Source of the DNA: Mesodorylaimus sp. YZB2_4 | Lineage: Eukaryota > Nematoda > Enoplea > Dorylaimida > Dorylaimidae | Assembly: GCA_030248295.1 (NCBI GenBank) | Contig: JASANH010001726.1 | Span: 310,001 to 374,000 of the forward strand | Length of the DNA: 64,000 bases | Direction: 5' to 3' | Part shown: piece by piece, positions 1 to 64,000 of the stretch | Numbering within the stretch: position 1 is the first letter of the stretch | How the letters are laid out: each line of letters starts with the position of its first letter | The notes under the pieces: model-generated | What the model saw: the letters and a program-made list of their open reading frames with translations, nothing else | Database searches by the model: none | Told to the model about the DNA's origin: nothing | Program-made: the position numbers and the translations under genes

Positions 1-2293
1 TTGTGCATACAATTATGTGCGTATCAAAATGTACTTGGGGTCGATGCATGTGCAGATATTTTCCTCGCGGTGTATGTGGATTGTGGATGTGAATTCTTTT
101 GAATTAAAATTAAATTAAATGAAATGAAAAATTGGTGGGTTTTGCGATAATTATTTGTGGCACTTTCTATCCTCAAAGATGGCTGTGCTGGCAGTCATGT
201 GTGACATATAGTACAGTAGGAGGATAAGTGACAAAACTGATCAGTGATGCCCAGTGGGGGTGGGCGAACAGTGGATGGAGGACGATTTTACGCCCCATGG
301 ACATGAACTTTTAAACATTTAAAAACGGCGCTCTGTGGTTACTCGTATTTCAAATTGCTGATGTGTATTTGACAAACTGAAAAAGGGGTCAGACTTGATT
401 GGCTGACTGATTTCGTGTCTCCCACCCGTCAAGTGCATGTATTTGCTTGGGTCAGGAGTTGAATGATGATGGTGATGACCGACCCATGTTTTGCTTGCCT
501 GAGCTCTAATACAGAACAGAATAGTGTCATAAGCGTGGGATGGGGTCTGAACTAGTGTTAATATCGTTAGCATAAAAAGATATCCTTTATCGTTACCGTT
601 AACGATAAAGCGCCAAAAAGAAATTGTTATCGTTAGTCTTTAACGCGTTAAATATCGTTGTTTTTCGAAAGTTACGGATGCAGCGTCACATGTTAATAGT
701 CTGCCGTTTTTTCATATATGCTGATATTTTAATACCGATACTGGAAACTCTGACGAGATACTTGTTTACAGTATTTCCTGCTGCTGTCGGCAGGTTTTGT
801 TATTTCTGCAATTTAGAGGAAGAACAAACTCGATCACGTTTTAATGGTTATCAATAAATACAGTATTCATTCTGTTGTATTCGCAGTTGGTTAGTCAAAT
901 TTCAGGCTGTAGTTACATAGGGCATCTTTATGTCCTGGGGGACTGCGCAAATCCTATAAACACTAGACCAAAACCTAAAGGCGTGGGTACCAAGAGGCCC
1001 TCCAGTCCCAATGTGTGTAAGAGTCTCGTAGGCAGGCGAATCCATGACCTCATTACAGTTCTGCTAATCCCAATTTCAACTATCCTCGAAGAAAAATGGC
1101 AGACTATATTTTTGCCAGTCGCGGACTGCGTGAGGGGGGCGCCTCTGTCACTTGCTTCTGCTTTATTGCAGCAGATAATGAGCAAAGCTGGCCCGTTTTC
1201 GATGAGATTTATCAATTACAGAATTTGAGATGTTCTGCTGGGGTCTTACAGAGCAATAAGCCATGAGCCAATGATTGCAACTCGACTAGTAGGGCGTGAC
1301 TCCTATGGGTTTCCCTGTTCAAATCTTCCTGGGAGATGATCGCACAAATCCTGAAAATCTTTGTGAAATCAAAAACTTGCGTAAAATTTTTTTAAAGTGC
1401 GCAGCGCTCGATGAATGACTGCATATACGGTCTTGGTCTCCGCTGAGTAGCGAGAGCAAATTGGTCAAAGAAACTCGTGTTTCGAAAACGCAGTCATTAT
1501 GGCTGCTCCACATCTGGGCACTATAACCCTCAGCCCCAAGTAAGTTTCCATTGCTCACACTGAAACTCACAGAGGTCTTGTTAGTCCCCACTTGGCCACG
1601 CGCAGCCTTGCCAAGTGTTTGACGTCATCTCCACTTTTCCATCAGCGCATACCAGGGTTGCACCCAGCACACAAGCACCAGCCTCGCTGAAACTACACAA
1701 GCATGCATGACATCCATTCAGCATTCGCACCCATCGGTGCTTCATTTCTTGAATCATTAGTATTAAAAAATCTACCAACTGACGTATATCCTGCCCACCA
1801 AGCTGTCTAATCCAATTAGGCAGACTGATCACGAGAATACGTCAGCACTCTCAGCGCGAGATTCACGCAGCTCTTCCTGCATACCTTTCAATCCTAGTCG
1901 TGTTCCCTCTCCTTATTCGTGTTTCCTATGGCTAGCCGAGGGAAGCGAGCGAGAAAGTATGGAATTAAGTAGGTCTCCAACTGCCCACTCCATGACGAGC
2001 ACCTTGGCAACAGGGCTCACAGAGAGTGAATGGATATGCTGGCCCTTTTCATTCCACACGAATGTTTGTTCGCTCGCTCGTGCGCTTAGGCTTCGATTAT
2101 TATCAAAACTGTAAACTTACGATTTTCTCACGAATTTCTCTTTCGTACAGAAATATCAATTCCCTTTTTCATTAGGAGCTGCTTATCTCAAAGAATCTTG
2201 TGAAAAATCTTCTGTCCCACTTCTCATCGAATCAAGAGAGCGTACTGATTTAAGAAATTTCATTAAAAAAGGCTTTAAGCTCGCGATTATTCA
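1..2293. other. Upstream spacer without a supported gene
   Basis: No reading frame here looks like a real exon: the open frames are short, unrelated and lack splice partners. A repeat of ATCGTTA-type words around 555-655, including a near-palindrome centred on GTTAACGATAAAG, is the only visible structure. The stretch just before 2294 probably contains the promoter and 5' leader of the calmodulin-like gene, but no TATA box or trans-splice acceptor is obvious. Confidence 0.5.
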
Positions 2294-5200
2294 ATGGCCT
2301 TGTCTAGAATAAAATCGGCTGCCAAACCAGTAGGTTCGTCGTCGAGAGGAGGACTCGGTAGCTCAATGAAAAACGGACAGACGGATTCACGCCGAGGAAC
2401 AAATGCGGGCAATGGATTGTATACGGATGAGGAGTTACAAGAATATCGGGCCGTATTTTCCGTCTTTGACACGGGTAAGTGCCTTATTAGCTGAAATTTT
2501 GAAAAACAGACAACTAATTCTGTGTGATCCCTCCTTTGACTGACAGTTGACACTTACCACTACACCAGTGCTTGCAGTAAAAGGCTCACGATCTGCATTA
2601 TACAGCAGCTATAACTTTTTGATCCAATCAGAAGCGTTTCAATTTTAAAAAAATTGAATAGTTCGGAGATGGAACGATACTCCCAGTATTATAATTTTGC
2701 ACATTCTGTTTCTCTCGTTTATGCACGAACTAAGACAGTCTCGTCAGGCTTAGATGGGACTTGAGAGTGATCTAGCAAAATTTTTTAGAGAATCCTTCTA
2801 GAATTATTGCGCACCCTCATCCTAAGAAACAGTTTTTAGGCCTAGGCAGGATTGGATCAAGATCAAATTAATTCCAGGTTTTTCAAAATTTTTTTCTTTA
2901 AGATTGCAAGATATTAGAGAGCGCCCTGCACGCCTGGTGGTGGGTCCAGGGTCGATAAACGAGGAGAGGCACTTACGGGGCGGTGGGCTCTGGAATTCGG
3001 GTCCCCTCACAAGGCACGGGCTGGGTATGGGCTTATCACCGACATCGCGGGGCAGCGACTAACTCGCACCCTCGCGTGGCATGCATCCCGGAATGGCCCT
3101 AGTCAATGGCAAGATAGGGTCAACTAACAAGCCCCCTAGCCCGCGGGTAAAAGGCAAATCTGAATAGCAGAGAGCAAATCTGAATCAGCATTTGAGACCC
3201 TACCTGCTGTAGGCTAATAATGTCTTTTGCAGGGGTCCACGATTTCTAGGTCAAAATGCGCACTGCGTGCATTCAGAATTCAGGCTGACTGAATATTTAT
3301 GAAGAAGCTTCGATCAATGAAGTTTTGGCATTCCATGAAGTCCACATCGTCACGCACCAACTAATGTTGAGCTCACATGTGAATCCCATGATCACGTACT
3401 GCGCATTTGCATCTTACTAGTGGGACCAGTCTAAAAACATTTCCGTCTGATTGCCTGTTTACGAAAAAGAGAGAGCCCTGGGATTTTCTGTTTTTGCTGT
3501 AGGTGTCCTACAGAATGGTTAAAGTGAAAGATTTGGAGAGTTTCGAGCGCTTTCTACGAAATTGCGTAAATAGGAAGGCGACTTGTCGTTAGCTTATTAC
3601 TTAGGTCACACGGGTCTTGGCCTAGCGGGTTCAGACGTCTGCCTCTTACGCTAGGCGCGCACTACAGGGGAGGGTTCGACGCCTGCCTCGGTACAGAGTG
3701 ATTGTCAATTTAATATGTATTCCTTAGTCCTCGGGTATGCGTATAGTGCTTGGCTATGGATACAGTATGACATGACATGAATGAACCGTTTGACACGCAA
3801 CAGTGATTCGTAACAAAAACGTCTGCAGTTAGAGGTGAGAGCAATCTGTAGGACCAGTAGCCCAACACATTTAAAATCACATCTCATACGTACCCAAAGG
3901 ACTATCTTCAACTGCGTGACTGTCAATATTTGATGTTAGGATACTGCTGCCTTCTCTCACCCAGCTAAAATTTTTTCCAAGTTTCTCCTAGAGACCCGCA
4001 GCCTATAGAGCGTACTCGCCATCTTCTTTCGTTTATCGTGCAGACTACATTTCAATTTAGACTTCCATTTAAAATTATCACCTGAAATTTTTTATGATTA
4101 TCGTATTACCTGCCTATTGCCTAACTTTTTTTCACCAGTAGGCCTGACTCAATTAGTCGTCTATGATGTATGTAACAAGAGCCAAGAAAAACATTAGCCG
4201 AATCGATACGTAATTGCAGAGTGTATACTTTTTTCGATGTCGCTTGTCATTTTTCTGCGACAAGGATCGATCGTACCACTTGCTCGCCTACACCTGATGT
4301 GAAATTTGTATATTGCCTTGTCTTTTAGACAACAGTGGCGCCATCGGTATGGAGGAATTAAAGGAGGCCATGAAGCGATTGGGAATAAATATGAACGAAA
4401 AGGAGTTGGAAAATTTGATTCAAGAAGTCGACGAAGATGGAAATGGAGAAATCGATTTTGGCGAATTTTGCGCTGTGAGCTGTTTTATTTGAAGCATGAT
4501 TGAGATTTCAGATTTTTATTTCATTTAGGTCATGAAACGATTATCAGCCAAAAAAATCAGTTGGGATGAAATTATTCGGCAGTGCTTCGAAGTTTTCGAT
4601 CAGGTAGTCAGTAAATTAGTTTTTACATCAGTCTAACGTGTCCAATAAGTTTTCTCCGCGCTTCACAGTTAAAACTCTATGAAAAATCATAAAACAGCTA
4701 GAGCATTTTTTTGTTAGTCCGTCCACCCCTTGGAATCCTGGCTACCAAAGCTTCATTCATATCGACCCCATTCACCACGATAACAGCAATTTACAGCAGT
4801 GATGCAAGGTCTGCAGAGCACGTCGATGTGAGTGAATCAATGAAAACTATGGAAAACTCTGCAGAGTTTCTTAGCGATACGACATATTTAAGGTTTAAAT
4901 GTAGACACTGTATTTACTCTGAGGTGCCAAATTTGCTCACTTTCACAGCCAGCCAAGGCAGGGCGCGCTTTGGCTCACAATCAGAGCAGTCATAACGCAG
5001 GAATTCCGAATATGCTAAAAATGATGAAATGATTTAGCTAGCTAATAATGGAAGGGAGCTGGAAAAATAGTTTTCTGTGCCTCCTCTTCGAAGATATCGA
5101 CTTTTTATTTTTTATGGAGCTTGAGCGATATTTTGGCTTTTAACTTGTGTTCTACTGTACGAATCTCTGAGACAGACAAAGAGTTGCCCACATGTGAAAG

Positions 5201-5974
5201 GACTACAGTATAAAAATGTGTTCTGGTAACTTCGCAAGTATTATCAATGACCTTTTCATCAAAGCATATTTCTAGTGCGCAAGAACAGGACTATGTGATC
5301 TGCAGTAAAGACAATATAGAGGCTGCATTCGCATAAATGATGGCACTTGCAGAAGAAACAAAGTCGTCCGTCTCCCGTCACTGTTCCTGCCTTAATTAAT
5401 CAAGATTTTTAAATGTCTAATGACTCAAGAGCGCATACAGTAAGGAGAATGTGTCCGCATAACAAAGTGATTAATAAGTAGCTTATTCAGTTGTGAGCAA
5501 TCCTTTTCGGCTTTGTCGTTCTACAGGACACGAGAGATAAAACTGATATGACCTAAGCATAACGAAAATGATATGTCGATCTCTCTGAAAAAAATGCAAT
5601 ATAACATGAAAATATACATAGTCATGCAGAATTTGATACATTCCGAAAACAGAAATCCACAGTGGAATATATTTGAAGCCGCAGTGTTCACAAATGTTCA
5701 CTTTCTGCCTACAAAGGCGTGGGAGAAAAAATCAAAGCACCACATACTATAGTTTTCACTTAAATTATTACACCCTTGTTTTCAGCATAAAACCGGTATG
5801 ATAACGGAAACGGAATTTCGAAATGTTTTGAAAAATATTGGTGGCATAATTGATGACGATGTTATCGAACAAATTTTCCAAGAAGTCGATGTTGATGGTA
5901 ATGGAGTCATTGATTACGACGAATTTTCCAGTATGGTCCGAAATTATATGGAAGATGGAGATATGGAAAACTAG
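2294..5974 (+). CDS. Calmodulin-like four-EF-hand calcium-binding protein
   Basis: A calmodulin-like calcium sensor, probably cytosolic. Exons are 2294-2474, 4329-4474, 4529-4603 and 5786-5974 (stop TAG), giving 196 residues. All junctions have GT-AG and the phases match. An N-terminal extension of about 45 Ser/Gly/Lys-rich residues precedes four EF-hands. Loop 1 (DTDNSGAIGMEE, split by intron 1), loop 2 (DEDGNGEIDFGE) and loop 4 (DVDGNGVIDYDE) look competent. Loop 3 (DQHKTGMITETE) has non-acidic residues at positions 3 and 5, so calcium binding there may be weak. The family is well established, but the exact orthologue and targets are not known. Introns 1 and 3 are long (1.85 and 1.18 kb). 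A SINE-A copy lies in intron 1. Calmodulin itself would be about 149 residues and far more conserved, so this is a divergent relative. Confidence 0.88.
3609..3790 (+). repeat. SINE-A copy (tRNA-derived)
   Basis: A tRNA-like head contains an A-box-like segment (AGCGGGTTCAGACGTC) and a B-box-like segment (GGTTCGACGCCTGCC). It is followed by a body ending near TGACATGACATGA. The head and body match copies at about 39775-39955 and, for the head, 29238-29428 and 22225-22372 on the other strand. The arm between the boxes is long, as in Leu/Ser tRNAs. It lies inside intron 1 of the calmodulin-like gene. Confidence 0.7.
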
Positions 5975-7756
5975 AAAACGTGTAATTTTTGCATATTTGG
6001 GTGAGGACAATTTCAAATAATGCTGCACAATACGAGATGAAATTTTACTAATTTCAAGCCTGTGTAAATTGATCAAAATTTCGGTCACGAGCTGTTTCTG
6101 CTGGTCATCATTTATTCTTGTAAGATTATAGTTTTTTCACGACTGATGATAATCAAAAAATTGAGCCAAAAAATAAGTGAACAAAATTACATATTCTCTT
6201 GTCTTGACAAAGCAAAAGGTAGCAAAAGTTCAAATTACAAAGTTATCACAGAACAATGGCGGAAATATTAAATTTCATGCGCCTGCTGCAGGATCGCGGA
6301 TAAGAGTTGTCTTGGAAATAAAAAATCAATACTGTCATCTTTGATTTTTTGTCGTCTAGTGATGCAGCCGATACCTCTTTTGCTGTTCTGTGCTACGCAA
6401 TAAAAGCAAACTTGACGGTATGAGCCACTGCATCTTGACAAAATATCCAGCGAACTAATTTTACATTGCGCGAATGTTCTCTTGTAAAAATGACATTTCT
6501 AAAAAATAATTTATCTGACAACAAAATGGTTAGCCCAGCCACCATACTCTGACCAAATGCAAGGCGACACTAGGTTGGCTGGGCTTCCTCGGCGAAGTAT
6601 GATTGCGAGTACTGTACGTTTCTGTAAGTGATATCCTCAAATGCATGATGGAATGACTACTGCCGTACTCGGTTCGACGATGCTCACTGACCTTTTGATA
6701 ATGTGATGGTCATCGTAAAATTCTTCACTCTCAACCGCAATGTACTCTCGTCTGGTGAAGCAAATTTATGTTTTTGCAAGTCAAAGTTTTTGTGCATTAC
6801 AATAATATGAGTCCGTTAGAAGCATTGGCGAGCAACGCTTCGAGGTTATAGTACAAAGTCCATCAGAAATATAACATATGCATTCTACTGCTTATCAAGA
6901 GGCACGGTAGCTGCCTGTTGATAAGCACACAGATATGCATGGTTGAGCGGTATAGGACCAAAAAAGGTCCCTCTTTAACACCATTGTCGCAAAAAACAAC
7001 TCTGTAGGGGTACTTTCGAAGTGTCCCTCTATGAATCATAAACGGCTACTGTACATAAAATGAGGCAGCAGGCAGGGAGGGAGAATACGCATAACTTCAA
7101 AACTTCATGACACTGAATGAAGTCAATCGAAATGAGAAGACTAGTTGCAAACATTCTTCCTGGCCGTGTCAGTGGGTCCGGGAACAGTGTTGGGTGTTGG
7201 GTTGTTTGCGCTTGATATCCACGGTAGCCAGCTTCGTATTTGTCTGATATGTCTCCCTATTGTGGGGGTGGAGATTGGGTTGATCTTTCGGGATTTGGAT
7301 TGTTGGAGGTATGTATTGACCTGCGTTTCGGCGTTGGTCGTTGGTCGTTGCAAGACGTCTTCTAACAAATAGCATTCTTATTCAATGGCGAATGTAAAGT
7401 AAGACACCGAATCCGGCGACTGCGAGCACTAAAATGCAAAGTGCGATCCTAAAACGAAAGTTAAGACTTTTCTTGACAGCGTTAAAAAGTTTGCCAGAAA
7501 GCATTCCATCTAGCGTACAGTAGCGGACAAAATTCGTTTCTTATCTTGGGTCAGCTGGCCCTACACCAGTGTAGACAGTGGGGCGTCCAATGCTTTCACC
7601 TCTGCAATCAACAAAGGTCAAAACATCCGAAGTTATGATAATTTTTGGCATCCATTTAAAAGAAAGGAAAATTCGAAACATTTTGTAAGTTACACCACTT
7701 TCTGACGCCCTTTCCAATCAAAACAATGAGCTCTGAAACATCTGTGCGCCTCTAGT
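5975..7756. other. Spacer with a possible minus-strand tail-anchored fragment
   Basis: No confident gene. On the minus strand, after a TTTTAG at about 7449-7454, one frame encodes a strongly hydrophobic stretch (IALCILVLAVAGFGVLLYIRH, roughly 7449-7384). It ends in a stop, or could be spliced through a 46-48 nt GT...TTGTTAG intron into a Pro/Thr-rich frame ending at 7141. A neighbouring frame near 7600-7545 reads GESIGRPTVYTGVGPADPR. I could not join these pieces in phase, so no gene is called. Confidence 0.25.
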
Positions 7757-7892
7757 GCTGGCCACTGGTGCTGGCACAGGATGCCCTCGTGTGGAGGTGC
7801 TCCTAGTAGAGAAGCACAGAGGGAAGGTGCCGTGAGAGCTGGTTGCCTCTCGCGTTCGCTTGTCATGTCATGAATGTTGGCCGGCTATAGGC
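7757..7892 (+). repeat. SINE-B fragment
   Basis: Shares the block 'caggatgccctcgtgtggag...gtgctcctagt.gag...cacagagggaag' and the terminal 'ggccggctatag' with copies at about 59560-59805 and 63635-63960, and in the opposite orientation at 14815-15500 and 49655-50010. Only the 3' part is present here; the tRNA-like head is missing. Confidence 0.6.
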
Positions 7893-7919
7893 AATACTGG
7901 TTGGAAGCCCCGCGGGTCG

Positions 7920-8262
7920 CGGCTGGATTGGATCGGATGAACGGGGCATCCGATCCGATCCAACAAAAATCATCATCCGCAGATCCGGATCGGATCATTC
8001 GATCTGAACTTTCGGATCTCACATTCTAAGCCGATGGTGTTTGCAATGAACGCGGGCAAACAACTAAGTATCGAAAAGTTCTTCTCCAACCACTCTGGTG
8101 TAATGACTGAGATGGGATCAATACCTGCATTCCTGCTTCCTTTTTTCTGCTTATAAGTAAAGGTACGAGTCATCATCTCATTATTATCATTTGAGACCAG
8201 AGAAAGCATGGATGGCTCACAAAGGAGCATCGCCAACCGTTAATTCGAACTTTATGCAACCC
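7920..8262. repeat. Half copy of the GGATCGGATC foldback element
   Basis: GATCCGATC-rich core followed by about 270 bp that aligns with the right half of the palindromic element at 21231-21690. Shared blocks include 'tgcttccttttt', 'tcatctcattattat...tttgagacc' and 'cgccaaccgt'. The left arm is absent. The similarity stops exactly where the MULE terminal repeat begins at about 8263, suggesting nested insertion or a deletion junction. Confidence 0.6.
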
Positions 8263-9640
8263 AAAATTGCGTGTCACGTCAAATGACCGCGAGCAAAAGA
8301 TCGCGCGACAAAAGACCGCGGTCATAAGACCGCGTGCAATAAGACCGGAGTGGAAATAACCGCGTGTCAAAAATACCGTCTGAAGACCGCATGTATAAAA
8401 TACCACGGTGAGAAATATACTGTTTCACGACTCGGCTATAAACTACTGTAAATCGTGCTAATTTATTACATAAGTCAAAGAATCAGAAACTGACAAATTG
8501 CTATCATGGACATCAACAATAACTACTCGTACACGCAAAAATTAAATGCTAAAATGTGGCAAGTCATAAATTAATTCGCGCCTATACCAGTACCCTTATC
8601 TGTGAACTAAAAATTGTAATTATGAGCTAGTCCACGCAGGCATGTAGTCCAACCAAGATATCGCTATTCGCGTGATCTTTTACGATCCTTTCAATTCTTT
8701 CTGCGCAATCACGATATCGACGACGACCTGGAGATGGTTCTTGGCCGGCGATGTACTGCTCGATCTTTTTCTCATTCATGCTTTGCTCTCGTTTCTGACA
8801 GGTGATAAATTTGAAGACAGATGGATGATGAGCGCCGACCAGCTCCAAGAAGCCCCTGTTCCATCTTTCGACCGAGCTGTTAGTTTTCGAGACTCCATCG
8901 ATGATTGATTGATAGCAGTTCCATAACTGAAGTGGAAAAATTGGCGGAGTCCACCTGCCTCCGCGAATCGGACATCTGACCCACGTGTCCTCGAAGTAGT
9001 CGATCTCTTCCTGCGCCTGCGGCATAACGGGAAGCACTTCTGAAAACGTTCGAACGCTTCGACCACATCCGGAACTGGAACAAATGCCAATGCGGGCAGC
9101 ATTCTCATGCTAAGAGCGAAAACCTCGTGGTTCTCATACCGGTGTTGCAATCCGGCTTGAATACGACGTCAGAAGCATTAGGACAAACAGCCACGACGAG
9201 TCGTCTCTGGGAGGTCGATTTCGAAGCTATTGATCGACGCTTGTTCAATCAATCATAATCGATACTGGAGCCAGGTTTGGTCGCAGCTGTTTCAGCTCAG
9301 CCAACAGTCTCGTGGAAGTAGCTTCCGTCTTGTTTGGTAATAAAGCGAAAACTGATGGAGTCACGTTGTTGTAACGAACCCCGCAGGTTGTGTAAACTTG
9401 CTCGAAAAGCGGTGGAGAAGTTTTGAACGTCTCATCTGCGTACCAGTGTGGGTGGACTGTGCGACAGTAATTCCAAGTTCCTTTGACTCGAGAATTAGCT
9501 CCAGTTGGCTCCGGCGGTCCATGGAGCTTAGGTGCGTAGCCCCTTGTGGCTCCAGGCCACATTGAGCTACGCACCTCTGGGCGCGGCGTGGGGGCATGTA
9601 TAGTCCAGAAACCGTTAACAAAATTTCCTCTTATCCCTAG
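8263..9640 (-). pseudogene. Decayed MULE transposon, copy 2
   Basis: The left end carries the same iterated terminal sequence (CGTGTCACGTCAAATGACCGCG followed by repeats of GACCGCG every 10-20 bp) as the MULE at 25690-27324. Minus-strand frames encode decayed transposase. The C-terminal part (about 9037-8627) contains YFEDTWV, a PLQLWNCYQSII block, SSVERWNRGF, HPSVFKFI and GQEPSPGRRRY, typical of MULE transposases that travel with FLYWCH fingers. Further upstream (9574-9245) is the HWYADETFKTSP segment. Frames are broken several times. The right terminal repeat is not visible, so the copy is truncated. It retains the C-terminal catalytic-region flank that copy 1 has lost. Confidence 0.75.
9531..9573. 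repeat. Short inverted repeat
   Basis: Arms AGGTGCGTAGC and GCTACGCACCT are separated by about 20 bases at the truncated edge of the MULE relic. It may mark the end of the element or a local rearrangement. Confidence 0.4.
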
Positions 9641-9722
9641 TTGTCACATTACTTAAAAGCACATGTGCCGCAAAGATGCAGTCATGTCCACTCCACCTAA
9701 TTCTTTCCTGAGTTCACTTTTT

Positions 9723-10350
9723 TCATTCACTTCCATTTGGTGAACAGCCCTGCCCACAAGGCTCGCTATGGTGGTAGACGTAGTAGCCTGTTTGAGGGTC
9801 TGTCGGACTTTCATCAGACACATGAGAGCAAAAATCGTTGTTCGACATCACTCGAAGAATATTTCGTAGCCAAGGCCGAATTGTCACACCAGTGCCAATA
9901 TCATAGAATGGCGGTGCATTTGTCCGACCAGGATAAACTGATTCGCCGTCGTAAAAAAGAAACCAGGATTTTCTAAAGCGAGCGACATATGCTTGCGGAT
10001 AAACGCAGCCCAGCTTCTCACATTCTTTCTTCCACTCGTCATAAGTCGCCATCTACATGGTCGTCATAAGTTGTTCTACACGACACATTTTGGTGGCGTA
10101 ATTCTTCGGGTCGGTTGAAGTTGTCTTGATCGCTCGCTTATATCTTCGAAATTGTGCCCGTTGTTTCATACCTCTCCGCATTGGCCGTATATTGCTGCAT
10201 ACAGTATATTTCCGTATTGGGCAATGCAAGAGCACACGATTGTTTGTATGTGGCACGTGAAAACGTAGTGCGGGAGATGTCGTCCCACCGATTCTGCCTG
10301 GGTCTTTTGAGAAGTAGGAACAGTTTGGCGATTTGTTCAAATAAAAACAT
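9723..10350 (-). pseudogene. Relic of the terminal ten-cysteine module (family of genes A and B)
   Basis: The minus-strand frame reads from about 10350 to 9723. It contains C-x7-C, a basic stretch with FRRYKR, one cysteine, then YDEWKKECEKLGCVYPQAYV, W-F-L-F-Y, and a closing FC. This matches the last module of genes A and B in order: C-x6-C-x-C, an R-x-K-R site followed by a small or acidic residue, then W-x4-C-x4-C-x3-Q and FC. The second cysteine of C-x-C is missing. A TAG stop lies in frame at 10053-10055, directly beside an 11-bp direct repeat (ACTTATGACGA, spacing 25 bp) that looks like a small duplication. No signal peptide or other modules were found nearby. It could instead be a diverged gene with an unrecognised small intron, but a pseudogene fits better. 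Confidence 0.6.
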
Positions 10351-12326
10351 TTCTTATTATCACATCCTGTGCAATATAAACTGTCGCCGAGTGCCCCAAG
10401 AATACGGCCTGAAAAAGACTGAGTCTTCTAAAGCGTAAAAAAGATTTTTTTTAATACTAAAGGTATATTACTTCGAAAAACCGCAAGAAAAGTAATTGAA
10501 ACAAATTTCTGCTGCCTGTGAGTCATTCCTGTGTTTAAAGCGTGTAGTTACGAATATACAGTATGGGGCGGAGTAGAGCCCCACGTTTAGATCGTCCCAC
10601 AAGAAACAGCTTTGTGAACTCCCTCAACTCCGTATAAACTCTGAGAATGAAATATTAGCTACTTATTCTCTGAAGAGTCTTCTTTGCGAATTTTAATGAG
10701 CTTGATAATTTTCTGTTGTTTTTGTTCTTCCTTGAAAATAATATTTAGTGTAGTATACAGGACATCTGAATATTGCAGAAGAGGAACCGGGTATCTCCAG
10801 ATAATTTTGATGGTTTTGTAACTGTCTTTCGCATAAATTACTTTTGACAGCACTTTTGACACGGTTATGCGCCATTGCTTGAATGCATTATTCGTGGCAT
10901 TTGGAAAAAAATTATTGCTTGACAACGTTCTAGAGCGGATAAAAAATTTTGAAACTTGTAGAATCTTGCTTAAAATATGCAAAAGGTGTAAACTTATTCC
11001 TGGTGCAATAAACGTGAATAACCTATGGTTCTGCGATTTATTGCAGTATGTGGAAGACTTTTTCAGTAAATTCGCGTGTACAAAATAATTTTGCACGTGA
11101 AGGAAACGATCTAAAAGCATATCCGCAGTGATCACATGCTGTATTTAGAAGAAGCCCCCGGGTACAAACTATAAAAACCTATAATAAATGGGATTGACCA
11201 CGATAATTATAATCATTATTGTTTCATTATTGTTTCTTCATGGATGCTAAGATCAATCGTGCATAGAGCCACTAGAATTTTGTTTTCTTATTGTACAGTT
11301 AGCCTTGGGTTGATTTCACCTGGCGAGGTGTCTGCATGCAAACACGATTTTGGAATTGCTATGAGCAATTCCAAAATCGTCGAAATTCACAGTCCAAGTC
11401 CAGGCAATACTTTCAGTCAAGGACGCTTTCATGTTCTTCAGAATGGTTATTTATTTGCAGACAAGGTCACATAATTGTTTACAGTTTATGGGATTGGATA
11501 TTTTGGATGCACAGACTACAGGAAAAATACGCAATGCGCAAACTTGTATGCCTACTTTCTGGTGCTCACAATTTTGCGTATTACGCAATACGAACACGCA
11601 TACGCATTCAAATCGAGTATTTTTACCGACCGTACTTATCTTTTGCGATCCTGGAGCGCAAAAATGGAGTAATCCTGAGCCCGAATCCAGAATCCTTTAA
11701 ACCGAAAAAAAGATTTTTAGGGTACATTATGCCGGGCCCTTCGATGGTCGTGAGGAGATTCATTCGTTTAAAGACTCTCTCACGGATTGTGCAAATTAAA
11801 CGCGTGTGCAACTTTTTAATCAAAGTCGAGTCATAAAAAGCGGAATACTGTGGCTTATCAAAACAGGAAAAGAATTTAACAGGGCGAAGAACGGGACGGG
11901 GACTTAAAATGTAACTGAAATGATGCGTTTTTCAAACTGCCAAAGCACGCGAAGATGCTTTGCTCACGATCATGAGCAATCATGAAAAAGACAAGCTACA
12001 AACGGGCAGCTTTTTTTAAAGGGTTCGCAGGAATATGTAGGAAAAAATTACGTTCCAATTCTTGTCGAATTGATTTTTTCATCATGTTCAAATAACCAGA
12101 TTCTATCCAACTACATAATTATGCCCCTTGTGTCTCATATTATAGTTACTGCTAACGGAAGTTATATTGACAAAATATATTGAAAAATGTTTGGATATTC
12201 AGGAACTGCCGACAGTTGATAAACTAAAAAGGTTTTGCTGGTGGGGTGTATCAAACAAAATATACACTGAAAATTCCTGAAGACTTTTCTTTCAGCTTGC
12301 TGCAAGTTTTTTCTACAGGCATTACG
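10351..12326. other. Spacer upstream of gene A
   Basis: No gene is supported. A minus-strand open frame at 11135-10659 (158 codons, Lys/Ile-rich) and plus-strand frames at 11244-11836 lack recognisable domains, and neither shows convincing splice context. A perfect hairpin lies at 11344-11380. The last bases (TTTTTTCTACAG ending about 12319) form a likely trans-splice or 5' intron acceptor for gene A. Confidence 0.4.
11344..11380. repeat. Perfect 17-bp inverted repeat
   Basis: ACGATTTTGGAATTGCT is followed after a three-base gap (ATG) by its exact complement. The stem is long and uninterrupted, but the loop is too short for an ordinary microRNA precursor. It could extrude as a cruciform or be the remnant of a small foldback element. 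Confidence 0.7.
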
Positions 12327-15300
12327 ATGAGAAGACAAGGCTTGGCGATTGTTATTGCTCAATTAGCGGTCGGTGAGTCAAAGAAATCTCGGACAGATTT
12401 CCTAATGCGATACCGTAATCTCTCCAAACTTGAAACTCACTAGGACAAAAAATTTGAATTTCAGGATTTTGCTGACAATTTTTCATTTATTTCTAGTTTC
12501 GACTGCGATCCAGCCAGCCCCTGTGAATCTTTTTTGTTCCAACTGTAATTCTTCATTGACCTCATCCTCGAAAGACCAGCAGCAAGTCAAATGCGATCTG
12601 GGCAAGGTGGTTTGCAAATGCATGGTGTCATCGTGTAAGAAACAGCCCACCATCAATTTCTCCTACTGCGATGCCACCAATTACTACTCCAAAAGTCAGC
12701 TGAGCGAGTGGATGAAACGATGCAAAAAACTGCACTGCGAGCACGTGCAGGTCAGGGGCAGCAAGACTTGGTACATACTGCTGTACTCAAAATCCTTATT
12801 TCCCGGTCAATATCCAAATGCGAATGCCAAATCGCCCGTCATTGTCGCCAAGAAAACGGCCATTGACGCTTTCTGTAATGAAATCGGAGCTAGCAAGGGC
12901 CAGTACAAAATGTCAAGTGAGCTGGAGACAAAGTCGTCGAAGAAAGCAGTTGGTAAATCCACCAAGAAAGGAAGTGGGCAGAAAGTGAATGGCAAGGTCA
13001 CAAATTCGAGGCAATCACACACTGGCTACAAGCCACCAATACATGCACCCAAGGGGCGTGGGCCAGCTCGACAAAGTGCACCAAGGAATCGTTCAAGGGG
13101 ATCGCAGGTCAGAGACAGAGGCAGCGTTGGCAAGTATCGAACCCGAGCTCGAGAATTCGCGGAGGCATCAACCCGAAAGTCAATTGGTAAGGATGTTTGA
13201 TTGTAAGAAATCCTTAATTTCATTCAAAGAATGTTACACAGCCTCAAATGTAAAAGGAAGAACGGCGGGAAAAGGGACGGCGGGTGGAGCAAAATCGAAA
13301 ACTCGATCACTTTTAATCGCAGCAAGTCAGAAAATTCAACCAGAAGAAAAATACCGCCCTCGTAGCAGTTTTGAAAAGTCGGTCAGGAAAGATGATCGGT
13401 CAATGCCGAAGAAGAAAACTTCGAAACCTTCCACGAAATCCACGAAACTTTCAGATCGCGCTCGCACAATATTACCCAAGTCGTCGGGAAAACATGACCG
13501 TAATCCAAAAAGTTTTTCAAAAGTGTCAAAATCCGTTGCAGATCTTGGGCGAAGGCTGACAAAAACAGGAAAGAATAATACAAGGAACATAGCAAGGGTG
13601 ACACAAAATTTTAAGGTCTCGACGGTGGACAGAAGAAGACTGACGGGTGCTGAAAACAAGGCTAGAAAAAAGCAAACCGCAAAGCATCGAAATGAGACCA
13701 AGAATAATTATTTCCTGCCAAGGAGAGGACAGAAGTGTAAGGCCAAAGGTAAATTTTCGCCTCCTACCTGCCTAAGTTGACGGGATTTTTGTTTCATCTC
13801 TTCAATCTTGTTCCATAAGTGTGAAACCAAACCATCTGATTTACTGTGTTATGAATATATATTCGTGTTTTAGGTGGCCGTCAATGCGATGCTGTATTTA
13901 ACCCTCTCTCTAATAACAAATGTAAGTGCGCATGTTCTAGTTTTCGGCTGAAGTGATGCATGCGTACAAGCGCAAACACTCAATAGCGTATCTTCAAAAG
14001 CTTTGCTGTAGAAAAATCGAGATTTGTATGCCGCAAAAGGACAGTAGATTGTGCAGACGGTAAACACAAATTTCCAGATTGAGACCACTTACATCCATCC
14101 GATTTCCAAATGAATCGTGAACTAGGTCCAACTGTATTCAGTTGGGGTTTTATTGGATCCATACTGGATTCCAGTAGGATTTTCACCTTGGGGGTTTGGG
14201 TTATCAGTCCACTGAACGTGCCCTTGTTAATTTAAACGTCAGTGGAAGTTATTTTGTGAATCTTTTTTCCACTATTGTGCTTTCGTCAGCGTAAGTTCTT
14301 GCCCTTGATCAGAGTGAGTTGTCCTGGCAGCTGTACTGTTGATATGGATATCCATATCTATATCTAATCGATATCGATATCTTTAGACATATCGATAAAT
14401 CATTATCATATCCATATCTTTTTGAATATCCATATCTATATCTCTGTTATATCTTTTTACGCCCAAGACATCAATAAAAAAGATTTGGATATGAAAGAGT
14501 TTTCGAGGTCTGAAATTGGTCGTTTACCGCAAAAAAGAACCTGGTTTATGTCGAAAAGGTGCAAAGCGAAGGGCATCCATGGAGGACGTCAAGACCCCTA
14601 GTCGGTGGATGTCACCTGACTGGACCGACTGCCTTTCGCTTATCTAACGATCTATATCTTTTCGCCGTATCACATCAACAATAGTCAGCTGGCTAGGCGC
14701 CTTCTGACGCCGCTAACCTGCACGATCTTCTAGTCTTGCTGGAAGCGGTCAGTTTAGTCAGTTACCTAAGTACGTACCCAGGTTTTTATACTGTATTTTT
14801 GTGGGCTGGAGCCTGTTTTGCCTGTAGCTGGCCAGCAGTCAAACCTAATAAGCAGAACTGTGCGGAGACTGGCACACACAGCAGCGTCTCTGCGTGTCTC
14901 CACTTGGAGAACCTCCACACGAGGGCAACCTGGACTGGACATCCTGGCGTCATCGGCTGCCTCGGACGATGACGGGCGGGCTGTGTGTGAACCCTGTCGG
15001 TGTGCGACAGCCGAGACTGTCTCCTCGTTTGGCTTCCGTCTCTATACTCGGAGCACCTCGAAGGTGTAACACGTGCCTGATGTCGCCTGAGTAAAGGCGC
15101 CTGACTCCCGTCGGACGAATCTTGTGGGCGCGAAGGTGTGCCGCGGGGAGCTTGCGCACTCCGCATAAAACTCAGAGCAGCAATCTCCAACCTCTAGTAC
15201 TCTAATCGGAAGATTGGTGAAACAGCAACCCGAGAGGTTGACGACGTCCACTTGTGACTTTGGGTTTTATATAAGCGGCGCCGAGAAAAAAGTGTGCGCG

Positions 15301-18300
15301 CCGCATAGGCAAACTGCCGGCTCCAGGCACATGTAACACAGGTGCTGGGTGAGTCACCGATTTCCTGTCGACCATAGTCAGCGAGGGTTTATGGTTCGCA
15401 ATTTGGCTTCCATCACCAGGGATTGAACCCAGGGTGAGTCCAGCCACTCGCTCCCAAGCGATATTGAGGGACGAATGCCGAATCTTTGCACCACTGTGCC
15501 TACTTACCCAGTTAGCTTACCTGTCGAGAAGGGCTCTAGCCACTGTCATTATAAGATGCTGGGGTCCCTTAGGTGCCCTCAGAGAAGACGCGTCAGGTGG
15601 ATATCGGGCTTGAGTTCAGGTGGGTTAGGGGTCTGCCTCTCATGTCAGAATCCGTACCACAGAAGGCAGGTAGGTAGGGCTACCTTTTGGTAAAGAAGCT
15701 TACCTGGAGATGCGCAGAGACCAGGGAGGTGATGTGATTAAGCATGCACTTCCGTGGAAAGTCAGAGGATAAAGGATTGTTTTCATATCGTTTCCGTGAA
15801 CGTGGGTATCCGCATTCGATGGTGAAGGGTCACCACCTGGATCGGACTCGACCATTCCATATTGAAAGGTTCGAAATCAACTCGGGAATTCGAATGGCTG
15901 TCACGTTCCTAGTCAAAAAAATACATGTGACCCCTTCTCCCGGATTTTTGGCAGGCCTTGGATCACATTGGCGCCCCCCCCCCCCCGTTTGGATGCTGAC
16001 CATCAGACTCTCACCCACCGGGGGGGGGGGGGTCACAGTGGAGAGACCGAAATGGAACAGAGGCTTTTAAACAGTGTACCGGGTGGGTGAGACAACTGTA
16101 CAGACTGCGGTACACATATAGTAAAAATTAGCAAAATCAGGTTTTTTTCAGTTTCCTGACTTACATTACCGTTATTGACTTTTCATACAGTCATAAAGAA
16201 AAGAATCAGGCGAAATTCACGTTATTTGTAGATCTTAGCGAACTGCTTCAATTAAAATGCTCAGCATGCGCCATCACAGACACCAACAAGGAAATCATTA
16301 GAGAATACCCAGGCAGCGACGCAAAGTATTTTTCATGCGATGCTACAAAGAAAATTTCGTGCAAATGCAAAAATGCAAAGAGTTGCGGAGGGAAATTAGA
16401 AATTGTTACGCCATATTGTGATGCAACTGATTATTATTACAGCCCCTATAAAATCGAGCATTTACGAGCATGCAATAAAATTGCATGTGATGGCTTGGTT
16501 GCTGTAGACGGAAAGGATAATTACTGGATGGTCATATTAAGACAAAAGGCTTTAGCTGGGGTCACAAAATTTGGTGGAACCGAAACAATTGTCCCTAAGG
16601 ATGCTACAGAGTCTGGTATATGCGATCTGATCGGGCTTAAACCTGGGCTCTATGAAGTGCAAGGTACAGTAATCGCCACATCTGCTAGAATCTTTTGGTG
16701 CATTTACAATCTGCTCTTGTTTGTTCCAGCAAAAGACGGAGGCCGTGTGATTTGCACTCGATGTGCAAATAACAGAACAGCTTTTCCACAAGAAGATTTT
16801 TTATATATTTCGTGCTCAACGTGGGAGTTTGATTGTGTTTGCGAGTCGAATCAAATTTGTCAACCACATGCCATCAATGTACCTGTTTGTGACAACGCAA
16901 CATATTCAACATCCAAAGAACCAATAGCAGACCTTTGCATTCTCCAAGGCTGTAGCTATGCGCAAATGGGGTTTTTCGACAGTAAATGGTACTTGATGAT
17001 GGAAAATGGGAAGCTACAAGCTGGTTTAGTCCATAACCCTGCCTCTGGAAGTGTGATTGGAGTCGACGCAGGTACAACTCCGGAAGAATTTTGCCGGAAG
17101 CAAGGACGATACAGTAAGTGTACTTGACCAGGCAGTGGGAGACGATCTCTGTAAAATTGTTGTTTTAGTCAAAGTGGCTCCAGGCGGCACTGCTCCTCCA
17201 CTTCGTAAGTCATATATGACAGCTCTATAAACCATAATTTTTCATGCTCTCGTCGAACAGAGTACCTAACCATAAAACAACAACATCCCCTCTGCGTTGT
17301 TTCAGCAATCAGTTCGAGCAAACAGCTGAAATGTGTTCATTGTCACGATGACGATGAGGCTGTCAAAGATTATCCAGATCCCGATCGGCAACGAAGATTT
17401 GTATGCGATGTCATTCAGACTTGGTGTCTGTGCGCTAATGGAAACTGCGCCCTTTCTTCCCAACCTGGAAGTGGGGTGCCCATATCATACTGTAACACCA
17501 GAGTGGACGAATCGGTCGATATCGAAGGAGAGTGTGTCCAGTTTGGATGCAAATATGCTCAAATTGTTGACACTGCCAGTGGTCAGTGGTATCCTCTCCT
17601 CAGATCCGAACAATTCACCAAGGGTGGAATTATTCGCAGTGCAGGCGATACTTATAAAATATCTGTCTCGCTCAAATCTGATGAAAAAATGTTGAGTAAA
17701 GACGATGTCTGCGCGCGGATTGGTCAAGATATTACTTCTAAGTTAAAATCAGGTATTGACCTTATGCACTAAATTTTTTAACGGTCTTTTACGACTATCA
17801 AAACCAGTCGACAAGTCGCAACTTACAAAGCTGCCTTTTCTTCCGCAGGGAAATGTAGGAAACTCTTTGAGGGCAACAGAACCAATGCTACTATATAAGG
17901 CTGTAATAAGGAGATGCGAGCTGATATATCAACACTAATTTATCGAGGTTGATCGAATGATTAGTGCAAACTCTAAGCAGAAAGTTATGGCTGGGACTTG
18001 CATACGCTTCACATTTTATATCTAAATCCGGCCACTGACAAATGCTGCATTCAGTTCTCACATTTCAGGTGCAAACTCGGTGCCACAGACAACTCCGGAA
18101 ATAGTTTTTGGAAGGGTTCAACGTAAGTGTCATCACTTGTCTCCGGCTCATTAGGATGGCTCCGTCAGGATTTTCTTGGCTGAAGCCTCAGCCACCATCC
18201 AACCTCCTTTTGCCTCCAGCCAACGAGCAGTAAACCTTATAATGAAGGTTGTGCTAGGACCAGCACACACAGCAGCGTCCCTTTTTCGTCTCCAATAGGA

Positions 18301-19900
18301 GCATCCACGCGAGGCCATCCTGAACCAGACCCCAGAACCGTGTGGTTTTGCTTGTTTTAGAGAAGCATCCTTTGTGGTGCTCCCGCTGTGATGGAGTGCC
18401 CCAGAAAACACTGGCACCAGCGAGAGAGATAGCCGTACCCTGCTACACTAGCACACTCATCTGCGACTGCAAAACAGAAAATTGCAGCCCCAGTAGAAAG
18501 TGCCTTCCCATTTGTGGAATCGATTATGTGGCAGAAAGTGAGGAGAAAATGTGGTACGAACTATGTGCACTCGTCGGCTGCGAAATTCCACAGGTCAAAA
18601 TCGATATGGACTATGTCGTGTTCTATCGACGACCATACATCAGGGCTGGACTAGTACAGAGCCAAATCCTGGCAGAACACGTTCTGTTTGTTGAGAGGCA
18701 GTCTGACAAAATGTTCTGCTTGAAGCAAGGCAACTACAATTATCAGCAAGGGGCACCACACATAGGTGAGCTGAAGACACCTGCTCACTATTATTTTTAG
18801 ATGAAATTTGAAGGATTCTGATTGCACTTCCGGAAAGATTTGTGCTCTTCGTATGGTTGGTTACGTTGATCCTTACAGAATGCCTGTCTTCGTGAAATGC
18901 CTAAACTAATGCATAAACACTTTTAACACCTATTTCAGGAACAAACCAAGGCCTGATTATTTGTGAGGCAGAAGAATATGTCATAGGTATGGAACTGACA
19001 CTTCTGCAAGTACCATACAACATAGCAGATGACACAGCAGTTTCTAGTTTTCAGATATCCCGAAGTACGCGAAAAAGATACAACCAGTCCCTTCTGAGGC
19101 AGTGACCGAAGCAGTGATCGAACCATCGGACGATGATGTTAAATGCAAGCCTGTTCCATTACTTTTGCTGTGCGCAAACGCTAAAATTTTGAAACCATTT
19201 AGATTACGAAGGAACAGTGTTCTGCACAGGCTGCGACAACCCGAAATGCATTCAGTCCAGACGAAGGGCCAGACAAGCCGGAGAGTTGTGCTCTTACATT
19301 AAAGAAGGCCAGCAAAAACGTTTGGAGCCGATAGTGAAAGCAAAATGCGAAATGTTGACGGTTGTGTGCAGGTGCCAGAATTGGGATGAGTATAATAATA
19401 TCTGCCAAGACCAAAAGGAGGACCTAGCCAGGCGTCGTCAGCGTGTACGAGGGCAAAGGCGAAAACGCGAGTTCCGACAAACCAGACCGCGGGTAAGCGA
19501 GGAATACTGGAAACAAGATATCTGCGTGGTGAGCCACCAGACCTACTTGAATGCCACCACCGTTTGGGAGCAGCAATGCTTGGACATGAAGTGCGCCTAT
19601 CCTCAGATCAGCGTCAACTTTGATCAAGATCCAAATGGTGTCTTCTACGTTTTCGCATATAAAAGTTCTGGCGATGGAATAATGTTGCTGCCTGGCATGA
19701 TGGACACTGGTCCCAATAGAAAGGAGCATGGACTATTTTACATAATCGAACACCAGGCCATGGATAACTTCCAGTTTTGCCAGTTACTGGAAGTGACTGA
19801 CCCGCAAAAAGGCACTTTTTCCAGGCGATACGTAGCCGACGGATTGGACACGGCCTCGTGGGCTGCTCGTCGGAAAGCTAAAGAGAAGAAAACTCTGTGA
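12327..19900 (+). CDS. Gene A: secreted protein with six ten-cysteine modules and a basic linker
   Basis: Function unknown; family not recognised. Exons: 12327-12372, 12497-13186, 13242-13748, 13874-13921, 16232-16663, 16730-17113, 17169-17204, 17306-17752, 18069-18122, 18361-18765, 18939-18986, 19055-19144, 19203-19900. They sum to 3885 nt (1294 residues plus TGA), in frame throughout, and every intron is phase 1. A hydrophobic N-terminus (about residues 1-20) suggests secretion. Modules at about 29-142, 431-574, 575-702, 715-863, 882-1016 and 1063-1294 share CxxC, C-x6/7-C-x-C, C, C, C-x4-C (usually then x3-Q), FC or IC/VC. Residues 150-415 are Lys/Arg/Ser/Thr-rich. The last module has an RRKR motif. 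The intron at 19145 begins GC, not GT. The start was chosen because TTTTTTCTACAG precedes it by 8 nt; an in-frame ATG at 12430 in intron 1 is an alternative first exon. Paralogue of gene B. Confidence 0.8.
14335..14470. repeat. GATATC/ATATCC-rich low-complexity tract
   Basis: About 135 bp made of imperfect ATATC, GATATGG and ATCGATATCGAT words, highly self-complementary. It lies in the 2.3 kb fourth intron of gene A. Confidence 0.6.
14815..15500 (-). repeat. SINE-B copy in gene A intron 4
   Basis: Minus-orientation copy. It has the 'gtagctggccagcagtcaaacc' terminus, the 'cacacagcagcgt...ccacttggag...cctggactggacat' block, 'cgacagccgag.ctgtc' and a reversed B-box ('agggattgaaccc'). The segment 15085-15300 does not match other copies and may be inserted or diverged. 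Gene B has no corresponding insertion. Confidence 0.65.
15976..16031. repeat. Paired poly-C and poly-G runs
   Basis: A run of about 14 C at 15976-15987 is followed about 35 bp later by a run of about 13 G at 16020-16031. The two runs are complementary and could form a hairpin or separate G-quadruplex/i-motif structures. They lie in intron 4 of gene A. Confidence 0.7.
18155..18335 (-). repeat. SINE-B fragment in gene A
   Basis: Contains 'cagcacacacagcagcgtcc' and 'ctccaa.aggagcatccacgcgagg.catcctg.acc', as in the other SINE-B copies. It sits in the intron before the fifth module. The matching intron in gene B is only 59 bp, so the insertion postdates the A/B duplication or was lost from B. 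Confidence 0.6.
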
Positions 19901-20430
19901 GAAAATATTGCTGTGCAGTATAATGTTCTGCATTTCCGAGAATATTTATTAGTTATATTTTTATAAATAACTATTGGGTGGATGGTCATTCCGGACTTTT
20001 AGTTTTTTCTGAAACATTTGTCATGAGTTTCTACAGTATACCATCTTTGGCCGCACCATCATCACCTCCATTCTGGTTTCATAGTAAGCTCATGGCCTGC
20101 AAGCATGTTTTGCATATGAGCACAGGTTCAGGATCCGCCGTTCCGCTGAGTCAAAGACCGCACACAGTTTTTGAATCCCCGTCAATTCCGGCCAATTTTG
20201 TACTTCTAAAAGATGGGGATATCAGCGCAGTGTACGCATGGACCGACAAGGGTAAAGAAGAGGATGTAAAACAGATTGTTTGTTGGAAAAGGTACCCAGT
20301 GTCTCCATCTTGATCGATCGGTCCGTGAGTCACGACCGGATCAGATGGAGAAAATATCGGGTCGGATCGAATCATGTAAAAGATTTGTAATTTTTGAAGA
20401 ATCGATAACGTATCAATTTTTTTGGAAGGA
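19901..20430. other. 3' flank of gene A and spacer
   Basis: No gene seen. The flank of gene A is AT-rich, with ATATTTATTAG and TTATAAATAAC but no canonical AATAAA. A short GATCGG/CGGATC-rich tract at about 20310-20370 belongs to the repeat vocabulary of the foldback family. Confidence 0.4.
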
Positions 20431-22220
20431 CGCCCCCATAATAAACATACAGTATTTGTTATTATGGTGCAGTTGCACAAGCAGCGCCTCTCCCAAGGCT
20501 TTGCCACACTGCTCATAAATTGGCCTTCCACCAACCATGCGAACTGAGATATTAGCAGTGACTAATCTAGTCAAGGAAGTTAGCTGACAAACTCCCAGTA
20601 GTCGAGTAACAGAGGCCACGCAATAAGAAATTTTATATTTTTGTCTGCTATAAATGGGAACGTTCAAAGATGTAAAGGCTGCCCAATTCTAGGACGCTTA
20701 CCACACGCACGAGGTGCCATAAAGTGAATGGGATTACAATCCGTGCAGCCCAGCACTTGTGAAAATCTGGAAATACTGAGGACGGAGTAGCTGCTACAGT
20801 AACTTCTCATCCAACATCTTCGATGCCGTTCGATGCATAACAGCACCAATTTGCCTATGGACTTCGAAGTGGCTAAGTTTTCAAATGGATTTTTAATCGA
20901 TCACGGAAAATCCTTTTCTTTGAATGTGCTGACGATCTTCATGCAATTTATCCAAAACCTGATGCAACATTATGACAATTATGAAGGTTACGATCAAAAA
21001 CTGTGCAACAAATTATGCGAGTCTCAACGTGCAAAGCATGTCAGACTAACCCAGAGTCAGCAACCTGCGTAGGCTGCAAACTTTTAGTCTTCCGCGAAGA
21101 CTAACTCTTGCCAGTCTGACTGGGTTAGTCATCTTGGTAGAAGGAGACTGTCTAGCTTTCCTTTACTAACTCGCTTGCTAACCAAAAGTTGGCAAACTAA
21201 CCCGAGTTGGTCTCGTTGGTGGACGGCTGTGGTCTCAAGTAATAATAATGATGAGATGACTTGCATTGAAGCTCTATGGAAAAAAGGAAGCACCAATGCA
21301 GAATATTGATCTCATCTCATTCGTTACACTACATACAGTGGTTGGAGAAACATTGCCATTCACGGCCGGATCAGATCTGATCCGATCCGAAAACTCACCA
21401 TCCGAAAATTCGGATCGGATCATCCGATCTGAACCATCCGATCCGACATTCTATGGTCTCTGCAATAACCATTAGGCAAACAAGTAACTGATGCGCAATT
21501 TTTCTCCACTCACTCTATGTGTAATGAATGAGATGAGATCGATACTATGCATTGATGCTTCCTTTTTTGCTCATAATTAGAGTTACAAGTCATCTCATCA
21601 TTATTATTTGAGACCGTAGAAAAACATGGATGACACACAAGGGAACATCGCCAACCGTCAAGTCGAACTTCACAAAACCAAGAGTTGTAATGTTTGGCCA
21701 GGTGCAAAGGAAAGCTTTCTGCAAAATATCAGAGATTTCTGGCCAACTGATCAGCGATGGCCAAAGTCCTGACAATTTTTATTCTTGATAATAAGGAGCC
21801 CGATCGTTGAGAAAAACGCGCAGGGTTTTTTCCAAACTAGCTTTTCAGGTTTTGGGCTTCGATTTTGAGCTTCCAACACTCAGGTTTCGGTTTTCTCTCT
21901 CAAAAATATCCACCTAGAAACAAATTGCAATTTTTAGTTTTGTCAAGTTCGGCGTAACGGTTTGCAATTCTGCCTTTCTAAGTTTTGCAAATGTTTGGAG
22001 TCGGACGACAGAAATATTAAAGAGGAGTAAAAACGAAGTGGAAATATCCGTTTTAGTTCAAGTTTGAAGGTATTGAAGTTGTTGTTGCAGTCATATTTAT
22101 ATAAGCAGCATGGATCTTCTTTACATTATCAGCTTGTAAAGTACGTACAGCAGATCCATGATGAGCAGTGTGGCAAAGCTTTAAGAGGGGCGCTGCTTGT
22201 GCCATCATGTTCATGTCCAT
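20431..22220. repeat. Repeat block bounded by inverted 65-bp sequences
   Basis: The segment at 20458-20525 (containing cacaagcagcgcc...ctttgccacactgctcat) recurs in reverse complement at about 22150-22215. Between them lie GTTAGTC/GACTAAC-rich sequence (21046-21215) and the GGATCGGATC foldback element. No coding frame is convincing. This may be a nested non-autonomous element about 1.75 kb long. Confidence 0.45.
21231..21615. repeat. Palindromic GGATCGGATC foldback element
   Basis: The left arm starts GGTCTCAAGTAATAATAATGATGAGATGACTTG. The right arm, read backwards, is its near-complement and ends ...CATCATTATTATTTGAGACC. Arms are about 150 bp and flank a core of GATCCGATCCGAAA...TTCGGATCGGATC. 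Homology with the copy at 7920-8262 continues to about 21690. No ORF is present, so it is probably a non-autonomous DNA element. Confidence 0.75.
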
Positions 22221-22224
22221 GTTT

Positions 22225-22372
22225 TACCACATCACCAAACGCTTGTGCACAATGGACGATGAAGGGATACATTTTACACGAAATGATTTACCGGCCCGCG
22301 AGTCGAACACTCGACCTTAACTGCGCACCTGGCGTGAGAGGCAGACGCCTAACCCACCGGCCGTGCCATGGC
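22225..22372 (-). repeat. SINE-A copy
   Basis: Reverse complement of the tRNA-like head, with 'gcgagtcgaacactcgac' (B-box) and 'gcgcacctggcgtgagaggcagacgcctaaccca' (A-box arm). It abuts the LINE relic that follows. An upstream 'catcatgttcatgtccatg' resembles the simple tail of other copies. Confidence 0.65.
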
Positions 22373-22384
22373 ACTGTGATAATC

Positions 22385-22960
22385 TGTGATAAGCAAAGTC
22401 TCGCATTTTGCATCGGAGGTTGATTCACACTGCAAGTACTGTAAGAAGCAGGGAACAGATAAGCACGAGTATGTGTACCACGTTTTCGTCCAGTGCCCGA
22501 GGACACGTGAATTCTGGGAAAAATTGAAGCTTATGTTGAAGAAAGTTGACCCATCAATGAATTTGAGGTAGGAGAACCTACATCGCAAGCATATCGCCTG
22601 CGCTGCAAACATGGTTTTGCAGTCAGCACAGCGGTGCATATGGTATGCGAGGGCTGACTTCGAGGCGGAGGACAAGATAGTGGACTTGTGGGATGCACTG
22701 CGGAGGAGGTTGAAAGTTTTGATTAAACGAGCCAGGTGCATTCTGTCACCGCGCATGTTCCAGGATTATTTTGCAGAACCGTCTCTCGTGGATTCGTTAG
22801 AGTAGGGCGTTGAGAAATAACACACAAAAAAAGAAGAGAAAAGAAAAAGAAAAGAAAAGAATAAAAAATATAAAAATGAAAAAATTTTAAAAATGAACCA
22901 AAAGAAAGAAAAAAAGGGAAAAACAAAACATCAAAGAAATAAAAATAACAAATCGAATGG
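22385..22960 (+). pseudogene. 5'-truncated LINE with zinc-binding RT tail and A-rich end
   Basis: The first frame encodes CKYCKKQGTDKHEYVYHVFVQC...FWEKLK, the C-x2-C...H-x4-C zinc-knuckle pattern common at the C-terminus of non-LTR reverse transcriptases (zf-RVT type). After an in-frame stop, a second frame (about 22611-22805) continues with W-Y and basic helical residues. The sequence then passes into a roughly 130-bp A/G-rich tract (22825-22955) that looks like a degenerate poly-A tail. The reverse transcriptase and endonuclease are missing, as usual for dead-on-arrival copies. Confidence 0.7.
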
Positions 22961-23289
22961 TAAAGACTTATATATATACGGTTCCGTTTTGATTTCTGAG
23001 TGTGTCAAACCCGCCACTAGCGATGTTTTGTGAGAATGGTGGTGCCGGGTTTAGCTGCTAACATGACTAGCTGCTAACAGACTAACAAGGAAAGCAGAAA
23101 AGGATTAGATGAACAATCAATAAGACTAACAAGTGTCGTTTTGGAATGTTATTTAACGTCGTGCCTTGTTATAGTGAAATGACTTTCAAAAAACCCTGTT
23201 ACAATAAAATATACTGTGTGTTTGTCATGCGTAGGAACCTTTCGAAAAAAGTTCATGCGTAATTAATTGTTGAAAAAAATCCAAGTGCC

Positions 23290-23590
23290 TTTTTCACATG
23301 ATCCGATCCTAAAGTCATCCGATCCGTTCTGATCCGAAATTTTCCCCATCCGACAAACCGCCATCCGATCCGGTCGTGAATTGCAATATATTTAGTTGTT
23401 TGCCTGCGGTTATTGCAGACACAACTGGCTTAGAATTTCGGATCGAATGATTTTAGATTGTGGTTTTTCGGATCAGATTGGAGTGGACTGGATGGGATCG
23501 CGTATCCGATCCAATCCCATCCAATCGATATCCGATCCCATCCAATCCAATCCAGCCATGATCCGTGAACACACCACGTTGACATCCCCG
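23290..23590. repeat. CGGATC/GATCCG-rich cluster
   Basis: Dense GATCCGATCC and GGATCGG words with internal inverted pairs (for example ggatgggatcgcgtatccgatccaatcccatcc). The core resembles the foldback elements at 7920 and 21231, but the flanking arms are not recognisable. It lies in the A-B spacer. Confidence 0.55.
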
Positions 23591-24617
23591 CATCGTTTTG
23601 CAGTACACAAATTGGCGGGAATTCAAAACTGTAAGCGGCCTTCGAGTTAGTGGGGCGATGGATTGCACGAAACCAGACACTACAAGCGTCGAAAAAATGA
23701 ATGCATGGAATCACCAAAATATGCGTGACCTGTTGTAAAAATGCATCCCAAAGTTTAAGTCCTGTCGACGACATCAGGTTAGAATATCTCTTAAAAGTAA
23801 ACTTAGATCTTAAAAACAGTATTTTTAATGACATTTCCAAAGAATTTGTAATGTCGGCATGGAAAACTGTCGCTATCTTGACATAAGTAAGGGAATGGAC
23901 TCATGGAAAAAGTTTGTATTTTGGCAAAGCGCAGTTTTGATGGTGAAAATTAGGAAGCGTGTGGTCATCGTAATGCAAAACACAGCATCGTCATTCAAAT
24001 CCATGTGCGTTACACAGACGAGTTTCGAATGAATATACCATTCGCGTTTGTATCTTCTCTCCTGATTGCTTAGCGTTCACTTCGTAAATTATTCACACCG
24101 TTACAATTATAAATTTAGATGCATTAAGACTGGGACTTGAAGACGCAAAAAAGCAACATCTCGATGGTTGTGAGATGAATTCCACATAGGGCGCGAAGAA
24201 CCGTCTTGCAATATTTTTCTTTTAAAAATAATCATGATGCTTGGTTTTCAAAAAAAATCAGTTGAACTTTTTAATGAAAAACCCACTCAAAAATTGAGAA
24301 GTCAACATATCTTTCATGAGCTCATCCTCTGAAAAATCAAAGCAGGTGGTTGTTTTTTTGCGTATATGATATGCAGCTAAGGCTCAAACCTCATCGGAAT
24401 CTTGGAAAATGCTAGATTATGTGTCCTTTCTGATTCTTCTGGAAGTCTCGACACTGTTTCGAAAATTATTTTACAATGTGAGGACTCCTTATGCATGTTA
24501 TTTTACTGGAATATTCATCATATACTTTCACTATATTGGATCTTGATTGTTTACTGCTGCATACAGTTTTTTGACAGCTGGTCGTATTTTTCATAGTCGC
24601 AAAAGAAAAGTAAAATT
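23591..24617. other. Spacer upstream of gene B
   Basis: No gene recognised. A GTATTTTTCATAG at about 24584-24596 is a possible trans-splice acceptor for gene B, 20 nt before its proposed ATG. Confidence 0.4.
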
Positions 24618-27600
24618 ATGAACGAAAATTTGCAAGTAATAATAATAATTGAAATTATTGGTAAGACGTGATTTTATGCCTTCTATACCCTCGTCAAAAC
24701 TATATCTCAAATTGACCCGCATGACCATGTAAATTCTTGTTTTTTCTCGATTTTTTGGACAGCAAAGCCATACCTACTTTAGGTGTAGCACAATCGCATT
24801 CTTCTCGCCAGATATACTGCTCCCAATGCGCCAACTATAAATCTCCGCAGCAGAATCCAAACTCGCCGATTCCAGTCAAGTGTGATCCTGGTCAGTTGAC
24901 TTGTCAGTGTCAGACTCCCGCTTGTGCCAGAAAACCAAAAACAGTGATATCCTACTGCAATACTACGAGCTACTACTCCAAGAAAGAAGTGATGAAATGG
25001 CAAAAAAGTTGTCAAACACTTGCTTGCAAGAGTATGCAAGTTAAAAATGAGCGTTCATCATTGATTTTGCTCCCACGATTTACAGTTTCGCAGAAAATGG
25101 TCGAATGGACAAACCAGGACTTGTGTGATGAGTACGGAGGGACAAAGGGGCGATATGTATATCTGAGTAATTCTAAAAAAACATCGATGCCAAAAAGTAA
25201 AACAAAATCGACAAAATCATCTGCTCAAGGTAAGAAGCCAGGTCAAACTCGCGAAAAGGCTAAACCCACGGCGAAGAGGAAGCCCGTAGCAACTGCAGCA
25301 CGTCACCCCGATCGGTCATCTCCAAGAAGACCTCGCGGACGTTCTCAAAACCTCAGTGACAAGAACGAAAACTCGCCGAAATATGGTCCAACTCGAAGCC
25401 ATCGTCAGAAAATATACAGAGATCAAGCACTGAAACAGTCAGAACCTGGTAAGAAAAAAAATTTTTTAAGGTTTTTGCATATTACATACTTTTGTGCTGC
25501 TATGCGTATTTCGCCAGCAGACATTTTGAAAAGCATTTCAAGGGGCGCACAAGGATTATATACTTGCCTGCAGGAAAATAGAAGGGCCTAAGACGCATAA
25601 GAAAAAACTCACAAAAAGGCCTTAAACTTTGTAAGACATTGTCACTGTATTAAGAGGGGGTTTCTGAGAGACTCGACCCATGGCTGGCCCGTGTCACGTC
25701 AAATGACCGCGAGCAAAAGACCGCGCGACAAAAGACCGCGGTCATAAGACCGCGTGCAATAAGACCGCGTGTGGAAATGACCGCATGTCAAAAATACCGT
25801 CTGAACAATAGACCGCATGTATAAAATATCGCGGTGAGAAATATACTGTGTCATGACTCGACTGTTACCTACACCATGCTAATTTATTACATAAGTCAAA
25901 GAATTGGAAACTGAGATACTTACTGAATATTGTATCATGGCCATCAAAAATACACGAAAACATTAAATGCTAAAATTTAGCAAGTCAAAAATTAATTCGC
26001 GCCTATACGAGAACTAAAAGTTGTATTTATGAGCCAGTTCACGCAAGTAGTCCAAGATATCGCGATTCGCATAATCGTTGACGATCCTTTCAATTCTTTC
26101 TGCGCAATCACGATATCGTCGACGACTTGGAGGTGGTTCTTGGCCAGCGATGTACTGCTCGATCTTTGTCTCGTTCATGCTTTGCTCTCGTTTCAGACAA
26201 ATGAAAGAAACAACCACGACGAGTCGTCTCTGGGAACTCGGTTTCGAAGCTATTGATCGCCGCTTGTTCATAATCAGTCATAATCGATACTGGGGCCAGG
26301 TTTGGTCGCAGCTGTTTCAGCTCAGCCAACAGTCTCGTGTAAGTAGCTTCCATCTTGTTTGGTAATAAAGCGAAAACTGATGGAATCACGTTATTGTAAT
26401 GAACCCAATGGATCGTGTAAAGTTGCTCGAAAAGCGTTGGAGACGTTTTGAACGTACCATCTGCGTACCAGTGCGGACTGTGCGACAGTAATTCCAAGTT
26501 TCTTTGCGTCGAGAATATCAAAATTCGATTTGGACCTGGCCCAGAATCCCGCATCAAGAAAGGCAACCCTGCTTCCATCTGTTGATATTCTGGAGGAATC
26601 ACCAAATCTTCCAGCGATATCGGATTTGGTACAGCGCCAGTCGCTTGGCGACGCGACCTTTGTACAGTACGCTTCAAGCATGGCACAGATGGCAGCTGAC
26701 CCTGGACTGCTACGTTCAAGCCAACTGTTGCGGCTGCCACGATTTGATGAGTCGATTCTTGAACGCCGGCTGCTCGGTCCTTGATTTCAGAAACAATTTT
26801 TTTAAGAGACATTTTAGCTGGATCTGGCGCGTGGTTGTGATCGCCAGTGACTCGAATAATATCGATTTCAGTAGCATGAATTCGAGCGGGGCACTTGGCT
26901 TTCTTGTAATACGTACATTTCCAGATTGTCTTCTGGGCGTCGCTCTTCTCTTTCACGAATAAATAGCCATGGTGACACAGGAGATCTTTTCCTTTTTGAC
27001 TTTTGATAAATTCCAGAGCAATGTTTAAAACGCATACAGGACTGACCATGTACAAGGCCGAAAGGAAAGAAAAAATATTTACTCCGATTAGGATAATTCT
27101 ACAAGGTGCTCCTCGCATTCCACCGTGGCGACTCGCTGTCGCATCTAAGTACTGCTCGCGTATTCGCGTCGCGTCGCGAGGTCGGTCGTATTTACATGCG
27201 GTCTTTTTGCGTGAGGTGTTTTTGATCAGCGGTCTTTTTTCACGCGGTCTTTTGCACACGCGGTCATATGACCGCGGTCTTATGTCGCGCGGTGTTTTTG
27301 TCCGCGGTCTTTTGACATGTAACCGGCTGGCCACTCGACTTTTTTGACCCCCTTTGACCCCCGAAAGTACTCTCAAAACTGATTGTCTCGGCGAAGTAAA
27401 ATTTTCCTAATGTGCCTATATATGGAAATATAACACTTTAAAGGTAAAGAGCGGTCACTTTTGGTAAAAAACTCAAAACCCGCTTACTTTTGGGCCAAGA
27501 ATAATTTTTTTAAAATGCAGAAATGACCGCTACATTTCAAGGAATCCTAATCTTTTTTTAATATCAGCCTAGCTATAACCGTTAATGGGATATCTGAAAA

Positions 27601-30600
27601 AAACCGTTCGTGATCAGCCGTGATCAGGCCAATAACCGATAGGACGGAGAACAATTTTCAAAATTCCCGCCAATTCCGGTCAAATTTTGCACCGCTAACG
27701 CGGCTAAAGAAAAAACTGAGATGTCTCAAGGTATTCTGTACTTTGCCTATCGTGGGTGATGGCAGTATGCGAAGTCGTAGGTTTCGGCACCAACCCAAAT
27801 TCAAGCGGTATCCAAAACCATACTTTCCACAAGTCTTCCGCGCAGTGTGAAGTCGGCTAGTTTCGAAAACCGTTGTCTGCAGTCTGGCGCGCGCACCTGA
27901 CGACTTCGTCGGCGCGAAGCGCTGACGATGTGATCGGTACTAAATTTCTCCGATATTTTCGGTACCGTGAGCTACAGTAGTGATTGTCGGTATTTTATTG
28001 ACCCTATGCCCTGCGCAGGATCCTTTTGGTGCCCACTTTAGCTTCCGTTGATGGTCACCTGGGTCCTTAGCGCAGTTTATACTTGACTACTATGTAAATG
28101 TGGGGTAGTCTGCTGTCTGAGTAAATTAAAAATCCACTCAAGATCTGCGTGGTCATAGTCTATGCTGTATGTATCGATGTTTTCCTGATTTCAGCTCGAG
28201 GGCTTTGGGGGTGGCAGAGACAACTGTGTGATGGGGCAGGGATGAAAAAGTCAAAAACACCGCCCGCCCATTTGGGAGAACGTCCATTTCGCCACCTTCC
28301 AAGCCTGACTGCGTTGTCTCATATCGCCTTCACAGAAGTCTAGTAACCGATGTTGCAGATAAGCCTATCGAGCACCAGCAGGCTATAAAGGTACTGCGGC
28401 CATCTGGAGAGTGCTGGTACACATGTCTAACGTACATATCGGTGAAAGTGCGAGAGAGGCGCTGCTAGCTGCTGCCTACAATATCTGACGAGTAAGCTGA
28501 GCTGCAAGGAAGCGTTTGGCTATTCATTGATAGCCGTTAAAATTTGTGTTCAGGCAAAGATTAGAAAAATGGTTTGAAATAGCCCCAGTCAGAATTCGAA
28601 AATCTAAGAAATTCTGGCTACAGCAAGGCCACGTTTCCCTGAGGCAGCGCTTCCAGCGGGAATTTTAAATATGGGGCACCATGCTTGATGACAAACGCGA
28701 ATGAGTTCAGGCAGATGCGGTAATCCGCAACCTTGCCTCATACTCCTCTCAGTCAGTCCTCGCCTGGCTGGATCACAGGTCATTGCCATGTGCGCATTGC
28801 AAAGCAACACAACCAAACAACTGAAGAGTATTTTACGCATGCATGCATTTCGGTTTGGGCGATCGCGAGCCCTATCAATAATTGGCCAGGTGTGTTATCC
28901 ACTGAAATAGCATGGCATTATAAAAACGACAAAAAAGTTTCAATAAACTACCATAAATCGCTGGCTCAGGGTACCAAAAGTATCGGAGAAATTTGCAACC
29001 GATCACATCGTCAGCGCATCGCGCTGGAGAAGTCCTCAGGTGCGCGCACCTGCTTGCAGACAACGGTCTTCGAAACTGGCCGACTTTACACTGCGCGGAA
29101 GACTTGTGCAAAGTATGGTTTTGGATACCGCATGAATTTGGGTTGGTGCCGAAACCTACGACTTCGCATACTGGGGACACGTACGATAGGCAAAGTACAG
29201 AATACCTTTAGACATCTCAGTTTTTTCTTTAGCCGTGGAACACATTTGACAATCATGTTTTACCCTGGCGGGAGTCGAACCCCCTCCTCTAAGTGCGCGC
29301 CCAGCGTGAGAGGCAGACGCCCTAGGCCACAGACCCAGGCCAAGATTCTTTATTCAAAAGGCTTCCCCGCTCCAGTTTGATCGATCGATCGCTCAGTGCG
29401 CACACTACGTCACCCGACACCGCATTTGCAGCACAAAATTTTACTAGAATTGGCGGGAATTTCGAAAGTCTTTAAGTTGGGCGAGTGATGGATAGAACTC
29501 GCGAAATACATTGAGATAAATCACTTCAAAGGTTGAGCCAGCAAATACTCCATAGCACATTCATTTTATTGATTTTGGCCGAAACAATGTGACATTGTTA
29601 GCATGTTATGAGCCCGACAAAGAAGCGACCTACAGAACAATACCGACTCCATCAAAACCATCTCATCCTATCAACTATATATCTTGAAGCACGAGCCGAG
29701 CGTCCCGCCGCTTGTAGTAACATCGGCTAGATTCTGCAGATGATGGTTGCCCTGACCGCCACATGTATGGCCAAATTGTCCTGCGAATGATTTAGATGAC
29801 CTGAAAATCAGATGATAGCTCTTCTATCAGGCATGACTAACATAACTGCGTTTCTTTTTAATAGGTACGAAAAACCCACGCCCGACCGCGAAGCCTGCAA
29901 TCAGCAGGCCAAAAGGACCAACAAGTGGTGCTCCAGGTCGGAAATTGCCAGCCAAGCCGGCAAAGCCAGCACGTTCCAGCAGACCAGCCGTCGCAAAAAC
30001 GATGCAAAATCCTAGCCAAAAGGGAAGCACAGAAAAACCTCCACATCGCAAGATAAATACCCATTTTAGAGCAATTGCAACAACAACAAACAAAAAAGCT
30101 GAGAAGCAAATATTTTTAAAATCAGCGGCAGCCAAGACTGGGTTGGGCAAGGTCACTTCGGTTTTAACAAACAGAAGCAAAAAAGGAAACAAAACTGCTA
30201 CAAATACTGATGGAAGGAGGTCTGGTGTACGCGGCAGAATAAGTGGTTTAAATAGGACCAAGAAGATAGCCAATGCGCCGATCACCACAAAAAATACCAG
30301 AGGCCGATGCGGCGCAGGTATGAAGTGATACCTATATCAGCCCAACATCAAGCAAAAATTAATTTTAGGTGGACGAAAATGCGATGAAGGCGACCTCGAA
30401 GAAAAGCCGTTCACTTTGCCTCGTAAATATCGGTTCGTTATCATGATGCTACTTAGCATGAGTAACTGAAGTTTCCATTCAGCTATCAGCCCAAACAAAT
30501 GGCTGAAATGTACATATTGCAGTGGCGATGAAAGATCAGTCAAAGATTACCCAGACCAAGAAAAAGAAAGGCGATTCCTTTGTAACATAACATCAATCTG

Positions 30601-32946
30601 GTGTCTGTGCGAAAAAGGAGCTTGTAGTCTCTCTTCTACACCCGGCAGTGGTGCGCCGATCTCGTTTTGCGATTTCTCACTTCGAGTCGTTGACCAAGCA
30701 TTCGATATGCAACAGCCGTGCATAAAGTTTGGCTGCAAGTACGCTCAAGTGGTCGATACAGCCACTGGCCAATGGTATCCACTTCTTAGCCTTGTAAATT
30801 TCACGAGAGGTGGCATCATACGAACAGCTGGAGGTGGCTATAATGCTACTATTACTGTTCCAGCTGGTAAAAATATCACGTCTACAGCGAGTGTGTGTAA
30901 GACGATTGGACAAGATATGACTGACAAACTAAAATCAGGTTTGTATATGTTCATTGCCCACTCAGAAGCGGCTGCTCATATTGGCACAAACAAGCCGTGT
31001 TAGAATCGTTCATTTTAAGTCACTCATAGGCTTACTACCTTCGTATGTCCGAAAATGTTGCTCTTTTAGCAGGGATACCAAATGCAGCCACAACGCCAGC
31101 ATTAGTGTACGGAATGGTTCAGCGTAAGTACTGTCGTTTTTCGTATTTTTCTTTGATAAGATACCGCCTTTCGAATTATCAGAAAAGCACCCCCTGTGGT
31201 GTTCCAATTGCGATGGAATAGCTCACAAAACATTGGCTCCAGCAAAAGAAATAGGCGTGCCCTGTTATCCTGGCACCGTAATCTGCGAGTGTAAAACTAA
31301 GAAATGCGATCCTGAGAAAAAATGCCTGCCAATTTGTGGAATAGATTTTGTGCCTCAGAGTGAGGAGGACTCGTGGTACAAACTTTGCACTGCAATTAAC
31401 TGCGAAGTACCCCAAGTCAAAATTGGCAACGATTATGTCGTGTTTTATCGGCAGCCATTCATCCGAGCTGGACTTGTTCTCAGTTGGTTGCTCGAAGAGC
31501 GAGTCGTATTTCACGAAGGGCAATCCGCAAAAACGTTTTGTTTGAATCAAGGCAATAACGAATACGACAACCCGCACAAAATACCGAAAATAGGTAACGG
31601 CTTATTTTTTATAACCGAAACATCAGAACCAAAGCAAAGCATCCTATTTTAGCTTTGGAAGATGGTGGAATTACCTGCAAAGCAGAAGAATACGTGATAG
31701 GTAGGTGCGAATTTTGGTAATGCTCCTCAGAAGAGAAGAGTTCCTAACCATGGACCATTTCACAGCTTCCAAAAAATTTGTAAAGGTACTTCACAGTAAT
31801 CTTCACTGTCCCCACTTACATCAAGCATAAAAATGCCCTCTTTGTCCTGTGCACATTTCGTCCGTTATTTTAACCATGACCCCACCACGACCTATCAGAA
31901 AAGTCATAGCGGGACCCATGGATTTGCCAGTCCATTTCCGCGCAGGGCTATGAGGAGAACGGTCAACGTGCCATTGAGGCTTTAGCGACGCCCGCGGGAA
32001 AAACAAAAATTCAAATTTCCATGAACTGTGATTTGGCTTTCACGCCCGACATTTTTGTTTCATTCTTTTTCTGCTCATTGTAGATTTACCGAGAGATCCA
32101 AAAAAGATAGAAGATATTCCTTACGAAACCCAGCCCCAACCCACAACAGCACCTCCAGACAACATTGGAAAATGTAAGAATGGAATTGAAATCTATTCCA
32201 AACATTGTCTCAGACACTTTTTAGATTACGACGGAGAGGTCCGATGCTCAGGATGTGATAACCCAGATTGCATCCCTTCAAGAAGGAGGGCGAGGCAGAC
32301 TGATAAAAAGACCAATGCTGATTGCCGATGGTATATTCCACAGAACCATATCCTAGATGCACTAATAAAACCGATACAACCTACAGCGTTAGTGAAATGT
32401 CAAATCGGGACAGTGGTATGTAAATGCAAGAACTGGGACGCTGATAGCGGTCAATGTCTGTCACCAGATCAACGAAGACGACGTGGAAAAGTGCAGCGAA
32501 AGAAACGAGAGTTTCGACAGATTAAGAAATTTGGTCACGTTGAATACAGGAAGCAAGATTTTTGCTTGGTGACACGCGACGCGTATGAGAATGTTACCAC
32601 TGAATGGGAACAACAGTGCATGGATATGCAATGCGCCTATCCACAACCTCATATCGAAAACATTAAGCGGATAAAAGGAGGTGCTCTTAACTTTTACACA
32701 TTTGCTTACCAAGACGCGTCTGGAGTGCTATTAATGCTGCCTGGATTGATGGACGCCGAAGGCTACGAGCTAGCTGCTTACGACTATAACATCATCGAAC
32801 AGCAAGCACTAACGGCCAGTGATTTCTGCCAAGCACTGGAATTGTCAACTGAGACAGGAGAGAAATTAGTGGGACGGTATCAATTCGACTATATTACTTC
32901 ACCCGAGTGGGAAAGCCGACGTAGGCACAGGGGCAGAGTGGCCTGA
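24618..32946 (+). CDS. Gene B: secreted protein with four ten-cysteine modules and a basic linker
   Basis: Paralogue of gene A; function unknown. Exons: 24618-24660, 24783-25448, 29865-30317, 30369-30422, 30483-30938, 31073-31123 (or from 31070), 31183-31593, 31653-31700, 32084-32173, 32225-32946. With the 31070 acceptor they sum to 2997 nt (998 residues plus TGA). All introns are phase 1, and five exons have exactly or nearly the length of their A counterparts (48 and 90 nt identical). A hydrophobic N-terminus (VIIIIEIIG) is followed by module 1, a Lys/Arg/Thr/Pro-rich linker (exons 2-3), then modules equivalent to A modules 4, 5 and 6. Modules 2 and 3 of A are absent. The last module has RKKR. 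Identity to A is strong in modules 4-6 and weak in the linker. The first exon is the least certain part. Intron 2 (25449-29864) is swollen by a MULE and a foldback element. Confidence 0.78.
25682..27332 (-). mobile_element. MULE DNA transposon with FLYWCH finger, internally deleted
   Basis: Element 25690-27324 flanked by an 8-bp direct repeat, GGCTGGCC (25682-25689 and 27325-27332), a plausible target-site duplication. Both termini carry inverted arrays of GACCGCG spaced 10-20 bp for about 150 bp. The minus strand encodes a FLYWCH finger (about 27050-26810: HHGYLFVKE, WKCTYYKKAKCPAR, HNHAP) and the start of the MULE catalytic domain (HWYADGTFKTSPTLFEQLY, SVFALLPNK, IMTDYEQAAI, RRGCFFHLSE). 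About 150 residues present in the 8.3-9.6 kb copy are deleted here, and the C-terminal RIERIVNDYANRDILDYLREL follows in a different frame (26271-26014). It is therefore probably inactive on its own. It lies in intron 2 of gene B, in antisense orientation. Confidence 0.85.
27653..29475. mobile_element. 1.8-kb element with long inverted terminal arms
   Basis: The left arm (about 27653-27975) and right arm (about 28964-29240, continuing 29428-29475) are reverse complements with few mismatches. For example 'ctaaagaaaaaactgagatgtct.aaggtattctgtactttgcctatcgt' recurs inverted. The outermost block is CAAAATTCCCGCCAATTC. The right arm is interrupted by a SINE-A insertion (about 29238-29428). The roughly 1-kb interior has no credible transposase frame, so this is probably a non-autonomous foldback-type element. 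It sits in intron 2 of gene B. Confidence 0.75.
29238..29428 (-). repeat. SINE-A copy inserted in the foldback arm
   Basis: Reverse complement tRNA-like head ('ctggcgggagtcgaaccccctcct...agtgcgcgcccagcgtgagaggcagacgcc') preceded by 'acatttgacaatcat', as at 39855. It splits an arm that is continuous in the left copy, so it inserted after the foldback element formed. Confidence 0.75.
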
Positions 32947-34071
32947 AAGGTTTCCCAAAATACTGGAGTGGTCACCAAGAAGTTATTGCAAAAAAGTTAA
33001 AATTAATAGCTGGGATTAGAGGCTAAACCCGTATTTTGTCTAAATCTCTTAAAATATCTGGAAAATGGTTTTGGTGTTACAAACTGAAGGTTACAAAAAA
33101 ACTGATGTGCAAAGCGACTTTTGATTGCCGAGATATGGTGAAATTGTTGAGTCATGAAGGTATTTTCTGAATAGGTTTTTCATAAATACGGTCTGTTGCT
33201 ATTTGGGGCTCATGACGCAGGTCCCTTTTCATTTTTTTAACTATAACGATGCACGATGTTGTAGCATTCCAAACCGACACATTTGATTATTGGTCTTATT
33301 GATCTTTTTATCTTAAATCTTTTTCCCTTTACTTGTTAGGTTAGCAGCTGCACCCGGCTCCAGATCATGGCCCTATTCCCACCCTTTTCAGCCTTAGCTA
33401 AACATTTCGCTCGGAGGTGCGCGTAGGCACTATGTACAATACTGTATGTATAATATGTATGTCAGAACACAAAATGCTGTTCGACTCACAGGTGAGCTAG
33501 AAATGGCCGCATTGTCCTTTTTATGCTAGCTTACAAATGTTTCAGAGATGGTTGTTTTTCGGACTTGATGCAAATTAATCACTAAATAATTGATGATAAA
33601 TCTTGCTGCTTTTCTTGGCGAGATAAATAGAGCATATCAGAGGGCTCTCATTTGGTCGCTTGCCACATCACCAAGCGCAGTCAAGCAGTTTAGGCCAGAG
33701 GAACACAAAATGAGCCTGTAGGAAATGAGTGCACACCTGCCGCAATAAGCAGACACCTAACCCATGAGCTCAACCACTGCCTATTGCTCAAGCACATCCG
33801 ATAATCGAGTGGGCAGAGTGTTTCGCAGATTTAAAACCATTGTTCGGGGTGGACCAGGTTTAAAAATCATGATCCATAACTTAGTACACAGCTGTTAAAG
33901 AATTAAAATTGTGCCATGGCCAAGGTATCGATGCTGGGGTGGTATTTTCCATGTATGCACTGTGTTAGTGGAGGGCATTATTACAAAATATCATGAAATA
34001 TACTGAACTACCCAGCGATAATTCACTTGTTTCCATCATTTTCTGAGTTGGCGCAAAACATGCTGGTACGC

Positions 34072-34130
34072 ACTCTTACACCTGACAATGAGGTATGCAT
34101 GCAAAACATGCATACCTCAGATGTAAGAGT
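34072..34130. repeat. Two-step hairpin
   Basis: Inner arms GAGGTATGCATG (34090-34101) and CATGCATACCTC (34107-34118) flank a CAAAA loop. Outer arms ACTCTTACA (34072-34080) and TGTAAGAGT (34122-34130) extend the stem across a small asymmetric bulge. It may be a miniature foldback element or a structured RNA. Confidence 0.6.
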
Positions 34131-34574
34131 AAAAATCTAAATTAAATTAAATTTTGCACGAGAAACCAGGGCGTGGAAACAAGCACGCGCAGAACTTGCC
34201 ACTTCTTAACCAATTAGATCCAAGGGCTGCCCCTACTCCCTCCCGCTGCCCATTCTGTACCTACATCCCTTGTTCAGGTGGATGTTTTCTGATACCAGGC
34301 TTCTCATATGCCCAAGATCCCTTTCAGATGGTTCAGGTGGCTGGTGTCACATAGGGCACATACCGCAGGCAGTGATGCGGGCATACTTACAAGATATTTA
34401 AGTGGTGATCCAGATTAAACCTGTCGCGAATGCGTTCGCGATGGATGCAATGATCACATTCCAGCCCAGGAGAAGCATCGTCGATCGGAGACTTTCCGAT
34501 TCGAACCCCTTCCCGTTTTATGCTTAGTTCACTTCCCTGTGGCTCATTCTTCGTTTCTGTCGCTGACCATCTCT

Positions 34575-34710
34575 TGGCCCCCACCCCGCCGTCCGTCCAT
34601 CCGTCCATCCGTTCACCCGTTTTGCAGGAGTGTCTGGTGAAACACCCGTCGGACGGACTCGTCCAGGACGGGCCCGTTTTCGACGGACGGACGGACGGCT
34701 CCGTTAACGG
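34575..34710. repeat. CCGT/ACGG microsatellite pair
   Basis: CCGTCCGTCCATCCGTCCATCCG near 34588-34612 is followed about 60 bp later by CGACGGACGGACGGACGG, its complement. It forms a large potential stem in a GC-rich island. Confidence 0.6.
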
Positions 34711-36165
34711 AGACGTGGTGAAACGGGGCCCAGAGCGGTCATCAGTTTATCTTTGTCCGTAAAAGACAGTGTAACGAAGTCTGCGCTATACTCAGGCTCT
34801 CATCGTCGGCCGACCTGAGCAGTCGGTTCGCTTATTTCTTCAACTCTGCGCTTCCACGACGCTTCTCTCGCTACAAAACCTAATCCACGTGCACCGCGGC
34901 CCAGCCGTTTTCGTGGCTGCGAATGCTTCTGGGGCTTTCTATCCTTCGTTTTCGCGTGTTTTACGATCAGCTTTCGTCGAGCATGTGTCCGCTAAACAGC
35001 TCCTCTCGCTACACCGCCACGTATTTTCGCTATACCCCAATTCCCATTTTATGCCGTCCATACGCCCTTCAACTTGGTTGACATTCTTTCGCTCAATTCT
35101 CCAGCGAAATGCGCCAGAGGAGTTTCGCGTAGCGGGATCACTCAAGTGGAGCAAAGGTGGGGCGGAGCGGCCAGCATAAAAAGCTCAGCCGAATTTTTTT
35201 TCTAATCTAAACGGAAAAATAATGCACTGCCAATGCGCACACTCGAAACGCCCATCTATCGCCAAATCTGGACAGAGTTCAACGGACGATGTCAAAACAG
35301 TAATTCCAAAGAAGAAACGGTATGGTCCACTTGTCCGCGTATGTGTACTGTATTCATTGATGCACACGCTCATGCGCTGTTCAATTTTGCGTGGGTACTG
35401 AAAAATCGGCCGGGCGTGGTGCGGAAAACCGAACTGGGCAGGCGAAATGGAATTCATGCTCATCCGGTTATGGGCAAGTACAGTATATGAAGAACATCTT
35501 GGAGCGAAAGAAGACTACCCGTCACAGACAATGAATGGAATTCTCATATGACCTGAGTGATTCACAAAAATAGTGAGACTGAAATAGAAATGCATGCCCG
35601 CTTTGGTGGCACCATTTTGCAAAAATAAATCGGGGACTAGACAAGGGGCATCCCTGAAGTGTTGCACTGCATATGCCTCAAAATCATATGGCTTAGTCCC
35701 AGATCAAATGTGCAGCAGGCCGCGTTGGCATAGCACGCCCAATCGATTTCACAAAACACAAACACTATCCTTAGCCTGAGGGCGTTCCACTCGAATGCAC
35801 GTTCGGTAACGGTTACTAGTTTTGAATAGATTAATTTTCTCTGCCTTCCATCCCTGGCCTAGCGTTGAGGACGAAAAGACACGTTTCGGCGCATGAGAAC
35901 TTGAAAATAGGCTACGGCATTCAAGGCGGGTTGCCATAAACGGAGAAGAGAAATAGGGCTGTGCACGAAGGACGTATTGTTCCGCCTTCATAAACTACAT
36001 ATTTGGGCCTTGTAACAGGGCACTGTTGTTTGAATAGGCTCTCAATTATTAAGGTGCCCCGATTCGTGCTGTGCCAAGTTACCCATTCCTGCCCTGCCAG
36101 CAGCACTGCTATACCTGACAGAGAAGGCGTCCTTGCTGAGGTCACTGCTCTTATCAAAGCCAGCA

Positions 36166-37428
36166 ATGTCGAGACTATTCTTAATCGTCTCCTGCCTCAT
36201 CGCCCTGCCATTGATGACCAGCGCCGTCATTGGGCACGGCAGTAAGCTTCAACTTCTCAATGTCTTCAAACTTGGCTGCAGTAGCTCTCGTTTTTTTCAG
36301 AATATGACCAACAGTTTCTACCTTTTGACCTGCGTCCTGTTAGCGGATTCGTGGGAAAATGGGAGGCTACATCGGTCAGTGGCACTGGTGCCGAAAATTT
36401 TCCATTCGGAAAAATCGTAGACTTTGGTATTGATCCAGTGCCCATGTTTGGTGCTAGGGCACTCAATTATACGTAAGTGCCTCCACGAACTGACTACTTC
36501 CTTTGCGAATGTTCGTATCAGCCGTGCCTCATTCGCCCATGCTCCCTGAGTATTATTTTCTGGGTAAAACCACTATGATAATCTGTCTGATCTGTTAAGT
36601 TAGCATTGGTGATAACCGGCTTACGTGAGCCAGGGCCTTGTGTCGACGTTGATAGCAAAGCGGCACTGACTTCCTCGAGTGAAGTACACGGCTGGCTGGA
36701 AAACAATCCCACAGAGCAGGGCTCCGGTGTAGACTCTGCATGTTTCCCTTCTTGACAATCGACTGTCCCACCTCGGCTCCTTCACCTAGCCCCCAGCTAC
36801 ACGGTGTTTTGAAAGTCGCTTCTTAATTTTCGCTCACTCGTACTCTGCAGCAGGCACCTACAATTAATCATCTGTGTGGTGGGCTAAATTTTGTACTTCA
36901 AAACTTCGCTTACAGAGGCATAGGCTACTTCCCCCCCCCCCCCCACCCCAAACAGTTCTGTCATTTACTGCCTTACATCAAGTATGTCCCAATTTGTTTG
37001 CAAACAGTGGCACGACGTACGCTCCTGGCGAAGGCGTCTGGTCGAACGATACGCATATCGTGCACCAAGAATACGGATTCTTACCAGTTCGCAATAAAAC
37101 TAGGATCAATCCGCAAGTTTTGTTGGCTTTTTTGACAACAGCCATGGAAGGATATTCGATTGTGGAACTGGGTCTACTCGATGGAAATTCTATTCGCTTG
37201 GATTTGAATAAATTTATGTCAAGAAGTTTTCAAGTGAATATGAATGGCAATTTTCAAGTTTTTGAAGTAAGAAAGGGTGAATTTTTTCATCTTGTTCGTA
37301 ACTTGATGCATTTCTAGTTACAACGAGAATGGCGGCTGAATGGCGCATTCTTGGACCAACAGGTCAAAGCCCTGACCAGCTACGGCCGCTCGGATTTTAT
37401 CGTAACATATCAAAAGATTGCTCCCTAA
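36166..37428 (+). CDS. Secreted nitrobindin/THAP4-like heme-binding-domain protein
   Basis: Exons 36166-36241, 36301-36472, 37008-37266 and 37318-37428 (TAA) give 205 residues, in frame with consensus splice sites. Residues 1-20 form a strong signal peptide (MSRLFLIVSCLIALPLMTSA). The mature part has the order of the THAP4_heme-bd/nitrobindin-type beta-barrel: LRPVSGFVGKWEATSVSG, FPFGKIVDFGIDPVPMFGAR, then VHQEYGFLPVR (the H-x-E-x-GF motif), a VELGLLDG block and a final strand pair. Nitrobindins bind heme and can react with nitric oxide or peroxynitrite. Whether this secreted version keeps the iron-ligand histidine cannot be settled from sequence alone. The first exon lacks an obvious trans-splice acceptor. 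The family call rests on pattern recognition. Confidence 0.65.
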
Positions 37429-37713
37429 ACTAGGGCCTCGATTAAGAGTTGCTTTGCAGTTGCTTAATTCGCATATTTCATTGTGCCTCATTATTATGTC
37501 CCCGTGGAGAAATTCCTCTAAGCTAATGTATAGTTAGAAAACCTAAATATTTTGGGTAGTTTGTAAATTTTGAGGATATATTTATCGTTCGTCGTGGTTA
37601 TGTCTGGACTGCACATCGCTCTTACAGTAGGTGTACAGCAAAGCACAAAGCACGTAATTTATCCTGATATAGTGTTTTACTCCCTTCAATCTCAGTGACG
37701 TCACATCTCCATA

Positions 37714-37962
37714 TCAAGCGTTCTTCCCACCAAAATTGCATTTGGCCTTGCACTTTTGAGTTTCCACGCATGTTGAAAGTCCACAGTCCAGGACCGTCAC
37801 TTGTTGAGCTCCAATTTTGCAAACACCAACTTGTCTTGCACTGATGCACCAATCACAAATCGGCACCCAAACTGGGTACGTCCCAAGCTGGTACTTACAG
37901 TCCGCCTTGACCACAGGGATGATACAAAGAAATAGGACCAAATAAACAGGAATTACTTTCAT
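37714..37962 (-). CDS. Small secreted eight-cysteine protein 1
   Basis: Unrecognised family. 82 residues: a hydrophobic signal peptide (about 1-20, MKVIPVYLVLFLCIIPVVKA), then a 62-residue mature peptide with eight cysteines spaced C-x13-C-x2-C-x8-C-x11-C-x4-C-x5-C-x3-C. The same pattern, with two spacings shifted by one, and shared residues (LGT, CI....V.VC, CVE) occur in the gene at 39280-39519. An in-frame ATG 81 nt upstream (38043) exists, but starting there would bury the signal peptide, so 37962 is preferred. No introns are needed. An even cysteine number implies a disulfide-stabilised extracellular peptide; its role is unknown. Confidence 0.65.
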   Translation of the reverse strand: MKVIPVYLVLFLCIIPVVKADCKYQLGTYPVWVPICDWCISARQVGVCKIGAQQVTVLDCGLSTCVETQKCKAKCNFGGKNA

Positions 37963-38631
37963 TATTCTTTGCTTGTACGAAACTCGGGGATATTCGAAAT
38001 AATGTTCTTGAAAGCTTGACGCAGGTGTGATTCGAAAGTGCACTACGGCGAAAAAGCTTAACCCAACTCGCTCAAAACCACTTTAGGAAATACAGCTCCG
38101 GAAAAAGTTTATCAAATTGCCTGTAGGATCGAGAGAAATTGTTTAATTTATTGCACTTACTTATCAAACAATTATAAGTCATGCTTACAACCCCCTATTA
38201 GTAACAAAAGTGTGAGAATATGTGAGCTCTCACGAAGCCAAGAGAGAAAAGCTGCTGCAGCTAAACTCAAGCCCTGCTTGTGTCTCAATCGATAATAGTT
38301 ATAAGCTTTGAAAAAAATGTTTTGCTACTTTCTCTTTTGATCTCTGTCTGCGAATAAACGCGAATAAACTTGGGCCGCAGTACATACGATATGAATATGA
38401 TGCTATGAGTGCTATGAGCATCGAGGATACAGTAGCCTTACCAGTTGCCTGTGACCCTTACACATTGTGAAACTTGCAATAAGACCATCTCACAGTTCGG
38501 AGCGACTTCAAAAAGCACACGTCGCACGCGCAACGTATTGTTCATCGCCGGTTGTATAGCAAGTATAGATAGGCCCGCGAAACTTAAAAATTCAAATTAT
38601 TCCCTAATGGCCGTGTATAATACAGTTCCTT

Positions 38632-39100
38632 ACGGTAGGCCTCCCGTTTATTCAGGCACCTACTCACCCAACGTCTGTGGTCATCAGATGTGTAGACTGA
38701 GAATTAGATCTAGTCCAATTCATCCATCAAACATTTTGACGCCCATTGCAATACCGCTTGGTCCATATTACCTGAGGTGCTGAATGATGGTGCTTTTGCT
38801 CCACGCCAGAAACCTCAGGGGCCAACTAAGTCTGTCGACCTAGTCCATGGCCGAAACATCACCATGACGAGGTCGCGGTTTCGTGCAGAGTATCGATAAC
38901 CAGTCGAGCCTCTACACCACGCAATGTTTTCGTTCACTGTTGTACATTTTGTATTCTGATTTTTCTGATGGTGAGTTTGTGTGGCACCCCTAAGGGCTCG
39001 TCCCATAACGGCTGGGTTGAGACGGCTCCTTTTAGTAGGCCTCCCGTTACTTAAGGCACCTACCAGACCCAACGTCTGTGGTTATCAGATGTATGTGATT
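38632..39100. repeat. Direct repeat pair between the eight-cysteine genes
   Basis: The block 'taggcctcccgttta.t.aggcacctac...cccaacgtctgtggt.atcagatgt' occurs at 38635-38695 and again at 39035-39095 in the same orientation. It could be two copies of a short dispersed repeat, or the footprint of the duplication that produced the two genes. Confidence 0.6.
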
Positions 39101-39279
39101 TTGTGGGGTTTGAAAATTGTGTAATAAATTGTATTTATCAGTTGAGCACAACACTACCATTTACTGCACCAACCACAAGAGCACATACTTCACAATCTGG
39201 TCTGGCCCTAATATACAATACCTGCGTACTGTATTTCCAACGTAAGCATAAATTTAGGCTCAAAATGCCCGCAAATTCT

Positions 39280-39519
39280 TTATCTCTGACAGGTGGCCAT
39301 GCAGGAGGTCGGTTCCACGCATGAAGAGTAAGAACAGGCCACAATTTGCAATTCCCTAGTGCCATTGCAAACGGCCACTTGAGAATTCGTAATGCAAAAC
39401 TTGCATCCTCCACGGATCATGACTTCCAGCGTGCCCAATTTGTGCGGGCATTCCGGCTCCACCAAGCTTATTTGGAAAGCGCCAAGTATTAGAAGCGATA
39501 ATATACGCACAGAATTCAT
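39280..39519 (-). CDS. Small secreted eight-cysteine protein 2
   Basis: Paralogue of the gene at 37714-37962, same strand, about 1.3 kb apart. 79 residues: signal peptide (MNSVRILSLLILGAFQISLV), then C-x14-C-x2-C-x8-C-x10-C-x4-C-x5-C-x3-C. The ATG at 39519 lies a few bases after CCTTTCCTCAAG on the minus strand, a possible trans-splice acceptor. There is one N-glycosylation sequon (NGT). Outside the cysteines only about a third of positions match the first copy, which suggests rapid divergence. Function unknown; it is not assigned to any known cysteine-rich peptide class. Confidence 0.65.
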   Translation of the reverse strand: MNSVRILSLLILGAFQISLVEPECPHKLGTLEVMIRGGCKFCITNSQVAVCNGTRELQIVACSYSSCVEPTSCMATCQR

Positions 39520-39774
39520 TTTCTTGAGGAAAGGGCGGACAAAGACTTGGAGAAAACAGCAAAACCACTACGTTTTCCCTACAGGAAAGCGCTGACGCCA
39601 ATGCAAAGAGATACATTAGTAGAAAAAAATGGAGAACTGTCTTGCATATGATGTTGTAATTTAAAGCAGAAAAGGTTGTGAAAGCACTTTTTCAAGATTT
39701 TATCTTGTATGACGCTTAGCTTTCAATAACTTTAAAAAACCAAGGTGCAAATCTACTACACCGTAAGTTGTTTC

Positions 39775-39955
39775 AGGTCATGTCATGTCGTGTCATGTCA
39801 TACTTTATCCATAGCCAAGCACTATACAGCGCACTCGAGGGCTAAGGAACGCACATTTGACAATCATTTTTTACCGAGGCGGGAGTCGAACCCTCCCCTG
39901 TTAAGTGCGCACCCAGCGTGAGAGGTAGACGCCTTAACCCGCTTGGTTTCATCTG
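39775..39955 (-). repeat. SINE-A copy
   Basis: Most complete minus-orientation copy. It has a simple tail 'tcatgtcatgtcgtgtcatgtcat', the body 'ccatagccaagcactata...ctcgagggctaagga', then the reversed tRNA-like head with B-box ('cgggagtcgaaccctcccc') and A-box arm ('gtgagaggtagacgccttaacccgct'). It matches 3609-3790 almost end to end. Confidence 0.75.
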
Positions 39956-41511
39956 TACAGTTTTTATAACTGCTGAGCAATGCTAATGAATCGAAAAAAT
40001 TATGGAACTACAGTACGAACTGTATGAAAAAAGCAACTACTGTGATTATTTTAATAATACCATGAAGAAATAATCATTTAATGAGTCTAAAGTAGAGAAA
40101 TTATTTGAAGCAGAAAATTTAAATGAAGCAGCACAATTTTGGCATCGAAATTTTGAGGCGATCTCTGCTCGTGCAACATGTTGCATTGGGACAGGGACAT
40201 GACCAGAAGGGGGAAGTGGGCTTTCATGCGTCCATGATCGTTCTTCCATTCTTAGGGGAATTCATTGACGTACTGTACCCGTACAGTACTGTGTTCATAA
40301 GTTTGTAGACACCGTGCTTATTACTCGATCTTAAAAGCAGGTCAGACACGTTGGTTGTAAGTTCGGGGCTAATACATTTGGTACCTACTTGGTTGTGTCG
40401 CCTATGAGCGCGTGCACTGGAGCAAGGTGGTTTATACGGTACCTCGCACAATGCTCGTAGTTGTCTCTGACAAAGACTTGCAACTGAGGGGCCCCTCGCT
40501 AGGAGGGCAAAACAAAAAAAATTTCAGTGCGCACCCTGCCCCCTCCTCTGCGAGTCTAACTTGAAAATTCTGAGGAGATCCCCTTGGTCGTACTGCCTCA
40601 AATTTCTTGATGCTTCCTGGAAAGGCGCTTCTTCCTGGCATCCTACTGAATCACCACCATGAATAACGGTTGTCCTAGTCATGAGAATTACAGAAATGGC
40701 TCAGATACTGTACGAACGGCTCATGGCTTTTAAGAAATATTCGATGTCAAGCCGTGCAGACGACTCATGCTAACAAACGACGAAGCATACGTCACCTTCT
40801 CCCGTTCAACATATTTTCAGAATAGCCGATAGAGCAATAAAATTAGTCAAACCTAAGAGTTAACAGGCTGTGTGTGGAAATACTCCCACTGTACATCCGC
40901 GGCTATCTACACACATTTAACCAAGCTTTAAGAAAAGCAATTCGGTATTACTGCCTGGATACATCTCTGAAGCTAGCGCGTCGTACATAGGTAAGCACAG
41001 AAAGTTGCTTAGTTGCTTTGATACCATGATCGCCCCAGAGCGACCATAAGATCCAGATCGCTGCTTCCTCCTGCTTTTTTGCAGCCTTTTCTAAGCCAGA
41101 TCCGCAGTGCCCAATTATATAGTCAGTTTTTTTGAGCGTCTGTTCATAGCGGACTTCTGAAAAAACATCTGGTCCCGCCACACTGCCAGGTGCGACGTTT
41201 TGTGCGCAATTATCGGAAATCTGATCAGGGTGTGAGGTCTAAACACGATCTATAGCTGTTTTTGCTATCGGCTGACAAATAATGCAATGCAGCTCATCCT
41301 AAATCATAGTCTCTTTGTCTTGTAAGCTGAGTGAAGACGCAAAAAATCAAACACTGTCTGTTGCTTGCTTGCTGCGGTAGTCGTGCTCAAATATGTCTCA
41401 CTGGATAAACAAGCATCGAAATAAGGAGCCGTATTTATATTTGCATGAGCCATGACACAGCGCCCAATAACACGAATCAAAAGTTTTTGATTTCAGCCAA
41501 GTGAACAGAAA
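39956..41511. other. Spacer without supported genes
   Basis: No conserved frame seen on either strand. TTTTTGATTTCAG at about 41483-41495 is a good trans-splice or leader-intron acceptor for the gene starting at 41512. Confidence 0.4.
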
Positions 41512-44500
41512 ATGCATCGACTTGCAGTCCTTTTGCTCTGGTGCCAAATTGCGATTGTAAACGCAGAGGACTTGGAATTTCCTTCCAATATTTTGTCAAG
41601 CGCTTCAGCCAACCTCAATGGTAAGGGCCATTATGTTCTATAATAGTAATAGGACACGTGGGGGGGGGGGGGGAAGGGATGGAACATGTAGGAGTTTTTG
41701 ATGGCAGACGGGAAGGGACTGATTCCATTTTTACAAGCCATCAACTCTGTGTTAACACAGGAGGCACAACTTTCGTCCAGTCATTCAATTACCACGCTGA
41801 TGCCCTGGTCACCCATATTATGGTCATAACCACTTCAGCCAACCAATGCCAGGTCACCATCACGGTTGCTGGGCCTACGCTCGCTCAGGATCAAATAACA
41901 GTCTCTCACAGCCAGCCTACATTCTACAATGTCGCCGCCAGGGCAAACGAGGGCATCAAGCTGGAGGCCGAATGCGACATTGTGGTCTATGGACTCAGTC
42001 AACGCACTGAACGGTCAGCTGATGCGTGGTTGGCATTGCCAGTGAACGAATCGGCAACTGACTACGTTATTCTCGGTGTCCAACCCTTTGTCTACCATCC
42101 CGACTATCCACCTCAACTAAGCACAGTGGCTGTCGACGACGGCACTCAATGCACGTATACTTTTCCAAACAGCTCACAGCGGGCGATAACACTGAACGCA
42201 TTACAAGTGGACGCATTGGTCAGCGACTTAGATTTCACTGGCACAAAAATCAGCTGCAATAAAAAGGTGGGCGAATGTGATGTACTGTAGGCAGGTGCAG
42301 GTATTAATGCTGTGCCGGCAAAGGCGTGAGTCTTATCATATCACTCAGATACAGTATTATGCATAGTCTATGGCCACTTTTGCAAAGTGCCCCAAAATCC
42401 CATTCACCGCTGTGATGAGGTCAAACTGACAACCCAGCCCGCAACTCTACCCCACAACTTCCCCCCCCCCCCCCAGTATTATTGGGGTAGGATCAGTTTA
42501 GAGAGGAATCTGAAGCTTGTAAACTGCATTTCAACCGACGAACCCTTTTTTAAACTCTTTTTACTCTGTCTACTTTCGCGGCATGTTTGGCTTACAACTG
42601 ATCAACAGTCAAAGCCTAAAGAACAGTGTTGGGGTCGTCCTCAGGCAGCTTGCTGTTGTGTTTGACCGGAAATGTGTCCACATATGAGCGGTAAAGGACC
42701 AGGCGCCAGATTTACCGTTGAGGGTGGGCTCTGAACCACTGTTAGTGATTGCCATCCAGGGCTGTATACTCTGGTTTCTGTCTCTTCGTTTGACGAATCC
42801 CAGTTGCGGTAAAGACCATTGCGTTCAGTCATCGACAGATTTTAGTTTTCACAAAACAATTTCTCTTGTTGCCGACCAAATCCCGAGATGCTCGCTACTG
42901 AACAATACCTGAACGCGTAGATGAGCATGCATCCATCTGATCGTAAGTTCTGTAGTAGATGTGTTTGGCCTATGGAGAAGGTAGTGTGTCTGGTTGCCTC
43001 AGCTGGCCGCCGTATGTATGGAGCAGCATGTGGTTGCCTTGACTGGCCGCCGCATACAGCGTATCAGGGCACTCTTTTACTTTGGTCCCCCAACGCGTGC
43101 GCACGCGCACTCGCGCGCAGTTATTCTGTTAGCCGTGACATTAGAAATGAGATTCAGATTCAGATTCAGACTGGCTTTGGTACCCATCGTGAACATTTGG
43201 AAGAATATATTTACGAGTTTATGTGGCGATACCAGTGTAATGGGCGGGATATTTTGTACCATTTTTGGCATGCTGTGTCGTTGCGTTATCCTGTTGTGTG
43301 AACTTGGTGAAAACTGACGTGAAAATATCTCCTTCCATCATTGAAAACATTGACAAATAAGGAATACAAGTGGGCTAAGTATTCTGTTTCTTCGGAGGGA
43401 GGGCTCAGAGGGAAGGGAGGTTTAGACCACCCCGAGCACGCCCTCCCAATGGCGATGAATCCATTTAGGCTCGGGGGGTCTGGGGGGCAGAGCCCACCAG
43501 GGCCGAAATGCTGCGGAGAGCGCGGAGCGCTCGACGCAGCAATTGAGGGCCGTGTCATATTGGGATTTTGGCTAGCGGTTTTTTGTAGCGCTAGGCCCTG
43601 CAAAAATTTTTTCGGTTTCTTGGCGGTCGGTTAGTCGGGAATCTTTCATGTGAAGGCGATCGTGTTTGTAATTCATACATAAGTGACTGAAAATCGTCGT
43701 TTTGTAAAGGTCCGTTAGCTCAGTCGGTAGAGCGTCGATTCTTGAATCCGGGGGTATTCGTGCTGTGCGGGTTCGAATCCGAAACATCTCTAATCTCATA
43801 TCGACCTTTGGAAGAATGTCTGCTACGAGCGCGAATGTGCACGGCTAACAGAAATAGTTGACTGGAAGAGTTGGGGGACCAAAGTAAAAGAGGGCCCGTA
43901 TCAGTTGCCTTCGTTGGCCGCTCGATACGCTTCTCCAGGCGAGGCAGAAACCCGTCGAGTTGATGTCTCAGGCACCTACGACTAGGTGGCCTGCCTGTAG
44001 GGTTTTTGAGACCGTCCGCTCCCCGCAGTATCTTCTCAAATGTAGGGCTATCTCGCCTATATGAGTTCGGCGCTCGCCATATCCAACCTTATCAGACGTC
44101 CAACCGCAAGGCAGTTAGGTATCAATAGTAAATGAGTCATTTTGAAGAAGCGTGGATGCATGCGGCTTAAACATCAGACCCTTTCCTTTCAGATCAGAGT
44201 CTGAATTTGCTGGGTCTTAATTGTACAAAGCTCTCTTTATTGCCTTATTCTTTCAGGTATCTGTTTTCAGCGGCACACGCTGCACTCCAATGGTACCCAA
44301 CTGTAACACATGCGACTTCATGGTCGAACAAATTCCGCCTGTCCAGTCGTTCGGACAACAGTTTGCATTGGTCCCCATCGATGAACACTGCATCGAAGCC
44401 CCAGCCTGCTGCAACGACCCTGCTTTTTGCTCCCGGTGCACTGAGGTCTTCCGCGTTGTTGCTGCTGAAGATGGCACAATGGTCGAGTGGACTGGATCTC

Positions 44501-44982
44501 AGAGCAGTGGCTCCGTCAATTTGCAGTCTGGCCAATCCGAATACGTCCTGATCCCGAAGAGTGAGGTGGCGAGCCTGAGCAGCAGCAAGCCCGTTCTGGT
44601 GGGCCACTACTTCAGCAGCAGTTTGTACAACGGGCCGAACAACACCGCCGGTGATCCCTCGTTCGCTCTGGTACCCCAGATTCAGCGCTACAAGCACAAA
44701 TATCGCGGAGTGACCTGCTTCCCTGGCTTCGATACTGATCACGCTACGTTGACCGTAAAACAAGGAACCAGTGGCCAGTTGAAACTAAATGGAGTCGCCG
44801 TCTTGAATGCTAACCATGCCCTCCCCGTTCCTGGCACCAACCTCGAAGCCTTCAAGTACCAGTTTAACTGCAGCGGAGGACCCCTCTCGTTTGTGATTGA
44901 ACACGATGGAAATGAGAAGTTTGGCTTGGTCTTGTACGGGGTTGGGTTCAGGGCTTCTTATGGTCTGGCTGGTGGCATTTGA
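41512..44982 (+). CDS. Secreted IgGFc-binding-domain protein
   Basis: Exons 41512-41620, 41761-42266 and 44257-44982 (TGA) give 446 residues, with all junctions in phase. A signal peptide (MHRLAVLLLWCQIAIVNA) is followed by one IgGFc-binding-type domain that fills the rest of the protein. It includes GGTTFVQSF near the start, VYGLSQR, AWLALPVNESATDYVILG, FTGTKISCNKKVSVFSG across the exon 2/3 junction, C-T-P-x3-C-x2-C-DFMVEQIPPVQSFG, and a C-terminal VIEHDGNEKFGLVLYGVGF. In mucin-like FCGBP proteins this domain precedes VWD repeats; here it stands alone, so an extracellular or mucus role is only inferred. The start is supported by TTTTTGATTTCAG 17 nt upstream. Intron 2 is 2.0 kb and repeat-filled. 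Confidence 0.85.
42955..43085 (+). repeat. Dispersed repeat shared with 46310-46405
   Basis: 'gtgtttggcctatggagaaggtagtg...ggttgcct.a.ctggccgcc.tatg.a.ggagca..atgtggttgcc' appears here and near 46310 in the same orientation. Its nature is unknown; it lies in intron 2 of the IgGFc-binding-domain gene. Confidence 0.6.
43709..43790 (+). pseudogene. tRNA-like sequence, probably a tRNA pseudogene
   Basis: Begins GGTCCGTTAGCTCAGTCGGTAGAGC, with a perfect GCTC/GAGC D stem, and has a B-box GGTTCGAATCC. However, the acceptor stem cannot pair, the T stem is weak, and the anticodon stem is replaced by a GATTCTTGAATC palindrome with a long insert. It is either a decayed tRNA or the head of another SINE. 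Confidence 0.5.
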
Positions 44983-46527
44983 GAATGTCAGCCGAGACGA
45001 CTAGCGGAGTCAGAGTCAGTAATAGAAAATGCCAGTGTAGTTGTAAGAGTCTCAGTCAGTGGTGAAATGACTGGAAGATGGGTTAAATGAATATCAGTTG
45101 TTTCATTCTCGGTTTTTCCAAAACAGTTCATCCAATATGCCAGATCAGATCCATACTTCCGCTTTGTAAACACATTTCTTTCCGACAAGACTGACATGGG
45201 CACGCAGAAAATTCACACTCGCTGCGTCCACTGCAAGATTCTAGCACAGGCGAATCTTGAGTAGAACAGATACAATGTTGGTCCAGCAGATTGCAGCAGT
45301 CAAATAATAATAAACACGCGGTTCCACTCTTTCTGTCGTTCAGTACGGTGTCTTTCATAAACAGGATTTTTGAGGAAGAAACTGTAAAACAATTCGTCAA
45401 CAAGGAGTTTGAATCCTTGTTCGTTTCAAGCCAACAGGCGCAGGAGCAGGCCAACAGGTTTTGACTGTCCCACGCGCACCTGACCCGACGCTGTGCACTC
45501 ATCTGTTATCTAAGGGGGAGGTGTAATGATTTCGGACAAAAACGGACTGGGCAGGGTAGGCTGGCGAAGAGAGGGTGTCCGCTTTTCGGCCCCTGGCTGC
45601 ACGCTGTAGGCTGCCAGCCTCTAAAGTAGCCCATTGGCAGAAAGTCAATGTGACCGTCCCGGGTTTTGCTTTATGCTATAATAGCTCTGATAGCGCAGCA
45701 TTTCACAAACTTTAATGTATCGGCTTCAGCTGCGATATCCCTTTTTTTGGGGTGAGAGTCTTCATTTGTGGACTTCATTATGGTGAAATGGATGGGGTGG
45801 CCAGTAGCGGGCAGAGGTTAGGAAAGGCCCTCAGGTGGGTTGGACTGCGAATTTTAGCTGCCTGCATGACGAGGTACTCGGTACTACGCCAGACAAGGAT
45901 ATTTTGGCCGGAATTCATATCAGCTGTCGGTCGCTGGCCCGTTCCCTCAAGCCGATCCGGTGGGCCCATTCATCGGTCGATGCTAAGCTAGAACTTCCTC
46001 TGGATCGTCTAGGATTCGTACGGAACATTGACTTTTGTCATCGACAATGCGCAATCTTGATGCATATGGTTTATCGAATATCATTTTGAAAAATGGCGCT
46101 GCTTCCGTGAAATACTCACGATCAGATTTAGACCGCTTGCATCATTGACCACATTTTCCTCAGCAGCAAAAATTTAGAATAAGCTCAGGCAGCGTGCTAG
46201 AGGGCAACAGGAAGTACAGTCTAACCTGTTGAGGGAAAAGCTTTGCCGCTCTTAACCCAGGATTTTTCATCATCGTTTCTGGCCAAATCCTTCTCTGCAT
46301 TCACTCTGTAGTAGGCGTGTTTGGCCTGTGGAGAAGGTAGTGCATTTGGTTGCCTTAACTGGCCGCCTTATGCACGGAGCAGTATGTGGTTGCCCTGCCC
46401 GGCCCCCCCCACCCGCCCTCCGTCCCCCCTCGCCGCCCGCCCGCCCCGCCCCCCCGGGGGGGGGGAACCCCCCTCGGGCGGCCCCCCCGCCCCCCCCCGC
46501 CTGCGCCCCCCCCCGGGGGGTTTTCCG

Positions 46528-46566
<39 letters not shown>

Positions 46567-47517
46567 TATTACAACTCGCTCAAACTTAGCTTCTGGTTTT
46601 TTTGCTGTTGCTACACCATCTGGCTACCTATCGGCTTCTTGCTTGATCCGGATAAAATCGTTGATGTACGCCACCTTGACCACCTTAAAAGGCCTGAGGA
46701 TTGGATACTTTGTCATACTGTTCAAGCTCATCATTACTCCAGACGCACTACATTTTCCTATGAAGGAAAGGCAAATTTACTCTGAATACCTAATTATCAT
46801 TTTATATTTTAAGTAGTGCGAAGCAAGCACATGCGCTCTAGAGATAGGAGACATGATAAATAAAAAAGAAACATCAAAAAACCATTCTGGAAATGTGAAT
46901 GCAAAAATAATCGTAGAAATAGCTTTCGTATAGAAGACCTCACAAACTTTGGTGAAAATTATTACCTACTCGAGCTCCGGCTCTATCTGTGCTTTAAAAG
47001 TTTTCCGCCTCTAGTAATAACTTTTTGAAATAATGCCCGCATGAATTAAATTCAATTGCCTTAGCCTTTGACTCTTGTCTAGAGCCCTGCAAACCCGTGG
47101 GACCCTCGCTCGACTAATCATCGAATGACCCTGGGCGGGGCAAGGACGAGCGCACGCGTATCCTCAGCAACAGCTCTGGTCACGTCATAAATAGATCTAG
47201 TTATCATAAAATGATGCGCTTGGACAATCTTTGTTCAGCTGTCAAAGCATCTTTCATCGCTGTGCGTTCGCTTTCTGAACAGGACATCGAACAGTTGTTG
47301 AAAATGTCCAAAGAGGAGGCCCCTTAGCCTTCAACCAGCACCACAAAGCATCAAACTGATCAAGACCTTGCCAAAGACCCTCTGGGAAACCCTCTGGGAC
47401 CCTCTCACGCCTGGGAAAATCTTGTCGATAAAGTGAGTGTCGCTGGCTGGAAAGAAGCCCTGAGCGATCCATTTTATCATGTTTCTCGCTGTTTTATATT
47501 CACCAAACAATTCGCAG
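44983..47517. other. Spacer; probable location of the missing 5' part of the channel gene
   Basis: No confident exon. A minus-strand cysteine-rich frame (45502-45128, 124 codons) has no splice context or relatives in the window and is not called. The stretch 47222-47415 contains frames and a GT site that could precede the channel exon at 47518, but they encode no membrane helix. A short minus-strand coding-like patch around 46760-46580 is interrupted by a stop. Confidence 0.35.
46400..46566. repeat. Long C-rich tract
   Basis: About 165 bp, nearly all cytosine with scattered G runs, ending in an uninterrupted run of about 38 C. Open frames through it merely read poly-proline/glycine. It could form i-motif/G-quadruplex structures, and its exact length is likely to be a sequencing or assembly artefact. 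Confidence 0.8.
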
Positions 47518-49095
47518 CTGGTTCCACTCAGGATTTAAGGACGAAGTGGCAGATTTCGTAAGCCTCGAATCCTTGCCATTTTCCAATGTCACCATCTGCG
47601 TCCAACTCTATTTTAATCAGAGTTTTATAATGAATATTCTGACTGTGCCAGACTCCATCATCGAAAGCACTCACTTGACCCGCGATGAGTTTTTCAAGCA
47701 ATTAACCTTGCTCTTGTCGCCGATCATGCGCCCTCGGTACTTTTCTAAAAAACTGCAGCTTAAATTTGCGCAAGTCCTTCAAGACAATCCGCAAATCCTA
47801 GATTTTTCAACATCTGCTAGCTTGGCTTCTTTGAGCTGCGAAAAAATGTTAAAAGAATGTTGGTTTAACGGCGTTAAATTGAATTGCTGCGATCCATCAT
47901 TAGTGGTTCAGTCAATCGACGAAGATGGCACATGCTACGTCTTCATTGTGAGTACTGGTCCTGCCAAAGTGTGTCGAGTAAATAGTTCTTCTCCATAGCT
48001 GAATTCCGACAGCGATAACGCACTGCCAAACAATCGGACGTTCCAGCAGTCCAGACCAGGTCCAAGTGGAGGTCTGATCATCGAGGCGGAAGTGGGTCTC
48101 GAAGATTTCCCGTGGTTGGAGGAGGTCGCCGACAACGGTTTCCGCGTTTATGTCGATGCGATGCCGTACAGCGCCGCACAGTCGCCATTGAGAGCCCCAG
48201 ATAGGGCCCAAACTTTCATCAGGGTCACGCCAGTCATGCACAAGTTGATAACCAACTGCGCCCAGCCAGGCCACCTGACCATGAAAGGAGGCCACTTCTT
48301 ATTCTATGATCCACAAGGGATCAACTGCGCTGCACGAAAGATTGTCGACCTGGTGCATCATTACTTTGGTTGTAGCTCTATTGCTTACTTGCATCGCCCA
48401 AATGTCACCGCTGTCTGCAGTCCGATGACCGTTTTAACTTTGACTGAGGTGGTTTCAGCACCAGATCTTGCCGGATATCTGGGCCTGCGTGACAGTGATG
48501 ATGAGAAGACGAAGGAATTGGTAAGCTGGCCAGTGTACTTCTACTTGTGACTAGGATATACAAACAGGGGACGAAGGGACTCCAAAATCTAATACGTAAG
48601 GGCGAAAGAAAATGCCGTTCTCACAATCAGAAGCGTTGCATCCCGTGAGTGCCATCCTCTAAAATCTACTGTATGTACTGTATACTATATGTCGTACATG
48701 GTACGCGGAACCCGTTTCAGAAAAGACAGCTCGTTTGGGAGTTTGAAAGTCGAATAAAGAATTCAGTTGTCGACAGTAAGATGTGGCCGTATCACTGTCG
48801 ATACTGGACATATTCAAGTATGGCCAGTTTTGTCGATTTGGAATCTAACAAGGAAAACGAGAATGTCATGTACAGCAAGATGCATGTGTACTACAGCGAG
48901 CTCAGTTATCGCCTGTATGAGCAGACGAAGGAGATGGATTCTTACCTCATGTTCTGCGACCTGGGGAATATAGTGGGCCTCTACTGGGGCATGTCGGTCA
49001 TCAGTTTTTTCAACGTGGCGTTCTACTTGGCTGTTTATAGCTATTGGCGATATAGAGGACGGGGTCAGAAGACCAAGGTGGCACCGATTGGTTGA
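47518..49095 (+). CDS. DEG/ENaC-family cation channel subunit, N-terminus not found
   Basis: Exons 47518-47947, 47999-48520 and 48721-49095 (TGA). Two micro-exons, 48568-48595 (28 nt) and 48631-48644 (14 nt), keep the frame if included. The first encodes SLPFSNVTIC, the post-TM1 FPaVTIC signature, and CEKMLKECWFNGVKLNCC...GTCYVF. The second encodes the GGLIIEAEV and GFRVYV finger/palm region. The third encodes YYSELSY and LMFCDLGNIVGLYWGMSVISF, the second transmembrane helix with the G-x-S selectivity-filter motif. Homologues form trimeric sodium-permeable channels, including nematode degenerins. The first exon, with the HG motif and TM1, was not found, so either it lies further upstream or the gene is truncated. 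The extracellular domain is also shorter than usual. AATAAA occurs at 49177. Confidence 0.78.
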
Positions 49096-49176
49096 ACAAA
49101 ATGGTAACACATGCCTCTTGATTGAATCCACTCAGACTACCTGCTTTATTTAGAAAGGCTTTTATTTGAGAATGGC

Positions 49177-49182
49177 AATAAA
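49177..49182 (+). terminator. Polyadenylation signal of the DEG/ENaC gene
   Basis: Canonical AATAAA 82 nt after the stop codon, followed by a GT-rich stretch (GGCCTGTGTTATT...TGTGATT). Confidence 0.6.
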
Positions 49183-49654
49183 ATGGCCTGTGTTATTCAA
49201 ATGTGATTAGTGCTATGGTTGTAATTTATCAATATTTGTTTGTCTTTTTATTAAGTTATGGCAGGTTCCTGTCGAGTGCCTGATATCAGCGCAGAAAGCT
49301 GGTAGCGAGAGGGTCTTGCCGTTTGGTAGGTACCAATATACAGGATTACCAATTGGTAATATACAGGTGTCTTACAAGCCTACCGCTTGTAGGGACAATG
49401 TCTTACCTGATCTTCGCTACCATCCATGGATCCATTACATTTTTCTGCCAGACTCATGCACTTAGGGAGCACAAAAAGTTCTAAGCCTGAGTACCTTTGC
49501 ACGTGACCAGCGTGATCAACAACGTTTTTGACGCCCAGAGCAGGTACAGTTAACAAAGTTTCATTGTACCACTAAAATCAATGAGTTAACATCCAGCAAT
49601 TATTCATTAAGTGTTGCCTTGATTTTTAAAACAACTTTTTGCGTTAAGCCCGTT

Positions 49655-50010
49655 CTTCCTATAGCTGGCCAGTATTCAAACCTTCACAGCAAGGCTCTGC
49701 GAGGCCAGAGAGCACAGCAGCGTTCCTCAGTGCTTCCACCCTTGAGGTACGTCCAAACGAGGGACCCTGCGATACCGACTTCCTCGAACGATCGGTTGGT
49801 GGGTTGTGAATCCAATCCGTGTTCGGCAGCCGAGGCTGTCTACTCGCCTAGTGTCCCACTTTCCACTGGGAGCACCTCGACGGCACCGGGTGAGTCATCT
49901 ACGGCCTGACGTGCATGGTCAGCGAGGGCGAGGGCTACTTCACAGGGATTCAACCCGAGACGAGCCTAGCCGCCCGGAGCAATACTGGTACACGAAGGCT
50001 GAACTGTAGA
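49655..50010 (-). repeat. SINE-B copy
   Basis: Starts with 'atagctggccagtattcaaacc' and includes 'gagagcacagcagcgttcctc', 'cagccgaggctgtctactcg', 'ccactgggagcacctcga' and a reversed B-box 'agggattcaaccc'. It parallels the copy at 14815-15500 in the same order. Confidence 0.7.
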
Positions 50011-50724
50011 GGCTGAGGCTGGAGTGACAGTCGATACTCTGCGCGTTTGGGAGAGTCACGCTTGTCAGGGTGACGTTTTAGCCAGGGACTTGGTCAGAAG
50101 ACTTTGATTAATGGCTCCCTGGGTTTTTGGCGTGGTGCAAAAGCACCACCAGGCACTGCCTCCAGCGATACGGGCTCAGCACCATTGCACCACACAGTCG
50201 CCCTTAATCAGTCCCGGCCGGTCCAATTCAGTAATCAGGGTGATCCAAGCGGCAATATTGAGAAGAGTCAAGTCTGCTCCCTTGACAATGATGGTTCTCA
50301 TCCTCCCATAGTCTATCATCATCAGCGCCCTTTTTCGAAGTGATTCTGGTACAAAGCCTTCTCCAGGCCAAGGTATCCTAAAAATATGAGTACGCCTATC
50401 TCTACCAGTCGGCTCTCCTTATCTGCTGTCTCCGAGGCAATGGTCAGCGTGAGGATAGATCTGTTCTCACGCCTGGCGTGAGGTGCACACGTTCGGGTAA
50501 GAGTATTTTTACCAAAAAATACTCCCTACCCGCTTTTTTGTACGACCTCAGTAGTTCATATGGATTTAATTATCGGTATTAAAAAAATCCCCAATTTCAA
50601 TAGCTGATGGTAAAGCACACAAGAATATTTTATATTCAGAGGATGGGGAAGCGGAAGGAGGATGGGGTGATCAACTAATTCAATTGCAACTCACCGTACC
50701 AATGAGCTTTCCCTTTTATTGCAT

Positions 50725-50865
50725 GCACAGTATGCACGAGCAGACGAAGGAGGTGGATTCTCGTCCCATGTCCTGCGATACGACCTATGTTGGCAATGCG
50801 GTGCTGGGGGGGAGCAGTTTTTCCATGTGGCTTTTTACTTAGCTGTCCTTTAAATATGGTATGGC
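50725..50865 (+). pseudogene. Decayed last-exon fragment of a DEG/ENaC gene
   Basis: The frame MHEQTKEVDSRPMSCD, then an AVLGGSSFS-like stretch and a phenylalanine/leucine run ending in LSFKYG, aligns with YEQTKEMDSYLMFCDLGNIV...GMSVISFFNVAFYLAVY of the intact gene 1.8 kb upstream. Frameshifts and a stop destroy the transmembrane segment. This is a local partial duplication. Confidence 0.7.
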
Positions 50866-51414
50866 TAAAGTACGATCACAACCACGCAGGCCAATTGACG
50901 ACGTTAGTGTTACAGGCACGAAACCCAAAGTATGAATGATCCAATTCAGGACACCTTCTGCTTGGTTCGGGGGAGGGGGGTTTGTCTGACACCAGACCTG
51001 ACAAGGGGACTCCAATAGAACGTATGCATCTATCCTTGGCACAGGGGCTCAAACTATATCACTTTAAAGTGCCAGGGATAACTGCTGCGGGGACCATCGC
51101 CCCCAAATAACAATCGAATCATGATTAGTGACAGTAGGCAAACTCCTCATTTTCTCTCGTACTGCACACAAAATTTTGCTGCTACTGGCAGTCATATAAT
51201 TTGCTGCCGAAAAGCAGAGAATTTCTGGTCAGATAATTGCTTGATGAGCTCATCAATCATTTGCGTTGTGGCTCAAATCATCATTAACGATAAACCAGGC
51301 AGCCCACTGCTCCCTCTCCCAACCTGTTTTCGAAACCGGCTAGTGCATTATAGGTATAATAGTTATTCCCTACGCTCACTGCAGCGATCACTATCTAATA
51401 AGCTTACGTCTGCA

Positions 51415-52686
51415 ATGGCTGACAGAAAACCCCTCCCCTGTTTCGTTTATTTAATCATGTTCTTTTGTTTCGTGTTGAAGAGAATTCGCAGATTTATTTT
51501 TAAGTGGAAGCGTTTAACTTGGCTTGTTGTGTTCTGTTCAATCACAATGTTGACCGTGAATCTGTTCAGTATTTCCCGTCATCCAATCACACCTTCGCGC
51601 CGTCTATCATGGTCCCAACAGTCGCGCGATGTCCAGCTAAAACCCGAAAATACAATCAAAAATTCTGAAGACACAGTCCGGATCCTAACCTGGACGACAT
51701 TCCATCACATGGATTTCAAACACGGTCCTGTTCCATACTGTCCGCCCGATACTCCACCTTGCATTCTGGTCAAAGATCGCTCTTTACTCGAACAAAGTCA
51801 AGCAGTCGTCTTCCACGCATTTACGAATATGAATTGGTCAGATATTCCGCCAGTGCGCCATCCTGACCAGTACTATGTATTCGCACTATGGGAGCCTCCG
51901 TATTTCTTGAATAGAGATTTTCGGCCACCAGAGAAAAGATCATATTTCAATTTAACAATGACATACAGACGCGATTCGGACGTGTACGCCCCCTTCGGAT
52001 GGATTATAAAACGCCAAAAGCCACTGAAGGTCGATTTGAAAGCAGTGACGAAGAATAAAACGAAACTTGTGGCTTGGGCGGTCAGTCGTTGTTACCCCAC
52101 CCCCTCGAACCGAAATCTTCTCGTCCATGAATTGAAAAAATATGTTCCAGTGGACATATATGGCAGATGCGGCACCCTCAATTGTTCGCATAAGACTGAA
52201 GAAGGGTCAGCTAGCTGCAGTCAGCTAATAGGACAGAATTACAAATTCTATTTGTCCATGGAAAATAGCATTTGTCGCGATTACGTCACTGAAAAATTCT
52301 TTTCTCGTCTCAGTCACCAACTGGTTTTAGTGGTGCTCGAGCGTGCGCCTTACGAGCACTTGTGCCCGACGTGTAAGAAACCATATTTCATCGCGGCAGA
52401 TGATTTCAAGACGGTCAAGGAGTTGGCAGACTATTTATTGTACTTGGATGGCAATGACACGGCCTACTTCGAGTACTTGAGCTGGCACGAGGAGTACGAG
52501 AGCATGAGCTACTACACGGACAACAACCGACTCAGCCCCCACTACTGGTGCAACCTGTGCAGGGTGGTGGCCAGGAGGGAGACTCGCAGGGTCAGCAATG
52601 TCCTGGACTGGTGGACTCGCGATGCTTGTAAGATTGGTAGAAAATGGGGCATGGAGGAGAGTGACGAAGAGCGGATGAGCGATTAA
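51415..52686 (+). CDS. Alpha-1,3-fucosyltransferase (GT10 family)
   Basis: Transfers L-fucose from GDP-fucose to N-acetylglucosamine-containing glycans in the Golgi. The single exon encodes 423 residues from 51415. The frame stays open 98 codons further upstream to 51121, but that part lacks a coding look, so the internal ATG just before the membrane anchor is preferred. There is a short cytoplasmic tail, then a hydrophobic anchor (about residues 35-55, LTWLVVFCSITMLTVNLFSI), a stem, and the catalytic domain. Hallmarks are MTYRRDSDVYAPFGW and FYLSMENSICRDYVTEKFF, the donor-binding GT10 motif, and C-terminal cysteines (HLCPTCKKP, CNLC). The acidic C-terminus is unusual. Acceptor specificity cannot be read from sequence. 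Confidence 0.93.
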   Translation: MADRKPLPCFVYLIMFFCFVLKRIRRFIFKWKRLTWLVVFCSITMLTVNLFSISRHPITPSRRLSWSQQSRDVQLKPENTIKNSEDTVRILTWTTFHHMDFKHGPVPYCPPDTPPCILVKDRSLLEQSQAVVFHAFTNMNWSDIPPVRHPDQYYVFALWEPPYFLNRDFRPPEKRSYFNLTMTYRRDSDVYAPFGWIIKRQKPLKVDLKAVTKNKTKLVAWAVSRCYPTPSNRNLLVHELKKYVPVDIYGRCGTLNCSHKTEEGSASCSQLIGQNYKFYLSMENSICRDYVTEKFFSRLSHQLVLVVLERAPYEHLCPTCKKPYFIAADDFKTVKELADYLLYLDGNDTAYFEYLSWHEEYESMSYYTDNNRLSPHYWCNLCRVVARRETRRVSNVLDWWTRDACKIGRKWGMEESDEERMSD

Positions 52687-54926
52687 GTAGTACCCGATAT
52701 GTGCTCTAGTGGCTAAAGAAGGTCTTTATCACTTGAACAGCATGCTTGCGCTAATATAATAGATGATCCATGAAAAGGGTAAAGTGGGATCAGAAAATTG
52801 GACACGTATGCAGATGAGAATGAATTTTAGGATGAATTGAAGAACTTTTAGTCTGAGGTACTTTATAGCACAGTTCTTATCCCAGACAGTTCGAATCACT
52901 TGCTCAAATCGAGTACTACACTGCAGCTGAATCAAAGCAGCCTTCTTCCGAGCGTATAAGGCCACTCTGTGGACTGTATCCTCGACTTGACATTCCAGTG
53001 GGTTTAAATGTGCAGGGAATGCCGTAAATCCTTATTTGTATCCCCCAGCCAGACTCCTTAGAATCGAGGTCGATAATGAGCTAACTTCTACTCAAGCTCA
53101 ATTTTTTAAAGTCGAACCCAAAAAATGGCGGATGAATGAAGCGTATCATCGAAGATAACGCATATTCTTGGGGACATCCTACAGTATTATCCTCCCCTAA
53201 ACAAAAACAGGACAAACACGAAAGAACACTATATGTTCACTCAAAAGATACATGAGGCATCATGCAGGCTCCATACAGGAGCATATCGAGGGACTCATAA
53301 CTTTCGAAGTGGACCTCACGACGAAATTATTTTTGACCCGTTTTAGGGTGAGATGCCAACAAAACATTGCTCCACTCGACCTCCACAAATTTGCCCAAAG
53401 ACTTGAATGAAGTAACAGTAAGTAAATCTAGTTATAGCAACTGACTCATAATGGCAGACTAGGCGTTGGACACGTTGGTGCGCTCGCCGTCGCGCTGCTG
53501 GGAGCTCTATGTACGTCATATCGCTATGACTGCTAATTTCCATCACAGTGAGACTGGCATGCCGAGGCAGACTAACAAAGAAGGGCGCCAGGTCGTTCGC
53601 TGCTTTTAGATGATCCCAAGCAGAGTCATAACCCACTACTGGGCAGTGATCTCGAGACTGATGGTTTGTATGTTCTCCTATTAAAATCTATCAGTTTTAA
53701 ACTATGGATGGGCATCCCCGCTATGGATCCAAATGGCTTAAGATACGCTGGACAGAGGGACTACGTGCGTAACTGATAAGAGACACCCGAAGCGTGAAAA
53801 TGGCTTTGTGGATTGTGCTCAGAAAAAGTCAAATCCGACAACCCAAAACCTACTGTACATATTTAAAATACCCAGGGTTGGGCTGGGTTTTGGGACTCGC
53901 TTTCGGACCTTGTTGAAATCCTATAAGCCCCTCACTTGTACCCCCGGGTCAGACCCATTAGATGAAAGGTTATAGTTAGAATGTGCCCTGGGTAGAAATG
54001 ATCAGGATAGCGGGTGAAGATGTTTGTTTGGGCTGGGTTGGAATAGCATGCCAGTCTGGTGTACTTGGTGCGAAGTTATGAGCATGGGTGTAGTGCTCGA
54101 GTCAAGCTCTGATCCGAACGGTTGGCTTCTTTGGCACCCTAATTACCACCCAATCAGTGTGATTCGGAGAAGGCTTTTTAAGTTTCAGAAATCAGTGTCA
54201 TCTGGAACATTAGCTCCCAACACAAATTCATGTAGGCTGGCTGGATTAAAACAGCTCCCAAAGCTGCTCATGGCCAGCCGATGTCTAATCATCGGTTAGC
54301 CGGTGTTGACGAGCAATCGCCGTTTCTGCGCCGCCAACTCCATTGTACCTCTTTGAATGTCGCGTTCAATCTGTGTCCTTTAAAAATATAGTCCGATAAA
54401 AACCATTTTGAGGGGCAGTAATACGCGAACAGAAAGAAAATGAAGTGAAGCTTTTGGTGTTGTGGGCTAAAGGACAACACTTCCATCGCCTCCATGGCAT
54501 CGAGAGGTCGTAGTTCTCGGGAAGCCCATGCGTGGAGTAGTGCCTACGTAGTCAAATAACAATCGGTGCGCTCATTAGCCTGCCGCCAAGGGCCTACAAT
54601 AAAGCCAAACTTTCAGCTCGGTTACACATGCTAGCCTGCAACGGTCATTGTACTGGAGAAGGCAACTAGAAATTTAGCACTACAACTCTTCAGTACAGTA
54701 AGAAAATGGAACAGTGACAAAAAACATCTCCAAAAAATTAACTCACATAGATCAAAATAACACACACAAATTAAGTCACACAGAAATTAACACCAATAGA
54801 ATTTTTTCGTGAAAGGAAAGGCCTCTTTGGTCATTAGATTCACGGACAGACATTGCAAATACAAATTCATACGACATGTACACTATGTGGGCCCATTTTT
54901 GGGCATCTCTCCCGCTTCGGCTTTTT
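52687..54926. other. Spacer between convergent fucosyltransferase and receptor genes
   Basis: No gene, tRNA or recognisable transposon. The 3' ends of both flanking genes face this interval. Confidence 0.4.
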
Positions 54927-56126
54927 CTATTTCCTGGCACCCTCGCTCCACATGGCATTCAATATGTCTCCGTGTTGATCCGGGTTCATACGATAATCGA
55001 CGAGTTCCAAGGCTCCTCCGGTTGGCGACCGTCTTCTCAGGCGAAGTCTACCTGGACCCGCTAATTGAGTCACTTCCTCCACGCTATGCTGGTGCACATC
55101 CGAATGTTCCTCGTCGGCCTCAATGCAATGGTTCAGCAAGGGGAATATGCTCAAGGCCGACCGTTTCAGTCGGTTTTCTCTGAGCGTGAGTAAAACAGGA
55201 TGTATGAGAATATCGATGGCGACCAAATTGGCGATTACCAATGCATAAATTAGATAGTCCACGTGCTGGTCATCTTGCTGGAGCATCCTAACAACCAAGG
55301 ACCCGACATCACATACCAAATCCATGCAAAACGTAATCAATATCGTGGGCCATATGAACTGGCACAAACGCACATTTTTAGCCAAGTGATAACGCTCAGT
55401 GAGGCTCGTTGGCGCGTGTATTTTGCTACGATGGCGCGAACTGAACATGAGCAGTCCACTGACACTGCGTCGATATAGCCATGTGTATGAAGCTGTGATA
55501 ACGAGGTAGCCGGCCAAAGATAACGATAAATTTAGACATATCATCCAAAACGGCATGATATGTGCAAAATGGCAGAAACACACCATGCTATTGGCCACCT
55601 CGTCATTAACAGCTGTGAGCCATGTGACCGAACCGAAGGCAATGAAGCCGATCATCCAGCAGAAACTGATGAAGAAGTAACCTAATCTGGTGGGGTACTC
55701 CTCTTCAGCAAAATTCCCTAGTAAGTTGCTGACTAGCCTTTCCAACCCTAAGCACCCCAACGAGCACCTCCAGACTGTGTGGCAAATGATGAATAGAATC
55801 TGCGATGTTTGGCATGGGAGCGCGGGGAATGAGAAACGGTCAAGACTGTAGGCCGTCACCAGCAGGCCATAGATCGATGTCCCCAACGTGTGCATCGATA
55901 CTCCTATTGTGGCCAGGCAGAAGTTCTGCAACTGCAACCGCACGTTGGCGTGATAGGACTTGGTACGATAGATGACCAGAAAGAAGGCGACATTGGTCAC
56001 ACATGACAAGAGCGATATGAACAGCAACGACGACGAAAGCGCTTGGTATTCCTGTCTCGATTGACCAGCCGGGCACTGAACTAATGAATCGTTGCGGACG
56101 GGCGAGTCGTCTACGGTGACATTCAT
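54927..56126 (-). CDS. Seven-transmembrane receptor of nematode serpentine type
   Basis: Single exon, 399 residues from the ATG at 56126. Seven hydrophobic segments are clear: about 30-55, 68-95, 105-135, 147-172, 188-212, 250-275 and 287-312. The N-terminus has two sequons (NVT, NDS). After TM3 comes LERLVSNLLGNFAEEEYPTRLG, resembling the E-R...YE-x-R motif of nematode sra/srab/srb chemoreceptors, and TM7 ends IHPVLLTLRENRLKRS, in place of the rhodopsin NPxxY. Such receptors usually act in chemosensory neurons. The 85-residue cytoplasmic tail is Arg/Glu-rich. On the minus strand CTGTATCTTTTAG lies 11 nt before the ATG, a likely trans-splice acceptor. Subfamily assignment is tentative. Confidence 0.78.
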   Translation of the reverse strand: MNVTVDDSPVRNDSLVQCPAGQSRQEYQALSSSLLFISLLSCVTNVAFFLVIYRTKSYHANVRLQLQNFCLATIGVSMHTLGTSIYGLLVTAYSLDRFSFPALPCQTSQILFIICHTVWRCSLGCLGLERLVSNLLGNFAEEEYPTRLGYFFISFCWMIGFIAFGSVTWLTAVNDEVANSMVCFCHFAHIMPFWMICLNLSLSLAGYLVITASYTWLYRRSVSGLLMFSSRHRSKIHAPTSLTERYHLAKNVRLCQFIWPTILITFCMDLVCDVGSLVVRMLQQDDQHVDYLIYALVIANLVAIDILIHPVLLTLRENRLKRSALSIFPLLNHCIEADEEHSDVHQHSVEEVTQLAGPGRLRLRRRSPTGGALELVDYRMNPDQHGDILNAMWSEGARK

Positions 56127-58701
56127 GTTGACTGCCCCTAAAAGATACAGAGTGTCAGCAGCAAGCAGCTAGAACGCACCTTCTGATGCTTCCTAGACCG
56201 CCCCTATGTCAAAGAGCCGACCGACATCATTGAATGACGCTAGGTGATGCCGCGGGAAAATTCTAGTCTTCCCGCAGATTCGTGACCAGCGGCCAAGCCA
56301 GGAGGAGACCGTGAGGGGCTGGCGAAGGTAGTCTAGGTCCGCCCCTTAGGGAGCGTCTGAGCTTTACACTAACTGCGCGAGCTTGACACTCGTCGTCTCG
56401 TAGAGCATCGTTTATTAAAGAATGCAAAGTTCTAACTTTCGGTCCTGTTAAAGGTGAAGTGCATTAAAAACAGACCGCAAGTAATTCAGGAAAGATATTC
56501 TGACAATACATAGATGTAGTTAGCCTACAAATACTGTGTGCAAAATTCGGAATCTTACGCGTTTTCAAACTCGCAATGTTAAGGAAATGACCCCTAAAGA
56601 CCGTCGGGTGGGATCGGTCAGGTACTCTCACTTTATCATAATTCCCAGAGCAGAGCGCGCGAATTCAAAATTCTATTAAGTTGATAAGTCAAAAGTTGTT
56701 AAAACTATTTTTTACGTTTATGCTTACAAACGTAGTCCTAGTTTTATTTCCTGGCAAAGTATTGTGCAGCTAAAATTTTGAATTTGCGCTCTTTGTTATA
56801 GGAATTATGAGAAAGTTAGAATACCTGCCCGATCTCATCCTAAATAGTTGAAAAGTCCTTTTCTTAACAGTTATTCTATTTAAAAGTGTGAAATTTGGAA
56901 TCAGTGCATAGTTTTAAGCATAGCATCTCGTCAATTTGCCTTGACTGATAAAAAAATGTTAGAAAATGAAATCTGACTTCAACTGATCTGTCCCTGAAAA
57001 TATCACAATAGCCAGTCGTCGCCTGCATTCAAGGGGTCTCATTCCTCTTTCTGATACCATTACTGTCTTTTTTACCTGGTTCCATCAGCGCCAGTTTGTC
57101 TTCCATCTTTCCGTGGTCAGCAATCATTGCGAAGCTCTATGACTTTCAGCTGGCCAAGAGCTGTGAGAAATGAACCAGACACTGTGACGATGAGCCAGTA
57201 CAGGCTAACAGGTGCTGGCAGAAGGCAAGTCTAGCGTGGAAGTAGAACTCCGAGCTTGATAGCTGATCAATGTTGGGGTGACAAGTGCGGCATATAACCA
57301 GTTCACACTGTGCCAATATCTCCTGAACCGCTCCGCTTTTATACCCATGGCTCGCCACGCACCAGTCAACGTTCGATAACACAACAAAAACTCATCCGCT
57401 GCTAATTAAGTAGAAAACACGAAAATAACAAAAATAAACGGTCCGCTAATCGTAAGTCAACTCATGTTATACAGGATGCGTTTGTGTACAGCTTGTGTAC
57501 ACTGGGTCACTGGAACGCCCAGTCACGTGTTATTTGGGGGAGTGGTCATCGCGTGAGGGCCTAACAACTCGTTTATTCCGTTCTTCGCGTTTGCCAAGCG
57601 AATATCCGGCCAGGAATCCGCTTCGAGCACGCGCTGGAAACTTCTCACTTTGCACACAGGAGCCATATTCTGCACCGGACCCTTGCTTGTATTCCTTGTG
57701 CTAGCGGCGCAATGCTGATCCTCAATCGGAGCAGCACAAAACCGAAAATCTCTTATCATCAGCCCACTAATTAGAATGAATAACTGCAAAATCACGGAAA
57801 CCAGCAAACAGTTTGGCTGACCCGAATAACCTCCGATTCTTTCTGCTAGTTGCAAACTACAGTAATGGCCTTTAATTCATGTCTCACTAAGCTAACCGTC
57901 GCCCTTTCAATACTTCCTGAACAATAGCGGAGGACACGCGGAACAAAAGGAAGTTTTGATGAAAGGAGCGAATGTTTTTCAGAAGAATTTATTTCCTTGT
58001 CAAGCACCGAGATCAATAGGAAATCACCGTTTTCTAATTTTAGTTGCTCGCCGTCGAGACACATCCTGTTTCATCAGGAGCAATTAGTTGAACAAGCTGC
58101 TCACGCCACATCAAGCCAAATAATATTCATTCCTGTTGCCCACTTGAAAAAACAGTCCATCATCACTTTAACACTCATCACCAACTGACTTAACCAGGTG
58201 ATACTTTGTCATTTTTTAAAGTCTATAATAGTACTACCAGCAGGGTTCCTGCCAATATCCGATTATCCAGCTGCAAAACATCCGAGACTGTAAATTTTTT
58301 TGTGAACCATACTTGCATTTTTAGGAAACTAACTAATTTTCACGTTAGTTTTCTGTTACTCGCTTATTTGGACAACATACGAGTAGTGGATGGACCAATG
58401 TAGTAGTTCCACACTTTCAGGCGGCTCCCCTCCCAAAAAACGTTACTCAAGTCTTGGATCTAACTCGGTCACGTACTCAAAACCTTGAAGATACGCACAA
58501 GTGTGGGTGTGAAAACCCTTTTCTCACAAAAATCCTCACATTTGTATGAGGAATATAAAGACAGTGAAAAACATGTGCCTCTGGCGGGAATCGAACTTGC
58601 GCCATAACCGGGGAATTGCTGGTCCAGTCTCAATCTTTTTCCATGATGTCTTCGTTAGCCTGGCTCTGAAATGATTTTGAGAATCAGCTGTCAGAACTAT
58701 C
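56127..58701. other. Spacer with no confident gene
   Basis: Minus-strand frames at 57855-57523 (one hydrophobic stretch) and 58064-57846 have no recognisable domain or linked exons. A tRNA-like B-box (GTTCGATTCCCGCC, reverse strand) at about 58565-58585 marks a SINE remnant. ATTTTGAGAATCAG near 58684 could be the acceptor for the small frame that follows. Confidence 0.35.
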
Positions 58702-58977
58702 ATGAAGGGCATTTCGATCAAGACGGCTGATCAAGCGCAAATGATTGGAAAATACATCACAACAAACTCTCCAGTGAAAATATGGATTCACTGGCTCAAA
58801 GACGAAGGAACAGGATTTTACCTGAATCCGACTGCCCAAATAGAAAGCCACCAAAAAATGGTAAAATTGGATGATGAACCAAACCCCGTCTTATCATCAA
58901 CGATTGGTCCAGTGAATATGAAGACCTTTTATCAGTTGCGGGATGGCAGCCTTTGGCTCGGAGGCAACAGGAACTGA
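58702..58977 (+). CDS. Hypothetical small protein
   Basis: 91-codon open frame with even composition and coding-like codon use (KIWIHWLKDEGTGFYLNP, QLRDGSLWLGGN). The ATG lies 9 nt after CTGTCAG and about 18 nt after TTTTGAGAATCAG, compatible with splicing onto a leader. There is no signal peptide, transmembrane segment or known domain. The Trp/Gly-rich end hints at a small beta fold. It could equally be one exon of a larger gene or a transposon relic. Confidence 0.35.
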   Translation: MKGISIKTADQAQMIGKYITTNSPVKIWIHWLKDEGTGFYLNPTAQIESHQKMVKLDDEPNPVLSSTIGPVNMKTFYQLRDGSLWLGGNRN

Positions 58978-59329
58978 AGCTAGTCCAGTTTCATAAATTT
59001 TATCATGGTAGGCACGATTATCCGAATGCTTGTTTCAGACATGTATTGGAGCCTGTTTATGGTCAGAATAGTAGCTTATGGTCAGAACATCATAAAACCA
59101 CCCTAATATTCGCACTACAGACCACAGTTATTGTGCACATAGCCGTTAATTCGTCCCATTTTGTCAATTTTAGCTAATTATGATCGATCATTCTAGTTGT
59201 TAATCCTTTGCGCTGATCACTAATATCCTATCTTGTAGCCCTTGAAAAGAGCTTTCAAATGCTGTTTCCGCGTCTAAAATTCGTTCATGTTTACCCGAGA
59301 TATTGAAGAAAACTCTAATTTGGCAAGGA

Positions 59330-59595
59330 GTGCCGCGGGACCCTACTTTTGAATTTCCCGCCCACGTGCCGCCTATGACACAAGAGCGGGGTTGGCTGCT
59401 TACTGTGGAAATTTATAGCTTCTCCTTTTTTCATGAAAGACAGATACTCCAGTACAAAATTAGACTGACACATAGTGAAAAAGTGAGAAAGTTATATATG
59501 TTATGGCGATTTCTAGAGTAAGAAGCCGAAACCACTCTAATGTCATAAGCGGCGCGCGGGCGGGAAATTCAAAAGTAGCGTCAAGGCGCTTCGAG
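59330..59595. repeat. Palindromic 265-bp element
   Basis: The left arm (about 59335-59420, gggaccctacttttgaatttcccgcccacgtgccgcctatgaca...) and right arm (59515-59590) are reverse complements over roughly 80 bp, separated by about 95 bp of AT-rich sequence. It looks like a MITE or foldback element. Confidence 0.7.
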
Positions 59596-59810
59596 TGGAG
59601 GGATAGAAGCCGAACCAGTCCAAGCTGTCGAAAACTAACAGGGTTCAAAGCCCGCCCGCCATCGCCCAAGGAAGTCGATGTCCAGTCCAGGATGCCCTCA
59701 CATGGAGGTGCTCCTAGTGGAGACACACATAGGGAAGCTTCAGTACGTGCTGGTTCCTGCACAGCCTTGCTTAGAAAGTTTGACTTCTGGCCGGCTATAG
59801 GGCCTCAGCA
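59596..59810 (+). repeat. SINE-B fragment
   Basis: Plus-orientation copy. It has 'gggttcaaagcccgcccgccatcgcccaaggaagtcgatgtccagtccaggatgccctc', 'ggaggtgctcctagtggagacacacatagggaag' and a terminal 'ggccggctatagggcc'. It directly abuts the palindromic element. Confidence 0.65.
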
Positions 59811-59999
59811 TTACAGGACAAAATGAGGTTCATCCCACAAAAATTTAGAAATAACTCTGGCACTGCTAAAAGGAGCCGCTAATCGGAGAAATGTGCGCAA
59901 GGACTGAGGCGCTCGGTGATCGAGGAATAAAATTCGGCCTGTTTAAAAATTTTTGTATTGGCGAATTTGACAAAATTTTGAAATTAATTTCGCTCATTC

Positions 60000-60750
60000 T
60001 TCTTCGTCATCCTGGGGATGGTGCTCTCGCTCTTGGCGTCTCCATTTGGTTCTGTCCAAGGCGTCTTCCGGGGATGCATTTCTACGATCTTCAGGTCTTC
60101 CTTGATTCTGTCCACCCACCGTTTCTTTGGTCGACCTCCGGAACAGTGGCCTGCTGGGTCGATCCGCACAGGGTGCCGACTACTGAGTACTTCGAACCAT
60201 GTGCCCACCCTCATGAGTGGACGAAGAAGGCCAGCATTCGGACGCATACATGGCTATTGGGCAGGCCACCGCTTTGTAGATCTTCCCCTCGAGCTTTTCT
60301 GGCTCCGTTGGTCGCAGAGGACACCTGTCACCTGGCGCCACGTCGTCCAGGCTGCCTGTATTCTTGCTCGAACGTCGGCAACAGCACTTCCGTTATGGCT
60401 GATGATTGAACCCAGGTACTAAAATTCTTCGATCTTCTTCAATTCTCATTATCGATGCTCATGGTGCCATCTGTTTGGAGGCCGCCCTCTAAGTACTCCG
60501 TCTTCTTGATGCCAAGCGGTAGGCCATATTCGTCCAATCGATCTTTTATAGTTGAGAATCCCTCTGGGTCGCTGCTCTGGTCTCACTAGCGAGGCAAAGC
60601 AGGGCATCATCGGAAGGAGAAGTGACCATGGGTGGAGCTGCGATGTATCCACGCAGGGGATAAAAAGGAGAGGTGACAATGCTAATCCGTGATGGACTCC
60701 AACGCTGATTGGGAAGGGCGGCGACAGGCCGACTGCGCATCTAAGGAATC
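60000..60750 (-). pseudogene. Decayed non-LTR retrotransposon (RT C-terminal half)
   Basis: Minus-strand frames show VGVHHGLALSPLLF (the RT motif equivalent to VRQGDPLSP), then a decayed alternative of the YADD region (MMPCFASLV / DDALLCLAS in another frame), a GL-type thumb segment, CPIAMYASECW, and finally GRPKKRWVDRIKEDLK, the sequence typical at the C-terminus of many LINE reverse transcriptases. Several frameshifts and stops interrupt the frame, so it is inactive. Confidence 0.75.
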
Positions 60751-62239
60751 GCATCTAAGGAATTTTGGAAGGAATCGCAGTAACCGTGATATGAATTCAA
60801 AAAACGAAGGGTGCACATACGAAAAAAATTCACATTCGACCAAGTTCTACTCTGAACCATTTTGCAGTTTTTTTGTGACTCTGTGAAGAAATGCTAAAAA
60901 TCGGGTGGATCTGATACAAACGGGCGCATACATCTGATACCTACTTCGCAAGAGTTTTGAGCGCGTTTTCCAAATACAAATTTTCCTCCAGATTTTTCTG
61001 CTACCAGGTCGAACAGCAAAGAGCGTTGTGTTACGGAAGGGAAAGTCACTGCCGACTGCCAGAAAATGTCTTGGGTTTGTCGACAAGCGCTGAAATAAAC
61101 AGCGCAAATATTTACTGGAGGCGAGTTTCAGTGACATGGGTCCTGTGCAGTTTGTGTGCTTTAGTCGAATCCTGAGTCCGTCATCTACCAGAGCATCCTA
61201 AGACGCATCCAGTTTAGCATCAGAATCCAAATATTTTTTTTTTATCTACCGGATATACAACCGTTGGGATTTCTTCAATTCTCGTCCATAACTTTTTTAC
61301 CTCCACTGGAGATGAGCGAATAAAAAAGAGGGGTAAACATGGCCGAAAATGGGCAGTCTGGAAAAAAACCTTGCGTAAAAGCGATTGAAAATGCGTAAAA
61401 GGGCTCATTTAATTCAAAATCAGGTTGCTATTATAAAAAAAACTGGTCTAGCGGTAAAACAAATTGCATAGCTCAAATCTTGCTTTGAAAAAACCAGAGT
61501 AAAGCAATATGTGATACCCAGGAAATTGCATTCCGCAATCGACCAAACGCTAAAGTGATGAATTGTCTCCGGACAGTTTTGCAAATCTAAAATGATTTTC
61601 CGGCTTTCCGCCAACACTATTTGCGGGAACTCAAATTTCGGATGGTCTATACGTAGGATTTGGTTCAATAATTTACTTGAGTTTTTCCAAGTAATAGAGC
61701 ATCAGGAGCCGAGCACCGAGTCATTCCCAAGGACGAGGGGTGAGATGTCTCACAGCACCACATGGCATGCGCATGGCCCGATAAGCAGTTACAAAATGAT
61801 TTTTCCCAGCCAACTAAACTTTTGTACTCAAAGCAAAATTAAGCGGGAAATCTGTGCGACATTATTGCCGTGCTCAGCTTATTAGCCTGAATACAAAATT
61901 TTCATCATAGTCAATCAAGCAGCTCAGAAAGTTCATGACACGAACAGGCTGCGTTTCCTTCTGTATGCACGGGTTCTATTTAAAATTTTGAGTTATCTGC
62001 CTTCGAAAAGTGGGCTCCGTCGAAAAGGCGTAATGTCAAGATGGGGAGGGAGTTCAAAAAGTTCGTAGCCTGACTACCTTCCGCGTGAGCTGCAGCAGTG
62101 AAATTTGTACTTTACACTGCCGCACATCCCACTAGAATCCCTACAAAAAATCACGCTGATTCATCCTGCGTTCTTGAGATATGGTCATCTATTTGGAAGT
62201 GGGTCAGAGAAATTACTAATTTGACAAATTTTGCGCATC
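60751..62239. other. Spacer without supported genes
   Basis: No conserved frame, RNA gene or structured repeat recognised on either strand. Confidence 0.4.
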
Positions 62240-62830
62240 AGTATGTCATCTAGTTTTTGACAAAAGAAGGCTTTTGAAGCCGACAGAAATTAGCGATCGG
62301 ATTGTCTTAGTGTATGGCAATAATGCACCTAAATTGCCGTCAGTGAAAAATGGTCTGCTTTGCTCAAACATGGGGGAGAATCGATTGAAGATGACCGATC
62401 TGGACGACCAGCCGAGGCGACACTGGCCAACAAATGCGATGTTATGGCAAAGAGTGGGGAAGAAGACCTTCAAACAAACGTTGTCTAGACAGCGGAGGAA
62501 ATGGGCATTTCAGTGGGTAGCGTCGAAACAATTTTACAAGGGAATTTGAACTTATCCAAGGTCTGCGCGATGTTTGCCAAAAGACCTGGCAAACGTGCGA
62601 AGAGTTTAAACGTCAAAGGAGCTTTTGACAAGGATCGCGGCTGATCCAGATGATTTTTATGGAAGAACGGTTATGGATGATGAAGCCAGGACTCACCACT
62701 TTGATCTGAGTCAAAACAGGAATCGATACAGCGGCTGCCAAAGGGTGCAAATCCGCCAAAAAATTTTCGTAAATACCTCGGTAATGGATGGTCTTTTATG
62801 CGTAATAATATTCCTTGGATGAAAATTTGA
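62240..62830 (+). pseudogene. Decayed mariner-type transposase
   Basis: The frame LKPTEISDRIVLVYGNNAPK...VKNG resembles the N-terminal helix-turn-helix of mariner transposases. After a frameshift near 62380 come IEDDRSGRPAEA, TAEEMGISVGSVETIL, LNLSKVCAMFAKRPGK and a remnant of the DEARTHHFD region. In-frame stops occur between blocks, and the catalytic C-terminal half is mostly gone. It is clearly inactive. Confidence 0.75.
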
Positions 62831-63634
62831 AATTTGCAAAATTCTAGGATTACAGCTAACAAGACTAACGACTTACGTCAGTAAAATCAAATCCTATAAA
62901 ATGAAGCACATTATAATGCCTGCTGAAACTAATTGAAACGAAAGAATTTCATGATATTTAGCAAAGTCCACATAAATTACCTTCGCTTGCCAAGAAGGTC
63001 GGCAGCCAAATACCAATAAATATAATTGGTGCTGCTGGTGCCAATATTTTTCTGAGAAAAAATACGATAAGAAGTACGGGAAGACGAGACTCATAATTGA
63101 TGTCTCCTCAGGTAGCTGAGGAAAAACCAAACATTTCAAAAACTTGTCCTAACTACGTTCATTTGTTCCTTTTTCCGCTTGACGAGATTCGAATTATAAT
63201 TATGAAGTGGATTGTAAGCAAGCAGCGACGTTAGGCATGCAAAAATGAGTTTTCTTAAAAGTTTCTCATTTTCTAGTGTCGATAGAAACGATGAAAAATT
63301 AGCTGAGAGTGCGCAGCAATCCTAAGCAATGTCCAGATATTGTATACACTGGCTGTAAAGTGACCGGTACTATCGAACAAGGTTTGCAACCGACAAAAAG
63401 AAGAGGAAATTTCTCTCCAGTCTATCCATTTTGCAAAACGTCATCGCACTGGGAGTCTAACCATCGACGCCACGTAACTAATTGCAACAGAAAATGTTGC
63501 CTAGTGGACTGGGCCGGGCCTGGCTAGATAGTTTTTGTATGAAACCCTAGTGCCAGAGGGACCGATTCCTCCGCTGACCTTACATGGCTGGCCCTTGGTG
63601 GCTTCCCTGAGGGACTCCAAAGTGGGAAACGGGC
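62831..63634. other. Spacer without supported genes
   Basis: AT-rich; no feature recognised apart from a short lead-in to the SINE-B copy. Confidence 0.4.
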
Positions 63635-63965
63635 GGGCAGCCGCGGTGGTGCAGCGGTTCAGCCTTCGGCCCCTAGTGCTTCGGTATCGACTGGCTGAGC
63701 TCATACCAGGTTCAATCCCCGTGATGGAGGTCGGTTTGTGAGCCGCAAACGTTCCCTGACCTTGCTCGTCAGACCGCACGTGGCGTACCAGGCACCGCCG
63801 GGGTGTTTCGAGTGGAGACGGAAGCCTGGTTTCAGACAATTTTTGACAATGTTGACTGCCCACCCGCCATTGTCTGACAAAGCCGATGTTCAGTCCAGGA
63901 TGCCCTCGTGTGGATGGCCTCTGGAGACATAGACAGGGAGGCAGCATAAGCAAAAGCCGGGTGAG
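63635..63965 (+). repeat. SINE-B copy with complete tRNA-like head
   Basis: The head has A-box GCGGTGGTGCAGCGGTTCAGC and B-box AGGTTCAATCCCCGTG, separated by a long arm as in Leu/Ser tRNAs. The body runs through 'ggtcggtttgtgagccgcaaacgttccctgacc', 'cgagtggagacggaagcc' and 'gttcagtccaggatgccctcgtgtgga'. It defines the orientation of the family and the parts missing in the other copies. Confidence 0.75.
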
Positions 63966-64000
63966 CGGAATCCAAAACTGTAAAACATAAATGTCAAATT

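Follow-up and report, generated by a model that had tools for sequence, protein, structure and literature searches.

A repeated ten-cysteine module, probably extracellular, and its basic arm in two adjacent genes of the nematode Mesodorylaimus sp.

Two adjacent genes of the dorylaimid nematode Mesodorylaimus sp. YZB2_4 raise the question of whether the cysteine-rich unit from which they are built is a new extracellular module or a known one in diverged form. Both genes lie on the plus strand of the window, by which we mean the whole stretch of 64,000 nucleotides analysed (C41:310001-374000 of a genome searched as 1067 contigs and 145 Mb). Gene A carries six and gene B four modules of about 120 residues, in which the cysteines follow the order C1-x2-C2 ... 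C3-x6/7-C4-x-C5 ... C6 ... C7 ... C8-x4-C9-x3-Q ... C10. A first-pass annotation of the window had described ten modules on one scaffold, and in the alignment all ten (10/10) keep every one of the ten cysteines. The full spacing pattern, which was composed after the data were seen, has 10 matches in the six frames of the window, none in 100 Markov-2 resampled windows, and none in 200 residue-shuffled ORF sets.

Gene A was modelled from stop-to-stop frames and splice sites, on sequence alone, as 13 exons at 12327–19900 that encode 1267 amino acids. Exon 1 (12327–12372) supplies the ATG and an N-terminus that by eye is hydrophobic and signal-peptide-like, and ends in a GTGAGT donor in phase 1. 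Module 1 (12526–12897; E value 1.3e-33 of its ORF against the module profile described below) is encoded by exon 12497–13186. It is followed by a polycationic tail (12910–13748) of 234 residues and net charge +52, formed by the rest of that exon together with exon 13323–13748, and by a 48-nt linker exon with one Cys (13874–13921), equivalent in position to the 54-nt exon at 30369–30422 of gene B. Modules 2 (16249–16641; exon 16232–16663), 3 (16744–17109; exon 16730–17113), 4 (17323–17730; exon 17306–17752), and 5 (18372–18734; exon 18361–18765) were each recovered by splice model and profile with ten cysteines present. Between them, the splice model places linker exons of 36 nt (17169–17204) after module 3 and of 54 nt (18069–18122) after module 4, the latter equal in length to 31070–31123 of gene B. 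Two further linker exons of 48 and 90 nt (18939–18986 and 19055–19144), the second with a GC donor, the one such donor used in gene A, are matched in length by gene B exons. Module 6 (19217–19795; exon 19203–19900, stop codon 19898–19900) is a long variant with a basic insert; it matches the profile and, like module 1, keeps its ten cysteines.

The gene B model, likewise derived from the sequence alone, spans about 24618–32946 and has 10 exons encoding 999 amino acids, the probable first exon (24618–24660) being the least certain. Module 1 (24809–25156; exon 24783–25448) matches the profile, with the tenth Cys just past the end of the match. The polycationic tail (25159–30317; 249 residues, net charge +55) is formed by the end of exon 24783–25448 and exon 29865–30317, with an intron of 4.4 kb within it, and is followed by the 54-nt linker exon with one Cys (30369–30422). 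The remaining modules match the profile with ten cysteines and are the counterparts of modules 4 (30503–30916; exon 30483–30938), 5 (31194–31559; exon 31183–31593), and 6 (32239–32850; exon 32225–32946) of gene A. Linker exons lie at 31070–31123 (54 nt) and, by the splice model, at 31653–31700 and 32084–32173 (48 and 90 nt), so that linkers of 54, 48, and 90 nt are common to both genes. The two products share 49% identity across modules 4–6. Hydrophobicity at the N-terminus, judged by eye, is present in the first exon of A and weaker in that of B. Taken with the paired cysteines, the hydrophobic first exon of gene A suggests that the A and B proteins are probably secreted, although the weak signal exon of gene B is a counterpoint.

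Gene B thus lacks counterparts of modules 2 and 3, and its 4.4-kb intron splits the arm upstream of the place where these would be expected. A tblastn search of that intron with the gene A product detected no remnant of either module (E value ≤ 1). The intron contains a FLYWCH-MULE transposon (25681–27333; E values 1.8e-17 and 1.1e-15) with inverted ends of about 140 bp, and a second element-like pair (27701–29235) of inverted repeats of about 300 bp that are 87% identical. The differing module counts, six in A and four in B, together with the intron transposon are consistent with module loss by rearrangement. A decayed eleventh module, closest to module 6, was read by eye on the minus strand at about 9780–10427; it has an in-frame stop and has lost the C-x-C. 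It was detected by tblastn with the module 6 region of gene A (E value 4.8e-4), and its C-terminal half matches the profile. A diverged relative of the FLYWCH-MULE element (8270–9495) adjoins it.

The family is larger than could be seen from the window. A profile was built from the ten window modules, and its iteration covered the window together with 19 further stretches of this genome. The profile recognised at least 70 domains, which lie in 69 of the 2576 ORFs (E value ≤ 1e-4); 11 of the domains belong to the window and 59 to the other stretches. All ten cysteines stand at aligned columns in 49 of the 70 matches; a separate realignment gave ten cysteines in 48 of 67 distinct copies, several of the others being clipped at the end of the ORF or of the match. 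When the same ORFs were reversed, none of 2576 reached an E value of 1e-3 (best 0.47; 54 at E value ≤ 10), and among 316 ORFs from eight Kunitz loci none did so either (best 0.041; 41 at E value ≤ 10). Genome searches with protein queries (E value ≤ 1e-3) placed matches on 14 contigs (C10, C15, C23, C38, C41, C73, C89, C103, C107, C191, C287, C299, C451, and C470), those on C38, C287, and C470 being weak (3e-4 to 8e-4) and unconfirmed, and the profile search added C154. One such genome search alone gave 39 places at E value ≤ 1e-3, four of them within the window. The profile-based counts leave out further stretches on C10, C103, C107, C89, C299, C38, C287, C470, and others, and the figure of 70 modules is therefore a lower bound; at a C10 locus (L051), for instance, two more ORFs match the profile (E values 1.4e-19 and 3.4e-19). 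A prokaryotic source was considered and rejected, 0 of 10 pattern matches being confirmed in the search of genome contigs.

Outside the cysteines, few positions are held across the family. Of the flanking residues recorded in the first-pass annotation, the Trp ahead of C-x4-C recurs in 58% of the 70 genome-wide matches, and the Gln after it, four residues past C9, in 96%. A Gly within a '(Y)PG' turn, absent from that earlier list, is near-invariant (97% of the 70 matches), and this Gly and the Gln are the only non-cysteine positions conserved above 90% in the family alignment. This bears on the view that the proteins are inhibitors or antimicrobials, i.e., basic, multi-headed, disulfide-rich molecules that act by blocking proteases or by damaging microbes. 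Nematodes commonly have cystine-rich inhibitors with several heads, and at least 150 Kunitz matches, many of them clustered, were counted in this genome (150 of 211 candidates were scored); the polycationic arm would also suit such a role. The modules, however, display no conserved reactive-site-like loop, since besides the cysteines only the Gln and the Gly exceed 90%, and we regard an inhibitory or antimicrobial function as unlikely.

The cysteines themselves are retained in the family alignment at frequencies from 85% (C6) and 91% (C5) up to 100%. Losses were counted in 67 realigned rows after removal of three, of which two lacked the region and one was a near-copy; a cysteine shifted by a few residues was scored as present, which applied to C6 in three rows and to C5 in one. 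C5 and C6 are missing together in 3 of 64 modules, while C5 is missing without loss of C6 in 3 of 64 and C6 without loss of C5 in 2 of 64 (one-sided Fisher p 0.0045, a statistic that rests on hand assignment and ignores the relatedness of the modules). The joint losses suggest a C5–C6 disulfide bridge. C1 and C8 are both missing in one module (L039:6695-7093), a single joint loss that in the same manner suggests a C1–C8 bridge.

Exon structure gives the module a further characteristic. All introns of both predicted gene models are in phase 1, and the lengths of their internal exons are divisible by three. Across the genome, the best-scoring splice sites were taken around 53 distinct modules, each keeping nine or all ten cysteines. 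Phase 1 holds for the best donor of 46 of the 53 (binomial p 1e-15 against one third) and for the best acceptor of 39 of 52 (p 2e-9), related copies not being independent in either test; 34 of 53 modules are symmetrical 1-1 on both sides. With the window modules excluded, phase 1 is found in 38 of 43 donors and 33 of 42 acceptors. This is the signature of a class 1-1 unit, and in its flanking phase 1 introns, including every intron in the models of A and B, the module is like the class 1-1 modules known for shuffling. Coding by one symmetrical 1-1 exon would allow modules to be duplicated, lost, or shuffled in frame. These exons offer a clean case for the study of module gain and loss.

A comparison with known families was the check that the first-pass annotation had proposed, having failed to match its scaffold to named domains. 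That mismatch holds: the profile search against Pfam gave no consistent family match, and no strong profile match over all ten cysteines appeared. When 49 modules were searched singly against Pfam, 20 families were matched at E value ≤ 1, each by one module of the 49 (best E value 0.012), and the ten window modules gave 5 families, each by one of the ten (best E value 0.007). No Pfam match over the curated cut-off was found in nine module-bearing ORFs. In NCBIfam, 8 families were matched, each by one of the 49 modules, and Rfam gave no family in the window at gathering score. In a protein database, residues 460–1267 of gene A had no match at E value ≤ 10 among 3770 candidates, and the ten-module alignment none among 697; candidates had to share five-residue words with the query, by which distant relatives may be missed. 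The same database returned 1461 relatives, clade I nematodes among them, for a neighbouring GT10 ORF used as control. The conclusion that the module is matched by no library tested is supported, and 'undescribed' is meant within these libraries and searches, other nematode proteomes being covered by the word-based search.

The module might belong to a nematode extracellular domain family that is already known (ET, DB, EB, TIL/NAP-type, frizzled CRD, or the like), and have diverged so strongly as to escape recognition by profiles. Several of these domains are close in cysteine number: the ET module, which is extracellular in nematodes, has 8–10 cysteines, the frizzled CRD has 10, and the secreted NAP/TIL inhibitors of nematodes (NAPc2 type) have ten in about 75 residues. 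In the 49-row alignment, moreover, family members share only 15–28% identity with the first row, a divergence at which kinship with other families could go unseen. On the other hand, no Pfam-A family was matched by more than one of the 49 modules, and the genome-wide profile retains a cysteine spacing of its own. The ET module (PF01684), although alike in its nematode and extracellular occurrence, shows no profile match here (none across the whole genome at E value ≤ 10, nor any among the 49 modules), and we have rejected this identity. The NAP/TIL inhibitors share the ten cysteines and the secreted, nematode character, but differ in length (about 75 residues against about 120 here), and the Pfam TIL family gave no match among the 49 modules. 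In our judgement, such a hidden membership is improbable, though somewhat less so than an inhibitory or antimicrobial function.

Among systems in the literature, the dorylipophorins (p43/Tm-DLP-1, Ts-PCHTP, and Dr-P44) of clade I nematodes are likewise cysteine-rich, internally repeated, and secreted, and p43, the structure of which is 6QIX (PMC12238268), binds matrix proteoglycans (PMC12238268, PMC2954182, PMC5615634). In the portions of these papers available to us, the consensus of their pcd domain contains CG, CGxC, and CKCCC (PMC2954182), a motif that by eye differs from the present scaffold; no p43 chain was among the PDB matches, and a dorylipophorin/PCHTP identity was rejected. The Kunitz/DC multi-domain proteins of C. 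elegans resemble A and B in being large and secreted, with many tandem Cys-rich modules, but as far as the accessible text describes them the module is a different one (PMC3534327). In the accessible parts of a literature that was mostly open-access and without most preprints, work on cysteine-rich or ten-cysteine nematode modules and on poly-cysteine proteins described none that was recognisably this scaffold.

Profile searches of the PDB raised a distant relationship to the RNase A superfamily. The only matches at E value ≤ 10 were two RNase K6 sequences for the ten-module profile (E values 0.34 and 0.36) and, for the 49-row profile, two sequences each of RNase 7 and RNase K6 (0.12 to 0.26, the best value belonging to RNase 7), and the two families have a similar C-x6-C-x6-C-x10/11-C stretch. 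These matches are not significant, the best scoring 15.2 bits with a composition-bias correction of 8.0 bits, and the profile-profile probability (hhalign) of 0.25% for bovine RNase A is no better than the 0.30% of a lysozyme control. The catalytic residues of RNase A are His/Lys/His, while the consensus of the 70 matches has no conserved His. The relationship was rejected as most improbable.

The basic arm, which is not mentioned in the first-pass annotation, is the second characteristic of the family. Seven genes, namely A, B, and those at five other loci, carry after a module a Lys/Arg-rich tail of 234–270 residues with a net charge of +52 to +70, its ends delimited by hand. The arms are rich in Lys, Arg, Ser, and Thr, with 25–31% Lys+Arg and 2–7% acidic residues, and are similar in composition and length in all seven. 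At the five loci other than A and B, arm and module stand in one open frame. A short basic motif with Cys and Gly closes the arm in six of the seven, the C23 copy being without the Cys, and tail-like extensions occur at two more loci (L029 and L041). On a tree of 64 modules, nine of the ten arm-labelled modules share a fork (92/79) with four armless modules, the tenth (L041) falling outside, and a single change sets the ten arm-labelled modules apart from five that resemble module 6 (78/68, with 49 rows left uncounted). The head-module-plus-arm design plausibly arose once, if with weak support.

These features, together with the purifying selection on two recent duplicate pairs that is described below, lead to the reading that we prefer, and to which we give about an even chance: A and B would belong to a nematode family of modular extracellular proteins that is undescribed and strongly expanded, and whose members act by basic-arm tethering. 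Each module would be a unit of about 120 residues with five probable disulfides, coded by one symmetrical phase 1-1 exon. Several genes would present a head module followed by the long, low-complexity, strongly basic arm, to which A and B add a string of further modules, and the proteins would be secreted in this bead-string form. The arm, which we infer to be disordered, would bind acidic polymers, be they glycosaminoglycans, mucins, nucleic acid, or those of the eggshell or another matrix. The varied modules, for their part, would offer a rigid multivalent surface. As a counterpoint to tethering, the basic composition could also serve cross-linking or the binding of mineral or nucleic acid.

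Cross-linking is the core of another explanation, in which these are structural matrix proteins of cuticle, eggshell, gland secretion, or adhesive, with modules and arm cross-linked. The Lys/Arg/Ser/Thr-rich arm, alike in composition and length in seven genes, would fit such a material, as would selection on recent copies. A segmental duplication at C23:272001–302000 (L033–L035), which carries several modules, is recent (98% identity across 4.8 kb, with about 85% across another 1.7 kb), and a stop shortens the head module of its second copy. Two diverged module pairs within it gave dN/dS values of about 0.47 (Fisher p 0.037) and about 0.28 (p 0.001), so that at least two duplicate pairs are under purifying selection; the other five pairs, with 0 to 4 differing sites, are uninformative on selection. 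Both values are below 1, and positive selection was rejected for these pairs. Against a structural role stands the great divergence among the modules (median end branch on the module tree 0.54), which is unusual for a structural repeat, and we hold this explanation to be unlikely, about on a level with that of a diverged known domain.

A bolder form of the tethering proposal may be put forward tentatively, with less confidence than the proposal itself. In this form, the module would represent a new extracellular cystine fold, so far of a single nematode lineage, spread by exon shuffling and tandem duplication until it numbered 70 modules or more, several of which bear a polycationic arm like that of histones, and the secreted design of head, sticky arm, and string of beads would have no known counterpart. 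Nematodes invent new extracellular functions in cystine-rich secreted families that are specific to a lineage, and a many-copy family missing from the tested domain libraries leaves a visible part of the secretome of this worm unannotated. The ten-Cys profile and the rule of the basic arm can be used to scan other early-branching nematode genomes.

Other observations concern the genome and the rest of the window. The cuticle-collagen N-terminal domain PF01484 has 133 matches in the genome and none in 14 control genomes. To our knowledge, this domain is nematode-specific, and we take the genome for that of a nematode. The relatives of the GT10 ORF described below hint at a clade I or otherwise early-branching nematode, although they do not establish it. 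GH12, a marker of plant parasites, is without a match in the genome, which does not settle the lifestyle. Downstream of gene B, the window contains a gene with an IgGFc_binding domain in two pieces (41625–44979; E values 4.8e-8 and 1.9e-29), a piece of an amiloride-sensitive sodium channel (ASC; 47432–47995; E value 4.3e-11), and, on the minus strand, a seven-transmembrane receptor (54930–56168) with weak 7tm_1 and Srab similarity below the cut-off. The GT10 ORF encodes a fucosyltransferase (51082–52683), the top relatives of which are unnamed assembled contigs (43–48% identity). Among the best 120 of its 1461 relatives, the best named match by E value is a firefly record that may stem from a contaminating parasite; within the same 120, the top-scoring proteins of Soboliphyme, Trichinella, and Trichuris are each 40% identical, with arthropod and mollusc proteins alongside them.
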